DNA from: a virus
DNA length: 41,615 nucleotides
Reading direction: 5' to 3' (one strand)
Virus record (IMG/VR): IMGVR_UViG_3300032246_000499
Coordinates: 1 to 41,615 of that record
Part shown: in pieces, positions 1-41,615 of the stretch
Position numbering within the stretch: the stretch's first letter is position 1
Layout of the letters: each line of letters opens with the position of its first letter
Notes under the pieces: generated by a model
Told to the model about the DNA's origin: nothing
The model's database searches: none
The model's input: only the letters and a program-made list of their open reading frames with translations
Made by a program: the position numbers and the translations under genes

Positions 1-534
1 AGGAACTACTGCAATCACACGAACAGGTGCTGCTGCTGCGTTACCGCTACCAACTACGGGAGCAATAAGCGAAACGGCGGAATCACCAGTAGTGGCTGAT
101 CCTGTACCTTGACGTAGAGTTTGATTAGTACCAACAACAGACGAGTTAGCTGTAGTAATAGTAGTGTTACCAGAATAGGTAATAGCTACTTTAAAAGCTG
201 CCATAGGATCGTCAACAACATAAGCAACAGCGGAAGTAGCAGCAGCATTACCGGGGTAATATTGAGCTTGAACTAGCTGACTTTGACTATTAACGTACTG
301 AACACCCATAAACACACCATAAGTTAAGTTAGCGGTATTGTCTGCGGTTGAATCTACAGTAACGTTAGATTTAATAACATTGCCACCTTTGATCATAACT
401 ACGTCACCGTTGTAAATCGCAGTGTTATAAGTACTGGCGATTGGTAACTGACGTGTAGCCCCAGCATAGGGCATAAAGTCAGCACGGTTAACGGGGACTA
501 GACCATAGGGAGCAGAAACGGTTGGATAAGCCAT
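1..534 (-). CDS. Virion structural protein, capsid-associated or decoration-like (partial, C-terminus outside window)
   Basis: The frame is open from an ATG at 532-534 to the left edge, 178 codons without a stop, so the C-terminus is missing. A clear GGAG ribosome site lies just before the ATG. The protein starts MAYPTVSAPYGLVPVNR and is rich in Ala, Val, Thr, Ser and Gly with few charged residues, the composition of a beta-rich capsid-surface or decoration protein. Similar short 'YGL-PV-' proteins sit next to capsid genes in uncultured aquatic phages (from memory, not searched). It is the last visible gene of the head operon, downstream of the scaffold-like gene, where capsid or decoration genes usually lie. 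It could instead be the major capsid protein itself; the visible part cannot decide this. Confidence 0.6.
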   Translation of the reverse strand, partial: MAYPTVSAPYGLVPVNRADFMPYAGATRQLPIASTYNTAIYNGDVVMIKGGNVIKSNVTVDSTADNTANLTYGVFMGVQYVNSQSQLVQAQYYPGNAAATSAVAYVVDDPMAAFKVAITYSGNTTITTANSSVVGTNQTLRQGTGSATTGDSAVSLIAPVVGSGNAAAAPVRVIAVVP

Positions 535-556
535 TTAAATCTCCTAGATAAAAAAA

Positions 557-1006
557 TTAAGAACCTTTACCAAAGCTCGTCGAGGACTTGTTCTCTTTGA
601 AGAGCGGCATCCTTGGGTCACTTTGGCGCATAAGATTATTGTCTACAGCATCCGTTTGAGCTTGTGTTTGCTTTGCGTAATGCGCATTGCGTTGTTGTAC
701 AAATTCAGTCGGAGTCTTGCAAAGCAATAAACCACCAATCTCAATATTGTCTTTAAAACGACTATTGGGATCGATTAAGAGTTGGAATTTAGGTTGCTCT
801 TCAACTCTAACGGGTTCCCAGCCTTCTCTCAACTTTGCAGAAAGATTGCGTGGATCAGCCACATTTAGATTTGCTACACGAACCCATCGATAAGAAAAAC
901 CAGCCTGTTTGTCGGGCTCAGGGAGTAACTCAGGTTGCGACCACTCTGTGGGGCGCTCGTAAGTTGCACGGGTTTCTACTTCTCGTTCTATTCTATTACT
1001 AGCCAT
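557..1006 (-). CDS. Conserved small head-operon protein, function unknown
   Basis: A 149-residue protein starting MASNRIEREVETR. It is hydrophilic, with no membrane segment, no cysteine pair and no catalytic motif. The middle holds a compact stretch (GFSYRWVRVANLN to EGWEPVR) that may be a small folded domain, and the ends look disordered. It lies 2 bp from the end of the scaffold-like gene and 22 bp before the capsid-associated gene, in one transcription unit. By position it could be a minor head or head-completion protein, but nothing in the sequence proves this. Confidence 0.75.
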   Translation of the reverse strand: MASNRIEREVETRATYERPTEWSQPELLPEPDKQAGFSYRWVRVANLNVADPRNLSAKLREGWEPVRVEEQPKFQLLIDPNSRFKDNIEIGGLLLCKTPTEFVQQRNAHYAKQTQAQTDAVDNNLMRQSDPRMPLFKENKSSTSFGKGS

Positions 1007-1007
1007 T

Positions 1008-1997
1008 TTAGGCCTCCATTTTTAAAAGTTCACGGGCATATTGCTCATTGGTTAGTCCTAGCTTTTTGGCTAATTGGACTTGACTTGTTTTTAAACGTAC
1101 CTGTTTGGGGGCAGTCGAACGCGTCGCCGGAGCTACAACCGTGGAAGGCTTGGCTTTAGGAGCATCCTCCCTTGGCTTCGCTTCTTCACCTTCTTGACTT
1201 CCAAAATTCTCTGGAAACCGTCTACGAATTGTTTTGTCCAATGTCGTGTAATACTCTTCAGATCCAACTACCACACCTTGCTTTTTAAGCTTTTCGTGTA
1301 AGCCTAACGCCGATGCAGTCATTTCCTCATCTTGTCCAAACCAAGAATTGCGCTCTTGCCACGCCATTGCTTTTGTATCGGGACGAGAATCTTGTACCTG
1401 TTCTTGCCTTTGTACAGCATATTCTTCTTCTTGTAAAGGGGGTACTTTAAAGCTTTTTACTTTATCAAGTTGAATAGAGGCATTAGTAATAGCTTGCTGC
1501 GCCTCAAGAACCCTGTCACTATCGCCAGAGTCATATGCTTCTTTGTAAGCTTTTTTAGCCACTTCAAGCTGAAGGTCTGCTGATTGTTGTGTGACAGTTA
1601 AATATTCTTTCTGCCCATTATTAATCATTTGCTTCATTCGCTGGTTTTCAGCTAAAAGTCTAGTAGTAGCATTAACTGCTTCTGCCCGTTCTCTATCTGC
1701 TGCTTCTTTAGCTCTACGCTCGTCGTGGTAAACCTTACGTAGTTGTTTTAATTTTATTTTGGCTTCATCAGAATATTTGTCAAGCTCATCTTTTTCAAGC
1801 TCTTCAACTATTTCTTTAGGCATTGGTTCTTTATTGCGATCTTCGGCAGGGGTATCGTCCTCAATCTCAATATCAAATTTGGATGCTTTTTCCTCTGGTT
1901 CCGGCGCTGTTTCTTTAGCTTTTGGTTCTAAATCAACATCTAAACCGTCTTCCATTTCATCGGGAAACTTATACTCGTCTTTTTGCATTTCAGCCAT
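1008..1997 (-). CDS. Putative capsid scaffolding protein
   Basis: A 329-residue, strongly charged protein. The N-terminal 80 residues are very acidic (many Glu/Asp). Residues of about 75-125 form a long predicted coiled coil rich in Lys, Arg, Glu and Ala (for example EAADRERAEAVNATTRLL), and the C-terminus is basic (QVRLKTSQVQLAKKLGL). An acidic, helical, non-globular protein with a basic tail just before the capsid genes is the usual profile of a phage scaffold, which builds the procapsid and then leaves or is cleaved. The basic C-terminal helix would bind the capsid shell. The call rests on composition and position; no scaffold family was recognised by sequence. Confidence 0.55.
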   Translation of the reverse strand: MAEMQKDEYKFPDEMEDGLDVDLEPKAKETAPEPEEKASKFDIEIEDDTPAEDRNKEPMPKEIVEELEKDELDKYSDEAKIKLKQLRKVYHDERRAKEAADRERAEAVNATTRLLAENQRMKQMINNGQKEYLTVTQQSADLQLEVAKKAYKEAYDSGDSDRVLEAQQAITNASIQLDKVKSFKVPPLQEEEYAVQRQEQVQDSRPDTKAMAWQERNSWFGQDEEMTASALGLHEKLKKQGVVVGSEEYYTTLDKTIRRRFPENFGSQEGEEAKPREDAPKAKPSTVVAPATRSTAPKQVRLKTSQVQLAKKLGLTNEQYARELLKMEA

Positions 1998-2008
1998 TTG
2001 GGGCCTCC

Positions 2009-2425
2009 TTAAGCGCGTTTAATGCCGCGTGGGTCTTGAACTACAGCTTCCACGGAGTCATCATTAATCATACGAAATTCACGACCATGAATTAATAATC
2101 GTGTGCCAGCATTGGGTCTAACAATAACGAAGTCGCCTTTTTTACACCAAGGGCCTGTAGGGAACCGTTTATCGTCTTTATAGCAGTCTGGGCCCATGTT
2201 CACTACAAAAAGCACTGTTGCTAGCTTCTCTTCGTAATTAATAGTATCGCCTGACTTTAATATCCCACTTTCATACTCTTCTTCAACTTCAGGAATGGCG
2301 CAAAGTATACGGTATCCAGAAGGGTTTGGGAGCTGCTGCGCTTTTTCTTCACTTGTTGCGGTATAACTATAAGATCCTACTATTTCCGGGTTATCGGGGT
2401 TTGAGCCGATAAGGATTTCACTCAT
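2009..2425 (-). CDS. GroES-like phage co-chaperonin
   Basis: A 138-residue protein whose central part follows the Cpn10/GroES plan. It starts with PSGYRILCAIPEVEE (first barrel strand), then ESGILKSGD, which matches the GroES mobile loop with its Gly-Ile-hydrophobic tripeptide. An ATVLFVVNMGPD strand follows, then a GDFVIVRPNAGTRLLIHG segment, and it ends FRMINDDSVEAVV, like the GroES C-terminal strands. GroES caps the GroEL folding chamber; phage versions such as T4 gp31 redirect host GroEL to fold the capsid protein. Its place between portal and scaffold genes fits that role. It overlaps the upstream 62-residue gene by 8 bp, suggesting coupled translation. It is longer than GroES (about 97 residues) by an N-terminal extension and an insert. 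Confidence 0.75.
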   Translation of the reverse strand: MSEILIGSNPDNPEIVGSYSYTATSEEKAQQLPNPSGYRILCAIPEVEEEYESGILKSGDTINYEEKLATVLFVVNMGPDCYKDDKRFPTGPWCKKGDFVIVRPNAGTRLLIHGREFRMINDDSVEAVVQDPRGIKRA

Positions 2426-2606
2426 TAGAGTTCTCCATTTTTTGTTTGAGGTCTAATACATAACCACGTGCAATTAGCAGACCTCGAATCTCGCCGCACG
2501 TTTTTTTATACTCCTCGAAGGTTTCTGCCCTTCCTGTACTTACTGCTTCTTGTAGCTGTTGCGCTTTCTCGTCTAGCTGTTGAACTAGAACTTCAAATGC
2601 GTCCAT
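2418..2606 (-). CDS. Small helical protein between portal and co-chaperonin, unknown
   Basis: A 62-residue protein, MDAFEVLVQQLDEKAQQLQEA at the N-terminus, predicted to be almost entirely alpha-helical, with heptad-like Leu/Val spacing. It starts 3 bp after the portal stop and overlaps the GroES-like gene by 8 bp, so the three are probably translated together. Many phages carry a small helical protein directly after the portal gene; no family was assigned here. Confidence 0.7.
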   Translation of the reverse strand: MDAFEVLVQQLDEKAQQLQEAVSTGRAETFEEYKKTCGEIRGLLIARGYVLDLKQKMENSNE

Positions 2607-2609
2607 TTT

Positions 2610-5166
2610 TTAATCCTTTTTAGTCTTTGTTGAAGTAGGTTTTTGTTTCTGTAATTCAGCTTGGTGTTCACGGTTTTTGTCCGCTTCTCCAAACTGATGG
2701 GCTTGTTGTATACCTTGAACAAGTAACTGCTTATGCTGCTTCTCTTTGTCGTGGTTCTTGTCTATCTGCTGTTTCATCAGGTCGGCACCAATCCTAGCTT
2801 GCTCTCCTTCTTTCGTAGCCTGCAACTGAGCCGAGGTTTTAGCTATATCTGTCTGAGCTTGTAGCTGAATCCGTTCTCTTTCAATCTGCATCTGCTGCAT
2901 CTTGAGCTGGGCGTCCGTCTGATCTTTCTGCATCTTGCGCTGCTGTTCTGCGGCTTTAATCTGTAACTCTTGCTGCTGCATCTGAATTATCGGATCTTGA
3001 GCTTGCTGTTGAGCCTGCTGCTGCGCCGCCTGTCCTCTATTCTGCTGTAACAGTTGTTGTGCTGCTTGAGCTATCAGTGGTGCAAGCCGTGCTTCTACTT
3101 CTGGGGGCATATGTATATCTTCATCTGACGCATCCTTTTGAGGTGGTAACGTCATCCCTAGTTGCTCTTCAATCTGCACACGATATTGAAACCCTATATG
3201 CTCTGCTACGTGGGCCATTAAAGTTGCTTGAAGCATTTGTTTTAGTTGTGGCATAGATTCAACCAAAGCCATAATCTTTGGGTCTTCCGACATGGCCATG
3301 TGAGTAGCAATATGAGCTTGATGATCCTGGTATGAAAACGCTTTAACCGGCTTGCCAGCTAATAGATTCTGGTTCTCTGTAACAGGGTCTTGGGGCTTTT
3401 GATCTTCTGCCATTGGTACAAGTTTATTAGCTTCTTTAATACCAAGTACGTCTAACATCTGACGGTGTAATAGCGGAAGGTTATATAACTGTGGTGCTTG
3501 CTGGGCTAACTGAAGAACTGCCTGATACTGAACAATCTTTTGCGCCATCGTACTAGCATTTGGGTCTGAGACTGGAATGACATCAACGTCGTCATAGTCT
3601 GACTTCTTAGCGCGGGGTGAACCTTCTACAGGCTCATAGTTATACGCTTCTGGTGTGTAGTCCGCAATAATCCGCTTGAGTAACTTTAACTCCCGCTTCA
3701 TTGAATAGTGAATGCGTGCCTGAACTGCCGACATTACCTTAAGAGTGCGTTCTAAAATTGCAAGCGTTGTACCTACTGGAGCTTGACTAGACATGTCTGA
3801 TATTTGTAAGTCTGCTGTATTAGCAAACCGCCGTCCATCTTCCACAATCTGACCTAGTAATGCCATTAACACTTGACTTGGCTCCTTATACGGGAGGGTC
3901 ATAATGTTGTCTTTCATCGTACCACTAGGCACATCTACATCTCTAAATTCTCCTGGTGCTATCGGTGTATCATCGCCCTTAACACGCAATCCACGGGTCT
4001 TAAAGCCACCTGGCAAGTTTGCAAGGGAACCTGCGTCCACCAATTGCCTAATAAGCGACGTTCCAGATTTAGCGAAAGCACCAATAAGGTGAACCAAACC
4101 GAAACAATAAAAGCCAAAACCAGGGATGTACCCGTAATGGACAAAATGCTGACGCTTAGTATGTGTTTTGTCGTCTGGCTCCCAATTTCTACGGATTGCA
4201 AGAACCTTTTGACTGCCTTTTTCAATAGTAATGACGTACGGTAAACCAATTCCTGTTTGCTCACCATCTTCTTCATGTTCATATCCCGGTAGATCTAGGT
4301 TAACATTAATTTCTAGTAGCTTATATCTATTATCTGTTGTAGCTCTAAAGCCAAGCTTTTCTGCAATCTTCTTCTCTACTTCATCTAACGAATTCTCTGG
4401 TTCCCCAAGGTCTACATCTAAATAGAACCCGGCTACCTGTAATCTTCTAAGTTCGTTCTCGGTCTTACGCATGACGTGAGTTACACGCTCTGCTTGTTCT
4501 AAGCTAGCTGCTCCATAAGGTACAACTAAATCCTCAGCAGGAACATACATAGAAACTTGACGCTCTAAACTTGGGTCGTAGTAAACCTTTTTAAACGCAT
4601 TACCAGCTAAACCCAAGCCCCATAACATACGCTCATGCTCAGGTCTATACTCAGGCATTTTTTCGGTTAGTTGATAATTCATGTCGTCTTGGACACGAAC
4701 GGCGGCTTCTTTTTTCTTGGGTGTTTTCTTTACCAATGATTTGTGTTTTAACGGGTCCCGCAGCAGGGAAGGTGGACATCATCGTCTCTGATTGAAACTT
4801 AACTAAAGCTTCTGCTAACATTGGGTGATATATACCACACGCACCCGGCCACGGTTCCATACGATCTTCAATCTTAAGACCTAGCAACTCTAAGCCATCT
4901 ACATAAGTTTGGATCCAGTCTTTACGTGAAGAAATATCATCTTCAACATCACCTATTAAATCACTAGCAAGTTGGGCAAGTTCACCCTCAGATAAATACT
5001 CAGCAAGGTTTTCACTAAACTCTTCGTCTTCTTCTACAGTATCTAGAGCTTCATTTTCGTCACCAATATCAACAACAATTTCTTCTTCTACGATTGGTTC
5101 CTCAGTATCCACTAATAATGCGTCTAGACCTAAAGGGGCTTGGTTAAGTGCTTTATCTATTGCCAT
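2610..5166 (-). CDS. Portal protein, reading frame broken by a one-base frameshift near 4724-4727
   Basis: The portal is the dodecameric ring at one head vertex through which DNA is packaged and ejected. Two frames together make one protein of about 851 residues. The first runs from the ATG at 5166 (AGGA ribosome site 8 nt upstream) to about 4728: acidic start, then KDWIQTYVDGLELLG, MEPWPGACGIYHP, and AGPVKTQIIGKE. The second runs from there to 2610: DDMNYQLTEKMPEYRPEHER, VPAEDLVVPYGA, ERVTHVMRKTENELRRLQV, and a long Gln-rich C-terminal coiled coil. Deleting one A from the AAAA run (plus-strand TTTT at 4724-4727) joins them as GKETPKKKEAA, which is how related portals read. Without the correction the first frame ends at 4651 with a nonsense tail, and the second can only start at a TTG at 4736. 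Either an assembly or sequencing error, a real mutation, or a +1 frameshift. Confidence 0.85.
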
Positions 5167-5174
5167 ATGTTTTC

Positions 5175-5771
5175 CTAAATTAATTTCCAACTACCAGCGG
5201 AATATTCCTTTGGCATTTTAATTGTCCCGCCTTTAGCATAAAGAGGCGTTTTACCTAGCCCCATACCTTTCATAAAACTTATATCTGCGCCGCCTCCGCT
5301 ACCACCACCAGAAGATTTAATAGAAACAATTTTATTTCCAAAATGTACTCCTCGACCTGTATCTCCAAGTTTACTTTCTGGGTTCATTATTTCTACCGGA
5401 ATTAATCCTACTCTTGGAACAGTTTCATACGGCGCAGTTCCTAGTCTAGTGCCAGCTTTTTTGGGTCCATAGTCTGCTAATAAATCAAGCGCCGCTCTTC
5501 CGGTAGGTTTTCCTTCGGCATCTAATACTGGTGTAAATTTTGTAGCCATATCTGGATTTTGAAAATGCCCCGCTACGTTTTTTGCGGATGTTGGATCCAT
5601 ATAAACGGTTTTACCGGACCTTGGTTGTATACCTTCTGTTGTATCAGAATGTGCGGCGCCACTACGATTACGGGTTGTAGTTGCGTCTGAATGCTGTGCA
5701 TATTTAGATCCTCTTTCTGTTTCAAAAAGGTGTGTAATATCTGGCAAGTTAAGTAGTGCTTCGTAATCCAT
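5175..5771 (-). CDS. Conserved protein between terminase and portal, unknown
   Basis: A 198-residue protein with a polar N-terminal half rich in Ser and Thr (HSDATTTRNRSGAAHSDT), a central region around LDLLADYGPKKAGTRLGTAP, a glycine-rich stretch (SSGGGSGGGADISF) and a C-terminus PKEYSAGSWKLI. No catalytic motif or membrane segment is visible. Its start overlaps the last base of the TerL gene and its stop lies 8 bp before the portal ATG, so it belongs to the packaging/head operon. The Gly-rich linker and short C-terminal motif suggest a virion or assembly protein, but this is only inference. Confidence 0.65.
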   Translation of the reverse strand: MDYEALLNLPDITHLFETERGSKYAQHSDATTTRNRSGAAHSDTTEGIQPRSGKTVYMDPTSAKNVAGHFQNPDMATKFTPVLDAEGKPTGRAALDLLADYGPKKAGTRLGTAPYETVPRVGLIPVEIMNPESKLGDTGRGVHFGNKIVSIKSSGGGSGGGADISFMKGMGLGKTPLYAKGGTIKMPKEYSAGSWKLI

Positions 5772-7291
5772 TAGTAATAACCTTTGCTTCTATTACTTTT
5801 AAAGTATTGAATTTCTTCTGGTTCGTCGTTTGGAAGGCGAATAAATCCACCCTGCCTAAATCGCATTAGTGCCAATGTTGTAGAGTCTACCAGATCGTCG
5901 TTAACCCCGCTAGGAAAATCATTACATTCCTCTATAACATCCTTTGCCCATCTACGGTTCGGAGCCCAGACAATCCCACTAGAAAACAAGTCTGATACAG
6001 CATTTACCCTAGACATTTTATCCTGCCCTTTACCCGGCGTAAACTCACCTACTGGAATACCCATGCGCCGCATTTCTTGATATAGTGCCGCCCCGTTTGA
6101 CTTCTTCTCCACCATAAACGCATCAGGCTCCCATTCCTTGTACTCTTCTAAAACAAGCTTTTTAAGGTCAGGAAACTCTAAGCGCTTCTTAATAGCATTT
6201 AACAAGATGATGTTGTAGTTATTAGTCTCTTCGTTATAGAACACGCCCCAAGTTGTTAAGGCGTTATAGTCTGCTCTATTATTAGTTTCTTGTGCTGCGT
6301 CTAGGGACATAATTGTAAACTCGCACTGCGGTGGGTCGTCTTTTTCCCAAGTTTGCCACCAATCCCTTTTAATAAGGGCGCCCTCTTCGCTTGTCGGCTG
6401 CTGTAAATACTGGGAATTCCAATATCTAACATCCAAAGACGCTTTCTTCTGCAGGAGTTCTTCGATTGTCCAAAACTCAGGCCACAGGGGTTTATCGTCT
6501 ATTATGGCAGGGAACTCCACAACCTCCCACTCTTCTGCATCCTCATTTTTGATCATGTGATTAATGATCTGCCCAGTTAAATCAAGCTTAGACCACCGAG
6601 TCATTACCACAATAATAGCGCCACCAGGCATAAGACGTTGAATTGGGCCAGCCTGAAACCATTCCCAAGCGGGTAAAAACACATCAGATCTACCTAGTTT
6701 GGCGTCTTGTTCTGAATGTGGATCATCAATAATAAATAAGTCTGCCCCGCGACCAGCAAGAGCGCCGCCAACACCGATAGCAAAATATTCACCATTAAAG
6801 TTCGTTCCCCATCTAGATGCTGATTTTGAGTCTACCTGTAGCTCTACTTGCGGGAATATGTCCTTATACAGGTCTGAACTAACCAAATTCCTGACTCTAC
6901 GACCGAAATTAACCGCAAGATCAGCCGTGTGTGAAGCCATAATAACCTTCTTTTGAGGGTACTTTCCCAAGAACCATGCGGGTGCCAAGTAAGATATAAG
7001 TTCTGATTTGCCATGCCTCGGAGCAATGTTAACAACAACGCGCTTCTTCTTCCCTGCAGCAATCTCTTCAAATATTCTAGCCAATTTAGCATGATGTGGG
7101 CCTACCTTATAACCGGGATATACGTGACTTACAAAATCTAGGAAATGTTCTTTCCCTTCTTCCTCTACTTTTAGCTTTTTATAGTTTCTTAATAAATCTA
7201 AAGTCTTTCTTTTCTGCGAATCGGACATTGTAGGCAGCGCATTTTCTAGCTGAACTATGTTTTCTGGGGTTAATTGCAGTTGTTGGGTCAT
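5771..7291 (-). CDS. terL: Terminase large subunit (packaging ATPase and nuclease)
   Basis: A 506-residue terminase, a normal length. It pumps DNA into the prohead and cuts the concatemer. The N-terminal ATPase has the Walker A variant PRHGKS at about 91-96, followed by a coupling-type segment (KKVIMASHTADLA), and the Walker B FIIDD at about 186-190 followed by PHSEQDAK. The C-terminal RNase H-like nuclease shows its acidic residues in MSLDAAQETNNRADYNA, in DAFMVEKKSNG and near the end in NDDLVDSTTLALMRF. The start overlaps the end of the putative TerS gene by 4 bp (ATGA), and the small gene for the 198-residue protein follows directly. Confidence 0.95.
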   Translation of the reverse strand: MTQQLQLTPENIVQLENALPTMSDSQKRKTLDLLRNYKKLKVEEEGKEHFLDFVSHVYPGYKVGPHHAKLARIFEEIAAGKKKRVVVNIAPRHGKSELISYLAPAWFLGKYPQKKVIMASHTADLAVNFGRRVRNLVSSDLYKDIFPQVELQVDSKSASRWGTNFNGEYFAIGVGGALAGRGADLFIIDDPHSEQDAKLGRSDVFLPAWEWFQAGPIQRLMPGGAIIVVMTRWSKLDLTGQIINHMIKNEDAEEWEVVEFPAIIDDKPLWPEFWTIEELLQKKASLDVRYWNSQYLQQPTSEEGALIKRDWWQTWEKDDPPQCEFTIMSLDAAQETNNRADYNALTTWGVFYNEETNNYNIILLNAIKKRLEFPDLKKLVLEEYKEWEPDAFMVEKKSNGAALYQEMRRMGIPVGEFTPGKGQDKMSRVNAVSDLFSSGIVWAPNRRWAKDVIEECNDFPSGVNDDLVDSTTLALMRFRQGGFIRLPNDEPEEIQYFKSNRSKGYY

Positions 7292-7848
7292 TTTCCGAGG
7301 GTTTTTATGTCTTTTGCCTCGACATCCACCACTTTTCCTCTAATTCCTTGCAAAATACCCATTAATTCCTTCTCTACTTCTTCAATTGGCTGCACTTTTA
7401 CTGTAACTTCGGTGCGTTTTTTAAAAGCATCTACCCCGTCTACCTCGCCAAGCTTAGTTAATGCCGAAATTCTAGCCTTTGCGTCCTTAGCATGTTCAAT
7501 TTCGTGGACTAAGTGATTAATTACATACATCTTATAGTCAGCTAGGTCGTCAACTAAAGAAACATTCATCTGGGCAACCATACCAGCTAAAAAAGCTAGG
7601 GTCTCATTAGGGTATTTAGCATAGTCGGGACGTAGAGTTGGGTCATCTAGCATCTGTTTCGCTAAAGAAACTGCTTGGGCTTGGTGTTCTGCGGTGGGTT
7701 CTATCGGGGTATTGTTTAAATCCGCTACTAATTTAATAGTGCGCACCCGCATATCCAGCTCTTCCTTTGGGGTAAGGTCTGGTAAAGCCTCAGTTGCCGA
7801 TTTAGGCAGGGGCTCGTTTTCATCAATATAGGGCACGATGGTGGTCAT
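7288..7848 (-). CDS. Putative terminase small subunit
   Basis: A 186-residue, mostly helical acidic protein placed directly before TerL with a 4 bp ATGA overlap, the usual place and size of a terminase small subunit, which recognises the packaging site. A polar N-terminus (MTTIVPYIDENEPLPKSA) is followed by helices (RTIKLVADLN, LAFLAGMVAQM, YKMYVINHLVHEIEHAKDA) and a C-terminal segment with EVTVKVQPIEEVEKELMGIL, which could be the oligomer or TerL-binding part. No helix-turn-helix stands out. First gene of the leftward operon; its promoter region lies at 7849-7912. The TerS call rests mainly on position and size. Confidence 0.6.
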   Translation of the reverse strand: MTTIVPYIDENEPLPKSATEALPDLTPKEELDMRVRTIKLVADLNNTPIEPTAEHQAQAVSLAKQMLDDPTLRPDYAKYPNETLAFLAGMVAQMNVSLVDDLADYKMYVINHLVHEIEHAKDAKARISALTKLGEVDGVDAFKKRTEVTVKVQPIEEVEKELMGILQGIRGKVVDVEAKDIKTLGK

Positions 7849-7883
7849 GCTTGTACAGCCGTTTGTAAGCTATGCATTTCGGA

Positions 7884-7912
7884 ATTATACATTTTTTTTT
7901 ATAAAAATTTTT
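7884..7912 (-). promoter_or_regulatory. Candidate late promoter for the packaging/head operon
   Basis: On the minus strand TATAAT lies at 7889-7884, preceded by ATG, with an A/T-rich stretch (long A and T runs to about 7920) where a -35 would be. No good TTGACA is present at 17 bp, so the site may depend on A-tracts (UP-like) or on a phage activator. Transcription would start at about 7877, giving a leader of roughly 30 nt before the TerS ATG. Confidence 0.4.
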
Positions 7913-8009
7913 TTGTTTTGCCTTTTAAAAACGTGACGGGGGGTGTTTTGGAAAAGTTGAATATCGTTTGTGCATGTTCAAGGGTATAGGGGGACGGATG
8001 GAACCGGAT

Positions 8010-8045
8010 GGGATTTTGGGGGGTGGGGGGTCGCCGTAGGGCGGG
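8010..8045 (+). other. G-rich tract with five G-runs (possible quadruplex or packaging-region signal)
   Basis: Plus-strand G-runs of at least three lie at 8010-8012, 8018-8023, 8025-8030, 8039-8041 and 8043-8045 with loops of 1-8 nt, which meets the usual G-quadruplex pattern. More G-runs lie just upstream (7938-7943, 7989-7993). This contrasts sharply with the A/T runs at 7890-7930. The tract sits in the divergent control region between TerS and the early promoter, ending 6 bp before the -35. The 7849-8127 gap otherwise holds only the promoters listed here. Confidence 0.4.
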
Positions 8046-8051
8046 TGGAAC

Positions 8052-8080
8052 TTGACATATCCTGTAGTCTAATGTAAAGT
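8052..8080 (+). promoter_or_regulatory. Early sigma-70-type promoter
   Basis: TTGACA at 8052-8057, a 17 bp spacer, then TAAAGT at 8075-8080. The -35 is embedded in AACTTGACATAT, identical to the sequence at the second early promoter (8559). It would drive the two coupled small genes at 8128 and 8262. Confidence 0.7.
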
Positions 8081-8127
8081 GTAGTCATGGTTAGCAATCA
8101 AGCAAGCCATAACATAGAAAGGTATAT

Positions 8128-8265
8128 ATGTTAATCAAGACAGACAGTTGGTTGTATAGATTGTTGTTTGCTTTACCCATCTGGTTACCCTATTCAATAG
8201 AGTATGTAAGGATAGGCCGCAACTATGTTAGCTACACACAAGTCACATGGAGGAAGTCGAAATGA
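8128..8265 (+). CDS. Small hydrophobic protein (45 aa), first early gene
   Basis: ATG at 8128 with an AAAGG ribosome site 6-7 nt upstream, ending at TGA 8263-8265, which overlaps the next gene's ATG as ATGA. The product begins MLIKTDSWLYRLLFALPIWL and has one hydrophobic helix (LYRLLFALPIWLPYSI), then a polar tail. It is the first gene after the early promoter, a position where phages often place small host-takeover proteins. No family recognised. Overlap, ribosome site and promoter spacing support it as real. Confidence 0.55.
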   Translation: MLIKTDSWLYRLLFALPIWLPYSIEYVRIGRNYVSYTQVTWRKSK

Positions 8266-8450
8266 TACAGACCAATATGTTTGACCGGCAAGGTAAGCCA
8301 ACTGAGTTGGCAATGCGGTATGTTGTGCCTAAGTATTACTCAGTTGATACTGATAAGGGGACGATGTGTTACTTCACCTATGATGTACATGAAGCGATTG
8401 GTATGTGGTTGAAGGATCCCATTAATTCAAAGATAGTAACGCATTGGTAA
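8262..8450 (+). CDS. Small early protein, unknown (62 aa)
   Basis: The start is taken as ATG 8262 (MIQTNMFDRQ), not the upstream in-frame ATG 8247, because GGAGG at 8249-8253 sits 8 nt before 8262 and the preceding small gene ends there in an ATGA overlap. The product has a compact middle (MRYVVPKYYSVDTDKGTM, then CYFTYDVHEAIGMWL) and no recognisable domain. It is translated together with the 45-residue protein under the promoter at 8052. Confidence 0.65.
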   Translation: MIQTNMFDRQGKPTELAMRYVVPKYYSVDTDKGTMCYFTYDVHEAIGMWLKDPINSKIVTHW

Positions 8451-8458
8451 TAGGTCAG

Positions 8459-8474
8459 CCCAGCGCAAGCTGGG
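8459..8474 (+). terminator. Weak hairpin after the first early genes
   Basis: CCCAGC (8459-8464), loop GCAA, GCTGGG (8469-8474): a perfect 6 bp GC-rich stem with a stable GNRA-type tetraloop, 9 bp after the stop of the 62-residue gene. Only TTTGAT follows, so termination would be partial; it may instead protect the mRNA end. Confidence 0.4.
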
Positions 8475-8476
8475 TT

Positions 8477-8545
8477 TGATACCAGTTATTTTTCGTCGGG
8501 CGTGTCAGGTGCGTGCGTGGCGGCTCGGGTTAAATAGCGTTTCAC
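8477..8545 (+). repeat. Dispersed intergenic repeat, copy 1
   Basis: Starts TGATACCAGTTAT, continues through a C/G-rich stretch with GCGTGTCA, and ends TAGCGTTTCAC. A second full copy lies at 9561-9621 and a partial one at 9405-9437. Each lies in non-coding DNA upstream of plus-strand genes, so this looks like a duplicated leader or control region. Confidence 0.6.
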
Positions 8546-8558
8546 GACCTAGTGAAAC
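8539..8558 (+). promoter_or_regulatory. GTTTCAC palindrome abutting the second early promoter
   Basis: GTTTCAC (8539-8545), 6 nt, GTGAAAC (8552-8558): a perfect 7 bp inverted repeat ending directly at the TTGACA -35 box at 8559. As DNA it is well placed as an operator or activator site; since it lies upstream of the -35 it is not in the transcript from this promoter. Related elements occur at 9615, 10274, 11239, 13363 and 15702. Confidence 0.65.
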
Positions 8559-8587
8559 TTGACATATCCTATCAGCTAAGATATAGT
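8559..8587 (+). promoter_or_regulatory. Strong early sigma-70-type promoter
   Basis: TTGACA at 8559-8564, a 17 bp spacer, TATAGT at 8582-8587. It shares the 15-base string AACTTGACATATCCT with the promoter at 8052. The predicted start at about 8594 lies inside the longest possible downstream frame and therefore forces the later ATG at 8642 as the real start. Confidence 0.75.
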
Positions 8588-8641
8588 TACTACATCGGCA
8601 AACGACAATTCAGTCGCCCGATATTTTATGGAGAATTTACC

Positions 8642-9334
8642 ATGGCTAAAACCATTGTAGAAACTGAAGTAAAAGAGCCCGTTAATAACGGTTTAAATCT
8701 TGATAATTTGCAGACCGCTGTTTATCAGTTTGCTAGTTTATCGGGTAGTTCTACCAGCATCGCTAAAGAGATTTATTCTTTTGTGCCAAATTGGCTTGAC
8801 GGCGATCTCGATTCTAGCATTACTAATAGAGTTAATCGGGCTCTGTTGTTGCGCCACAAGGAAATCAGCTATTCAGAATATGGATATGCTGAAATCAATG
8901 GTTCGACTCATTTTGTTAAGGTGTATGAATTGATCGATGGCGTTGAAACTCAGATCGATCCTGAGTTGCGTAAGAAGTGCAAGAATGTAATGCGCATCGA
9001 TGCTGATCATGCACTTAGCTATACTGGTCAAGAATACGGTAAGTTAAAAACCAGTGGTGATTTAGATAAGCATAAAGCTATTGGCGAGTGGAGAACTAAA
9101 GGTAGTAAGTATATGTCCAATGTTAAGGGAGAGATCACTCGTAAGATTAAATCTCTAGTCGCACCAGAAACAAAGGGTAGAGCTGTAATCGCTGATTTTA
9201 GCGATCATGTTACAGAAGTATTCGCTGATTTAAAAAAGCGCTGTAAAACAAGTGTCGAGGCTCGTGGTGATACAACCGCAAACCCTGACAAGTTTGCCCT
9301 AGCTGTCAAGGCTTTTTGGGTAGCGTATAAGTAA
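8642..9334 (+). CDS. Early protein of unknown function (230 aa)
   Basis: The frame is open from 8552, but the promoter -10 at 8582-8587 and a GGAGAA ribosome site place the start at ATG 8642 (MAKTIVETEVKEPVNN). The protein is soluble and mixed alpha/beta, with a middle segment HKEISYSEYGYAEINGSTHF and a basic helical C-terminal half (SNVKGEITRKIKSLVAPETKG), ending AVKAFWVAYK. No known motif was found. It has its own promoter with an adjacent palindrome and a strong terminator after it, so it is a single-gene unit. Expression this early suggests host takeover or regulation; the basic C-terminal half could bind nucleic acid, which is a guess. Confidence 0.75.
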   Translation: MAKTIVETEVKEPVNNGLNLDNLQTAVYQFASLSGSSTSIAKEIYSFVPNWLDGDLDSSITNRVNRALLLRHKEISYSEYGYAEINGSTHFVKVYELIDGVETQIDPELRKKCKNVMRIDADHALSYTGQEYGKLKTSGDLDKHKAIGEWRTKGSKYMSNVKGEITRKIKSLVAPETKGRAVIADFSDHVTEVFADLKKRCKTSVEARGDTTANPDKFALAVKAFWVAYK

Positions 9335-9345
9335 GTAGTATTTTT

Positions 9346-9379
9346 AGCCACACTCTTAACGGGGTGTGGCTTTTTTTTT
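9346..9379 (+). terminator. Rho-independent terminator
   Basis: AGCCACAC (9346-9353) pairs with GTGTGGCT (9364-9371) across a 10 nt loop and is followed by a run of nine T (9371-9379). It ends the early gene at 8642-9334. Confidence 0.85.
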
Positions 9380-9404
9380 GCCCAAAATTTTTAGCCCTTG
9401 GCTT

Positions 9405-9437
9405 TGATGCCAGTTATGAGCCTGCGTGCGCGTTCAC
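9405..9437 (+). repeat. Dispersed intergenic repeat, partial copy 2
   Basis: TGATGCCAGTTAT at 9405-9417 matches the other copies at 12-13 of 13 positions, and is followed by a C/G-rich stretch ending CGTTCAC that resembles their later part. It lies just after the terminator. Confidence 0.45.
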
Positions 9438-9560
9438 AGCGTGTGCCATTACCTAAGATACTCATACACCACAGTCACTGCCCTAATACTAAGTCCCTAC
9501 CTTATTTACCTAGTTCACCTATGTATGACACATTGTTTAAGCGATGACCCCCAGTTAAAA

Positions 9561-9621
9561 TGATGCCAGTTATCTTTCGGCGTGCGTGTCAAGTTCGGGC
9601 TTCGCTAATATAGCGTTTCAC
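9561..9621 (+). repeat. Dispersed intergenic repeat, copy 3
   Basis: TGATGCCAGTTAT at 9561-9573, then a GCGTGCGTGTCA stretch, ending TATAGCGTTTCAC at 9609-9621. It parallels 8477-8545 with a deletion of about 8 bp. The right arm of its GTTTCAC palindrome is degenerate (ATGAATT at 9628-9634) and no gene starts close behind, so this copy may be decayed. Confidence 0.55.
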
Positions 9622-9720
9622 ACCTACATGAATTCTGATTCCACCCAATGATACTAAACTTAGTAACGAGAATAGTGTGTGCGTCGCTGAGACAAGCTGA
9701 ATATGATAGGATTTCGTGTT

Positions 9721-10114
9721 TGTTCCACGTTATAAGTAAAGTATGGAGATTTCTGTTCCAAAATGGAGTCGCTTGGAACAAGCGTAAGTGCTTGATTATG
9801 CTCAGTAAAACACGATCTGTTCCAATGTTCCAGCGTTTTTAGGGTATATAGGGAGTTGGGAGAAAACTAAGAGCAAGCCTTGCTTTCCTAAAGTGCAAAA
9901 CTATAACTACGAAAAATTAATGCAGAAGCCATACATACTCTCAAATCGCTGGAACAATGGAACAAACCACTATACTATACATATATTATAATATTATATA
10001 ATTATTATTATTAATAAAAACAAGGACTTACAGATTTCAAAAACTCGAAACTTGACTTGTTCCAAAATCTTTTAGTAAAGTTAATAAAACGGTTTTTGTT
10101 GGAACATTGGAACA
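9721..10114. other. Candidate replication origin: ten TGTTCCA/TGGAACA heptamers around an AT-rich core
   Basis: TGTTCCA or its complement TGGAACA begins at 9721, 9754, 9774, 9818, 9826, 9950, 9958, 10058, 10100 and 10108. Six of these form three pairs with an 8 bp period: 9818-9832, 9950-9964 and 10100-10114. Ten copies in 394 bp is far above chance (about 0.05 expected for a random sequence). Between the second pair and the single copy at 10058 lies a very AT-rich stretch (about 9967-10020, mainly TATA and ATTATT runs) that could unwind. No gene is supported here. Iterons plus an AT-rich core is the classic plan of a replication origin; an operator array for a regulator is the alternative. 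Confidence 0.6.
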
Positions 10115-10185
10115 GACCTCATAAGCATCATCTCTTTACATATAAGCCTTACACACACCTAAAAAAGTTACCCTAACGACCCATT

Positions 10186-10208
10186 TATATGTCAAGTTGT
10201 TGTATAAT
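10186..10208 (+). promoter_or_regulatory. Promoter with TATATGT upstream box and TATAAT
   Basis: TATAAT at 10203-10208, with TATATGTCAAGTT at 10186-10198 upstream and CGACCC before it. The block matches 20 of 23 positions with 11087-11109, in front of another early gene. There is no good -35 at 17 bp. ATATGTCAAGTT is the exact reverse complement of AACTTGACATAT, which overlaps the -35 boxes at 8052 and 8559, so a shared regulator may bind it. Confidence 0.6.
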
Positions 10209-10273
10209 AGAAGTGTTGAGGAACGAATTGTTTGTCAACCTAGTGAAGTGCCATGTGTGTTGCGTAATATAGC

Positions 10274-10293
10274 GTTTCACACCCCTGTGAAGT
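10274..10293 (+). promoter_or_regulatory. GTTTCAC leader hairpin or operator
   Basis: GTTTCAC (10274-10280), 6 nt, GTGAAGT (10287-10293), preceded by ATATAGC. The last two positions break perfect DNA symmetry but still pair as G-U in RNA. It lies downstream of the promoter at 10186-10208, hence in the leader, and 26 nt before the ATG at 10320. Confidence 0.6.
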
Positions 10294-10319
10294 TAGTTCA
10301 GTTAATTAAGGAGAATATT

Positions 10320-10505
10320 ATGGGCAGAGTTAAACAGTTAGCAATGAGTGAGTATGAAAAATATTTAGCCACAAGGGAAAAGCAAATGAAGTTAGAGTTT
10401 GCTGAGAACGATCAGGACATAGCCCAATACCATGCGGAATTCAATGCGTGGCTAGATGCTTACGAGAGGTCATTCGGTAGTGCGGGTAAAGAGGGGGAGT
10501 TATGA
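10320..10505 (+). CDS. Small helical early protein (61 aa)
   Basis: The start is ATG 10320 with an AAGGAG ribosome site at about 10308-10313; the open frame reaches further upstream but crosses the promoter. The protein MGRVKQLAMSEYEKYLATRE is charged and helical to its end, with no motif. It is the first of four overlapping small genes: its TGA overlaps the next ATG as ATGA. Confidence 0.65.
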   Translation: MGRVKQLAMSEYEKYLATREKQMKLEFAENDQDIAQYHAEFNAWLDAYERSFGSAGKEGEL

Positions 10506-10726
10506 TTGACGAAACTTTTACCCCACAGTGCAAGCTATGTGGTGATGTGTTCGGTGAAGCTAGGTTTAAGATCGGCTACGCAGTTTGCCTTTCATGTGGT
10601 GATGAAATTGCAGAATTAAAAACCAAGCAGTATACGGTTGCACCTATGCACAAGTCTAATTATGTCCTGATTACTAACAGGGAAGATTTAAAAGGTCTTA
10701 ACAATAAAGGGGGGTTAGTAAAATGA
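10502..10726 (+). CDS. Small zinc-ribbon-like protein (74 aa)
   Basis: Two Cys pairs, CKLCG and CLSCG, about 20 residues apart, form a zinc-knuckle/ribbon pattern (N-terminus MIDETFTPQCKLCG). The rest is short and polar. Such small zinc proteins often bind nucleic acid or host polymerase subunits, but no partner is evident. It overlaps both neighbours by 4 bp (ATGA) and is thus translationally coupled. Confidence 0.65.
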   Translation: MIDETFTPQCKLCGDVFGEARFKIGYAVCLSCGDEIAELKTKQYTVAPMHKSNYVLITNREDLKGLNNKGGLVK

Positions 10727-10905
10727 AAAGCGTAAAGCAAAGGCTAAAACAAGTAATAGCAAGACTAAAAAAAGCGCAGAAAAATGGTGGCTTACTTGAA
10801 ACCGAAAAGATGGAGATAGAAGTAGAGTTGTTATCCATAGCAGAACAAAGGCTTGAGGATTTAAAACAGGAAAGGAGTAGTGATGAAAATTGTAAAGTTG
10901 TATAG
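10723..10905 (+). CDS. Small basic coiled-coil protein (60 aa)
   Basis: MKSVKQRLKQVIARLKKAQK at the N-terminus is a strongly basic amphipathic helix followed by an acidic helix (EKMEIEVELLSIAEQRLED); together they look like a helical hairpin. ATGA overlap with the upstream gene and a 23 bp overlap with the next. Function unknown. Confidence 0.6.
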   Translation: MKSVKQRLKQVIARLKKAQKNGGLLETEKMEIEVELLSIAEQRLEDLKQERSSDENCKVV

Positions 10906-11059
10906 AAAACCTAATACGCCTGAGTTCTACAAGATGGTGCGGTGTGATGCCCATGCGTTTTTAGTTAATTACCCCATAGACAAGCCTGATAGTAAGCGTG
11001 AAGCTCGTTGGTTTTACTTTGATGAGGTCTATATCGACTGGATAAGGGAGTTTGCGTAA
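10883..11059 (+). CDS. Small early protein, unknown (58 aa)
   Basis: ATG 10883, TAA 11057-11059, with AGGAG 7-8 nt before the start, inside the end of the previous gene. The product begins MKIVKLYRKPNTPEFYKMV and ends WFYFDEVYIDWIREFA, a compact mixed sequence rich in aromatic residues. No family recognised; ribosome site and position at the end of the overlapping chain support it. Confidence 0.55.
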   Translation: MKIVKLYRKPNTPEFYKMVRCDAHAFLVNYPIDKPDSKREARWFYFDEVYIDWIREFA

Positions 11060-11086
11060 GTAAAAAAGATAGGGTTAGCGACCCTC

Positions 11087-11109
11087 TATATGTAAAGTTA
11101 TGGTATAAT
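11087..11109 (+). promoter_or_regulatory. Second promoter of the TATATGT/TATAAT class
   Basis: TATATGTAAAGTT at 11087-11099 and TATAAT at 11104-11109, preceded by GGGTTAGCGACCC, itself a short inverted repeat (GGGT...ACCC). It matches the promoter at 10186-10208 in sequence and spacing and lies 19 bp before the next ATG. Confidence 0.6.
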
Positions 11110-11128
11110 TGTTTTTTAGGAGAACGAT

Positions 11129-11233
11129 ATGTTAAAGAGTGTGTTTAGTGATTTCGGTGTCAAGGTGTTGTTAGTATTGTTGTGGACAGTAGTCATAGCC
11201 CACTTTATGAAGTTGCATGGGGTGTGGTTTTAA
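11129..11233 (+). CDS. Single-span small membrane protein (34 aa)
   Basis: ATG 11129 with an AGGAG ribosome site (about 11118-11122), TAA 11231-11233. The product MLKSVFSDFGVKVLLVLLWT continues VVIAHFMKLHGVWF: a short polar N-terminus, one membrane helix (VKVLLVLLWTVVIAHF) and a short tail. It sits right behind its own promoter. Single-span proteins of this size in phages include holin-like and membrane-perturbing early proteins; nothing decides between them. Confidence 0.5.
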   Translation: MLKSVFSDFGVKVLLVLLWTVVIAHFMKLHGVWF

Positions 11234-11238
11234 GTTAG

Positions 11239-11258
11239 GTTTCACCAATTAGTGAAGT
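11239..11258 (+). promoter_or_regulatory. GTTTCAC leader hairpin or operator
   Basis: GTTTCAC (11239-11245), CAATTA, GTGAAGT (11252-11258), with two G-U-compatible positions at the stem base. It lies between the 34-residue gene and the ATPase module, 34 nt before the ATG at 11293, followed by the same type of leader (AGTTCAATTAAGTTC, then AAAGGAG). Confidence 0.6.
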
Positions 11259-11292
11259 TCAATTAAGTTCAATCTAGTTAAAGGAGTTTTAT

Positions 11293-12210
11293 ATGGAAAC
11301 GAATCAAGTTGTTTTAAATCAACCCAAGCATATCATTAGCTTGGCAACATCATCTGTAATAGTATCTGCTGATGTGAGTGTCTGGTCTGCTACCAAGCAA
11401 GATCGAGAGATTTCTAATGAGGTAACTACCGCTAAAAAGGCAGACCAAAATGCTGGTCGGTTTGTCAAGTCCTTACTAGCTGGTGATGTGTCGCATAAGA
11501 ATCTGCTCAACTATCGGCAGACGGTATATAACTGGTTTCGCAGGGCTACCTATGATTGGAATGGGTCAAGTCGGCTGTTGCCTGTTGTTGATTTACCGAA
11601 GTTTAAAACAGAGTTTCACGAACATGAGAAATGCTTTTTTGCGATACGAGATATATTCTTAGCTAAGTATCCAAGCATTGTCAGTAACATGGCATTTGCA
11701 CAGGGTCAAATGTTTACGAGAGAAGAATATCCTACCGTAGACCAAATCCGCAATAAGTTCTCAATCAATCTGTTTGTATCGGAAGTTCCGACTAATGACT
11801 ATCGGTGCAACATAGCCCAAGATTTAGCAGAGGACTTAAAAGCGCATTACGAGGGACAGGCTGGCATTATAGTTAAGAGTGTGGCTGATGAGTCTCTTAG
11901 GCGTTTGGCTGAAGTAATGGAAAGTATCTCGCATTGTTGTGGCGTGGATATTAGCGAGTCACCTGATGGTGAAGAGAAAACTAAGAAGCGTAAGATATAT
12001 GAGTCAACGATTGAAAAGGCGAGAAGTTATTGCAACACCTTTAAGTCGTTCAACTTAGACGGTTCGACGCTGTTAGAAGAAGCTTCAGTATCGCTGGAGA
12101 AAGCATTAAATGGTATTAGCGCAGAGGACATTCGGGATAGTGATGCCGTAAGAACCCATGTCAAAGACGAAGTAGATAGTATCCTTAGTAAGTTCGGTAG
12201 TTTAGTGTAG
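11293..12210 (+). CDS. DUF3150-like partner of the MoxR/VWA module
   Basis: A 305-residue soluble protein with an AAAGGAG ribosome site before ATG 11293. The N-terminal part has a core typical of phage proteins found beside MoxR-type ATPases: SADVSVWSATKQDREIS, then AGRFVKSLLAG, then RLLPVVDLPKF. This W-SxxK-D / N-or-FVKxLL / LP pattern resembles the DUF3150 group, from memory and unverified. The C-terminal half is helical, with a Cys pair (SHCCGVD) and a charged linker (SPDGEEKTKKRK). It is followed by the ATPase and VWA genes in one direction with short gaps, so it is probably an adaptor or substrate of that pair. Function is otherwise unknown. Confidence 0.65.
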   Translation: METNQVVLNQPKHIISLATSSVIVSADVSVWSATKQDREISNEVTTAKKADQNAGRFVKSLLAGDVSHKNLLNYRQTVYNWFRRATYDWNGSSRLLPVVDLPKFKTEFHEHEKCFFAIRDIFLAKYPSIVSNMAFAQGQMFTREEYPTVDQIRNKFSINLFVSEVPTNDYRCNIAQDLAEDLKAHYEGQAGIIVKSVADESLRRLAEVMESISHCCGVDISESPDGEEKTKKRKIYESTIEKARSYCNTFKSFNLDGSTLLEEASVSLEKALNGISAEDIRDSDAVRTHVKDEVDSILSKFGSLV

Positions 12211-12262
12211 TTCAATTTAGTTAATCAATCAGTGTTTGATCATAAGAAAGGTAGTGAATAGC

Positions 12263-13339
12263 ATGAGTAAAGTAAATTTTAGTGCAAAGGTTTCGATCGA
12301 CGAAACTAAGAACATCATCAAGAAAATTGGTGAGCATTTGACACCTGTCGTAGTAAGTGAACCTGGAGTTGGCAAGAGCACGCTTCTTAAGATGTTACAA
12401 GAGGACATGGGCGATTCTTACGACTACATCTATGTGGACTGTCCTGTAAAAGATATGTCAGACATAGCCATGACTATCCCCAATCACGAAACGAAATCCC
12501 TTGAATACTATGTGTCAACGCTATTCAAACTAGATAGTCCTAAGCCAAAGGTCATCATGCTAGACGAGATGATGAAAGCCCCCAAGCTATTGCAGATTAT
12601 CTTTACCAGACTAACGCTAGAGAGAATGGTAGGTGATGTGTCGTTGCCCAAGGGTAGCATAGTGTTTGCGACAAGTAACAATTCATCAGATGGTGTAGGC
12701 GATAGTATGCTGGCACACGCTGGCAATCGGGTATGTAAGGTAGACATGGCAAAGCCTGAAGCTAAGTCGTGGCTGATATGGGCTGATAAGAATGATGTAT
12801 CTAAGGTCATCATGGCATGGGTCGCTATGTATCCCCGTTGTTTGCATAGCTATCTAGATGGTGGTGCGGAAGATAATCCATACATATTCAACCCTAAGAA
12901 AGCGGGACAGTTGTCGTTCGTATCCCCTCGTTCGTTGGCAAAGGCATCTCATATTGTTGATGTTCGTGATGAGTTAGGTGAGAACGCTACTATGTGTGCG
13001 TTGGCTGGCACGTTAGGCGAATCTGCGGCGAGAGATATGTCGGCTTTCCTTGCCATAGAAAAACAACTACCGAGCATGGAAGATGTGTTGAAGAACCCTA
13101 AGACGGTGAAAGTTCCTGACGAGGTATCGGCTACGCTTATGCTGATGTTTCAGGCATTAGATTATCTAAAGACACAAGACGATATGAGTAAGTTCATGGA
13201 GTTCGTCAATCGGGTAGCTAGTTCAGAGATTCAGGCTATCTTCTTTAGTTTGATATTAAGTAGTAGTAAGACTGTTCGTATTGCTCGCAACAACAATGAA
13301 GTTAAGGATTGGGCAAAGGACAATCATCAGTTGATGTAA
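12263..13339 (+). CDS. MoxR/CobS-type AAA+ ATPase
   Basis: The start is taken as ATG 12263 (MSKVNFSAKVSIDE); an upstream in-frame TTG at 12236 has no better ribosome site. The 358-residue protein has Walker A EPGVGKST at 33-40, Walker B VIMLDE at about 97-102 followed by MMKAPK (compare 'DEINRAP' in MoxR), a sensor-1 FATSNN and a sensor-2-like SPR (SFVSPRSLAKA). MoxR ATPases work with VWA-domain proteins as chaperone or metal-insertion machines; CobS/CobT in cobaltochelatase is the best known pair. The VWA protein is encoded next, so a two-part machine is likely. The target in the infected cell is unknown. Confidence 0.85.
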   Translation: MSKVNFSAKVSIDETKNIIKKIGEHLTPVVVSEPGVGKSTLLKMLQEDMGDSYDYIYVDCPVKDMSDIAMTIPNHETKSLEYYVSTLFKLDSPKPKVIMLDEMMKAPKLLQIIFTRLTLERMVGDVSLPKGSIVFATSNNSSDGVGDSMLAHAGNRVCKVDMAKPEAKSWLIWADKNDVSKVIMAWVAMYPRCLHSYLDGGAEDNPYIFNPKKAGQLSFVSPRSLAKASHIVDVRDELGENATMCALAGTLGESAARDMSAFLAIEKQLPSMEDVLKNPKTVKVPDEVSATLMLMFQALDYLKTQDDMSKFMEFVNRVASSEIQAIFFSLILSSSKTVRIARNNNEVKDWAKDNHQLM

Positions 13340-13362
13340 GTAGGTGTGCTGGCTAAAAACTG

Positions 13363-13382
13363 GCATCACCTTATAGTGAAAC
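13363..13382 (+). promoter_or_regulatory. GTTTCAC-family element before the VWA gene
   Basis: GCATCAC (13363-13369), CTTATA, GTGAAAC (13376-13382), followed by GC as in the complement of GCGTTTCAC. The left arm matches the consensus at 5 of 7 positions, so stem pairing is weaker than in other copies. It lies 23 nt before ATG 13406. Confidence 0.5.
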
Positions 13383-13405
13383 GCAATTTAACAAAGGAGT
13401 TAAAA

Positions 13406-14674
13406 ATGGATCAGGAAACAAGACTCAAGCGTAGTCATATTATGCTTATGAAGAATGTTGAAACAACATGGTATTCGGGTATCTTAATGATGGGCGTATC
13501 TGAAGTATCGGATAATAAATTCACTGCTTATACAGATGGTGTAAACAAGCGGTATTCTCGCCCATTCATGTCTGATATAAAAGATGATGCGAAGTTGCGT
13601 GGTCTTATCATGCACGAAAATCTTCATGTGGCACTAAAGCATATCCCAAGATGTAAGGACTTATTCAAGGAAAACCCCAAACTAGCTAATGTGTCAGCAG
13701 ATTTTGTTGTAAATGACATCATTGAAAACTTTAAGGACAAGGCTAATTGTGTATTACCTGACGGTGCGCTTTATCACCCCATGTTTCGTAATTGGTCGGT
13801 GCGTGAAGTCTACGCATACTTAAAGAAAGAGCAGGAAAAGCAAAAGCAAAAACCCGAAGATGGTGGGGGTAGTGGTGGCAAGGGTGATAAGGGTGATGAT
13901 GAAAATAACGATTCACCTAATGATGAAAAGGTAACTGACTTGGAGAAGTTATTGAAGAACCTTGATAACGCCAAGACTTTAGATGAACATGATTGGGAGT
14001 CGGGTAAGGAACTTACACCTGAAGAAGTTAAAGCGGTGGAAGAGGGGATTGATAAAGCACTACGCCAAGGCGGTATTCTAGCTGGTCGCATGGGTGCGAA
14101 GATTCCTCGTTCTATCTCAGACTTGTTAGAACCCAAGGTTGATTGGCGTGAAGTGTTGCGTGAGTTTGTTACGTCGGCTACTAAGGGCAAAGATGAGTTT
14201 ACATGGCGTAAGTTTAATAAGCGTATGTTAGCCAATGATTACTACTTACCGTCGTTAGAGAATGAATCTATTGGTGAGGTGGTGGTAGCTATTGATACAT
14301 CAGGGTCTATATCAAATGAACAGATAGCGGAATTTGCATCAGAGTTAGCTTCCATCTGTGATACTTGTGACCCCGATAAGGTGCGTGTTTTATGGTGGGA
14401 TACTGCGGTGCATGGTGAGCAATTATTCTCAGGGAACTATACAGAGATTGCTAAGATGCTAAAGCCTATGGGTGGTGGCGGAACTATGGTTTCATGTGTC
14501 AGTGAATACATAAATAAAGAATCAATAAAGGCTGAATGTGTGCTGGTCTTTACCGACGGATATTTAGAGCCTGACATCAAGTGGGACATTGTTACACCAA
14601 GCCTGTGGTTAGTAACGCAGAACAAGGCATTTGAACCCCCAAGCGGTAAGAAAATATTACTTAATAAGGAGTAG
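13406..14674 (+). CDS. VWA-like protein with N-terminal putative metallopeptidase domain (DUF2201 type)
   Basis: The start is ATG 13406 with AAAGGAG upstream (the frame is open from 13346). 422 residues. The N-terminal domain has HENLHVALKH at 70-79, an HExxH zinc motif with a further His, as in the DUF2201 N-terminal putative metallopeptidase domain. A Pro/Glu/Lys/Gly/Asp-rich linker follows (about 140-185). The C-terminal VWA-like domain has the MIDAS signature DTSGSIS at about 297, the second-site Thr in GGGGTMV and the Asp in FTDGYLEPD. VWA domains bind a divalent ion and partner proteins; with the upstream MoxR ATPase this forms a CobS/CobT-like or RavA/ViaA-like pair. A zincin plus MIDAS suggests proteolysis or remodelling of a host target. 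Confidence 0.85.
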   Translation: MDQETRLKRSHIMLMKNVETTWYSGILMMGVSEVSDNKFTAYTDGVNKRYSRPFMSDIKDDAKLRGLIMHENLHVALKHIPRCKDLFKENPKLANVSADFVVNDIIENFKDKANCVLPDGALYHPMFRNWSVREVYAYLKKEQEKQKQKPEDGGGSGGKGDKGDDENNDSPNDEKVTDLEKLLKNLDNAKTLDEHDWESGKELTPEEVKAVEEGIDKALRQGGILAGRMGAKIPRSISDLLEPKVDWREVLREFVTSATKGKDEFTWRKFNKRMLANDYYLPSLENESIGEVVVAIDTSGSISNEQIAEFASELASICDTCDPDKVRVLWWDTAVHGEQLFSGNYTEIAKMLKPMGGGGTMVSCVSEYINKESIKAECVLVFTDGYLEPDIKWDIVTPSLWLVTQNKAFEPPSGKKILLNKE

Positions 14675-14678
14675 GAAA

Positions 14679-15743
14679 ATGAACATAAGATACAGTAATC
14701 TAGAACAAATAGTTAAGACAGTTAAGCCCTATCGTGGAACACAACAATATCCTACGCATGGTAATTATTATAGGAACGGTTCGCATAGGGGCAAGATGTT
14801 TACCGTTGATGAAATTGATGGAGAAAAAGTCTTTCGCATTAACTATGGTAATAGCTGGAATAAAGTTGTGGTGCTTGAGAGTATGATCGAAGAACTTAAA
14901 AAAACTGGCATCAAAGATATTCAGAGTCAGGAAAAACATGAATGGGTTAATGGTGGGTATAAAGAAACGGGTGAGTGGGAACATTATTACTACAATGTTG
15001 TGCCATGTGAGATTGGTATAGTCCGACCTGATGATACTTTAGAGATTACTGCTGAAGAAAATCTAGGACAAGGCGGTAGGTATTACTTGGAACATTATGT
15101 AATAGGCTATGGGCGTGTGTATACCGATTGTCGGCGTGGTGGTGTATTGTTATCTACATACAAAGGATCACGATATGACTTTCCGTTGTTTAAAGGTATG
15201 CGTATCAATTTAGAAACTGCTATGCCATGCAACAATGGCGTATTAAAAGTATTTAAGAATAGTATTGATAGGAAGAAAGCTAAAGAGTTGATGGCTGACT
15301 ACAAAGATATGTTTGATGTGTCCAAAGTTATGCTTTCACAGATGAGTGAAACGGTATTTACTGCAACAGTTGTGGATATATTTACAGAGTGTGGGGTATG
15401 TGTAGAGGGACAAACAGATAGTAATAGGTTGGAACATAAAGATGCAATAGCATTAGCTGATAAGTTGCGGATTGAGGGTAATTACTTTGATAGTGCAATT
15501 ATGTATGCTTATGCTTATGATGTTGCTCATATGTCGTGGCGCATGAGATATTACTCAAGTGGTAGTTATGTTTTTAATCCTAAACACTTTATGAATATTG
15601 ATCGTGTGATAAGTAAGAAAATCTATCTAGATAAAAAGCCATTCAAGGTTAAAGAACTTGTATACGGAGAACCTATGCCTAGTAGTGAATGGGGATATAG
15701 CGTTTCACTCAATGGTGAAGAAGTAAAGCGGTATAGTTGTTAG
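14679..15743 (+). CDS. Unknown protein downstream of the VWA gene (354 aa)
   Basis: ATG 14679 with AAGGAG about 8 nt upstream, 4 bp after the VWA stop; the longer frame starting at 14631 would overlap the VWA gene without a ribosome site. The protein is rich in Tyr and Gly, soluble, with segments KMFTVDEIDGEKVFRINYGN, YYLEHYVIGYGRVYTD and a C-terminal MRYYSSGSYVFNPKHF. No catalytic motif was recognised. Close coupling to the VWA gene suggests a role in the same process. A GTTTCAC element lies within its last codons (15702-15721). Confidence 0.7.
   Translation: MNIRYSNLEQIVKTVKPYRGTQQYPTHGNYYRNGSHRGKMFTVDEIDGEKVFRINYGNSWNKVVVLESMIEELKKTGIKDIQSQEKHEWVNGGYKETGEWEHYYYNVVPCEIGIVRPDDTLEITAEENLGQGGRYYLEHYVIGYGRVYTDCRRGGVLLSTYKGSRYDFPLFKGMRINLETAMPCNNGVLKVFKNSIDRKKAKELMADYKDMFDVSKVMLSQMSETVFTATVVDIFTECGVCVEGQTDSNRLEHKDAIALADKLRIEGNYFDSAIMYAYAYDVAHMSWRMRYYSSGSYVFNPKHFMNIDRVISKKIYLDKKPFKVKELVYGEPMPSSEWGYSVSLNGEEVKRYSC
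15702..15721 (+). promoter_or_regulatory. GTTTCAC element inside the end of the 354-residue gene
   Basis: GTTTCAC (15702-15708), TCAATG, GTGAAGA (15715-15721), preceded by GATATAGC, the same left flank (ATAGC) as the other copies although it encodes protein here (YSVSLNGEE). It lies 93 nt before ATG 15815, so it probably belongs to the next gene's control region. Confidence 0.5.
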
Positions 15744-15814
15744 TTGTTGGCAGCAGCGTAGCTAGTGTGTAGCATCAGTTAATTAACTTTTAATTTAAAT
15801 GTGAAGGAATCAAA

Positions 15815-16780
15815 ATGAATTATATATACGAGGGCTTAGACCCGACAGGCGAGATAGAAGCTAAGTTGTTAGCGGACAGAGTATTTCCACTTGTGCGTGA
15901 GTTAAGATTTAAATATAACTTGCAAGCGGTAGCGGAAAGTAAATCACAACAGAGGCAACAAGCGTTCACTCTATGTAATCAATCGGGTATTAATGTTGCA
16001 AGGGTTTATTACGATCAAGATGAGGAACAGTTTTGTTACTACTCTATCTTTTACCAAAAGGACAGAGGTTCTGATAGCGCGGATCGTAGAACATTGCGTA
16101 GTAAAAAATTATCTTTGTTGATGGCTAACATTAAAAAGAATGAGGTTATACCTACTGATGAATTTATTTTACTACACCATAATCTTGTAGTTGGGCATTA
16201 CCGATATGCAGTTGAATCTGTTATAGAGGGTGTTGGTTCTTCATCAAAAAGTTCAGTCTTATCAGCAGTAGAAACACAGAAATTGTTAGAGATTGTTTTA
16301 GATGGTAAAGATAGCGATTCACTTGCTCGTGACATGAAAAATAAATTTAAACAAATACTTGACAATTACCATGAAAAGGATAATATTAAGGTAAAGCAAG
16401 ACGAAGCGGTTGATAAGTTTTTTAAACCTTGCTATATGGTGTCAGTTGATAAACGAGGACAGTTTGTAGTTGGTGTAGTTACAAATGAAGAAAGTAATGG
16501 AGATGGTAATAAACGCAAGCATTATAGTATTGTTAAACCGTTTAAGCGTGTTGCTAATCTTGAAGACTATCCCGAGTTGTTATCTTGTATGCCTATGCTT
16601 AAAGTTTATTCAGAGGAGAAGTATAAGAATGAAGAAGTTGAATATTGGGGTGAATTTATACCAAAATTTAGTGGTAAGTATATTCCTGATTTAGATATGA
16701 TAATTTCTAGCGACTATGTAGATGGTTCGGTTGACTTCACACCTGTTTGGGTATTAACACCATGCTTGTCCCAGTATTAG
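15815..16780 (+). CDS. Unknown protein (321 aa)
   Basis: ATG 15815 with a GAAGGAA ribosome site. The protein starts MNYIYEGLDPTGEIEAKLLA and is soluble and mixed alpha/beta. Its middle (LLEIVLDGKDSDSLARDMKN to VKQDEAVDKFF) is helical and the C-terminal third has alternating strands (VSVDKRGQFVVGVVTNEES). No motif or family was recognised. It overlaps the next start by 19 bp. Gene order suggests an accessory of the upstream MoxR/VWA module or a separate early function; the sequence does not decide. Confidence 0.65.
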   Translation: MNYIYEGLDPTGEIEAKLLADRVFPLVRELRFKYNLQAVAESKSQQRQQAFTLCNQSGINVARVYYDQDEEQFCYYSIFYQKDRGSDSADRRTLRSKKLSLLMANIKKNEVIPTDEFILLHHNLVVGHYRYAVESVIEGVGSSSKSSVLSAVETQKLLEIVLDGKDSDSLARDMKNKFKQILDNYHEKDNIKVKQDEAVDKFFKPCYMVSVDKRGQFVVGVVTNEESNGDGNKRKHYSIVKPFKRVANLEDYPELLSCMPMLKVYSEEKYKNEEVEYWGEFIPKFSGKYIPDLDMIISSDYVDGSVDFTPVWVLTPCLSQY

Positions 16781-17142
16781 GGTTGTCACCGATAGTAGCG
16801 CAACACTCAGGCGAGTATTATCGTGTGCCTATGTGGAAAAATGATGGTAAGTATTTTGTTTATGTAGCAGAGAACAAGGTAAGAATATTTGATGACAACA
16901 GTCTACCCGATTGTATTAAGACTAGGCTATCTATGATTCTTGCATTGGATAAGAAGTTTCCATATAAACAAAGGGCTACATCATTAGATTTATTTATTAA
17001 CCATGTCGGTGAGGAGTATAACGAAATAGGTTGGCAGTTAGATGACGAGTATTTTTTGTTGGTGTTAAAAGTATCGGAACTGGCATCTCTTATAGGTGAA
17101 CAGTTAAATAGTGATTCACTCAATGATGAAGTTTTAAATTAA
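16762..17142 (+). CDS. Unknown protein (126 aa)
   Basis: ATG 16762 (MLVPVLGLSPIVAQHSGEYY) inside the end of the previous gene; an in-frame TTG at 16747 is less likely. No clear ribosome site, so translation may be coupled to the upstream gene. The sequence has a compact beta-rich start (YYRVPMWKNDGKYFVYVAEN) and helical rest. It could be a separate small protein or the detached C-terminal part of the 321-residue protein after a frameshift; its own plausible N-terminus favours a separate gene. Confidence 0.6.
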   Translation: MLVPVLGLSPIVAQHSGEYYRVPMWKNDGKYFVYVAENKVRIFDDNSLPDCIKTRLSMILALDKKFPYKQRATSLDLFINHVGEEYNEIGWQLDDEYFLLVLKVSELASLIGEQLNSDSLNDEVLN

Positions 17143-17155
17143 ATAAGGAAATAAA

Positions 17156-17419
17156 ATGTTAGATGAAAAGTATAAACAAATTTTAAAAGATGCGGCAAGA
17201 TCGCCTAGATTACCATCAGGCGAAGACAATCCTGAGTTTGGTAAATACAATGAGGAACTAGAGATAGCTACTGAAATAGTTATGATTGAAAGTCCTTATG
17301 ATTTTTTAACTAAGTGGGATTTGGCTAGTCGGGTTTTTTATAACGAGCCAATGAGTAACATACCTTACGCTAGTTTTGTAAGACCATATACGAGGCTTGC
17401 AAAAAATGTTAAAGTTTAA
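17156..17419 (+). CDS. Small protein, unknown (87 aa)
   Basis: ATG 17156 with AAGGAAA upstream, 13 bp after the previous stop. Mostly helical: MLDEKYKQILKDAARSPRLP at the start and EELEIATEIVMIESPYDFL in the middle. No domain recognised. It overlaps the next gene by 14 bp. Confidence 0.6.
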   Translation: MLDEKYKQILKDAARSPRLPSGEDNPEFGKYNEELEIATEIVMIESPYDFLTKWDLASRVFYNEPMSNIPYASFVRPYTRLAKNVKV

Positions 17420-17606
17420 AGAGAAAGCTAAGTTAGTATTAAGTGAAATGAGTAAAGCATATCGTAATGATATGGAGTATGGTTTGTTTCAGTTAAACGA
17501 AAAGGCTAAAGAAGATTTTGCAAAAATGTATCCTGAAATATCGAGGGCATGGTTTTTTGCTATGGATTTTTTAGACGAAGTGGATAACGACAAATATGAC
17601 TCCTGA
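17406..17606 (+). CDS. Small helical protein, unknown (66 aa)
   Basis: The ATG at 17406 (MLKFKEKAKLVLSEM) is preferred over an in-frame TTG at 17397. Predicted all-helical and amphipathic, with an aromatic patch (EISRAWFFAMDFLDEV). It overlaps both neighbours (14 and 11 bp), typical of the dense early block. Function unknown. Confidence 0.6.
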   Translation: MLKFKEKAKLVLSEMSKAYRNDMEYGLFQLNEKAKEDFAKMYPEISRAWFFAMDFLDEVDNDKYDS

Positions 17607-17904
17607 AGCAAAAGTTAAAGCTAAAGTTAAAATAGTTTTAAAAAATATTAGGGCATACGCTTTTTCCCCAGTAACAGGGGGGTATGGTAGTTCAGGTGTC
17701 CCTGATATTGTTGCGTGTGTAGATGGTTGTTTTATTGGTATCGAGTGTAAAGCTGGTAAGGGAAAGCCTACTCTTCTTCAATTAGATAATCTAAAGAGGA
17801 TAGAAGCATCAGGTGGGCTTAGTGTTGTAATTAATGAAAGTAATATTAATCAGTTAGAGGAGTTAATTAAATCATGGGTAAATACAGTAAAGACAAAAAC
17901 ATAG
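17596..17904 (+). CDS. VRR-NUC domain nuclease
   Basis: A 102-residue single-domain protein of the VRR-NUC branch of the PD-(D/E)xK nucleases. The core is visible: GGYGSSGVPDIVACVDGCF, then GIECKAGKGKPTLLQLDNL, giving the catalytic Asp of 'PD', Glu and Lys of 'ExK', and the following Gln. These stand-alone phage nucleases are thought to act on branched or structured DNA during replication or recombination. The gene overlaps the previous one by 11 bp and the next by 31 bp. Confidence 0.85.
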   Translation: MTPEAKVKAKVKIVLKNIRAYAFSPVTGGYGSSGVPDIVACVDGCFIGIECKAGKGKPTLLQLDNLKRIEASGGLSVVINESNINQLEELIKSWVNTVKTKT

Positions 17905-18080
17905 ATTCACTTGTGCGTGAATTGATAAGTGAAGGGTGGAGTTCTACTAGGAAAAAAGGTCATTGGCAAATAAAACCGCCAACAGGTAATAAGATTCAAA
18001 CAATCCCAGTAACACCTAGTGATGGCAGAGCCTTTTTAAATTTTCGTGGTGATATCAGGAGAATTAAGAATGAGATCTAA
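17874..18080 (+). CDS. HicA-like small protein (dsRBD-fold toxin family)
   Basis: A 68-residue protein beginning MGKYSKDKNIDSLVRELISE. It shows the HicA plan: helix, then GWSSTRKKGHWQIKPPTG with the family's 'KG-H' turn and its His, then a basic strand and a C-terminal helix (FRGDIRRIKN). HicA proteins are RNA-cleaving toxins normally paired with a HicB antitoxin; no HicB gene is adjacent. In phages such solitary copies may act on host mRNA or serve as RNA-binding proteins. It overlaps both the nuclease gene and the next gene. Confidence 0.65.
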   Translation: MGKYSKDKNIDSLVRELISEGWSSTRKKGHWQIKPPTGNKIQTIPVTPSDGRAFLNFRGDIRRIKNEI

Positions 18081-18246
18081 ACAAGAGTATGCAAAGTGGT
18101 GCGCCTTAGAAGGTATGTGGGAAGAATCTCGCTTTGGAAAGGTGCAAGAAAAGGCGTATGTTGCGGGCTTTAACAAGGCGGTTGAGTTAGCCCAAGAAAT
18201 TCTTAAACGACAAAAAGAAGGAGTAGATGATGAGTATGTTTCGTAA
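18070..18246 (+). CDS. Small helical protein, unknown (58 aa)
   Basis: ATG 18070 with GGAG about 10 nt upstream; the frame extends to a GTG at 18046 with no better site. MRSKQEYAKWCALEGMWEES and the following AYVAGFNKAVELAQEILKR form two helices. No family recognised. It overlaps the HicA-like gene by 11 bp and the next by 17-20 bp. Confidence 0.55.
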   Translation: MRSKQEYAKWCALEGMWEESRFGKVQEKAYVAGFNKAVELAQEILKRQKEGVDDEYVS

Positions 18247-18439
18247 AATCAGAGCAGTTGACACAGTTGAGAAAGTAGTGGAAAAGAAGTTACCTTTAGC
18301 GATAGATGCTAACTCTAAGTTTGTTTATAGGGGCGGTGCAGATGTATTAAAAGTATGGCGTAACTATGGGTTTATTCCCCCAAGTGAGTATCGTGATGAT
18401 TACTTATTCAAAAAGAATCGTGAGATGAAAGATGAATGA
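18230..18439 (+). CDS. Small protein, unknown (69 aa)
   Basis: Two adjacent ATGs at 18227 and 18230 follow AAGGAG; the second has the better spacing (about 7 nt). The product MSMFRKIRAVDTVEKVVEKK continues with a polar body ending KKNREMKDE. No motif. It overlaps the next gene by 8 bp. Confidence 0.55.
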   Translation: MSMFRKIRAVDTVEKVVEKKLPLAIDANSKFVYRGGADVLKVWRNYGFIPPSEYRDDYLFKKNREMKDE

Positions 18440-18614
18440 GTCTGATTTAAGAGATTGTTTTGCCATGTTTGCTATGCTAAGTAGGAAGTTTATTGAAAGC
18501 AAAGAATTAGATGCGGCTATGTGTTACCAAGTAGCGGACTTAATGTTAGAAGCCCGTAAAAAAGAAGCCGAAGATGGCATAGTGTCTATTAAGAAGAGGG
18601 GGGTAAAAAAGTGA
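18432..18614 (+). CDS. Small helical protein, unknown (60 aa)
   Basis: MNESDLRDCFAMFAMLSRKF and the following VADLMLEARKKEAEDG form a helical hairpin, with a basic tail (SIKKRGVKK). Its TGA overlaps the GTG of the DUF3310 gene as GTGA, so the two are coupled. Function unknown. Confidence 0.55.
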   Translation: MNESDLRDCFAMFAMLSRKFIESKELDAAMCYQVADLMLEARKKEAEDGIVSIKKRGVKK

Positions 18615-18871
18615 AGAAACTATGGGGAGAAGAGGTGCTAGATTTGATAAATAGGGGTTCACCAGCGCATGACATGGTAAATAGCCCCTCGCACTACACC
18701 GCAGGGGGAATAGAGACAATCGACTTTATTGAAGCGAAAGAACTTGACTATTGCCTAGGAAATTGTGTAAAGTATATATCTAGGGCTGGTAAAAAAGAAA
18801 AGAGTAAAAAAGTGGAAGATTTGAAAAAAGCCGCATGGTATCTGCAAAGAGCAATCAGTAATTTAGAGTAA
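18611..18871 (+). CDS. DUF3310 (SaV-like) protein
   Basis: An 86-residue protein with a GTG start coupled to the previous gene. The DUF3310 signature is clear: NSPSHYTAGGIETIDFIEAK, then YCLGNCVKYISRAGKKE, then KKVEDLKKAAWYLQRAI. DUF3310 is widespread in phages (PF11753); it occurs in the T7 gp1.7 region linked to nucleotide metabolism and in the lactococcal SaV protein tied to abortive infection sensitivity. The exact role here is unknown. It ends the small-gene block and is followed by a terminator. Confidence 0.85.
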   Translation: MKKLWGEEVLDLINRGSPAHDMVNSPSHYTAGGIETIDFIEAKELDYCLGNCVKYISRAGKKEKSKKVEDLKKAAWYLQRAISNLE

Positions 18872-18876
18872 ACCTT

Positions 18877-18911
18877 TGGGGGGCTAGGCTACGGTCTATG
18901 CTCCCCTTTTT
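18877..18911 (+). terminator. Rho-independent terminator before DNA polymerase
   Basis: GGGGGGC-TAG pairs with CTA-GCTCCCC (one G-U pair, one bulge) across a short loop and is followed by five T (18907-18911). It ends the small-gene operon; read-through or a weak promoter before 18936 must feed the polymerase gene. Confidence 0.7.
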
Positions 18912-18935
18912 GTAACTATACTTTTTGGAATTTTA

Positions 18936-20792
18936 GTGAGCATCATTACCTTAGACTTCGAGACCTATTATGACAAGAGTCTTGGTTTTAAAACTCAGAC
19001 GACAGAGGAGTATATTCGTGATCCACGCTTTGAGGTAATTGGCGTGGGAGTTAAGGTTGATGACGGTGTGGCGGAATGGTTTAGTGGTAGTCGTGAGGAG
19101 TTGTATTCTTACCTGAAGAAGTTTGATTGGAAGAACTCAGCCTTGCTATGCCACAATGCGCTATTTGATGGGGCGGTGCTTAATTGGTTCTTTAAAATCT
19201 CCCCCAAACTCTATTTAGATACCCTGTGCATGGCTCGGGCTATTCATGGCATGGAGGTGGGGGGATCACTGGCATCACTTGCGGCAGCACATTCAATCGG
19301 GCGTAAAGGCACAGATGTAGAAGATGCTCTTGGTAAATGTCGTTCATCATTTAGTGAAGAAGAACTCAAGCAATATGGTGAATACTGCAAGAACGACGTA
19401 GAACTAACCTATAAGCTATATCAAATACTATCTAAAAACTTTCCCCTAAATGAGATTAAGCTAATAGATATGACCTTGCGTATGTTCACGCACCCTGTGT
19501 TAGAAGTTGATGATGTATTGTTAGTGGATAAGCTTGTTGAGATTAAACAAGAGAAACAGGAATTATTATCTTCACTCATGGGTAGGCTAAACGTTACGGC
19601 TGCCGAGGAAGTAAGAAAGAAGTTAGCAAGTAATAAACAGTTTGCAGAGTTATTAACTGAAAATGGTGTAGAACCACCAATGAAAGAAAGCAAGACTACT
19701 GGCAAACAGACCTACGCACTAGCTAAAAATGACGAGGGGTTCATAGCCCTTACAGAACACGAAAACCTATGGATACAGGAACTATGCGCTGTCCGTCTGG
19801 GAACTAAGTCTACGTTGGAAGAGAGTAGGATTGAACGGTTTATAGACATAGGCAAGCGGAACAAAGGTAGGTTGCCCATACCCCTCAAGTATTATGGGGC
19901 GCACACAGGGCGGTGGTCAGGCTTAGATAAGGTTAACTTTCAGAATCTTCCGTCAAGAGATAAAAAGAAGAAGACCCTAAAAAATGCGATACATCCACCA
20001 GAGGGTTATGTAATTATCAACTGTGATTCTTCTCAGATAGAGGCGAGGGTGTTGGCGTGGTGGGCGGGGCAAGAGGACATCCTTAAAGCATTTGAGAGTG
20101 GGCGTGATGTGTATTCAGAGTTTGCGACCAAGGTATATGAACGCCCGATAACTAAAGACAACCCGATTGAACGGTTCGTAGGCAAGACTTGCATCTTGGG
20201 GCTAGGCTATGGCACTGGGGCAATTAAATTACAGCACACACTAAAGACAACACCTCCTGGGGTTCAACTCGACGAAGATGAGTGTAAGCGAATAGTTAAA
20301 CTATACAGGGAAGAAAACAATAAGATTACGGAACTATGGAACGACTGTGATGATGCGCTAGACGAGTTACTAAAGTGGACTAGGAAAGGTGATATGTATT
20401 ATTTAGGTCAGCACTCCTGCGTGTGCGTAACTGCCCAAGGTATTGTCCTGCCTAATGATCTTATGATTCGCTATCCTGACTTAGCTTTAGATAATAACAA
20501 ATACACATACAAGTCCCGTAAGGGTGAAGTATCTCTTTGGGGAGGGGCTGTTGTTGAAAATGTGGTACAAGCTCTTGCAAGGATTATCGTGGGTGAACAG
20601 ATGCTTAAGCTACAGGAAAGGTATCGCCCCGTGCTTACCGTACATGATGCGGCAGTTTGTATTGCTCCCGAAGATGAGGCAGATGAAGCGGTTGAGTTTA
20701 TTATAGAAGCCATGTCTGTTCCGCCTGATTGGGCTAAGGGATTACCCGTTGCTTGTGAAGCAAAGGTAGCTATATCATATGGAGAGTGTTAG
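18936..20792 (+). CDS. polA: Family A DNA polymerase with 3'-5' exonuclease domain
   Basis: A 618-residue replicative polymerase with a GTG start at 18936. The N-terminal DnaQ/Pol I-type exonuclease shows Exo I TLDFETYYD, Exo II in CHNALFDGAVL and Exo III in YCKNDVELTYK. In the polymerase domain, motif A is DSSQIEARVLAWW (about 362), motif B is in RFVGKTCILGLGYG and motif C is LTVHDAAV (about 569). There is no 5'-3' exonuclease domain, as expected for a phage enzyme, and the length is typical. It works with the primase-helicase at 30517 and the helicase at 27064. The ribosome site is weak and the upstream terminator suggests separate control. Confidence 0.95.
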   Translation: MSIITLDFETYYDKSLGFKTQTTEEYIRDPRFEVIGVGVKVDDGVAEWFSGSREELYSYLKKFDWKNSALLCHNALFDGAVLNWFFKISPKLYLDTLCMARAIHGMEVGGSLASLAAAHSIGRKGTDVEDALGKCRSSFSEEELKQYGEYCKNDVELTYKLYQILSKNFPLNEIKLIDMTLRMFTHPVLEVDDVLLVDKLVEIKQEKQELLSSLMGRLNVTAAEEVRKKLASNKQFAELLTENGVEPPMKESKTTGKQTYALAKNDEGFIALTEHENLWIQELCAVRLGTKSTLEESRIERFIDIGKRNKGRLPIPLKYYGAHTGRWSGLDKVNFQNLPSRDKKKKTLKNAIHPPEGYVIINCDSSQIEARVLAWWAGQEDILKAFESGRDVYSEFATKVYERPITKDNPIERFVGKTCILGLGYGTGAIKLQHTLKTTPPGVQLDEDECKRIVKLYREENNKITELWNDCDDALDELLKWTRKGDMYYLGQHSCVCVTAQGIVLPNDLMIRYPDLALDNNKYTYKSRKGEVSLWGGAVVENVVQALARIIVGEQMLKLQERYRPVLTVHDAAVCIAPEDEADEAVEFIIEAMSVPPDWAKGLPVACEAKVAISYGEC

Positions 20793-20795
20793 TAA

Positions 20796-20945
20796 ATGGA
20801 AAAGAAGTTTTGCCAATCGTGCCAAATGATGAAGCCGATAGAAGAAGTAAAGTTAGTTAAAACGGTGCATAATAAACGGCGATGGAAATGTTTAAGTTGT
20901 ATTGGTAAAACCTCTACAAAAGTATATTCTAGTGAGAAAAAATGA
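20796..20945 (+). CDS. Small zinc-ribbon protein (49 aa)
   Basis: ATG 20796 directly after the polymerase stop, TGA 20943-20945 overlapping the next ATG as ATGA. MEKKFCQSCQMMKPIEE carries one CxxC and KCLSCIGK the second, spaced 22 residues apart, with a basic stretch (HNKRRWK) between: a minimal zinc ribbon likely to bind nucleic acid. Possibly a polymerase-associated or regulatory factor; function unproven. Confidence 0.65.
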   Translation: MEKKFCQSCQMMKPIEEVKLVKTVHNKRRWKCLSCIGKTSTKVYSSEKK

Positions 20946-21796
20946 AAAAGATATGCGTAGTTAATTTCTGGGATGGGGCGTTTGATGGGGACTTTTTTGA
21001 GTTCTTTTTTTGTACCGCTTTTGATGGCATAGAATATGTGCTTAGTCCCCACGAAGCTGACATAGTTATTAGTTCAGTCTTTGGGCACACACAAACAGAT
21101 CCTAAGAAAACAATTATGTATATTGGTGAAAATATACGCCCTAACTATTTAGGATATAACCACTCCCTTTCATTTGACTATGACAACTATGATGGTCGCA
21201 ATTTTCGTTTGCCTTTATGGTGGAGTCGCCTTGCATGGGATGGGTTTATTCAAAAGCCAAGAAAACATAACGCACAAAATCATGGGTACGAGCAATTAAT
21301 AGACATTAAAAGTTTAATGCAACCACGCAAACTAGATATGAGTATTAAAGATAAGTTTTGCGCCATGATTGCTGGCAATCCCGAAGGACTGAGGGTTAAT
21401 TTGTTTAATTCTATATCGCAGTATAAGCAAATAGATGGGTATGGATTAATGTTTGGTAACTCATTACGAAAATCTAAGTTTACCGTACTCCCTGAGTATA
21501 AGTTTTGCCTATGCCCTGAGAATTCTGTATATGACGGTTATGTAACGGAAAAGTTAATTGATGCCTATGCTGGTCTGACTGTGCCTTTATATAGTGGCGA
21601 TGTATCAGTAAATGAAGACTTCAACAGCAAAGCGTTTATTAATTATCAAGATTTTAAAAGAACAGAAATATTTGTACACGATATAACTTGGTTTGATAGA
21701 GAGCTTGGTTTGTATAAAGATATGTATGAGCAACCATTATTACTTAAAAAGCCAAGCCTTGATGATGCGATTCAATTTGTAAGGAGCATTACATGA
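20942..21796 (+). CDS. Glycosyltransferase family 10 (alpha-1,3-fucosyltransferase-like)
   Basis: A 284-residue protein with the GT10 C-terminal donor-binding motif at about 190-220: FCLCPENSVYDGYVTEKLID, followed by LTVPLYSG. In GT10 enzymes this Glu-Asn-Ser ... Tyr-Val-Thr-Glu-Lys motif binds GDP-fucose. The N-terminal part (KKICVVNFWDGAF, ADIVISSVFGH) is the acceptor-side Rossmann half. No membrane helix, so it is cytosolic. It starts the sugar/modification cassette and overlaps both neighbours by 4 bp. Likely target: host surface glycan or a virion protein; the sugar is inferred from the family only. Confidence 0.85.
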   Translation: MKKICVVNFWDGAFDGDFFEFFFCTAFDGIEYVLSPHEADIVISSVFGHTQTDPKKTIMYIGENIRPNYLGYNHSLSFDYDNYDGRNFRLPLWWSRLAWDGFIQKPRKHNAQNHGYEQLIDIKSLMQPRKLDMSIKDKFCAMIAGNPEGLRVNLFNSISQYKQIDGYGLMFGNSLRKSKFTVLPEYKFCLCPENSVYDGYVTEKLIDAYAGLTVPLYSGDVSVNEDFNSKAFINYQDFKRTEIFVHDITWFDRELGLYKDMYEQPLLLKKPSLDDAIQFVRSIT

Positions 21797-22005
21797 AAAT
21801 AAAAACAAAATTACTCAAAGAAAAAAAAGATGGTTCAGCTATTTGCCAACTTGATTTGGATAGGGAAGCTAAGGATTGGCTAATAGGCGAGGGGTTTGTA
21901 TCCGTCTTAAGTAAAGCATTAGATATGTCAGAGTCGTTTACAAAGAAGCAACCTAAACGAATAAGAGAGTTAGTAAAAGATTTAGATATAGACGGGCGTT
22001 GCTAA
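21793..22005 (+). CDS. Small protein, unknown (70 aa)
   Basis: MKIKTKLLKEKKDGSAICQL begins two strands, followed by a helical part (DREAKDWLIGEGFVSVLSKA) and a basic C-terminus. ATGA overlap with the GT10 gene and a one-base TAATG overlap with the radical SAM gene, so it is translated within the cassette. The compact alpha/beta pattern resembles small phage proteins of unknown function. Confidence 0.65.
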   Translation: MKIKTKLLKEKKDGSAICQLDLDREAKDWLIGEGFVSVLSKALDMSESFTKKQPKRIRELVKDLDIDGRC

Positions 22006-22874
22006 TGAAATCTAAGTACGGCATACAGCACCCACACTCGCCAGTAATGGAGCTAACCACTATGGTTGGTTGCCCGCTTATGTGTAGCTTTTGCCCACAG
22101 GAGAACTTACGGGATAACTATGGCGATAAGACCAAGTACCTAACACCAGTTGATTTAACCCATGTTCTAACAAAGTTACCCCGCAACACCCGCATAGATT
22201 TTTCAGGTATGTCCGAACCTTGGGCTAACCCAGATTGCACTCAAATGCTGGAAGAAGTCCTATACATGGGTTTTAACATAGCGATCTATACGACCCTGTA
22301 TGGCATGACAAACGAAGATGCGCATAGGGTTAAAAAAGTATTAGAAGATCACCCTAAACAGGTAGAAGTAATTATGTTTCACTTGCCCGACTCCAATGGC
22401 AACATGAAGGGCTGGAAGTATTCAGAAGAATGGGTAGAGTCACTAAAGATAATGACTCAGCTTGATCTACCCTGCGGTTTTGGTGCTATGACTATGGATG
22501 GTTCAGGTAAGGTTCATGCTGATCTACAAGATATGATTGGTGACTTAGCTGGCTGGAAAGGACATACTAGGGCAGACAGTTTGAATGTAGAGCAAGTAGG
22601 TGACCAAGCATTAAGCATCACTCCACGTCATCAGTTTGCTTTAACTTGTGCCTCTACACCATTCTATGACCGCAATGTATTACTACCCAATGGGGATGTA
22701 GTTCTTTGTTGTATGGACTACAACCTGAAACACGTTATAGGGAACTTACTAAAGCAAACCTACGATGAAATATTTCAAAGCAAGCCCTTACTCGATTTGA
22801 TTGCTATGAACGAGAAGCCTGAGTTTAACAAGTGCAGTATATGTAAGTCGTGCGATAACGTTAGGAAGATATGA
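22005..22874 (+). CDS. Radical SAM enzyme with SPASM-like C-terminus
   Basis: ATG 22005 (in a TAATG overlap) is preferred over the TTG at 21999; 289 residues. The CxxxCxxC motif that binds the SAM-cleaving 4Fe-4S cluster is C23-C27-C30 (VGCPLMCSFCPQ). SAM-binding strands follow (RIDFSGMSEPWANPD). The C-terminus has a Cys-rich SPASM-like region: FALTCASTPFYDRN, VVLCCMDYNLKHVIGN and CSICKSCDN, for auxiliary clusters. SPASM enzymes modify peptides, sugars or cofactors. Its neighbours suggest a sugar or glycan substrate, but none can be named. Confidence 0.85.
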   Translation: MKSKYGIQHPHSPVMELTTMVGCPLMCSFCPQENLRDNYGDKTKYLTPVDLTHVLTKLPRNTRIDFSGMSEPWANPDCTQMLEEVLYMGFNIAIYTTLYGMTNEDAHRVKKVLEDHPKQVEVIMFHLPDSNGNMKGWKYSEEWVESLKIMTQLDLPCGFGAMTMDGSGKVHADLQDMIGDLAGWKGHTRADSLNVEQVGDQALSITPRHQFALTCASTPFYDRNVLLPNGDVVLCCMDYNLKHVIGNLLKQTYDEIFQSKPLLDLIAMNEKPEFNKCSICKSCDNVRKI

Positions 22875-23614
22875 TTGACCAATTAAAAGAATTAATTAAA
22901 GCATTACGCCCAGTAAAAACTAAGTTTGAGCTTATACGAGTAGGTGGAGCTAATGATGGTGGCTATCTTATTCCTGATGATTTAGAGGGCGTAATAGCTT
23001 GTTATTCACCTGGAGTTGCTGATACAGCTAGCTTTGAAATAGACCTTTGTAAGCGTGGCATTGGTTCACACCTTGCGGATGGTTCAGTAGATGGCGCCCC
23101 TAAAGGATTTACCCCGCTATCGTTTACCAAAAAGTATTTAGATGGATACGACGATGAAACAAACATAACTTTAGATACTTGGACTAATGTTGATCAAAAA
23201 ACTGGAGATATGTATTGGTGGAAGGGCGATTGTATTTTGCAAATGGATATTGAAGGTGGCGAATATGCAACCTTAATAGGTACTCCAATTGAAATATTAC
23301 GGCGCTTTAGGATTATTTGCGTAGAGGTACATGATACCGATGCGTGGTTTAACCCTATCGCTTGGAATATTGTATCCACATTTTTTGCCAAGTTAACTCA
23401 GGAATTTCATGTGGTACACAACCACCCTAATAATAATTGTGGGAATGTAACGGCTGGTGGGGTACTTTTGCCACGAGTATTTGAATTAACTTTGTTGCGC
23501 AAGGATCGGAGTGAGGCGCTTGGTTTTGTAGAAGACTTACCCCATCCATTAGATTCCCGTAACGTATTAGATATGCCTGAATTAAAACTACCAAAGGAGT
23601 GGTATGGAGCTTAG
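22871..23614 (+). CDS. FkbM-like SAM-dependent methyltransferase
   Basis: A 247-residue protein, ATGA-coupled to the radical SAM gene. It starts MIDQLKELIKALRPVKTKFE, then VGGANDGGYLIPDDL, CYSPGVADTASFEID (region of the SAM-binding loop) and LQMDIEGGEYATLI at about 120-133, the D-IEGxE motif typical of FkbM methyltransferases. It ends with CVEVHDTDAW-like and HPNNNCG segments. FkbM enzymes O-methylate sugars or polyketides. With glycosyltransferases on both sides, methylation of a surface or virion sugar is likely. Confidence 0.75.
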   Translation: MIDQLKELIKALRPVKTKFELIRVGGANDGGYLIPDDLEGVIACYSPGVADTASFEIDLCKRGIGSHLADGSVDGAPKGFTPLSFTKKYLDGYDDETNITLDTWTNVDQKTGDMYWWKGDCILQMDIEGGEYATLIGTPIEILRRFRIICVEVHDTDAWFNPIAWNIVSTFFAKLTQEFHVVHNHPNNNCGNVTAGGVLLPRVFELTLLRKDRSEALGFVEDLPHPLDSRNVLDMPELKLPKEWYGA

Positions 23615-23765
23615 GGATGAATTTGCTAAATCAATTATGGCTGGCATTATTGCGGCTGACTGGAAATTTGACTTAACTAATAAAACATGGGACGAGATTG
23701 CGGTTCGTCGTGCCTATGAGATAGCAGATGCCATGATTAAAGAACGGGAGATTAATAATGTATAA
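23604..23765 (+). CDS. Small phage protein of the 'AY-IADAM' type (53 aa)
   Basis: ATG 23604 with AAGGAG about 7 nt upstream, TAA 23763-23765. MELRDEFAKSIMAGIIAADW and the C-terminal AVRRAYEIADAMIKERE resemble a common small phage/prophage family with an N-terminal 'R-FA---M-G' helix and a C-terminal 'AY-iADAMl--R' helix, function unknown. It overlaps the methyltransferase by 11 bp and the next gene by 8 bp. Confidence 0.65.
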   Translation: MELRDEFAKSIMAGIIAADWKFDLTNKTWDEIAVRRAYEIADAMIKEREINNV

Positions 23766-23928
23766 GAACATTGGACTTGGAATACTTTTTATTGCTTTGA
23801 TTCTAGCGTTTAGTATGCGTAGCAACAACTGCCAAAAAGTAACGGTAGAACCATATAAACAGAACCAAATGGTAGATGGTTGTGTAATGCAGAAGTCAGG
23901 CGATAATTGGATAAAAACATGTGGATAA
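23758..23928 (+). CDS. Small membrane-anchored protein (56 aa)
   Basis: ATG 23758 with GGGAG about 8 nt upstream, TAA 23926-23928. MYKNIGLGILFIALILAFSM is an N-terminal membrane anchor or signal peptide; the outside part has three Cys (NNC, DGC, KTC). No lipobox is clear, so a Rz1-like lipoprotein is not supported. Possibly an envelope protein; function unknown. Confidence 0.55.
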   Translation: MYKNIGLGILFIALILAFSMRSNNCQKVTVEPYKQNQMVDGCVMQKSGDNWIKTCG

Positions 23929-24137
23929 ATATTAAACCAAAAGAAATTATTTACGATCTTATTGATGGACACGAAGAAATAGCAAAGTTAAAAATGCGCC
24001 AATTAATTAATCAAAAATATGGGTTTGTAATAATGTCAAATAAGACTGGAATACCTCCTAAAAGTTTAATTCGTATGCTGTCAGACAAAGGAAACCCAAC
24101 TAGCCGCAATTTATTTAAAATACTGCGCAATTTATGA
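23919..24137 (+). CDS. HTH antitoxin/regulator-like protein (72 aa)
   Basis: The ATG at 23919 is preferred over a TTG at 23907. The C-terminal half, NKTGIPPKSLIRMLSDKGNP followed by TSRNLFKIL, is a Cro/HigA-type helix-turn-helix as found in 'addiction module antidote' proteins, where this helix pattern ends 'GNPT---L-K-L'. The N-terminal part is helical (EEIAKLKMRQLINQ). No matching toxin gene is adjacent. It may regulate the cassette or act as a free-standing antitoxin. It overlaps both neighbours. Confidence 0.65.
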   Translation: MWINIKPKEIIYDLIDGHEEIAKLKMRQLINQKYGFVIMSNKTGIPPKSLIRMLSDKGNPTSRNLFKILRNL

Positions 24138-24859
24138 CAACATTTACAACAGAAGACAGAATGGAAGCAGAACGCAAACCTCGCATTATGGTAATCACCC
24201 CGACCACTGGGAAAGATACGATTAATCGTGCTATGGAAAGTGTGACTAACCAGACTATTCCAACAGAGCATTTGATTGTGGAAGACGGCAAGCTAACCAA
24301 TATGCATATCTTTGAAACAGGGATGAGGAAAGTAATGTGTTTGCCCGAAAACGTAGGGGGTAACGGCTGGTACGGACACCGAGTCTATGCGGCTATGCCA
24401 CTAATGGTAAACGCTGATTACATTTTGTTTTTAGATGAAGATAATTGGTTCGAGCCAAATCATGTAGAGACCATGATTAACAAGATTAAAAGTAAAAACT
24501 TAATGTGGGCTTATAGTTTGAGGAGAATATGTAATGAAGCTGGAGAATATATATGCGATGATGACTGCGAATCACTCGGTCGCTGTCCGACGTTTTACGA
24601 TAGCACTCTTAATTTTGTTGATACTAATTGTTATTGCTTTCGGCGTGAATTCTTGGTTACTGTGGCGCACTATTTCTACGGTGGCTGGGGTGCAGACCGC
24701 CCCTTCTATAAAGCTACCAGCACAGCTTTGCCTGCCTTCGGATGCACAGGAGAGGCTACGGTTAATTACCGAGCGCCCGAAAGACTACTTGAGATGTTTA
24801 GAGAAGGCAACAAACTAATGAAAGACGCATACAAAGTATTACCTTGGAGAATGAAATGA
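24134..24859 (+). CDS. GT-A fold glycosyltransferase (family 2-like)
   Basis: A 241-residue protein, ATGA-coupled. The nucleotide-binding start is RIMVITPTTGKDTINRAMES followed by VTNQT, the family 2 opening. The metal-binding D-x-D-like site is FLDEDNWFEPNHV at about 99-110. The C-terminal part has CFRREFLVTVAHYF and WGADRPFYKA, typical of the acceptor half. It probably transfers a sugar from a nucleotide donor in the cassette pathway. A second frame inside this gene (24534-24818) has a ribosome site and a membrane helix. Confidence 0.75.
   Translation: MTTFTTEDRMEAERKPRIMVITPTTGKDTINRAMESVTNQTIPTEHLIVEDGKLTNMHIFETGMRKVMCLPENVGGNGWYGHRVYAAMPLMVNADYILFLDEDNWFEPNHVETMINKIKSKNLMWAYSLRRICNEAGEYICDDDCESLGRCPTFYDSTLNFVDTNCYCFRREFLVTVAHYFYGGWGADRPFYKATSTALPAFGCTGEATVNYRAPERLLEMFREGNKLMKDAYKVLPWRMK
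24534..24818 (+). CDS. Possible overprinted gene: single-span membrane protein inside the glycosyltransferase gene
   Basis: A 94-codon frame lies wholly inside the glycosyltransferase gene in another plus frame. AGGAG at 24521-24525 stands 8 nt before ATG 24534, an ideal ribosome site. The product begins MKLENIYAMMTANHSVAVRR, then has a long membrane helix (FTIALLILLILIVIAFGV, then NSWLLW) and a 45-residue polar tail with two Cys. The plan, N-in helix with periplasmic tail, fits an inner-membrane or lysis-type (spanin/holin-like) protein, and no other lysis gene is visible. Chance remains possible; the outer gene is certainly the main one. Confidence 0.35.
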   Translation: MKLENIYAMMTANHSVAVRRFTIALLILLILIVIAFGVNSWLLWRTISTVAGVQTAPSIKLPAQLCLPSDAQERLRLITERPKDYLRCLEKATN

Positions 24860-25071
24860 TTTGGGAAATAGCTTGCAAGATTGACGAGTTAAATAACAGA
24901 ATATCTAACGACGCCGATGTTCTTGAGCTTATTGCTGATGATATGGTTAGCCAACCACATAGCGGGGCATTATGGCTAGTGCGGGATGTGCTGAATGAAA
25001 CAAACAAGGCCATTGAGTTATTGGTCAGTGATTTAATGCATGAAGATAAACCTAAAGGAAAAAAGAAATGA
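24856..25071 (+). CDS. Small helical protein, unknown (71 aa)
   Basis: ATG 24856 overlaps the glycosyltransferase stop as ATGA; an in-frame TTG at 24844 is not needed. MIWEIACKIDELNNRISNDA, LELIADDMVSQPHSG and VRDVLNETNKAIELL form an acidic helical bundle, with a basic tail KPKGKKK. It is ATGA-coupled to the next glycosyltransferase gene. The pattern resembles small helical proteins under phage control; no family assigned. Confidence 0.6.
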   Translation: MIWEIACKIDELNNRISNDADVLELIADDMVSQPHSGALWLVRDVLNETNKAIELLVSDLMHEDKPKGKKK

Positions 25072-25865
25072 GCTTCAAGAAGAACAAAGTAGCGCAGATG
25101 ATTCAAGTACAAAAGCCACCACAACAAACTAAGTTGTTTGTAGCTACCCCTATGTATGGCGGGATGTGTACAGGTATGTATTCTTCAGCAATTATGCAGA
25201 TGGTAGGCGTATGCGGGCAAAATGGCATTCAAATGTATTACTCTTTTATGATGAATGAGTCTTTAATTACCCGTGCTAGAAACTCTATGGCTTATGACTT
25301 TATGGAAACAGATGCCACTCATTTAATGTTTATTGATGCGGACATAGCTTTTAACCCTGCCGATATTCCTCGCATGGTTGCGGCGGACAAGGACATTATC
25401 TGTGGGCTGTACCCCAAGAAAGAGATTAACTGGATGCAAGTAACTGAGGCTGTTAAAGCTGGTGTACCAGCAGATCAACTACATCTTCATACTGGAGCAT
25501 TTGTACTTAACTTAGCGCACGGAGAAACCCAGACAACAGGTAATGTTAATGAACCTATTGAGATTGCCAACGGCGGAACTGGTTTCATGCTAATTAAACG
25601 CAAAGTTTTTGAAACGCTAAACGATAAAGTACCTAGCTATACCAACGATATGTATCACGCAGTTGACGTAGTACGTAAAGTTAAGATTATTAAAGAATTC
25701 TTTGCTACAAGCATTGATGAAGAATCTAACCGCCTTTTATCTGAGGACTATCACTTCTGTAAGATTTCAAGAATGGCCGGCTTTAAGGTTTTCTGTGCGC
25801 CTTGGGCTAACTTTAGTCATACAGGTTCTTACAACTTTAGTGGCACACTACCTAGAACTGCATAA
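25068..25865 (+). CDS. GT-A fold glycosyltransferase, second copy
   Basis: A 265-residue protein. After a basic N-terminus it has KLFVATPMYGGMCTGMY, then ESLITRARNSMAYDFME, then the D-x-D site LMFIDADIAFNPADIPRM at about 86-103. A NGGTGFMLIKRKVFETL segment and the late LSEDYHFCKI follow, as in family 2/Anp1-like transferases seen in cyanophages and other aquatic phages. It ends the cassette. Donor and acceptor are unknown. It differs from the 24134 enzyme in length and motifs, so the two probably catalyse different steps. Confidence 0.8.
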   Translation: MSFKKNKVAQMIQVQKPPQQTKLFVATPMYGGMCTGMYSSAIMQMVGVCGQNGIQMYYSFMMNESLITRARNSMAYDFMETDATHLMFIDADIAFNPADIPRMVAADKDIICGLYPKKEINWMQVTEAVKAGVPADQLHLHTGAFVLNLAHGETQTTGNVNEPIEIANGGTGFMLIKRKVFETLNDKVPSYTNDMYHAVDVVRKVKIIKEFFATSIDEESNRLLSEDYHFCKISRMAGFKVFCAPWANFSHTGSYNFSGTLPRTA

Positions 25866-25906
25866 GTTATAATAGCTAACCCCCAACTTTAATCAAGGAG
25901 CTATAA

Positions 25907-25990
25907 ATGGAGCAAATATTAGTTAGTGAGCAGTTTAAGAAAGAAATGCAAAAGTTTTACGAGTGGTTTAATACATTACTAACTAAATAA
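25907..25990 (+). CDS. Possible very small protein (27 aa)
   Basis: ATG 25907 with AAGGAG at 25895-25900, TAA 25988-25990, followed 16 bp later by the nuclease ATG. The product MEQILVSEQFKKEMQKFYEW is one amphipathic helix. A TATAAT at 25869-25874 lies upstream, but no -35 is visible. It may be a real micropeptide or just a leader for the nuclease gene. Confidence 0.35.
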   Translation: MEQILVSEQFKKEMQKFYEWFNTLLTK

Positions 25991-26006
25991 CTTTACAAAG
26001 AACCTT

Positions 26007-26669
26007 ATGAGCTTACCTTTTACATGGTCGTATTCTTCTCTAAAAGATTATACTAATTGCCCTCGGCAATACAATGAAGTTAAGATTCTTAAAAATTTTA
26101 CCAAAACATTTAGCTCAGAAATGCGCTATGGAACGGAAGTTCATAAGGCTTGTGAAGACTATGTAGGGGCTGGTATAGAACTAGCCAAGAATTACCAAAG
26201 ATTTAAACCAATATTAGACAACTTAGTAGCTATCCCCGGTACAAAGTATCCTGAGCATAAGATGGCATTAACTTTAGCGAAGGAACCATGTAAGTTTGGG
26301 GCCCCAGATAGATGGGTTAGAGGGATAGTAGATTTACTCATAGTTGACGGAGAAGACGCTTTTATTATTGACTATAAAACAGGCAGTTCTAAGTACCCTG
26401 ATCCTAAACAGTTAAAACTAATGGCATTAATGACTTTTGCCCATTTTCCAGAGGTCAACAAGATTAAGGCTGGACTGTTGTTTGTAATGAACGATGCCTT
26501 TGTTGTAGAGGCTTATGAACGAGAAGGAATAGATAAATTGTGGGATTCTTTCATTCCAGACCTTGAAAGATTGAAGGTTTCGTACGAAAATGATACATGG
26601 ATGGAAAACCCTACTCCCCTTTGTGGTTGGTGTCCAGTTCATATTTGCCAATTTCATAAAAAGAGATAA
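26007..26669 (+). CDS. Cas4/RecB-like PD-(D/E)xK exonuclease with Fe-S cysteines
   Basis: A 220-residue protein. The start holds SYSSLKDYTNCPRQYNEVKI with C18, the first cluster Cys; the C-terminus holds C206-C209-C214 (CGWCPVHIC), giving the four-Cys 4Fe-4S plan of Cas4 and AddB-type nucleases. The nuclease core shows GTEVHKACEDY, then GIVDLLIVDGEDAFIIDYKT with the Asp and the 'DYKTG' Asp-Lys motif. Such phage nucleases act as 5'-3' exonucleases in recombination. It sits with helicase and ssDNA-binding-like genes in the replication block. Confidence 0.85.
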   Translation: MSLPFTWSYSSLKDYTNCPRQYNEVKILKNFTKTFSSEMRYGTEVHKACEDYVGAGIELAKNYQRFKPILDNLVAIPGTKYPEHKMALTLAKEPCKFGAPDRWVRGIVDLLIVDGEDAFIIDYKTGSSKYPDPKQLKLMALMTFAHFPEVNKIKAGLLFVMNDAFVVEAYEREGIDKLWDSFIPDLERLKVSYENDTWMENPTPLCGWCPVHICQFHKKR

Positions 26670-26671
26670 CC

Positions 26672-26986
26672 ATGCCATACGTTAATAAACCAAGACCTTA
26701 CAAGAAAGAATATCAGCAACAACAGGCACGGGGCGAACTTGCCCGCCGCATGGAAAGACAACGCTTAAGACGTTCTTTTGATAAGACTCACGTTGATGGC
26801 GATAAAGATGGTACGGCTGATGCTCGTGAAGGAAAAGATTTAGCGCATAAAAAAGCGCTTGATAAAGGCGGTTCTAATAAAGATGGTTACTCTGTTCAGA
26901 GTCAAGCAAAAAATCGTTCTTTCAAACGTGATTCACAAGGTAATTTAGTTGGTGAAGTAAGTAAAAAAGAAAGAAAGAAAAAGTAA
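26672..26986 (+). CDS. Basic phage protein, possibly HNH-like, with an EF-hand-like loop
   Basis: A 104-residue, very basic protein (MPYVNKPRPYKKEYQQQQAR). Its second half, GKDLAHKKALDKGGSNKDGY followed by KNRSF, matches a frequent phage protein sometimes annotated as an HNH-type endonuclease (His, then Asn residues). The HNH metal-binding pattern is not complete, so the call is weak. A 12-residue loop DGDKDGTADARE fits the EF-hand consensus (Asp at 1, 3, 5; Gly 6; Asp 9; Glu 12). The rest is Arg/Lys-rich and likely binds DNA. It lies 2 bp after the nuclease gene. Confidence 0.55.
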   Translation: MPYVNKPRPYKKEYQQQQARGELARRMERQRLRRSFDKTHVDGDKDGTADAREGKDLAHKKALDKGGSNKDGYSVQSQAKNRSFKRDSQGNLVGEVSKKERKKK

Positions 26987-26994
26987 AAAATAAC

Positions 26995-27023
26995 TTGACA
27001 TTAGATTTTACCCATGTTTTAAT
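26995..27023 (+). promoter_or_regulatory. Sigma-70-type promoter for the helicase/primase operon
   Basis: TTGACA at 26995-27000, a 17 bp spacer, TTTAAT at 27018-27023. AACTTGACATTA around the -35 resembles the AACTTGACATAT of the early promoters. The helicase ATG follows at 27064 with AGGA upstream. Confidence 0.7.
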
Positions 27024-27063
27024 AGCATCAGTTAGTAATATTTAGTTAACAATTTAGGAACAA

Positions 27064-28632
27064 ATGCAGATTGTAGATGATACTGTAGTTAAATTTACTC
27101 TTCCGACACAGTTGGTTGGGTATGTAACAGACTACCTTGAAAAAAGTGAAGTAATTAATACCAAGGGCGACCTCTCAGAGATGGCTGTCTATTGGGGTCT
27201 AAAAGAAATGGCGCACCTTGCTTCAGTGCTACAGTTTAAAGAAGGGCAAGTACCTTCCCCGATTGCTCGTGACTATGATTGGCCTGGGTTATATAAACCT
27301 TTTGATCATCAGCGTGTTACTTCATCGTTCTTAACTCTACACCGCCGCGCTTTTTGTTTTAATGAAGCGGGTACAGGTAAAACATCTTCTGTTATTTGGT
27401 CTGCTGACTATCTTATGAAGCAAGGATTAATTAAACGAGTTCTTGTTATTTGCCCCCTGTCTATTATGTATTCAGCTTGGCAATCAGATTTATTTAAAAC
27501 TTCAATGCATCGCACGGTTGGGGTAGCATATGGCGATGCCGATAGGCGTAGGAAAATTATTAATGGGGGCTATGAGTTTGTAATTATTAACTACGATGGC
27601 GTTGGTATTGTTTTACCTGAAATTGAAGCCGCTGGGTTTGACCTTATAGTTATTGATGAGGCTAATGCTTACAAGACTGTTAATACTCGGCGTTGGAAAA
27701 CTTTGGCTAAATTATTAAAACCTTCTACTCGCTTATGGATGTTGACAGGAACACCAGCGGCGCAGTCACCGTTAGATGCGTTTGGTCTGGCCCGTTTAGT
27801 CTGCCCTGATAATGTACCTAAGTTTACTACCGCATGGAAAGACAAAGTAATGACTCAGATTACTAAGTTTAAATGGGTTTCAAAACCAAACTCTAAGCAA
27901 GAAGTATTTAAAGCTTTACAACCAGCAATACGCTTTTCAAAAGAAGAGTGTTTAGACTTACCCGAAATCATGCATCAGACTAGGGACATAGCGCTGACTA
28001 ATCAGGCTCAGAAATATTACAAACAACTAAAATCACAGTTTATGATTGAGGCGGCGGGCGAACAGGTAAGCGCAGTTAATGCGGCGGCTAATCTTAATAA
28101 GCTATTACAAATCTCAGGTGGGGCTGTATATACCGACAGTCACGAAGTAATTGAGTTTGACGTATCACCACGGCTTAATGCGCTGATGGAAGTAATAGAT
28201 GAAACAGAACACAAGGTAATTATATTTGTGCCATATCGGCACACTATCCAGCTAGTATCAAAATACTTAAATAAGGAGAATGTCACTAATGAAATAATTA
28301 ACGGAGATGTATCAGCACGGGAACGTAGTAACATATTTGCTAGGTTCCAAACTACAGATAACCCTAGGGTTTTAGTAATTCAACCACAAGCCGCCTCACA
28401 CGGCGTAACTTTAACTGCGGCTAACGTTGTTGTTTTTTGGTCGCCTGTTATGAGTGTAGAAACTTACTTACAATGCATTGCTCGTATAAATCGTGTGGGT
28501 CAAGAAAATAAAATGACAGTGGTAAATTTGCAAGGGTCTGATGTAGAAAGAAAAATGTACGCCATGCTACAGGGTAAAGTAGACATGCACGAAAAACTAG
28601 TCGATTTATATAAACAAGAGTTAGGAATTTAA
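27064..28632 (+). CDS. SNF2-like superfamily 2 DNA helicase/translocase
   Basis: A 522-residue protein with all main SF2 motifs: I NEAGTGKTSS (about 100), Ia in VLVICPLSIMYSAW, II VIDEAN (about 197), III MLTGTPAAQSP, then a helicase C half with KVIIFVPYRHT, IINGDVSARERSNIF and motif VI in YLQCIARINRVGQ. The spacing and QCIARINRxGQ motif place it with the SNF2/Rad54-like group found in phage replication modules. It probably remodels or unwinds DNA at forks or in recombination, next to the Cas4-like nuclease. It has its own promoter at 26995. Confidence 0.9.
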   Translation: MQIVDDTVVKFTLPTQLVGYVTDYLEKSEVINTKGDLSEMAVYWGLKEMAHLASVLQFKEGQVPSPIARDYDWPGLYKPFDHQRVTSSFLTLHRRAFCFNEAGTGKTSSVIWSADYLMKQGLIKRVLVICPLSIMYSAWQSDLFKTSMHRTVGVAYGDADRRRKIINGGYEFVIINYDGVGIVLPEIEAAGFDLIVIDEANAYKTVNTRRWKTLAKLLKPSTRLWMLTGTPAAQSPLDAFGLARLVCPDNVPKFTTAWKDKVMTQITKFKWVSKPNSKQEVFKALQPAIRFSKEECLDLPEIMHQTRDIALTNQAQKYYKQLKSQFMIEAAGEQVSAVNAAANLNKLLQISGGAVYTDSHEVIEFDVSPRLNALMEVIDETEHKVIIFVPYRHTIQLVSKYLNKENVTNEIINGDVSARERSNIFARFQTTDNPRVLVIQPQAASHGVTLTAANVVVFWSPVMSVETYLQCIARINRVGQENKMTVVNLQGSDVERKMYAMLQGKVDMHEKLVDLYKQELGI

Positions 28633-29055
28633 ATGAGTACAAATGTTGAAGAATTAGTAAAAATATACTTGACAATAAGAAGTCAACGTGAAATGATACT
28701 TAAAACGTATGAAGCTAAAGACACGGAACTTAAACAAGAATTGGCTGTCCTTGAACAAGCAATGCTTGAAGCCTGCTCTAGTGTTAATGCAGACAGTATT
28801 AAGACACAACATGGAACAGTTATTAAAAAGTTGAACGAACGGTTTTTCTGTTCTGATTGGGACAACTTCAAAGAATTCGTGCTAGAGCACGGGGCTGTAG
28901 ATTTGTTTGAACGCCGTATTCATCAAGGCAATTTCAAGCAGTTTATAGCAGAACACGATGGGGAAGGTTTACCTCCAGGTGTTAACGTAATGCGGGAATT
29001 TGGCATAACAGTACGTAAAGCCGCCGCAAATTTATCAACCAGTAATAATCAGTAA
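28633..29055 (+). CDS. Replication-block protein, unknown (140 aa)
   Basis: It directly follows the helicase stop. The N-terminal half is a coiled coil (RSQREMILKTYEAKDTELKQ, then ELAVLEQAMLEA), followed by SIKTQHGTVIKKLNERFFCS, DWDNFKEFVLEHGAVDLFER and a conserved-looking GLPPGVNVMREFGITVRK end. This layout resembles Gp157- or nuclease-inhibitor-like phage proteins that travel with ssDNA-binding genes, but no firm match is claimed. Confidence 0.7.
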   Translation: MSTNVEELVKIYLTIRSQREMILKTYEAKDTELKQELAVLEQAMLEACSSVNADSIKTQHGTVIKKLNERFFCSDWDNFKEFVLEHGAVDLFERRIHQGNFKQFIAEHDGEGLPPGVNVMREFGITVRKAAANLSTSNNQ

Positions 29056-29068
29056 GAGGCAAATAATA

Positions 29069-29914
29069 ATGAATGAATTAGTAAATATTTTACAAGGTAA
29101 CCCTGGTCTTATTCAAACAGGTCTCGATGAGGATACATTAGCCGTTGCTGGGGGTATGCGCCAAACTACAAAGCGTATCTCTATTAAAGGTGGAGTATTC
29201 CGTAAGATGGCAAATGGCAAGGAAATTGGTGCTATTGAAGAGCGGTTTATGAATGTAATCATTGTTAAGATGGCGCATGATGCATCACGTTCTTTCTATG
29301 CTAAGGGTTATAAAGAGGGAGAAAAGATTAGCCCAGTATGTTGGTCTAATAACTCTAAGACTCCAGATGCAGAAGTACCAAACCCTCCAGCCGCTTCGTG
29401 CGATACTTGTCCTCATAGTGTTCGGGGTTCGGGCGCAAACGGTACGGGTACTGGGTGTCGGTTGTCATGGAGGCTTGCTGTAGTATTGCCTAATGATCCT
29501 TCAGGTGATGTAATGCAGTTAACTCTACCAGCTACATCGGCTTTTGGTAAAGAAGATAATGGTCGTTGGCCTTTCCGTTCTTATATCCAGATGTTAGCTA
29601 GCCACAATGTTAGCGCAGGACGGCTTGTTACTAAAATGGCGTTTGATACTAATGCGCCAACACCTAAGCTATTGTTTTCACCAGCCGGTGCTGTACCTAC
29701 TGAAGATTTTGAAATTATTCAGAGGCAAGGTAAGAGTCCTGCCGCAGAAGCCGCAGTTAAATTGACCGTATATCAGGTCGATGAAGGCGATGCGCCAGCT
29801 CCAGCCGCAGTTGAAGAACCCGTTTTACGTAAGTCTGACAAAGCTCCTGTTGAAAAAGCAGATGATGTTGCTGGACTCGTTAAAAAATGGGGCGTTAAAA
29901 AAGAAGCAGCTTAA
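29069..29914 (+). CDS. Putative ssDNA-binding-like protein
   Basis: A 281-residue protein with an AGGCAA ribosome region. The core has RISIKGGVFRKMANGKEIG, VCWSNNSKTPDAEV and a Cys motif CDTCPHSVRGSG...GCRLSW, then LQLTLPATSAFG-like strands. This Cys-rich 'WSN-----P--C--CP----GSG-NG---C' pattern is common in a conserved aquatic-phage protein placed in replication modules and often suspected to bind ssDNA. The tail is Pro/Ala/Glu-rich and acidic-basic (PAPAAVEEPVLRKSDKAP), like a partner-recruiting SSB tail. An ssDNA role is inference from context. Confidence 0.55.
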   Translation: MNELVNILQGNPGLIQTGLDEDTLAVAGGMRQTTKRISIKGGVFRKMANGKEIGAIEERFMNVIIVKMAHDASRSFYAKGYKEGEKISPVCWSNNSKTPDAEVPNPPAASCDTCPHSVRGSGANGTGTGCRLSWRLAVVLPNDPSGDVMQLTLPATSAFGKEDNGRWPFRSYIQMLASHNVSAGRLVTKMAFDTNAPTPKLLFSPAGAVPTEDFEIIQRQGKSPAAEAAVKLTVYQVDEGDAPAPAAVEEPVLRKSDKAPVEKADDVAGLVKKWGVKKEAA

Positions 29915-29923
29915 GGAACTATC

Positions 29924-30232
29924 ATGCCACGAAACTATAGTGAAAAACTTTTATTAGATGTATATAAAGAAGGACAAACTGAACTTGGAAAAATCTTAGC
30001 TTTGGCTTGTGTAAAAAACAATTTACCAGCTATATATGTTGCTAAGGTATTTGGGGTATCTAGGATGTCTATTCACAGTTGGTTTCGTGGTAGTGATATT
30101 CGTGGAAAAAACCGTAAGAAGATTGAAGAATTTCTTGACCAAATAGAACAAGATGTTAAGGCTCAAATATTACCAGCACTTACACTCTCAGAGGCTAAGA
30201 AATATATTGAATCTATCATAAACAAGGAATAG
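29924..30232 (+). CDS. Helix-turn-helix DNA-binding protein (102 aa)
   Basis: ATG 29924 with AAGGAA upstream. The HTH is LPAIYVAKVFGVSRMSIHSW followed by FRG, a clear Cro/C1-like recognition pair (VAKVFGVSRMSIHSWFRG) at about 35-55. Flanking helices carry many Lys. It could regulate the middle/late switch or bind the origin. It is a candidate reader of the repeated operator elements, but nothing links them directly. Confidence 0.75.
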   Translation: MPRNYSEKLLLDVYKEGQTELGKILALACVKNNLPAIYVAKVFGVSRMSIHSWFRGSDIRGKNRKKIEEFLDQIEQDVKAQILPALTLSEAKKYIESIINKE

Positions 30233-30234
30233 AA

Positions 30235-30381
30235 ATGAAAAAAATAATAACCTTAGTGTTAGTTAGTATGTTGTCATTTAATGTTGTTGCCGCATTGCGC
30301 TGTGTACCTACGCCTATTGGTGGGGGTATGTGTTGTTGGGATACGGAGGTAGATGGGCCGTTTAAGCCACCTATCTGCTGA
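30235..30381 (+). CDS. Small secreted cysteine-rich peptide (48 aa)
   Basis: ATG 30235 with AAGGAA upstream, TGA 30379-30381, 2 bp after the HTH gene. MKKIITLVLVSMLSFNVVAA is a textbook signal peptide (basic n-region, hydrophobic core, AxA-like end). The mature part, about 28 residues, has four Cys (one at 23, a CC pair at 33-34, one at 48) plus Pro and Gly, suggesting a disulfide-knotted periplasmic peptide. Function unknown; an envelope effect or superinfection role is possible. Confidence 0.55.
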   Translation: MKKIITLVLVSMLSFNVVAALRCVPTPIGGGMCCWDTEVDGPFKPPIC

Positions 30382-30403
30382 TAAAGTTACGGGGGAAAGC
30401 GTG

Positions 30404-30420
30404 GTCGGCTCGGCGACCTT
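30404..30420 (+). other. Short GGTCG/CGACC hairpin in the gap before the primase gene
   Basis: GGTCG, loop GCTCGG, CGACC form a 5 bp stem, followed by TTAAATAGC, which resembles the GGCTCGGGTTAAATAGCG found just before the GTTTCAC palindrome at 8530. A degenerate TTCAC...GTGAG pair lies at about 30450-30465. A decayed copy of the early control element is possible. Confidence 0.3.
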
Positions 30421-30481
30421 AAATAGCCTGTATAGAGTTAAATACTCCTTCACATTACGTGAGTACCCCACCCAATAACCT

Positions 30482-30503
30482 AAGCGGATCACTCCGCTTT
30501 TTT
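30482..30503 (+). terminator. Rho-independent terminator before the primase-helicase
   Basis: AAGCGGA (30482-30488), loop TCAC, TCCGCTT (30493-30499) followed by T's to 30503: a perfect 7 bp stem with a T-run, only 13 bp before the ATG at 30517. It would end the helicase operon or attenuate the primase-helicase gene. Confidence 0.75.
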
Positions 30504-30516
30504 AGACTCTGCGCAT

Positions 30517-33357
30517 ATGATAAAAGAATTTTATGAGAAAGCATTGCCATCGCAGGGCGTTTATTGTGCAACAGGAATTGACCCAGTTAGTAAAAAGGCG
30601 GTTAATAAGTTTGCAGAAACGCTTGATGAATTGTTTGAACACCTTGAGAAGCATAAGAAAAAAGGGTTCAATACTTTTGTTGCGATGGGAACATTTGAGG
30701 GATTTAGTAGGAAGGCTGATGATTGCCTCTATTTAAAATCTTTCTTTATTGATTTAGACGTAGGCCCTGAGAAAGACTATGACACTAAGGATGAAGCGCA
30801 AGCCGCCTTATCTAAACTAATAGAAGTAGCTGGATTACCTGAACCAGTTTGTATTGATTCTGGTGGGGGTATACACGCCTACTGGATAATGGATGAGGAC
30901 ATCCCTAAAGATGAATGGTTGATTTACGCAGAGAAGTTTAAAGCCCTTTGCATGAGCCACATAACCATTGATCCTGTTGTTACCGCAGACGCGGCTAGGG
31001 TATTACGTTGCCCAGACACATACAACTATAAGTTTACTCCTCCTTTATTAGCGACTATATTAACTGATGAGCTACATGTTTATAGTTTTCAGGAATTTAA
31101 AGAATTCATAGGTATAGAAGTAGAAAAACCCACCACTAATCTAATGGACTTATTACCCAAAGGATTAGATGAAGATACTAAGAAGATGCTTAAACTAGAT
31201 AACTTTGAAGTTAAGTTTGCAAAGATAGCTGACAAAAGTATGGAAGGTGGTGGATGTGACCAAATAAAATACGCTATTGAACATGCGGATAAGTTAACCG
31301 AACCTGTATGGCGTACTACCCTATCAGTAATTAAATTCTGCTCTGACGGAGACGTTTGGGCCCACGAACTGTTTAAAGATGATAAACGATATTCTAAAAA
31401 AGATACAGACGAAAAACTCCGCACCATCCCCGGAACCCTCTCTTGCAAGGAAATTGACAGGATCAATCCAAATGTGTGCCCTAACTGCCCCCATTTTGGA
31501 AAGCACAAAAACCCCCTCTTCCTTGGAAAAGAATTTAAACCCGCCCCCTCCGATACAGAAACCGAAGAAGTACAAGAAACAGAGGAGGTCACAGTTCGGG
31601 ACAAAACGAATACCCAAAAAATTCCAGACCTCCCCGAATACTTAGCTCCATTTGTACGGGGAATATACGGCGGACTTTATTACCAGCCTTCCCCAGTTTT
31701 TAATAAGACTACTAAGAAGTTTGAAGACCAAGATGCCATACTTGTATTGAGCAACGATTTGTATCCATTTAAAAGGTTAGTTAGTCCGCATGACGGTGAG
31801 TGTTTAATGATGCGTTTACATTTGCCTCATGATGCGAGCAGGGAATTTTTAGTACCAATGAAGCATGTCTATGCTTTGGATAAATTTAGGGAAATTATGT
31901 CAAGTAACGGCGTGTTTCCGCCAGCTAAAGGAGATGTGATCTTGCAACAGTACGTGATTAAGTGGGGCCAGTATTTACAAAATACCGATAGGGCAGAAGA
32001 AATGCGTATGCAGATGGGTTGGACAGATAGTAATTCTTTTGTTATTGGTACTAAAGAGTATTCTAAGGAAGGAATATTTGAAGCGCCATCTTCTCCTTTT
32101 GTGCGGGGTTTATCTAAGTTTTTAACTGTAAAAGGTACTTACGAACGCTGGAAAGAGTCCGTTGATATGTTGAACCAGCCGGGCTATGAAATGCACGCCT
32201 ATGGACTTCTTTGTGGCTTTGGTGCCCCTTTAATTAAATTTACTAATGTAAGTGGTTTTACAATTAGTTTTACTGGTGAATCGGGTAGTGGTAAGACAGG
32301 GGCTATGTATGCTGGGTTAAGCGTTATGGGTAATCCTAAAGAGCAGGCTGTTTTTGAAGCCACGGACAATGCGTTAACCAACCGTATGGTAATGTTAAAA
32401 AACTTGATGTATGGCATTGACGAATCGTCTAACCACAAGCCTGATAAGATAGCGGATTTAATTCATAAGATTTCACAAGGTTCCGCCAAGATACGTTTAC
32501 AAGGTTCTGTAGATGCTGAACGAACACACCTTATAGGGGCCCAGACTATACTGTTTACAACAACTAATAATCCATTAGTTGAAAAGCTTGGTACATTTAA
32601 AGAGTTTGCAGACGGTGAAAATGCTCGATTAATTGAATATTTAGTTGGTACGCTTCCCGGTTTAGATAAAGACGCTGAGTTTATATTTGATGCATTACGC
32701 TATAACTACGGTCATGCAGGCCCCCGTTTTATTGAAGAAGTTATTAGGCTTGGTGATACTGAAATACGGTCTACGATTGATAGGTGGAAAACTAAGTTTG
32801 ATTTAGATTTTGGACGTAAGACTGAGTATCGTTATTACAAAGCCTCCATTACTGCTCCGTTTGCAGCGGCAGAGATTGCTATTAAAGCCGGTATTATTGA
32901 TTTAGATTTAGAGCGTGTTTACTCAGTAGTTATGGATAAGATGTTAGGCATAGTTAATAATGTTGTACAAGTTAACAAGCAAGATTATGAAAGCGTAGCC
33001 GCAGATTTTATTAATAAGCATATTCGGAATTTTTTAGTTGTTATGGCAGATAATAAAATTCGTTCTGAACCCACATCACATACAGGGTTAATGGGTAGGG
33101 TTGATATTGAAACTGGGGAAATATTTGTTTCAAAGACAGAGCTTAAAAAGTATTTAGCTGAACGCCGTATTGCCGTTGCGCAATTTGAAGTGGCACTTAA
33201 AAAGCAGGGTATCTTATTACCCGGACCGCCCAGTGGTCGTATGCGGCTTGGTACAGGTTGGAAGGGTGGTATTGATATGAACGTCCGTATTTATACATTT
33301 AATATTAAGTTGCCAGATTTATGGACTAAGGAAGAAGTTGAACCAGCAGGAGCCTGA
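30517..33357 (+). CDS. AEP primase fused to DUF927-type helicase
   Basis: A 946-residue replication protein. The N-terminal primase region shows the archaeo-eukaryotic primase pattern: KSFFIDLDVGPEKDYD (hydrophobic-Asp-x-Asp), then CIDSGGGIHAYW (the S-x-H motif) and a later VTADAARVLRCPDTYNYK. A linker with four Cys (about 290-330, NPNVCPNCPHFGKH) may bind zinc. The C-terminal DUF927-like AAA+ helicase has Walker A GESGSGKTGAM at about 586-594, Walker B in LMYGIDESSNH and a sensor Asn in FTTTNNPLVE. It should prime and unwind at the fork for the family A polymerase, as in other phages with fused primase-helicases. It is the last large gene of the early strand. Confidence 0.9.
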   Translation: MIKEFYEKALPSQGVYCATGIDPVSKKAVNKFAETLDELFEHLEKHKKKGFNTFVAMGTFEGFSRKADDCLYLKSFFIDLDVGPEKDYDTKDEAQAALSKLIEVAGLPEPVCIDSGGGIHAYWIMDEDIPKDEWLIYAEKFKALCMSHITIDPVVTADAARVLRCPDTYNYKFTPPLLATILTDELHVYSFQEFKEFIGIEVEKPTTNLMDLLPKGLDEDTKKMLKLDNFEVKFAKIADKSMEGGGCDQIKYAIEHADKLTEPVWRTTLSVIKFCSDGDVWAHELFKDDKRYSKKDTDEKLRTIPGTLSCKEIDRINPNVCPNCPHFGKHKNPLFLGKEFKPAPSDTETEEVQETEEVTVRDKTNTQKIPDLPEYLAPFVRGIYGGLYYQPSPVFNKTTKKFEDQDAILVLSNDLYPFKRLVSPHDGECLMMRLHLPHDASREFLVPMKHVYALDKFREIMSSNGVFPPAKGDVILQQYVIKWGQYLQNTDRAEEMRMQMGWTDSNSFVIGTKEYSKEGIFEAPSSPFVRGLSKFLTVKGTYERWKESVDMLNQPGYEMHAYGLLCGFGAPLIKFTNVSGFTISFTGESGSGKTGAMYAGLSVMGNPKEQAVFEATDNALTNRMVMLKNLMYGIDESSNHKPDKIADLIHKISQGSAKIRLQGSVDAERTHLIGAQTILFTTTNNPLVEKLGTFKEFADGENARLIEYLVGTLPGLDKDAEFIFDALRYNYGHAGPRFIEEVIRLGDTEIRSTIDRWKTKFDLDFGRKTEYRYYKASITAPFAAAEIAIKAGIIDLDLERVYSVVMDKMLGIVNNVVQVNKQDYESVAADFINKHIRNFLVVMADNKIRSEPTSHTGLMGRVDIETGEIFVSKTELKKYLAERRIAVAQFEVALKKQGILLPGPPSGRMRLGTGWKGGIDMNVRIYTFNIKLPDLWTKEEVEPAGA

Positions 33358-33535
33358 GTGGTTGTTTCCTTTTGAGGGGATGGGTGTAGGGGATAGCTTT
33401 TTTATCCCCACCCTAAAACCCGCTTCGCTTCTTTATATAATTGACACTGCTTCAAAACGTGCTGGTTTTAGAGTGAAGATTTACGTTACTACTAAAGAAG
33501 GGTATCTGGGCGTACGCACATGGCGTGTTGCTTAA
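33338..33535 (+). CDS. Small conserved phage protein (up to 65 aa), start uncertain
   Basis: The conserved-looking core WLFPFEGMGVGDSFFIPTLK through EGYLGVRTWRVA is a common short phage protein pattern ('F-----M--GDSF--P' and 'G-R-WR'), function unknown. There is no ATG before the core: candidate starts are TTG 33338 or TTG 33362, with AGGAG at 33347-33351 favouring 33362. It overlaps the primase-helicase end and its TAA shares TTAA with the stop of the opposite-strand virion gene. Confidence 0.6.
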   Translation: MNQQEPEWLFPFEGMGVGDSFFIPTLKPASLLYIIDTASKRAGFRVKIYVTTKEGYLGVRTWRVA

Positions 33536-36500
33536 GGTGTATAGCCTAGTGTTTCAAAGTTTATTAATAGATTACGCTTAACTACATTAGACATTTGAGT
33601 AATATTATCTAATAGTTCTTTACGTTCTTTAGGTGTGTAAGTCCTGTCACCGCGAATCCGATTAGCTTCTGAGCGTAATTTTTTTATGTCTTGGTTAATT
33701 GCTTTATTATAAAACTCTACTGCCGCCGCAGCATTTGGGTTTTCACTTATGTAATTAGCATATTTTTCTGGGTCAGTTTCTAAAGTTTTAATACGCTTAT
33801 CTACTTCTTTAATTTGTTTTTCTACCAAAGAAAATGCGCGGGCATCAAAGTTAGATTTAGCGCCAAAGAAACTATCAAACAAAATAGTATCGGTTTTAGG
33901 ATTAAACGCTTTATCTCCAGTAGCTACTAGACCCAAGTTATATGCGCCGCCTGTTATTTTAGCTAGGCCATCTGCTCCGTTATTGGCAAAGAAGTACATA
34001 GTATTAGGGCTTATATCAATGCCACCATCTGTGCTATCAAACAACATACGAGCCGCAGACTTGTACATCTCAGGTATACTATCGCCGCCAGTATAAGCGT
34101 CACCTAAACGAGTTTGACGGTTGTTATAAATTTCTCGCCCTAAACCATCTAAGTTCATAGTGTATTCAAGGAACGGCCTAAATGCTGACGGAGTAGCTGT
34201 ATCTAAAAGCCAAGCCGGCGTGTTATCAAAAATATTAATACGTGATATAGGTAGTGGTAAGAAAGAGTCTAAGCCAGCCTGAATAATGTTAGTCCCAGCC
34301 GTTTTAAACGAAGAGTTACCCGCACCTAAAGCCGCAAGCTGCGCACCAGCCGAAGCAAACGCACCTAATCCATAACCCCAGCGCATTTGAAATATAACAT
34401 CATCTCTACCACCTACTAATACCTTGGGAATATGGAACCGCATATACTTCTGCCATCTGTCCATATCATCTGTGGCTACACGGTTACGGTTATCATCATC
34501 ATCATCTGCCATCATAACAGCCATAGTATAAGAAGCAACCCCTAATCCTAATAAGCCAAGAATCATTATTGCGCCATGTTTAGCCTGTTGCGCTAACGCC
34601 CTACCCTCTGGGGTATCATCAAACTTTTCTCCGCCTATAGCCCTGAATAAGGGGGTTAAAGCCTCAATAGCTCTTACCGCACCCGTAGCAGCAGGTCTAG
34701 CAAACATATAGAACGCACCAAATATCTTGCCATATTCCCCAACTTGTTCAAAGTTAGCTAGGTTTTTAGCATAGTAAGTAGCGCGGTTTTTAGCGTCTTC
34801 TGTAGCTTCAGTAGGGTTCATACCCTTGTCTGTATTTTGTTTTTGATATATTTCTTTAGCTGTTTTGTACGAGGCGGCACGACTTGCAAACTCAAACATA
34901 TTACCCCACGTATCAATAACAGCATCTACACTTTCTTTTGTTGTAGTTTTACCGCCCCGTTTAATGGTGTCCATTGTCTGAGAAGTTTGCGAACGAGTAT
35001 CAAAGGCTTGCATAAAAGATACTTTACCACCTCGGTCTAGATACTCTACCAAATCCGCATAGAAAGGATCATAATCCGCTGACTTAGGGTCAATATATTT
35101 TTGTAATTCTTTTGTGCCGCTTTTGTTATATAAAACAGCGACCCTACCAGCCTTGACTAACCCGCCTGTACCAACAATAGCGGAAATATTCTTAAGCAAC
35201 TGCGCCGATGTAGCAGGCCCAAACTCTGCCCCCATTGTAAAAATGTTCATCATTAAGTCGCCAGTAAAGTTAACTGGAGCAAAAGAAGGGTTATAACGGG
35301 TATGGAATTGACCAATAGTTCCTGTTACAGAATTTAACATATTAACAAATGGGTGGTCTTCTTTATAAGAATTACGTATGGCTTCCCGTTGTTCTTTATT
35401 TGTTAATTCAATTACAGTAATGCTACCATCTGGTTCATAGTGGAAAATTTTATTTTGGCCCCGTTCTTTTTTGATGTTTTCTGCACGGTTATTATCAAAC
35501 GGAATAGTTGTAGTTTTACCAGAAATTATTTGTATCCCATTAACTTTTTGATTGACACTATTCTTAATAGACAAAGTAACATCTTTATAACCCGCACGCC
35601 TTGCGGCATTAACCGTATCAATCATTACTTGAATAACAATATTATCTGAATCAGACTCTCGTCCGCTCATACCATCTACACTTTCTTGTAAACCAACAAG
35701 CATTTTTTTACTTGGATCATATCTAGAGTCTTCTATTTCTGTATCGGGTTTACCCTTAAATGGTACATAGTTTGTGAAGCCATAAAAAGTTGCCCAGTTA
35801 TCTACAGGCGCAGTCCAGAAGTTACCAATTTTATTAAGCTCTACATTATTTTTATTTAAAGTTTGTATATTTTTAGCTATAGCTGTAAAGGTGTCTAAAT
35901 AAGGTTTTACGTTATCTTGGTTTAAAAGCGCTTGTTTAAAAGATTCAATTTTTTCAGGAGAAAGCCCACCAACAACATTATATTTAGCGTCGTTAATATC
36001 AGTAATACCCGTACCTAAATTAGCCTTATTACTAACAATAGCATCTAATTCTTTACGCAACTCTTTAACTACAGACTGCCTTTTAGCCGCGTCTGGTTCT
36101 TTATAAGCATTTAAAAAATCAAGTATTTGGCGCCGACGATCTGCCGGACTTATTTGTTTTCCAAGATATTTTAAAGTTAAGTCGTGTGAAAGCGGCACGG
36201 TTGTAAGCCATTTAACTGCTCGGCGTTCTGGTTCATGCATTACTTCAAGGTAAGTACTTAGGTTAACAAGCGCTTGATGTTCAGTAATACCAGCGGCTTT
36301 TGCATATTTACCAATTAATTCAATAGTTTCATCGCGCGTTTGTTTGTTATGCCACCGGTCTAAGTTATCCGATATTGCAGCGGCAGTGTCAAATTGAGCC
36401 CCTACGTTATTTATCTCATCCCCAATAGTTTTTAATAACCCTTGTCTTTCTAAAGAAATATAAATACGCCGTAAAACTTCCCGCTTGTTTTGGAACATTC

Positions 36501-39500
36501 TTGTTAACCAATTACCACCTTCTTTAGTTGTAAGAATTTCTTTTATCTTATGTGCTGAAGGCACTTCTAAGTTTTTGTCTAAGTTTTTAACTTGATTGTC
36601 AATATGTTGTTCAAAGTCTATGTCTTTATGTACTTTAGGCGGTATTGTTGATTTTTTAAGTCCTTCAACATCTGACTTTAAATAAGATACTTCCGTACCA
36701 CGTAACTCCGCCGTTGGGGCTACAGCAATAATTTGAGCAATATCTTCTAATACTTCTTTATATGTAGTAGCTTCTTCTGCTCCGCTAAACCCAAAAGCCC
36801 TAGCAATGTTTCTAGCTACTTCTGTAAAAAAGTTAATAGCTTTGGTATAAGTACTAGATGGAGGCAACATTCCCATATCCATTTGAAAGTCTGGGTTACC
36901 ATATGCTTCAGCAATAAATTCTTTAATAGTGCTTAAGTCGTACTTGTTACCTAATTTAGATTTAACATAGTTGTAATTACTTTGTAAGCGCACCAAGGCA
37001 GCTTGTACATCTTTACGTTTTACTGGGTCTTTTATTAAATTTAAATATGCTTTAGTATTGGTAAATATATGGTCAGTCAAATAGTGCATAATTTCATGTA
37101 ACACTGCGCTATCTAAACGGCGCTTACCTATATACTTACCATCTTTACCGGCCATAGTTATTGTATTAGTGGCAGGGTCAAACTTACCATCACGGCCTTC
37201 TTCTACTTCACCAAAAACAATATCTACGTCTATATCTAAATTTTTAATTAGTTCTTTTAATTTTTTGGCTACTGATCTAGTAGCAGATGTATTAGCTTTT
37301 TCATCGGATATTGTTTTAAGGACATCATCAATATCACCTAACTCATTGATGTCTCTTTCAAGATTTTTTACAACACGTTCTTTTTCATAGGCTGTTTTAC
37401 CTATAAAAGCTTTTTGACCAGGTAAAGCGGTTTCTTTTTGGTTTATAACTTCTTCTAAATCTTTTTCGGCGCTAGCGGCTATTTCTTCTCTTTTAATTTC
37501 CCTAAGAGCTTTTTTATATTCATTTTTGCGAGCTGCCCGTCTAGCCAGTGTTGCGCTATCTGCCGTCTTTACTCTTTGTTTAGACCTAGCTTCTTTAGCT
37601 ACTTCTTCTTTTTTAGCTACTTTTTTAGTTATTTCTTCTACCTTAGCTTTTTCTTCTGGAGCTAAACTCTCAATAAAGGCTTCCCGTTTTTCAGCTACTT
37701 CCGCTTGTTTTTCAGTAAATACACTATCTTTTTTATCTTCTTCATCATATACCCGTTCATGCGCAGCAAACTCAATGGCAGTTTCTTTAGTGCCCGGAGC
37801 TACAGCAGCGTACTCGCTGGGTGTATTAATATAATCTTTGGGAGTTACTTCAGTAGGCGCTTCTTCCGCGCTTAGTTCAGCAGCTAGTTCATCTTGTAAT
37901 GCCGCTTGGTCTTCGGCGCTTAGTGTAGCTGGCTGTGTTCCCGTTCCACTGACAACTGCGTTAACATCACTCTTAGTGTCAGCCAATCCAGCTCCGAAAG
38001 GCACTCCAGCTCCTTCGGCGGGTAAAAGTCCAGCTCGCTCGCTAGGAACTTCAATGCTCTCTCCACTTGGTGTTGCGTTAATGTCTGCATCTGTGGCTCC
38101 TTGTTTAGCTATTAGCGCATCTGTTAATTCTTTAGAAGTTAATCCAGGACTCCATGGAATTAAATTTTCTTCAGCTATTTGTTTTATTTTAGCATCATCA
38201 AGCCCTTGTGGCAAAAACCCTGCCGTTACTTGCTCAACTATTTTAGCCGCTTCTGGTGTAAGCCCTGTAAACTTTGGTATTGGTTTTGGCGGTGTAGCTA
38301 TATCAAACGTATCAGCGCCGGCGGTAGCTAAAACAGCTGCTTCATCTGCTTTTATTTGTTCTGCGGTTGGCTTAGTAATTGTTTCCGCTTGTACTTTGCT
38401 AGCTGCGAGTTCTTCAGGTGTGACTTGTGTAGAACGAATTACATTACCTGCCTCATCAAGCATAGAAACAGGGGTAGTAGGCGGTACAATAGTTGGCTCA
38501 ACTACGGCTTCTGGCGCAGCTTCTGGAGGTTCTTTAGCAGATGGGGGTGGGGGAGTAGCCCGATTAAATGCCACATTAGTAGCACCCGTAAGAACGCCAC
38601 CACCAAGACCACCTTTAAGTCCAGAGTCTAAAAACCGTACAAAATTAGCTTCAGTAAAGAAATTTTTATTTTGATCTACAAACTTTTCAGCCGCCGCAGT
38701 AGACATTTCTTGGGCAGCTTCAGTACCGCCCTCAGTTATTAGGCCTTCTGCAAAGCCTTTACCTAAACGCTTAACCCAACCACCTATTAGTTCATCGGGC
38801 GACAGCCCTCTTTTACGAGCAATGCGCATTAAGTTTAACGGGGTAATAGCATCTAATATTGTATTAAATCCACCAGCTACTAAGGTAGCCCCTAGGGCTT
38901 CTTTGCCCGTAGATTGCGCAATACTTTGGTATACGTCAGGAATGTTTTGTACTGCAGACCCAGCTAATGCACCAGCAGCTTCATATTTAAGGGCTGTCTT
39001 ACGTGCGGCATCTACGCCGGCTTTCATAGCTAAACTTTGTAATTCCGCCCCAGTAACACCTTCCGCCGCCGCCGCAATTACTGCTTTTTCTGCCGCTTGT
39101 TTAGCTGCTATAACTGCTCCGCGCCCAATAACTCCCGCCGCCCCGCCAGTAAATATAGAAGGTATTACAGAAGGAATAGTTTCACCAACCGCTTCAACAA
39201 TATAGGTTAATAAGTCACCAGCACCTTTAATGTTAGTATAACTAGGGACCGCGCTTGGATAGTTTCGTTCTATGTCTTGTTGAGCTTGGGCAGCTTCTGC
39301 CATTTGCCGGTCAGCGTATTCTTTAGCCCCTTTAATACCTAGCTTTTCACCCACACGCCCAAACATTGCTGGAAGCACATCGCCACCTAAAGAAGTTATA
39401 CCCAATGTGCCACGCTTAACAGCGGGAATAAAAGCTCCGATACCAGTTGCTGGGGTTGCTTGATATGGTTGTGTTGGAGCTTCTGGTTCCAGTTCTGGTT

Positions 39501-39618
39501 CAGATTTTTTATTAAATAAATTTTGGGCGTAGGAAATTGCTTCTTTTTCTGTAGCGCCTTCTGGCGCATCAACGCGGTAAACAGCTCCGTCAGGTGCTGT
39601 AACGTCAAAAATTGGCAT
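33532..39618 (-). CDS. Giant internal virion / ejection-type protein (2028 aa) with HExxH motif
   Basis: One frame of 2028 residues. The N-terminus PIFDVTAPDGAVYRVDAPEG resembles a short motif seen at the start of other large podovirus internal proteins. Ala/Gly-rich, hydrophobic helices follow (about 150-250), then a Pro/Glu/Ala-rich linker and a charged coiled coil (about 620-720). HEIMHYLTDH at about 840-849 is an HExxH zincin site. A region around 1440 (NPSFAPVNFTGDL) resembles the LPD38-type polyvalent-protein domain. A membrane-type helix lies at about 1685-1705 (AIMILGLLGLGVASYTMAVM) followed by a poly-Asp stretch, and the C-terminus is helical. Likely stored in the head and ejected with DNA, where the peptidase or membrane part helps entry. 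Stop lies in TTAA with the opposite gene. Confidence 0.8.
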   Translation of the reverse strand: MPIFDVTAPDGAVYRVDAPEGATEKEAISYAQNLFNKKSEPELEPEAPTQPYQATPATGIGAFIPAVKRGTLGITSLGGDVLPAMFGRVGEKLGIKGAKEYADRQMAEAAQAQQDIERNYPSAVPSYTNIKGAGDLLTYIVEAVGETIPSVIPSIFTGGAAGVIGRGAVIAAKQAAEKAVIAAAAEGVTGAELQSLAMKAGVDAARKTALKYEAAGALAGSAVQNIPDVYQSIAQSTGKEALGATLVAGGFNTILDAITPLNLMRIARKRGLSPDELIGGWVKRLGKGFAEGLITEGGTEAAQEMSTAAAEKFVDQNKNFFTEANFVRFLDSGLKGGLGGGVLTGATNVAFNRATPPPPSAKEPPEAAPEAVVEPTIVPPTTPVSMLDEAGNVIRSTQVTPEELAASKVQAETITKPTAEQIKADEAAVLATAGADTFDIATPPKPIPKFTGLTPEAAKIVEQVTAGFLPQGLDDAKIKQIAEENLIPWSPGLTSKELTDALIAKQGATDADINATPSGESIEVPSERAGLLPAEGAGVPFGAGLADTKSDVNAVVSGTGTQPATLSAEDQAALQDELAAELSAEEAPTEVTPKDYINTPSEYAAVAPGTKETAIEFAAHERVYDEEDKKDSVFTEKQAEVAEKREAFIESLAPEEKAKVEEITKKVAKKEEVAKEARSKQRVKTADSATLARRAARKNEYKKALREIKREEIAASAEKDLEEVINQKETALPGQKAFIGKTAYEKERVVKNLERDINELGDIDDVLKTISDEKANTSATRSVAKKLKELIKNLDIDVDIVFGEVEEGRDGKFDPATNTITMAGKDGKYIGKRRLDSAVLHEIMHYLTDHIFTNTKAYLNLIKDPVKRKDVQAALVRLQSNYNYVKSKLGNKYDLSTIKEFIAEAYGNPDFQMDMGMLPPSSTYTKAINFFTEVARNIARAFGFSGAEEATTYKEVLEDIAQIIAVAPTAELRGTEVSYLKSDVEGLKKSTIPPKVHKDIDFEQHIDNQVKNLDKNLEVPSAHKIKEILTTKEGGNWLTRMFQNKREVLRRIYISLERQGLLKTIGDEINNVGAQFDTAAAISDNLDRWHNKQTRDETIELIGKYAKAAGITEHQALVNLSTYLEVMHEPERRAVKWLTTVPLSHDLTLKYLGKQISPADRRRQILDFLNAYKEPDAAKRQSVVKELRKELDAIVSNKANLGTGITDINDAKYNVVGGLSPEKIESFKQALLNQDNVKPYLDTFTAIAKNIQTLNKNNVELNKIGNFWTAPVDNWATFYGFTNYVPFKGKPDTEIEDSRYDPSKKMLVGLQESVDGMSGRESDSDNIVIQVMIDTVNAARRAGYKDVTLSIKNSVNQKVNGIQIISGKTTTIPFDNNRAENIKKERGQNKIFHYEPDGSITVIELTNKEQREAIRNSYKEDHPFVNMLNSVTGTIGQFHTRYNPSFAPVNFTGDLMMNIFTMGAEFGPATSAQLLKNISAIVGTGGLVKAGRVAVLYNKSGTKELQKYIDPKSADYDPFYADLVEYLDRGGKVSFMQAFDTRSQTSQTMDTIKRGGKTTTKESVDAVIDTWGNMFEFASRAASYKTAKEIYQKQNTDKGMNPTEATEDAKNRATYYAKNLANFEQVGEYGKIFGAFYMFARPAATGAVRAIEALTPLFRAIGGEKFDDTPEGRALAQQAKHGAIMILGLLGLGVASYTMAVMMADDDDDNRNRVATDDMDRWQKYMRFHIPKVLVGGRDDVIFQMRWGYGLGAFASAGAQLAALGAGNSSFKTAGTNIIQAGLDSFLPLPISRINIFDNTPAWLLDTATPSAFRPFLEYTMNLDGLGREIYNNRQTRLGDAYTGGDSIPEMYKSAARMLFDSTDGGIDISPNTMYFFANNGADGLAKITGGAYNLGLVATGDKAFNPKTDTILFDSFFGAKSNFDARAFSLVEKQIKEVDKRIKTLETDPEKYANYISENPNAAAAVEFYNKAINQDIKKLRSEANRIRGDRTYTPKERKELLDNITQMSNVVKRNLLINFETLGYTP

Positions 39619-39621
39619 AGG

Positions 39622-41615
39622 TTATGTACCTGGTGGTTTTACTACTGACGCACTCCATCCCGCTCCGCCTATATTATCAAACGTAGGAATAGTATACTGA
39701 CTTTTAGCTTCTGCTATTGCCCGGTTTCTTAACGTTTTATAACCTTCTAATTTTTTTAATCCCGCTTCGTCAAGTTTTCCTTCAAATTTCTTTCTTTCTA
39801 ACTCATCTATTATCATTTCATTAATGCCATGACTTTTTAATTTAGCTTCTACCGCTTTTGCTCTTTGCGTTTCAACTCCTTCTATTACTTTTTGTTTATT
39901 TATTTGAGCAGTTTCTCCAGCTATTTTTTCACGACTTAATCTATTTTCTTTAGCAGTGTTCATAGCTTGCCGGGCTGTAAGTAGATCCATTTGGTTTCTA
40001 GCAAGTCCCCGCTCATTTAAACCTTGTTGTTTTCTAGCATTGGCTAAATACGAAATACCTGCTGAACCCCCTTGACCAATATTAGCCATAGCATAAGGCG
40101 ACGTACCACCCATCATACCTAGCCCAGCTTGTATAAGCGCCAAGTAATTATCCATTGTTCTATCGCTTTTATTGGTAGCTTCTCTCATTTGATTAGCTTT
40201 TACTATGTCGTTATAAATAGCTTCTTCAGCAGAAATTTGTGGTTCTGTTAAAGGTTTATTTAGCGGGAGTGCGGCGGGTTTTGGTATTACGGGTTGTCCA
40301 TCAATATAAGGCCCAGAAGCTTCGTCAGACGTATAAGCGGGATTAATATTAAGCTGGTTAATTGGTTCTGATGGGGCGGGTTTAGCGGCTTCATTTTTTC
40401 TTGCTTGTAAAATCATAGAAGCAGCAATTCCTGTATCACTACCAATATCACCTTGTAGCTGTTCTAATTGTTCATCAGTTGCATTAGATAAAGCATTAGT
40501 AGCTCCATAGCTTAAAGCACCGCCAATAGCCGGAACTGCTGTACTAACACCTGTAGCTTCTGCAAGAGGCGCACCAATAGCTTTTGTAGCCCTACTAAGA
40601 GTTGGTTTAACCCATTTTTCCCAAGGAGTCATTTCAGACAACCATTTTTCTTTTTCCATTACAGAACCTGCAGGGTCAACAATATAAGTACCACTATAAA
40701 ATCCAGGTACTTTACCTCCTCCAGCAAACGCAACTGCCCCACCATTATTAAACCTAGCTGTGGCTTTATGTGCGCCTTCTTGACGTGTTATTGCCGAGGC
40801 AAGGATAGATCTGGCTTCTGGGGTATCTGGAATTCTATCGTTTGGTCCGATGTTAAGCGCTCTAGCCACATTGCTTGCATACGCACCAACGTCGTTCTTA
40901 TCTGCTGCTGGGGCATATACTGAAATAAACTTTAAGGGGGTATCTAGCCCGCGCCGTAATTTAATACCAATGTCTTGGTTTAATGCAGCAATTCCTGCTT
41001 CTGGATTTTCAAACATAGCAAACCCACCACCGCTAATTCCGACTTGTCCGGGATAAGTAAAGCCACTAGGACGCAAGTTACCTACATTGTATTTTCTAGC
41101 TTGGTCTCTATCTACATTAGCCGTAATTCCTCTTTCTCCACCAGAAGGTAAGGGTTCTTTATAAGTTATACCTTTATTTACTTCGCCTTGCTGTTCTGGG
41201 TTAACCCCGTAGCCATACCCACCTTGTTGTTCCGCGGCTTGTTGCATTAAAGCTTCTGTAAAAGCGGTATCACTAGCTTGGCTAGCTATCATTTTAGCCC
41301 GTTGATTTTTAGAAGCTATATCAGCATAGTATTCTTCGTTGTCTTCGTCATCCTCGGAATTATAGTCTTCATCACCAACTAAACTACCATCAGTATTACC
41401 AGCGAAAGCTACAATACCACCACCAGCCATAGCTCTAGTTGGAAGGTTGCTTTGTGCGCCCGTTATGCCGGCTAGCTGTGTAGGCTGTGGCATTGGTTGT
41501 TGTGGCATTGGTTGTTGTGGCACGGGTTGAGGTACCTGTTGAGGCATTGGTTGGGACGGCATTTGGGGCTGGGGGTTTTGCAACTGAGCCGCTTGCGCAT
41601 AAACCTGATCTTCTA
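39622..41615 (-). CDS. Internal virion protein with 'NLR' lysozyme-like domain (partial, start outside window)
   Basis: The frame is open to the right edge; a TTG at 41583 is not a convincing start because in-frame codons continue upstream (DQVYAQAAQLQ). At least 664 residues are visible. It has a Pro/Gln/Met repeat (about 15-45 of the visible part), an acidic stretch, then a domain around 165-275 with YNVGNLRPSG, GFAMFENPEAGIAAL and YAPAADKNDVGAYASNVA, the pattern of phage 'N-GNLR' virion proteins often tied to cell-wall digestion during entry. The rest is helical and Ala/Gln/Lys-rich. It lies 3 bp before the 2028-residue gene, and the two are probably ejected together. Confidence 0.7.
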   Translation of the reverse strand, partial: EDQVYAQAAQLQNPQPQMPSQPMPQQVPQPVPQQPMPQQPMPQPTQLAGITGAQSNLPTRAMAGGGIVAFAGNTDGSLVGDEDYNSEDDEDNEEYYADIASKNQRAKMIASQASDTAFTEALMQQAAEQQGGYGYGVNPEQQGEVNKGITYKEPLPSGGERGITANVDRDQARKYNVGNLRPSGFTYPGQVGISGGGFAMFENPEAGIAALNQDIGIKLRRGLDTPLKFISVYAPAADKNDVGAYASNVARALNIGPNDRIPDTPEARSILASAITRQEGAHKATARFNNGGAVAFAGGGKVPGFYSGTYIVDPAGSVMEKEKWLSEMTPWEKWVKPTLSRATKAIGAPLAEATGVSTAVPAIGGALSYGATNALSNATDEQLEQLQGDIGSDTGIAASMILQARKNEAAKPAPSEPINQLNINPAYTSDEASGPYIDGQPVIPKPAALPLNKPLTEPQISAEEAIYNDIVKANQMREATNKSDRTMDNYLALIQAGLGMMGGTSPYAMANIGQGGSAGISYLANARKQQGLNERGLARNQMDLLTARQAMNTAKENRLSREKIAGETAQINKQKVIEGVETQRAKAVEAKLKSHGINEMIIDELERKKFEGKLDEAGLKKLEGYKTLRNRAIAEAKSQYTIPTFDNIGGAGWSASVVKPPGT
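41488..41532. repeat. 15 bp tandem repeat encoding a Pro-Gln-Gln-Pro-Met repeat
   Basis: TGGCATTGGTTGTTG is repeated at 41488-41502 and 41503-41517, with a degenerate third unit to 41532. On the minus strand it encodes a repeated Pro-Gln-Gln-Pro-Met motif in the virion protein's N-terminal part, a flexible and slippage-prone linker. Confidence 0.75.

Follow-up and report, generated by a model that had tools for sequence, protein, structure and literature searches.

What is the function of a dense array of short repeats in a long non-coding gap of a phage genome? The array lies in the DNA of an uncultured water-borne phage, an IMG/VR virus record of 41,615 bp, and this whole stretch is called the window below. 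A preliminary description had taken the array for an iteron-like origin of replication with an unknown, probably dimeric binding protein. The origin proved to be the best-supported reading, with a conserved layout, phased spacing, an AT tract on a fixed side and primase-helicase neighbours in its favour, whereas the part concerning the binder was not supported. We consider it likely from sequence comparisons that the array is the phage's replication origin, of the iteron type, and that it is read by a self-loading primase-helicase, W946, encoded in the same window. The coordinates of the relevant features are collected in Table 1.

Table 1. Features of the candidate origin and of its proposed initiator gene.
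Feature	Position	Strand	Remarks
Non-coding gap with the origin candidate	9335..10319		985 bp; ORF end at 9334, next start at 10320; rightward genes on both sides
Outer left heptamer TGTTCCA	9721..9727	+	Same offset in L004 and L005
Outer left heptamer TGTTCCA	9754..9760	+	Same offset in relatives
Outer left heptamer TGGAACA (reverse)	9774..9780	-	Same offset in relatives
Inner left pair TGTTCCA-A-TGTTCCA	9818..9832	+	Heptamers at 9818 and 9826, 8-bp period; anchor of the pattern in at least 119 viral stretches
Long inverted repeat, left arm	9818..9853	+	Pair plus GCGTTTTTAGGGTATATAGGG; 83% complementary to 9929-9964
Long inverted repeat, right arm	9929..9964	-	Inner right pair at its end; complementary to the left arm; arms recur in relatives
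Inner right pair TGGAACA-A-TGGAACA	9950..9964	-	Heptamers at 9950 and 9958; left pair 117 bp away; helical phasing of the spacing in relatives
AT tract, proposed DNA unwinding element	9965..10022	+	58 nt, 90% A+T, G absent on the plus strand
CAnnnACTTA motif	10021..10030	+	CAAGGACTTA; conserved
Outer right heptamer TGTTCCA	10058..10064	+	Same offset in relatives
Outer right pair TGGAACA-T-TGGAACA	10100..10114	-	Heptamers at 10100 and 10108; same offsets in relatives
Proposed initiator W946, 946 aa	30517..33357	+	AEP primase-polymerase, DUF927 helicase and C-terminal winged helix
W946 residues 855-935, predicted winged helix-turn-helix	33079..33321	+	Proposed heptamer reader; model pLDDT 85
Codon of W946 residue 924	33286..33288	+	Arg in the window; covaries with the heptamer word

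All ten exact TGTTCCA/TGGAACA heptamers described between 9721 and 10114 were found in place. Their density is far above chance, as had been claimed, the maximum over 2000 mononucleotide shuffles being 4 per 394 nt. In the window as a whole there were 16 matches, compared with 5.25 expected from dinucleotide shuffles, and 16 was reached in none of 100 such shuffles. Six of the heptamers are indeed arranged as three pairs, each with a period of 8 bp, and the pairs occur in both orientations, one on the plus and two on the minus strand. A feature that the preliminary description had missed is a larger, imperfect inverted repeat that has the inner pairs as its ends; arms similar to it, GTTTTTTAGG...CCTAAAAAC, recur in many relatives. 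The AT-rich stretch said to be surrounded by the heptamers was also confirmed, but the surrounding is not symmetrical, because the stretch comes after the second pair. No match to the DnaA box consensus that we used was found in the gap.

We also noticed four related 28-nt elements (TAGCGTTTCAC...GTGAA) at 8529-8556, 9605-9632, 10264-10291 and 11229-11256, most of which fold into a short hairpin. Two of them sit shortly upstream of the starts at 10320 and 11293, and in relatives a different hairpin (TTAGCGTCCCACGCATGCGTGG) was seen close to the arrays. It is possible that these elements represent an early-leader RNA hairpin with a changed stem.

The array could be followed in related phages, a check that had been proposed for it. 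The search pattern was TGTTCCANTGTTCCA-(102 to 132)-TGGAACANTGGAACA, with 28 fixed bases, for which we estimate less than one match by chance; IMG/VR contained at least 119 stretches with a pair, about 117 bp and an inverted pair. All ten sites lie at identical offsets in two close relatives, although one of them, L004, is 83% identical here with many gaps. Among the matches listed, the arrays contained 6 to 17 copies within 800 nt (median 11); in the 106 of 122 loci that were orientable by neighbouring genes, they lay between a leftward terminase/portal operon and a rightward early operon.

The distance between the inner pairs was also examined. Among the matches listed, it was mostly 103-109 or 114-120 bp in 64 independent cores and never 110-113 bp, with minorities near 96 bp and between 122 and 131 bp. 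This phasing was matched in none of 5000 simulations, and it agrees with the spacing of 26 independent cores built from a variant word, TGTTCTA. It follows from the clustering that the inner pairs are probably on the same face of the helix, and this arrangement points to a protein complex that may bridge or wrap the DNA.

The AT tract keeps to one side of the pairs. Among the matches listed, the 55 nt to the right of the right pair were 82% A+T and those on the left side 63%, and the right side was the richer one in 101 of 103 oriented loci; the tract on the right contained on average 1.7 G and 8.1 C. The CAnnnACTTA motif followed the AT tract in 65 of the 99 loci among the matches listed, compared with 1.7% of background windows. 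In relatives (e.g. L023, L006 and L018) the tract often consists of repeated triplets, TTA, CTA or CTT, on a single strand, and such tracts resemble the DnaA-trio consensus.

Named phages gave no DNA matches to the array region or to the 25-kb core, and no relatives of the 305-aa and 74-aa early proteins encoded beside the array were found among them. TGTTCCA arrays were absent from the named distant relatives Pag-Yong1, 023Pt_psg01, DSL-LC04, HTVC023P and HTVC027P; in the corresponding gap, pairs of other words were present in 023Pt_psg01 (TGTGCCA) and in Pag-Yong1 (TGTCATACA). A literature search for TGTTCCA in connection with origins returned nothing relevant.

The same pattern was found in 8 of 84,980 bacterial and archaeal genomes. 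Six of these had enough flanking sequence, and in five the large ORF beside the array was a recognisable primase-helicase, either of the VapE type (L130, and L133 and L136 via homology to L130) or of the D5/DUF5906 type (L134 and L135); in the sixth, L131, this place is taken by a 422-aa ORF of no assigned class. Similarly, VapE (by resemblance to L130) stands beside the array in the viral contigs L117, L121 and L124, D5/DUF5906 does so in L014, and L106 has a D5/DUF5906 gene at a distance of 1.9 kb. Prophages and gut phages are among these unrelated elements. Arrays of other words were located in a gap of about 300 bp directly after a D5/VirE-type gene in Streptococcus 315.6, Staphylococcus 2638A, Enterococcus phiFL4A and Listeria LWP01. 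Because primase-helicase genes adjoin the array in unrelated elements, it appears to be tied to replication modules, and not to packaging or regulation.

The CAnnnACTTA motif recurs as AAACAAGGCACTTAGAC next to the VapE-type arrays of L121, L124, L133 and L136, and on both sides in L135. A ACCACTTA priming site, which resembles the motif in the window, has been reported for the SCCmec origin (PMC7581432), and CAnnnACTTA is possibly a priming site as well.

The preliminary description had recognised no initiator gene in the window. This was wrong, since SaPIbov1 Rep and SCCmec Cch, both known initiator helicases, are homologues of W946. W946 matched PF06048 (DUF927) with 82 bits, and its profile matched 5dgk (SCCmec Cch) with an E-value of 7e-16 and 8tch (SaPIbov1 Rep) with 2.6e-12, the helicase homology to both spanning 517-925 of the profile. 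The match to NF047345 had an E-value of 2.8e-8 and was nevertheless far below the cut-off of that model. Foldseek returned 6zp9, 5dgk and 8tch; the best match of the AEP primase-polymerase fold was the cyanophage S-2L PrimPol (6zp9), and the predicted C-terminal winged helix was structurally most similar to the Cch C-terminus and to TcpK bound to repeat DNA. For full-length W946, the structure model reached only moderate confidence (pTM 0.39).

At least 597 relatives of W946 were found. A homologue was present in 14 of the 19 array-bearing contigs searched, including every contig longer than 40 kb, and the five contigs lacking a match are short fragments; all tested TGTTCTA contigs longer than 30 kb also contained one. 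The gene is 20 kb away from the array in the window and about 16-19 kb away in relatives, which speaks against the origin reading, as SaPI, SCCmec and most of the prophages found here have the two side by side. The lack of a DnaA box in the array, the GC skew and the moderate confidence of the full-length W946 model also weigh against this reading.

SaPI Rep uses its C-terminal domain to recognise an iteron origin; Cch, a DUF927 protein, is a relative of SaPIbov1 Rep, and the C-terminus of Cch2 binds the Cch2 iterons on its own (PMC7581432). The winged helix of P4 alpha binds origin repeats (PMC4234260), and TcpK reads tandem 9-nt repeats mainly via its beta-wing (PMC6137059). Judging from these homologies, the C-terminal domain of W946 is the most likely reader of the array. 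The dimeric binder that had been proposed is not indicated: the relatives of W946 are oligomeric helicases whose C-terminal domain reads the repeats (PMC7581432). Bridging of the phased pairs by a multimer therefore seems more likely than binding of a simple dimer.

Relatives that were found through W946 and lacked TGTTCCA pairs mostly carried seven to thirteen copies of TGTTCTA at the corresponding place, and TGTGTCA, TGTGCCG, TGTGCAC, GGTTCCA and ATTCCA were found as further words; the word of G017 is TGTTCCA. The changed-word relatives that we inspected had a similar pair layout, an AT tract and the ACTTA motif. Two of the arrays have peculiarities of their own. A perfect DnaA box, TTATCCACA, directly adjoins the outer TGTGCCG sites of the G018 array (in the contig of L165, near 35,700). 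In L319 (G056), positions 5946-6600 hold an extended array with many TGTTCTA copies upstream and interleaved ATGTCAAGTT/ATGTCCAGTT repeats, followed by the standard core; this is possibly a duplicated origin.

Changes of the word were compared with changes of the protein in 52 homologues of W946 to which a word had been assigned. On the helicase tree, there were at least five independent changes to TGTTCTA. In the first test, with 12 TGTTCTA genomes, residues 506, 870 and 924 were picked out, but control proteins gave similar column numbers. After 13 more genomes and three more lineages had been added, only residue 924 survived, and it was the sole perfect column of 920, splitting TGTTCTA from all other words. 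This residue, located in the last strand of the wing, is Tyr (Asp in one lineage) with TGTTCTA and is never Tyr or Asp with other words. Residue 870 (Gln versus an aromatic residue) separates words in two lineages only, and no more than a single between-word difference could be assigned to one residue, which limits the case for W946. When matched clades were randomly relabelled, a perfect column turned up anywhere in 0.4% of the trials and within the winged helix in 0.1%. No perfect column was found in seven control proteins (six and the neighbouring HTH protein), for which the samples were partly smaller. We regard the covariation as good, though not conclusive, evidence for reading of the heptamer by W946, and a wing-first reading like that of TcpK would account for residue 924.

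The same comparison bears on the other possible readers. An operator is a very improbable reading; a repressor or activator, such as the 102-aa HTH protein encoded at 29924-30232, would there control divergent early and late promoters. The array does lie between divergent transcription units and the HTH gene is conserved in 49 of the 52 genomes, but the protein has no word-separating column (best 0.927), an operator with 6-17 sites grouped about an AT tract and phased pairs would be unusual, and the array is common to unrelated replication modules. Autoregulation by the initiator is possible as a second role of the array.

Binding by the small subunit of the terminase, which would make the array a pac site, is very improbable. 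The unrelated elements have their array by primase-helicase genes and not by terminase, although throughout the clade it is upstream of the terminase operon. The 186-aa protein encoded at 7288-7848, which adjoins the large subunit and could be the small one, has no perfect word-separating column (best 0.964). Repeats and DNA wrapping would be used by a terminase small subunit likewise, but packaging offers no obvious role for the AT tract or for CAnnnACTTA. An attP site was rejected as extremely improbable: direct and inverted short sites about a central stretch look like the arm-type sites that flank the core used by a tyrosine integrase, but an integrase gene (PF00589) was found in none of 18 large array-bearing or related contigs, nor was a conserved crossover core found between the pairs.

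For an origin read by W946, we infer the course of initiation from the homologues. Monomers of W946 would bind single heptamers via the C-terminal winged helix. On the inner pairs, whose spacing suggests the same helix face, and on the outer sites, two sets of subunits could come together, bridging the DNA or wrapping it. The adjoining G-poor AT tract would then melt, the DUF927 helicase domain would load itself there, and the N-terminal primase-polymerase domain would prime, possibly near CAnnnACTTA. Extension would fall to the family A polymerase of the phage (18936-20792). GC skew, which had been named as a check of the origin, was uninformative, its minimum being at the gene-strand switch 2.3 kb from the array; the GC-skew result is reliable only for genomes with rightward early genes.

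Several other genes of the window attracted our attention. At 12236-14674 a MoxR-like ATPase (phrog_1297) is followed by a metallopeptidase-like/VWA protein (DUF2201), and this arrangement occurs in most array-bearing contigs. A cargo island between the DNA polymerase and the exonuclease (20942-24859) contains, as judged by eye, two glycosyltransferases, a radical SAM protein and a methyltransferase; its genes had no PHROG matches. A leftward ORF of 2028 aa at 33532-39618, also with no PHROG matches, is partly conserved in relatives.

Because W946 has so many relatives, the origin layout is probably common to hundreds of uncultured aquatic phages. If the reading is true, these phages acquire a mapped replication start and a named initiator, and the array can be used as a sequence tag to locate origins in metagenomic phages. 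To our knowledge, few residue-to-base assignments exist for the initiators of SaPI, SCCmec and P4. With phages in which both the word and the winged helix have changed, a natural series would be at hand for direct tests of how self-loading initiator helicases recognise their sites. A wider proposal, of which we are doubtful, is that TGTTCCA and its one- and two-letter variants might form a general, evolvable origin code: in phages whose bacterial hosts differ widely, the winged-helix tails of DUF927, VapE and D5/DUF5906 proteins would read it, always in the form of two inverted pairs in helical phase and often with a melting tract alongside, and a wing residue would switch the word.

How does this origin compare with known systems? 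In SaPIbov1, sets of iterons flank an AT-rich region. Short iterons are common to the SaPIbov1 and SCCmec origins and the window, where they stand in both orientations near an AT-rich region. W946 shares with SaPIbov1 Rep and SCCmec Cch the DUF927-family helicase homology, and its predicted winged helix is a candidate counterpart of their C-terminal DNA-binding domain. It differs from both in its fused AEP primase-polymerase and in the word, TGTTCCA; their origins are directly downstream of the helicase gene, unlike the distant one in the window, and an integrase was not found in its related contigs. The P4 repeat, TGTTCACC, resembles TGTTCCA, and the P4 alpha helicase is of the D5/DUF5906 type. 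P4 alpha has a primase of the Toprim type, in contrast to the AEP and DUF927 domains of W946, but, as proposed for W946, it is one protein for recognition, helicase activity and priming, with a winged helix on origin repeats (PMC4234260). In pRN1, ORF904 combines, like W946, an AEP primase-polymerase, a helicase and a C-terminal winged helix, and the origin is non-coding (PMC4234260); this origin is, however, a 100-bp stem-loop downstream of the gene that has no iterons, and the ORF904 helicase belongs to another class. Iteron plasmid origins, which use Rep and DnaA, also have repeats beside an AT-rich unwinding tract, whereas the array in the window has no DnaA box and its proposed initiator is the helicase itself; no Rep_3 or RepA-type initiator was recognised in the window. 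The proposed origin would work like those of SaPI/Cch and P4, yet it is not filed as a SaPI-type replicon, because it lies away from the helicase gene and its initiator carries a fused primase.

Follow-up and report, generated by a model that had tools for sequence, protein, structure and literature searches.

CobS/CobT, NorQ/NorD and RavA/ViaA resemble the phage genes described here in that each joins a MoxR-type AAA+ ATPase to a VWA partner with a metal ion-dependent adhesion site (MIDAS), and differ from them in having, as far as we know, no DUF2201_N metallopeptidase-like domain. We know of no DUF3150 subunit in any of these systems, the exception being a trio of the IncC type. The AAA+ ring of NorQD takes hold of a VWA finger and pulls the linker of its partner (PMC13036017). 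An earlier note on the DNA analyzed here had called the job of the phage version unknown. The phage pair itself was not wholly new: gp24 and gp25 of phage N4 are core genes of N4-like phages with middle expression (PMC4193335), and jumbo phages of group 2.2 have a MoxR/vWA-metallopeptidase pair for which a part in virion assembly has been proposed (PMC7824862).

The window, meaning the whole 41,615-base record that was analyzed, belongs to a freshwater virus of bacteria. Three plus-strand open reading frames fill positions 11293–14674 and encode a DUF3150-like protein (gene 1), an AAA+ ATPase (gene 2) and a VWA protein (gene 3) in that order, so that the row of three proteins described in the earlier note is present but the order given in its title is wrong, the DUF3150-like gene coming first. 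The trio shares its strand with the genes for DNA polymerase, exonuclease, helicase and primase, and terminase, portal and the very large late proteins are mostly encoded on the opposite one. An AAGGAG-type ribosome-binding site can be read upstream of the starts of genes 1 and 3. The trio is under purifying selection, with median dN/dS values of 0.10–0.12 across its genes; catalytic residues are essentially invariant among 61–69 relatives, and pairwise distances among the trio genes correlate with r values of 0.74–0.85. Two further conserved genes, 4 and 5, have no counterpart adjoining the plasmid trios described below or in the cyanophage MinM2, and for this reason were ruled out as core subunits. 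The positions of all features are given in Table 1.

Table 1. Genes, motifs and candidate control elements at the trio locus, in window coordinates
Feature	Position	Strand	Basis or conservation
Promoter-like element of the extended −10 kind, TATATGTAAAGTTATGGTATAAT, ~180 bases ahead of gene 1	11087..11109	+	62/107 relatives
Hairpin/palindrome TTCAC-N6-GTGAA, leader of gene 1	11241..11256	+	Repeated in window
Gene 1, DUF3150-like protein, 305 aa	11293..12210	+	Homolog profile matches, Foldseek, hhalign
Gene 2, CobS/MoxR-like AAA+ ATPase, 358 aa, ATG at 12263	12263..13339	+	phrog_1297, motifs
Gene 2 Walker A EPGVGKS, residues 33–39	12359..12379	+	Motif alignment
Gene 2 Walker B D101-E102	12563..12568	+	66/66 sequences
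Gene 2 R156, putative arginine finger (HAGNR)	12728..12730	+	66/66 sequences
Gene 2 R223, putative sensor 2 (SPRS)	12929..12931	+	66/66 sequences
Short hairpin TCAC-CTTATA-GTGA before gene 3	13366..13379	+	Sequence
Gene 3, DUF2201_N metallopeptidase-like and VWA domains, 422 aa, ATG at 13406	13406..14674	+	Pfam, phrog_1314, AlphaFold2
Gene 3 HENLH, putative zinc-site motif, residues 70–74	13613..13627	+	H 68/69, E 69/69, H 69/69
Gene 3 MIDAS DTSGS, residues 297–301	14294..14308	+	69/69
Gene 3 MIDAS T360	14483..14485	+	69-sequence alignment
Gene 3 MIDAS D384	14555..14557	+	69-sequence alignment
Gene 4, conserved protein, 354 aa, no assigned function	14679..15743	+	Often downstream in relatives
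Gene 5, conserved protein, 321 aa, no assigned function	15815..16780	+	Often downstream in relatives

Searched alone, gene 1 gave nothing significant in Pfam, PHROGs, NCBIfam or PADLOC, nor by tblastn in phages; it does not reach the gathering cut-off of PF11348 (DUF3150), a profile that has no match in the window. The link to DUF3150 emerged only from a scan of all 57 homologs and from consensus searches, with 25 of the 57 matching PF11348 weakly (best 1.1e-4). The top Foldseek match of the gene 1 model is a phage “DUF3150 domain-containing protein” (A0A6J7WV52, E 4e-17 over 296 columns), at a TM of 0.46–0.48 and for a model with a pTM of 0.55, in which the placement of domains is uncertain. 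A fold search of the PDB returned generic helical bundles only, with Z of 8.3 or less and in the C-terminal half. When the gene 1 family was aligned by hhalign with the canonical DUF3150 protein of an IncC plasmid the value was 86%, or 93.6% after plasmid sequences had been added, and the neighborhood of gene 1 matches that of canonical DUF3150 genes, with AAA_5 and VWA genes adjoining, as in the IncC plasmid and MinM2. Gene 1 is a distant relative of DUF3150 that lies below the Pfam cut-off and is no formal member of the Pfam family; the DUF3150 call of the earlier note was correct at the level of profiles and is favored by the best fold match. The PF11348 profile had no match in reference phage records, nor in 296 genomes of one bacterial phylum, where the controls stayed silent too and the result is uninformative, and a search of the open literature found no paper on DUF3150.

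The ATPase encoded by gene 2 has full Walker A and B motifs, a sensor 1 asparagine, an arginine finger and a sensor 2 arginine, the roles of R156 and R223 being assigned from their position. It matches PHROG 1297 (phage ATPase, N4 gp24 family) over nearly its full length (4.9e-53), and its nearest solved relative is Midasin (E 1e-4). Gene 2 itself is not above the cut-off for Pfam AAA_5 or AAA_3; its MinM2 homolog is just over that for AAA_5 (23.6 vs 22 bits). The assignment of gene 2 to the MoxR/CobS clade rests on these motifs, on the VWA partner encoded next to it, on the Midasin match and on the AAA_5 match of the homolog.

In gene 3 both halves are recognized by Pfam well above the cut-offs, as DUF2201_N (PF13203; 1e-25, 91.3 bits against 23.2) and as DUF2201 VWA-like (PF09967; 1e-17, 64.9 bits against 26.4), and the protein matches PHROG 1314, the N4 gp25 family, over nearly its full length (8.6e-86). 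An alignment of 69 sequences that includes N4 gp25, one rV5-like phage and three jumbo phages keeps each of H70-E71-N-L-H74, N95, D99, D297-x-S299-x-S301, T360 and D384 in 67–69 of the 69. The AlphaFold2 model (pLDDT 83) has a clear VWA fold, with Z of 12–13 to known VWA domains, and a disordered linker at about residues 150–176 between the two halves. A VWA protein that also has an HExxH peptidase-like domain, as the earlier note described it, is what both Pfam domains and the nearly invariant HExxH and MIDAS motifs indicate, the MIDAS residues being present in 69/69 sequences. Judged by its sequence, the N-terminal domain is a putative zincin-like metallopeptidase. The HExxH motif is missing in one plasmid homolog (Variovorax), suggesting that cleavage may be dispensable. 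The “HNH endonuclease” label attached to N4 gp25 and phrog_1314 was rejected, since gene 3 matches DUF2201, has HExxH and has no match to an HNH family.

Control elements had been claimed before genes 1 and 3, and these were likely the hairpins listed in Table 1. Neither hairpin is kept in relatives, which rules them out as conserved regulators of the trio; the sequence TTCAC-N6-GTGAA has six copies in the window against 0.16 expected. Before gene 1 the claim stands on other grounds, namely the promoter-like element, found there in 62/107 relatives (a fraction that is approximate because the contigs are partly redundant) against 0/118, 2/117, 0/81 and 0/85 before genes 2 to 5 and a background of 0.042 per stretch. 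A second copy of this element lies at 10186–10208. Before gene 3 the claim is weak, because the hairpins lack conservation in relatives.

Comparison of gene neighborhoods across phages found the trio linked without exception. Among viral-contig loci with enough flanking sequence it is intact, in the same order and on the same strand, at 35/35 loci when gene 3 is the anchor and at 63/63 when gene 1 is, and from gene 2 the partners are present at 68/68 loci upstream and 77/77 downstream, a co-occurrence far above chance. The gene 1 consensus also finds homologs in the cyanophages MinM2, Pag-Yong1 and Pra-JY27. The third subunit is not universal, as no gene 1 homolog was found near the gene 2/gene 3 pair in N4, jumbo phages or the other phages inspected.

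The trio is common to phages and plasmids. The gene 1 consensus matches 44 plasmids, 39 of them at E<1e-5; all 39 of these DUF3150-positive plasmids have a gene 3 homolog at a distance of 5 kb or less on the same strand, and in 30 of them a gene 2 homolog was detected as well, although these counts include near-duplicates and mostly related Burkholderiales replicons and so do not represent independent events. When profiles of genes 2 and 3 made from the phage clade only were used with the gene 1 profile, all three genes were recovered in 6/6 inspected neighborhoods, comprising five plasmids and MinM2. In the DUF2201-type plasmid trios (Burkholderiales, Rhodovastum) all three genes are homologous to those of the phage and neighbors as they are there, but the order is AAA-DUF3150-VWA as opposed to DUF3150-AAA-VWA. 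An IncC plasmid encodes AAA_5, canonical DUF3150 and VWA proteins consecutively; it is alike in its DUF3150 protein, and its VWA protein is CobT-like with no DUF2201 match.

The difference between this locus and the phage pairs described before lies in the third gene and its setting. N4 gp24/gp25 are homologous AAA+ and VWA/DUF2201 proteins encoded side by side with HExxH and MIDAS conserved, but they are only ~23–25% identical to genes 2 and 3, belong to another phage backbone and have no DUF3150 gene that we could find adjoining. The jumbo-phage pair shares the domain make-up of genes 2 and 3, and the accessible part of its description makes no mention of a DUF3150 subunit, an operon promoter or plasmid copies (PMC7824862). 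Full-length homology to RavA/ViaA of E. coli is absent (hhalign probabilities of 17% and 51%, over ~90 columns each). A pair of this kind had already been described, and what is new is the DUF3150 third subunit, the promoter-like element conserved ahead of gene 1 and the occurrence of the trio on plasmids.

Motifs, folds and co-occurrence lend good support to remodeling of the MoxR/VWA type with a peptidase-like domain, as put forward in the earlier note. We think it probable, with no great confidence, that the three proteins are subunits of one ATP-driven remodeling machine of this type that is cytosolic and has a non-virion target. Gene 2 would form the AAA+ ring and supply the force, and gene 3 would be the adaptor, its MIDAS-bearing VWA domain docking on the ring, on the target or on both and its zincin-like domain, held by a flexible linker, cutting or clipping the engaged protein. 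Gene 1 would be an obligate third subunit in the trio lineage, probably a helical scaffold or a factor that recruits the target. By analogy with NorQD, the ring would most likely engage the VWA domain and strain the linker, so as to gate the zincin domain or present it to a target that the DUF3150 protein helps to hold. The conserved promoter would switch the operon on at the early, replication side of the genome, and the machine would then act in the cytosol, most likely on some host complex with which phages and plasmids alike have to cope. That the target is indeed a host complex, as the earlier note had thought plausible, is a possibility that we would put at somewhat under an even chance, and a cytosolic non-virion role fits such a target and a protein of the element itself equally. 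More tentatively still, a machine specific to mobile elements and shared by phages and plasmids could dismantle or cleave a common host complex, for example of defence or the nucleoid, soon after entry, and this might, just as tentatively, be a protease system driven by ATP and directed against the host that has so far gone unrecognized as a unit of three subunits. A search by name for the trio proteins in the CRISPRi-ART phage paper found none.

The main alternative to a host target is a machine directed at proteins with which the element itself replicates, partitions or transfers, perhaps one that disassembles initiation or relaxation complexes. Replication is common to phages and plasmids, the trio lies within the replication-side cluster, and VirB/T4SS genes adjoin it in two plasmids and a PRTRC cassette lies near it in some; however, the trio is also carried by plasmids predicted to be non-mobilizable and is missing from sister phages with a similar replication gene set, and we regard this alternative as fairly unlikely. 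Four complete sister phages (DSL-LC04, HTVC027P, HTVC023P and 023Pt_psg01), whose terminase and portal are homologous, at 49–53% and 40–43% identity, and which carry no trio gene, speak against the trio being a virion assembly chaperone that also processes structural proteins by proteolysis, the role proposed for the pair in jumbo phages. This idea has behind it a published proposal by analogy with Acidianus two-tailed virus (PMC7824862), together with the core status of the pair in Schitoviridae (PMC4193335) and a single terminase family, 77–85% identical, in all module-bearing contigs where a terminase was found. It does not sit well with a trio carried by plasmids, some of them conjugative, with the early-side placement and promoter, or with the occurrence of the gene 2/gene 3 pair in phages of differing virion types. 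Because of the plasmid trios, the sister-phage absence and the early-side placement, a virion-specific job is unlikely, though conceivable in other lineages.

The best-known MoxR/VWA pairs insert metals or cofactors (PMC13036017), and a chaperone of the CobST/NorQD kind could mature a metalloenzyme, with the HExxH domain binding the metal for delivery; the CobT-like VWA protein of the IncC version and a low-ranking match of the gene 3 model to NorD (9qhe_G, E 0.013) would agree with this. It is nevertheless improbable, as no conserved metalloenzyme or cofactor gene adjoins the trio in the phages and plasmids inspected, and genes 4 and 5 are without a match beside the plasmid trios. Pairs of MoxR and VWA genes are widespread, conflict systems included (PMC7159879), and the trio could in principle be ordinary housekeeping or defence-type genes with no role specific to mobile elements, but its strict conservation throughout the phage group and the lack of a convincing PADLOC match (best 0.0024, in a generic ATPase region) make this scarcely credible.

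The cytosolic remodeling machine with a non-virion target is the reading that we carry forward. N4 gp24/gp25 have for years been core genes without an assigned function, and virion assembly is the only published idea that we found for such pairs. The plasmid trios with their fixed third subunit, together with the absence of the trio from sister phages, turn attention toward a target in the cytosol, and DUF3150 gains a first functional context.

Many phage records label the protein family of gene 3 (phrog_1314, which includes N4 gp25; locus L004, 4384-5526) as an ‘HNH endonuclease’. The member found in the window is a DUF2201 metallopeptidase-like plus VWA protein, and the endonuclease label is probably a wrong name that has been propagated. 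Two ‘plasmid’ records look like phage genomes filed as plasmids: NZ_CP110465.1 (L316), a 75 kb Acinetobacter record, because it carries a DNA-directed RNA polymerase together with homologs of the ATPase and gene 3, and CP057073.1, a 138 kb E. coli record, because its size and gene arrangement are rV5-like.

The palindrome TTCAC-N6-GTGAA occurs six times within 8541-17921, against 0.16 copies expected. All six fall in the left portion of the region on the early side, and the palindrome is possibly an operator or a hairpin promoter. The stretch of inverted repeats at 9816-10116 contains no ORF of at least 80 aa. Pairwise distances of the two genes 3′ of the trio (the DUF3150-like, ATPase and VWA genes) track each other closely (r 0.93).

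Features outside the trio.
Feature	Position	Strand	Remarks
GroES-like co-chaperonin	2009-2425	-	late region, close to portal gene
Portal	2610-4736	-	open frame 722 aa
Long inverted repeats	9816-10116		arms 36 nt, 9818-9853/9929-9964
Inverted repeat, perfect 17-nt arms	9816-9832/10100-10116		within 9816-10116
Two conserved genes, function unknown	14679-16780	+	downstream of trio in many relatives
Glycan-type gene cluster	20942-25862	+	within replication region
2028-aa protein	33532-39618	-	bears large polyvalent protein domain LPD38

The glycan-type cluster encodes a fucosyltransferase-like GT10, a radical SAM/SPASM protein, an FkbM methyltransferase and a GT2 glycosyltransferase. Among the late genes, the co-chaperonin is also found in the sister phages, which lack the trio. 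Most relatives have a longer portal open frame, of about 840 aa, so the window's portal may lack its C-terminal part or carry a changed one. The LPD38 protein probably belongs to the virion, as an internal or an ejected component.
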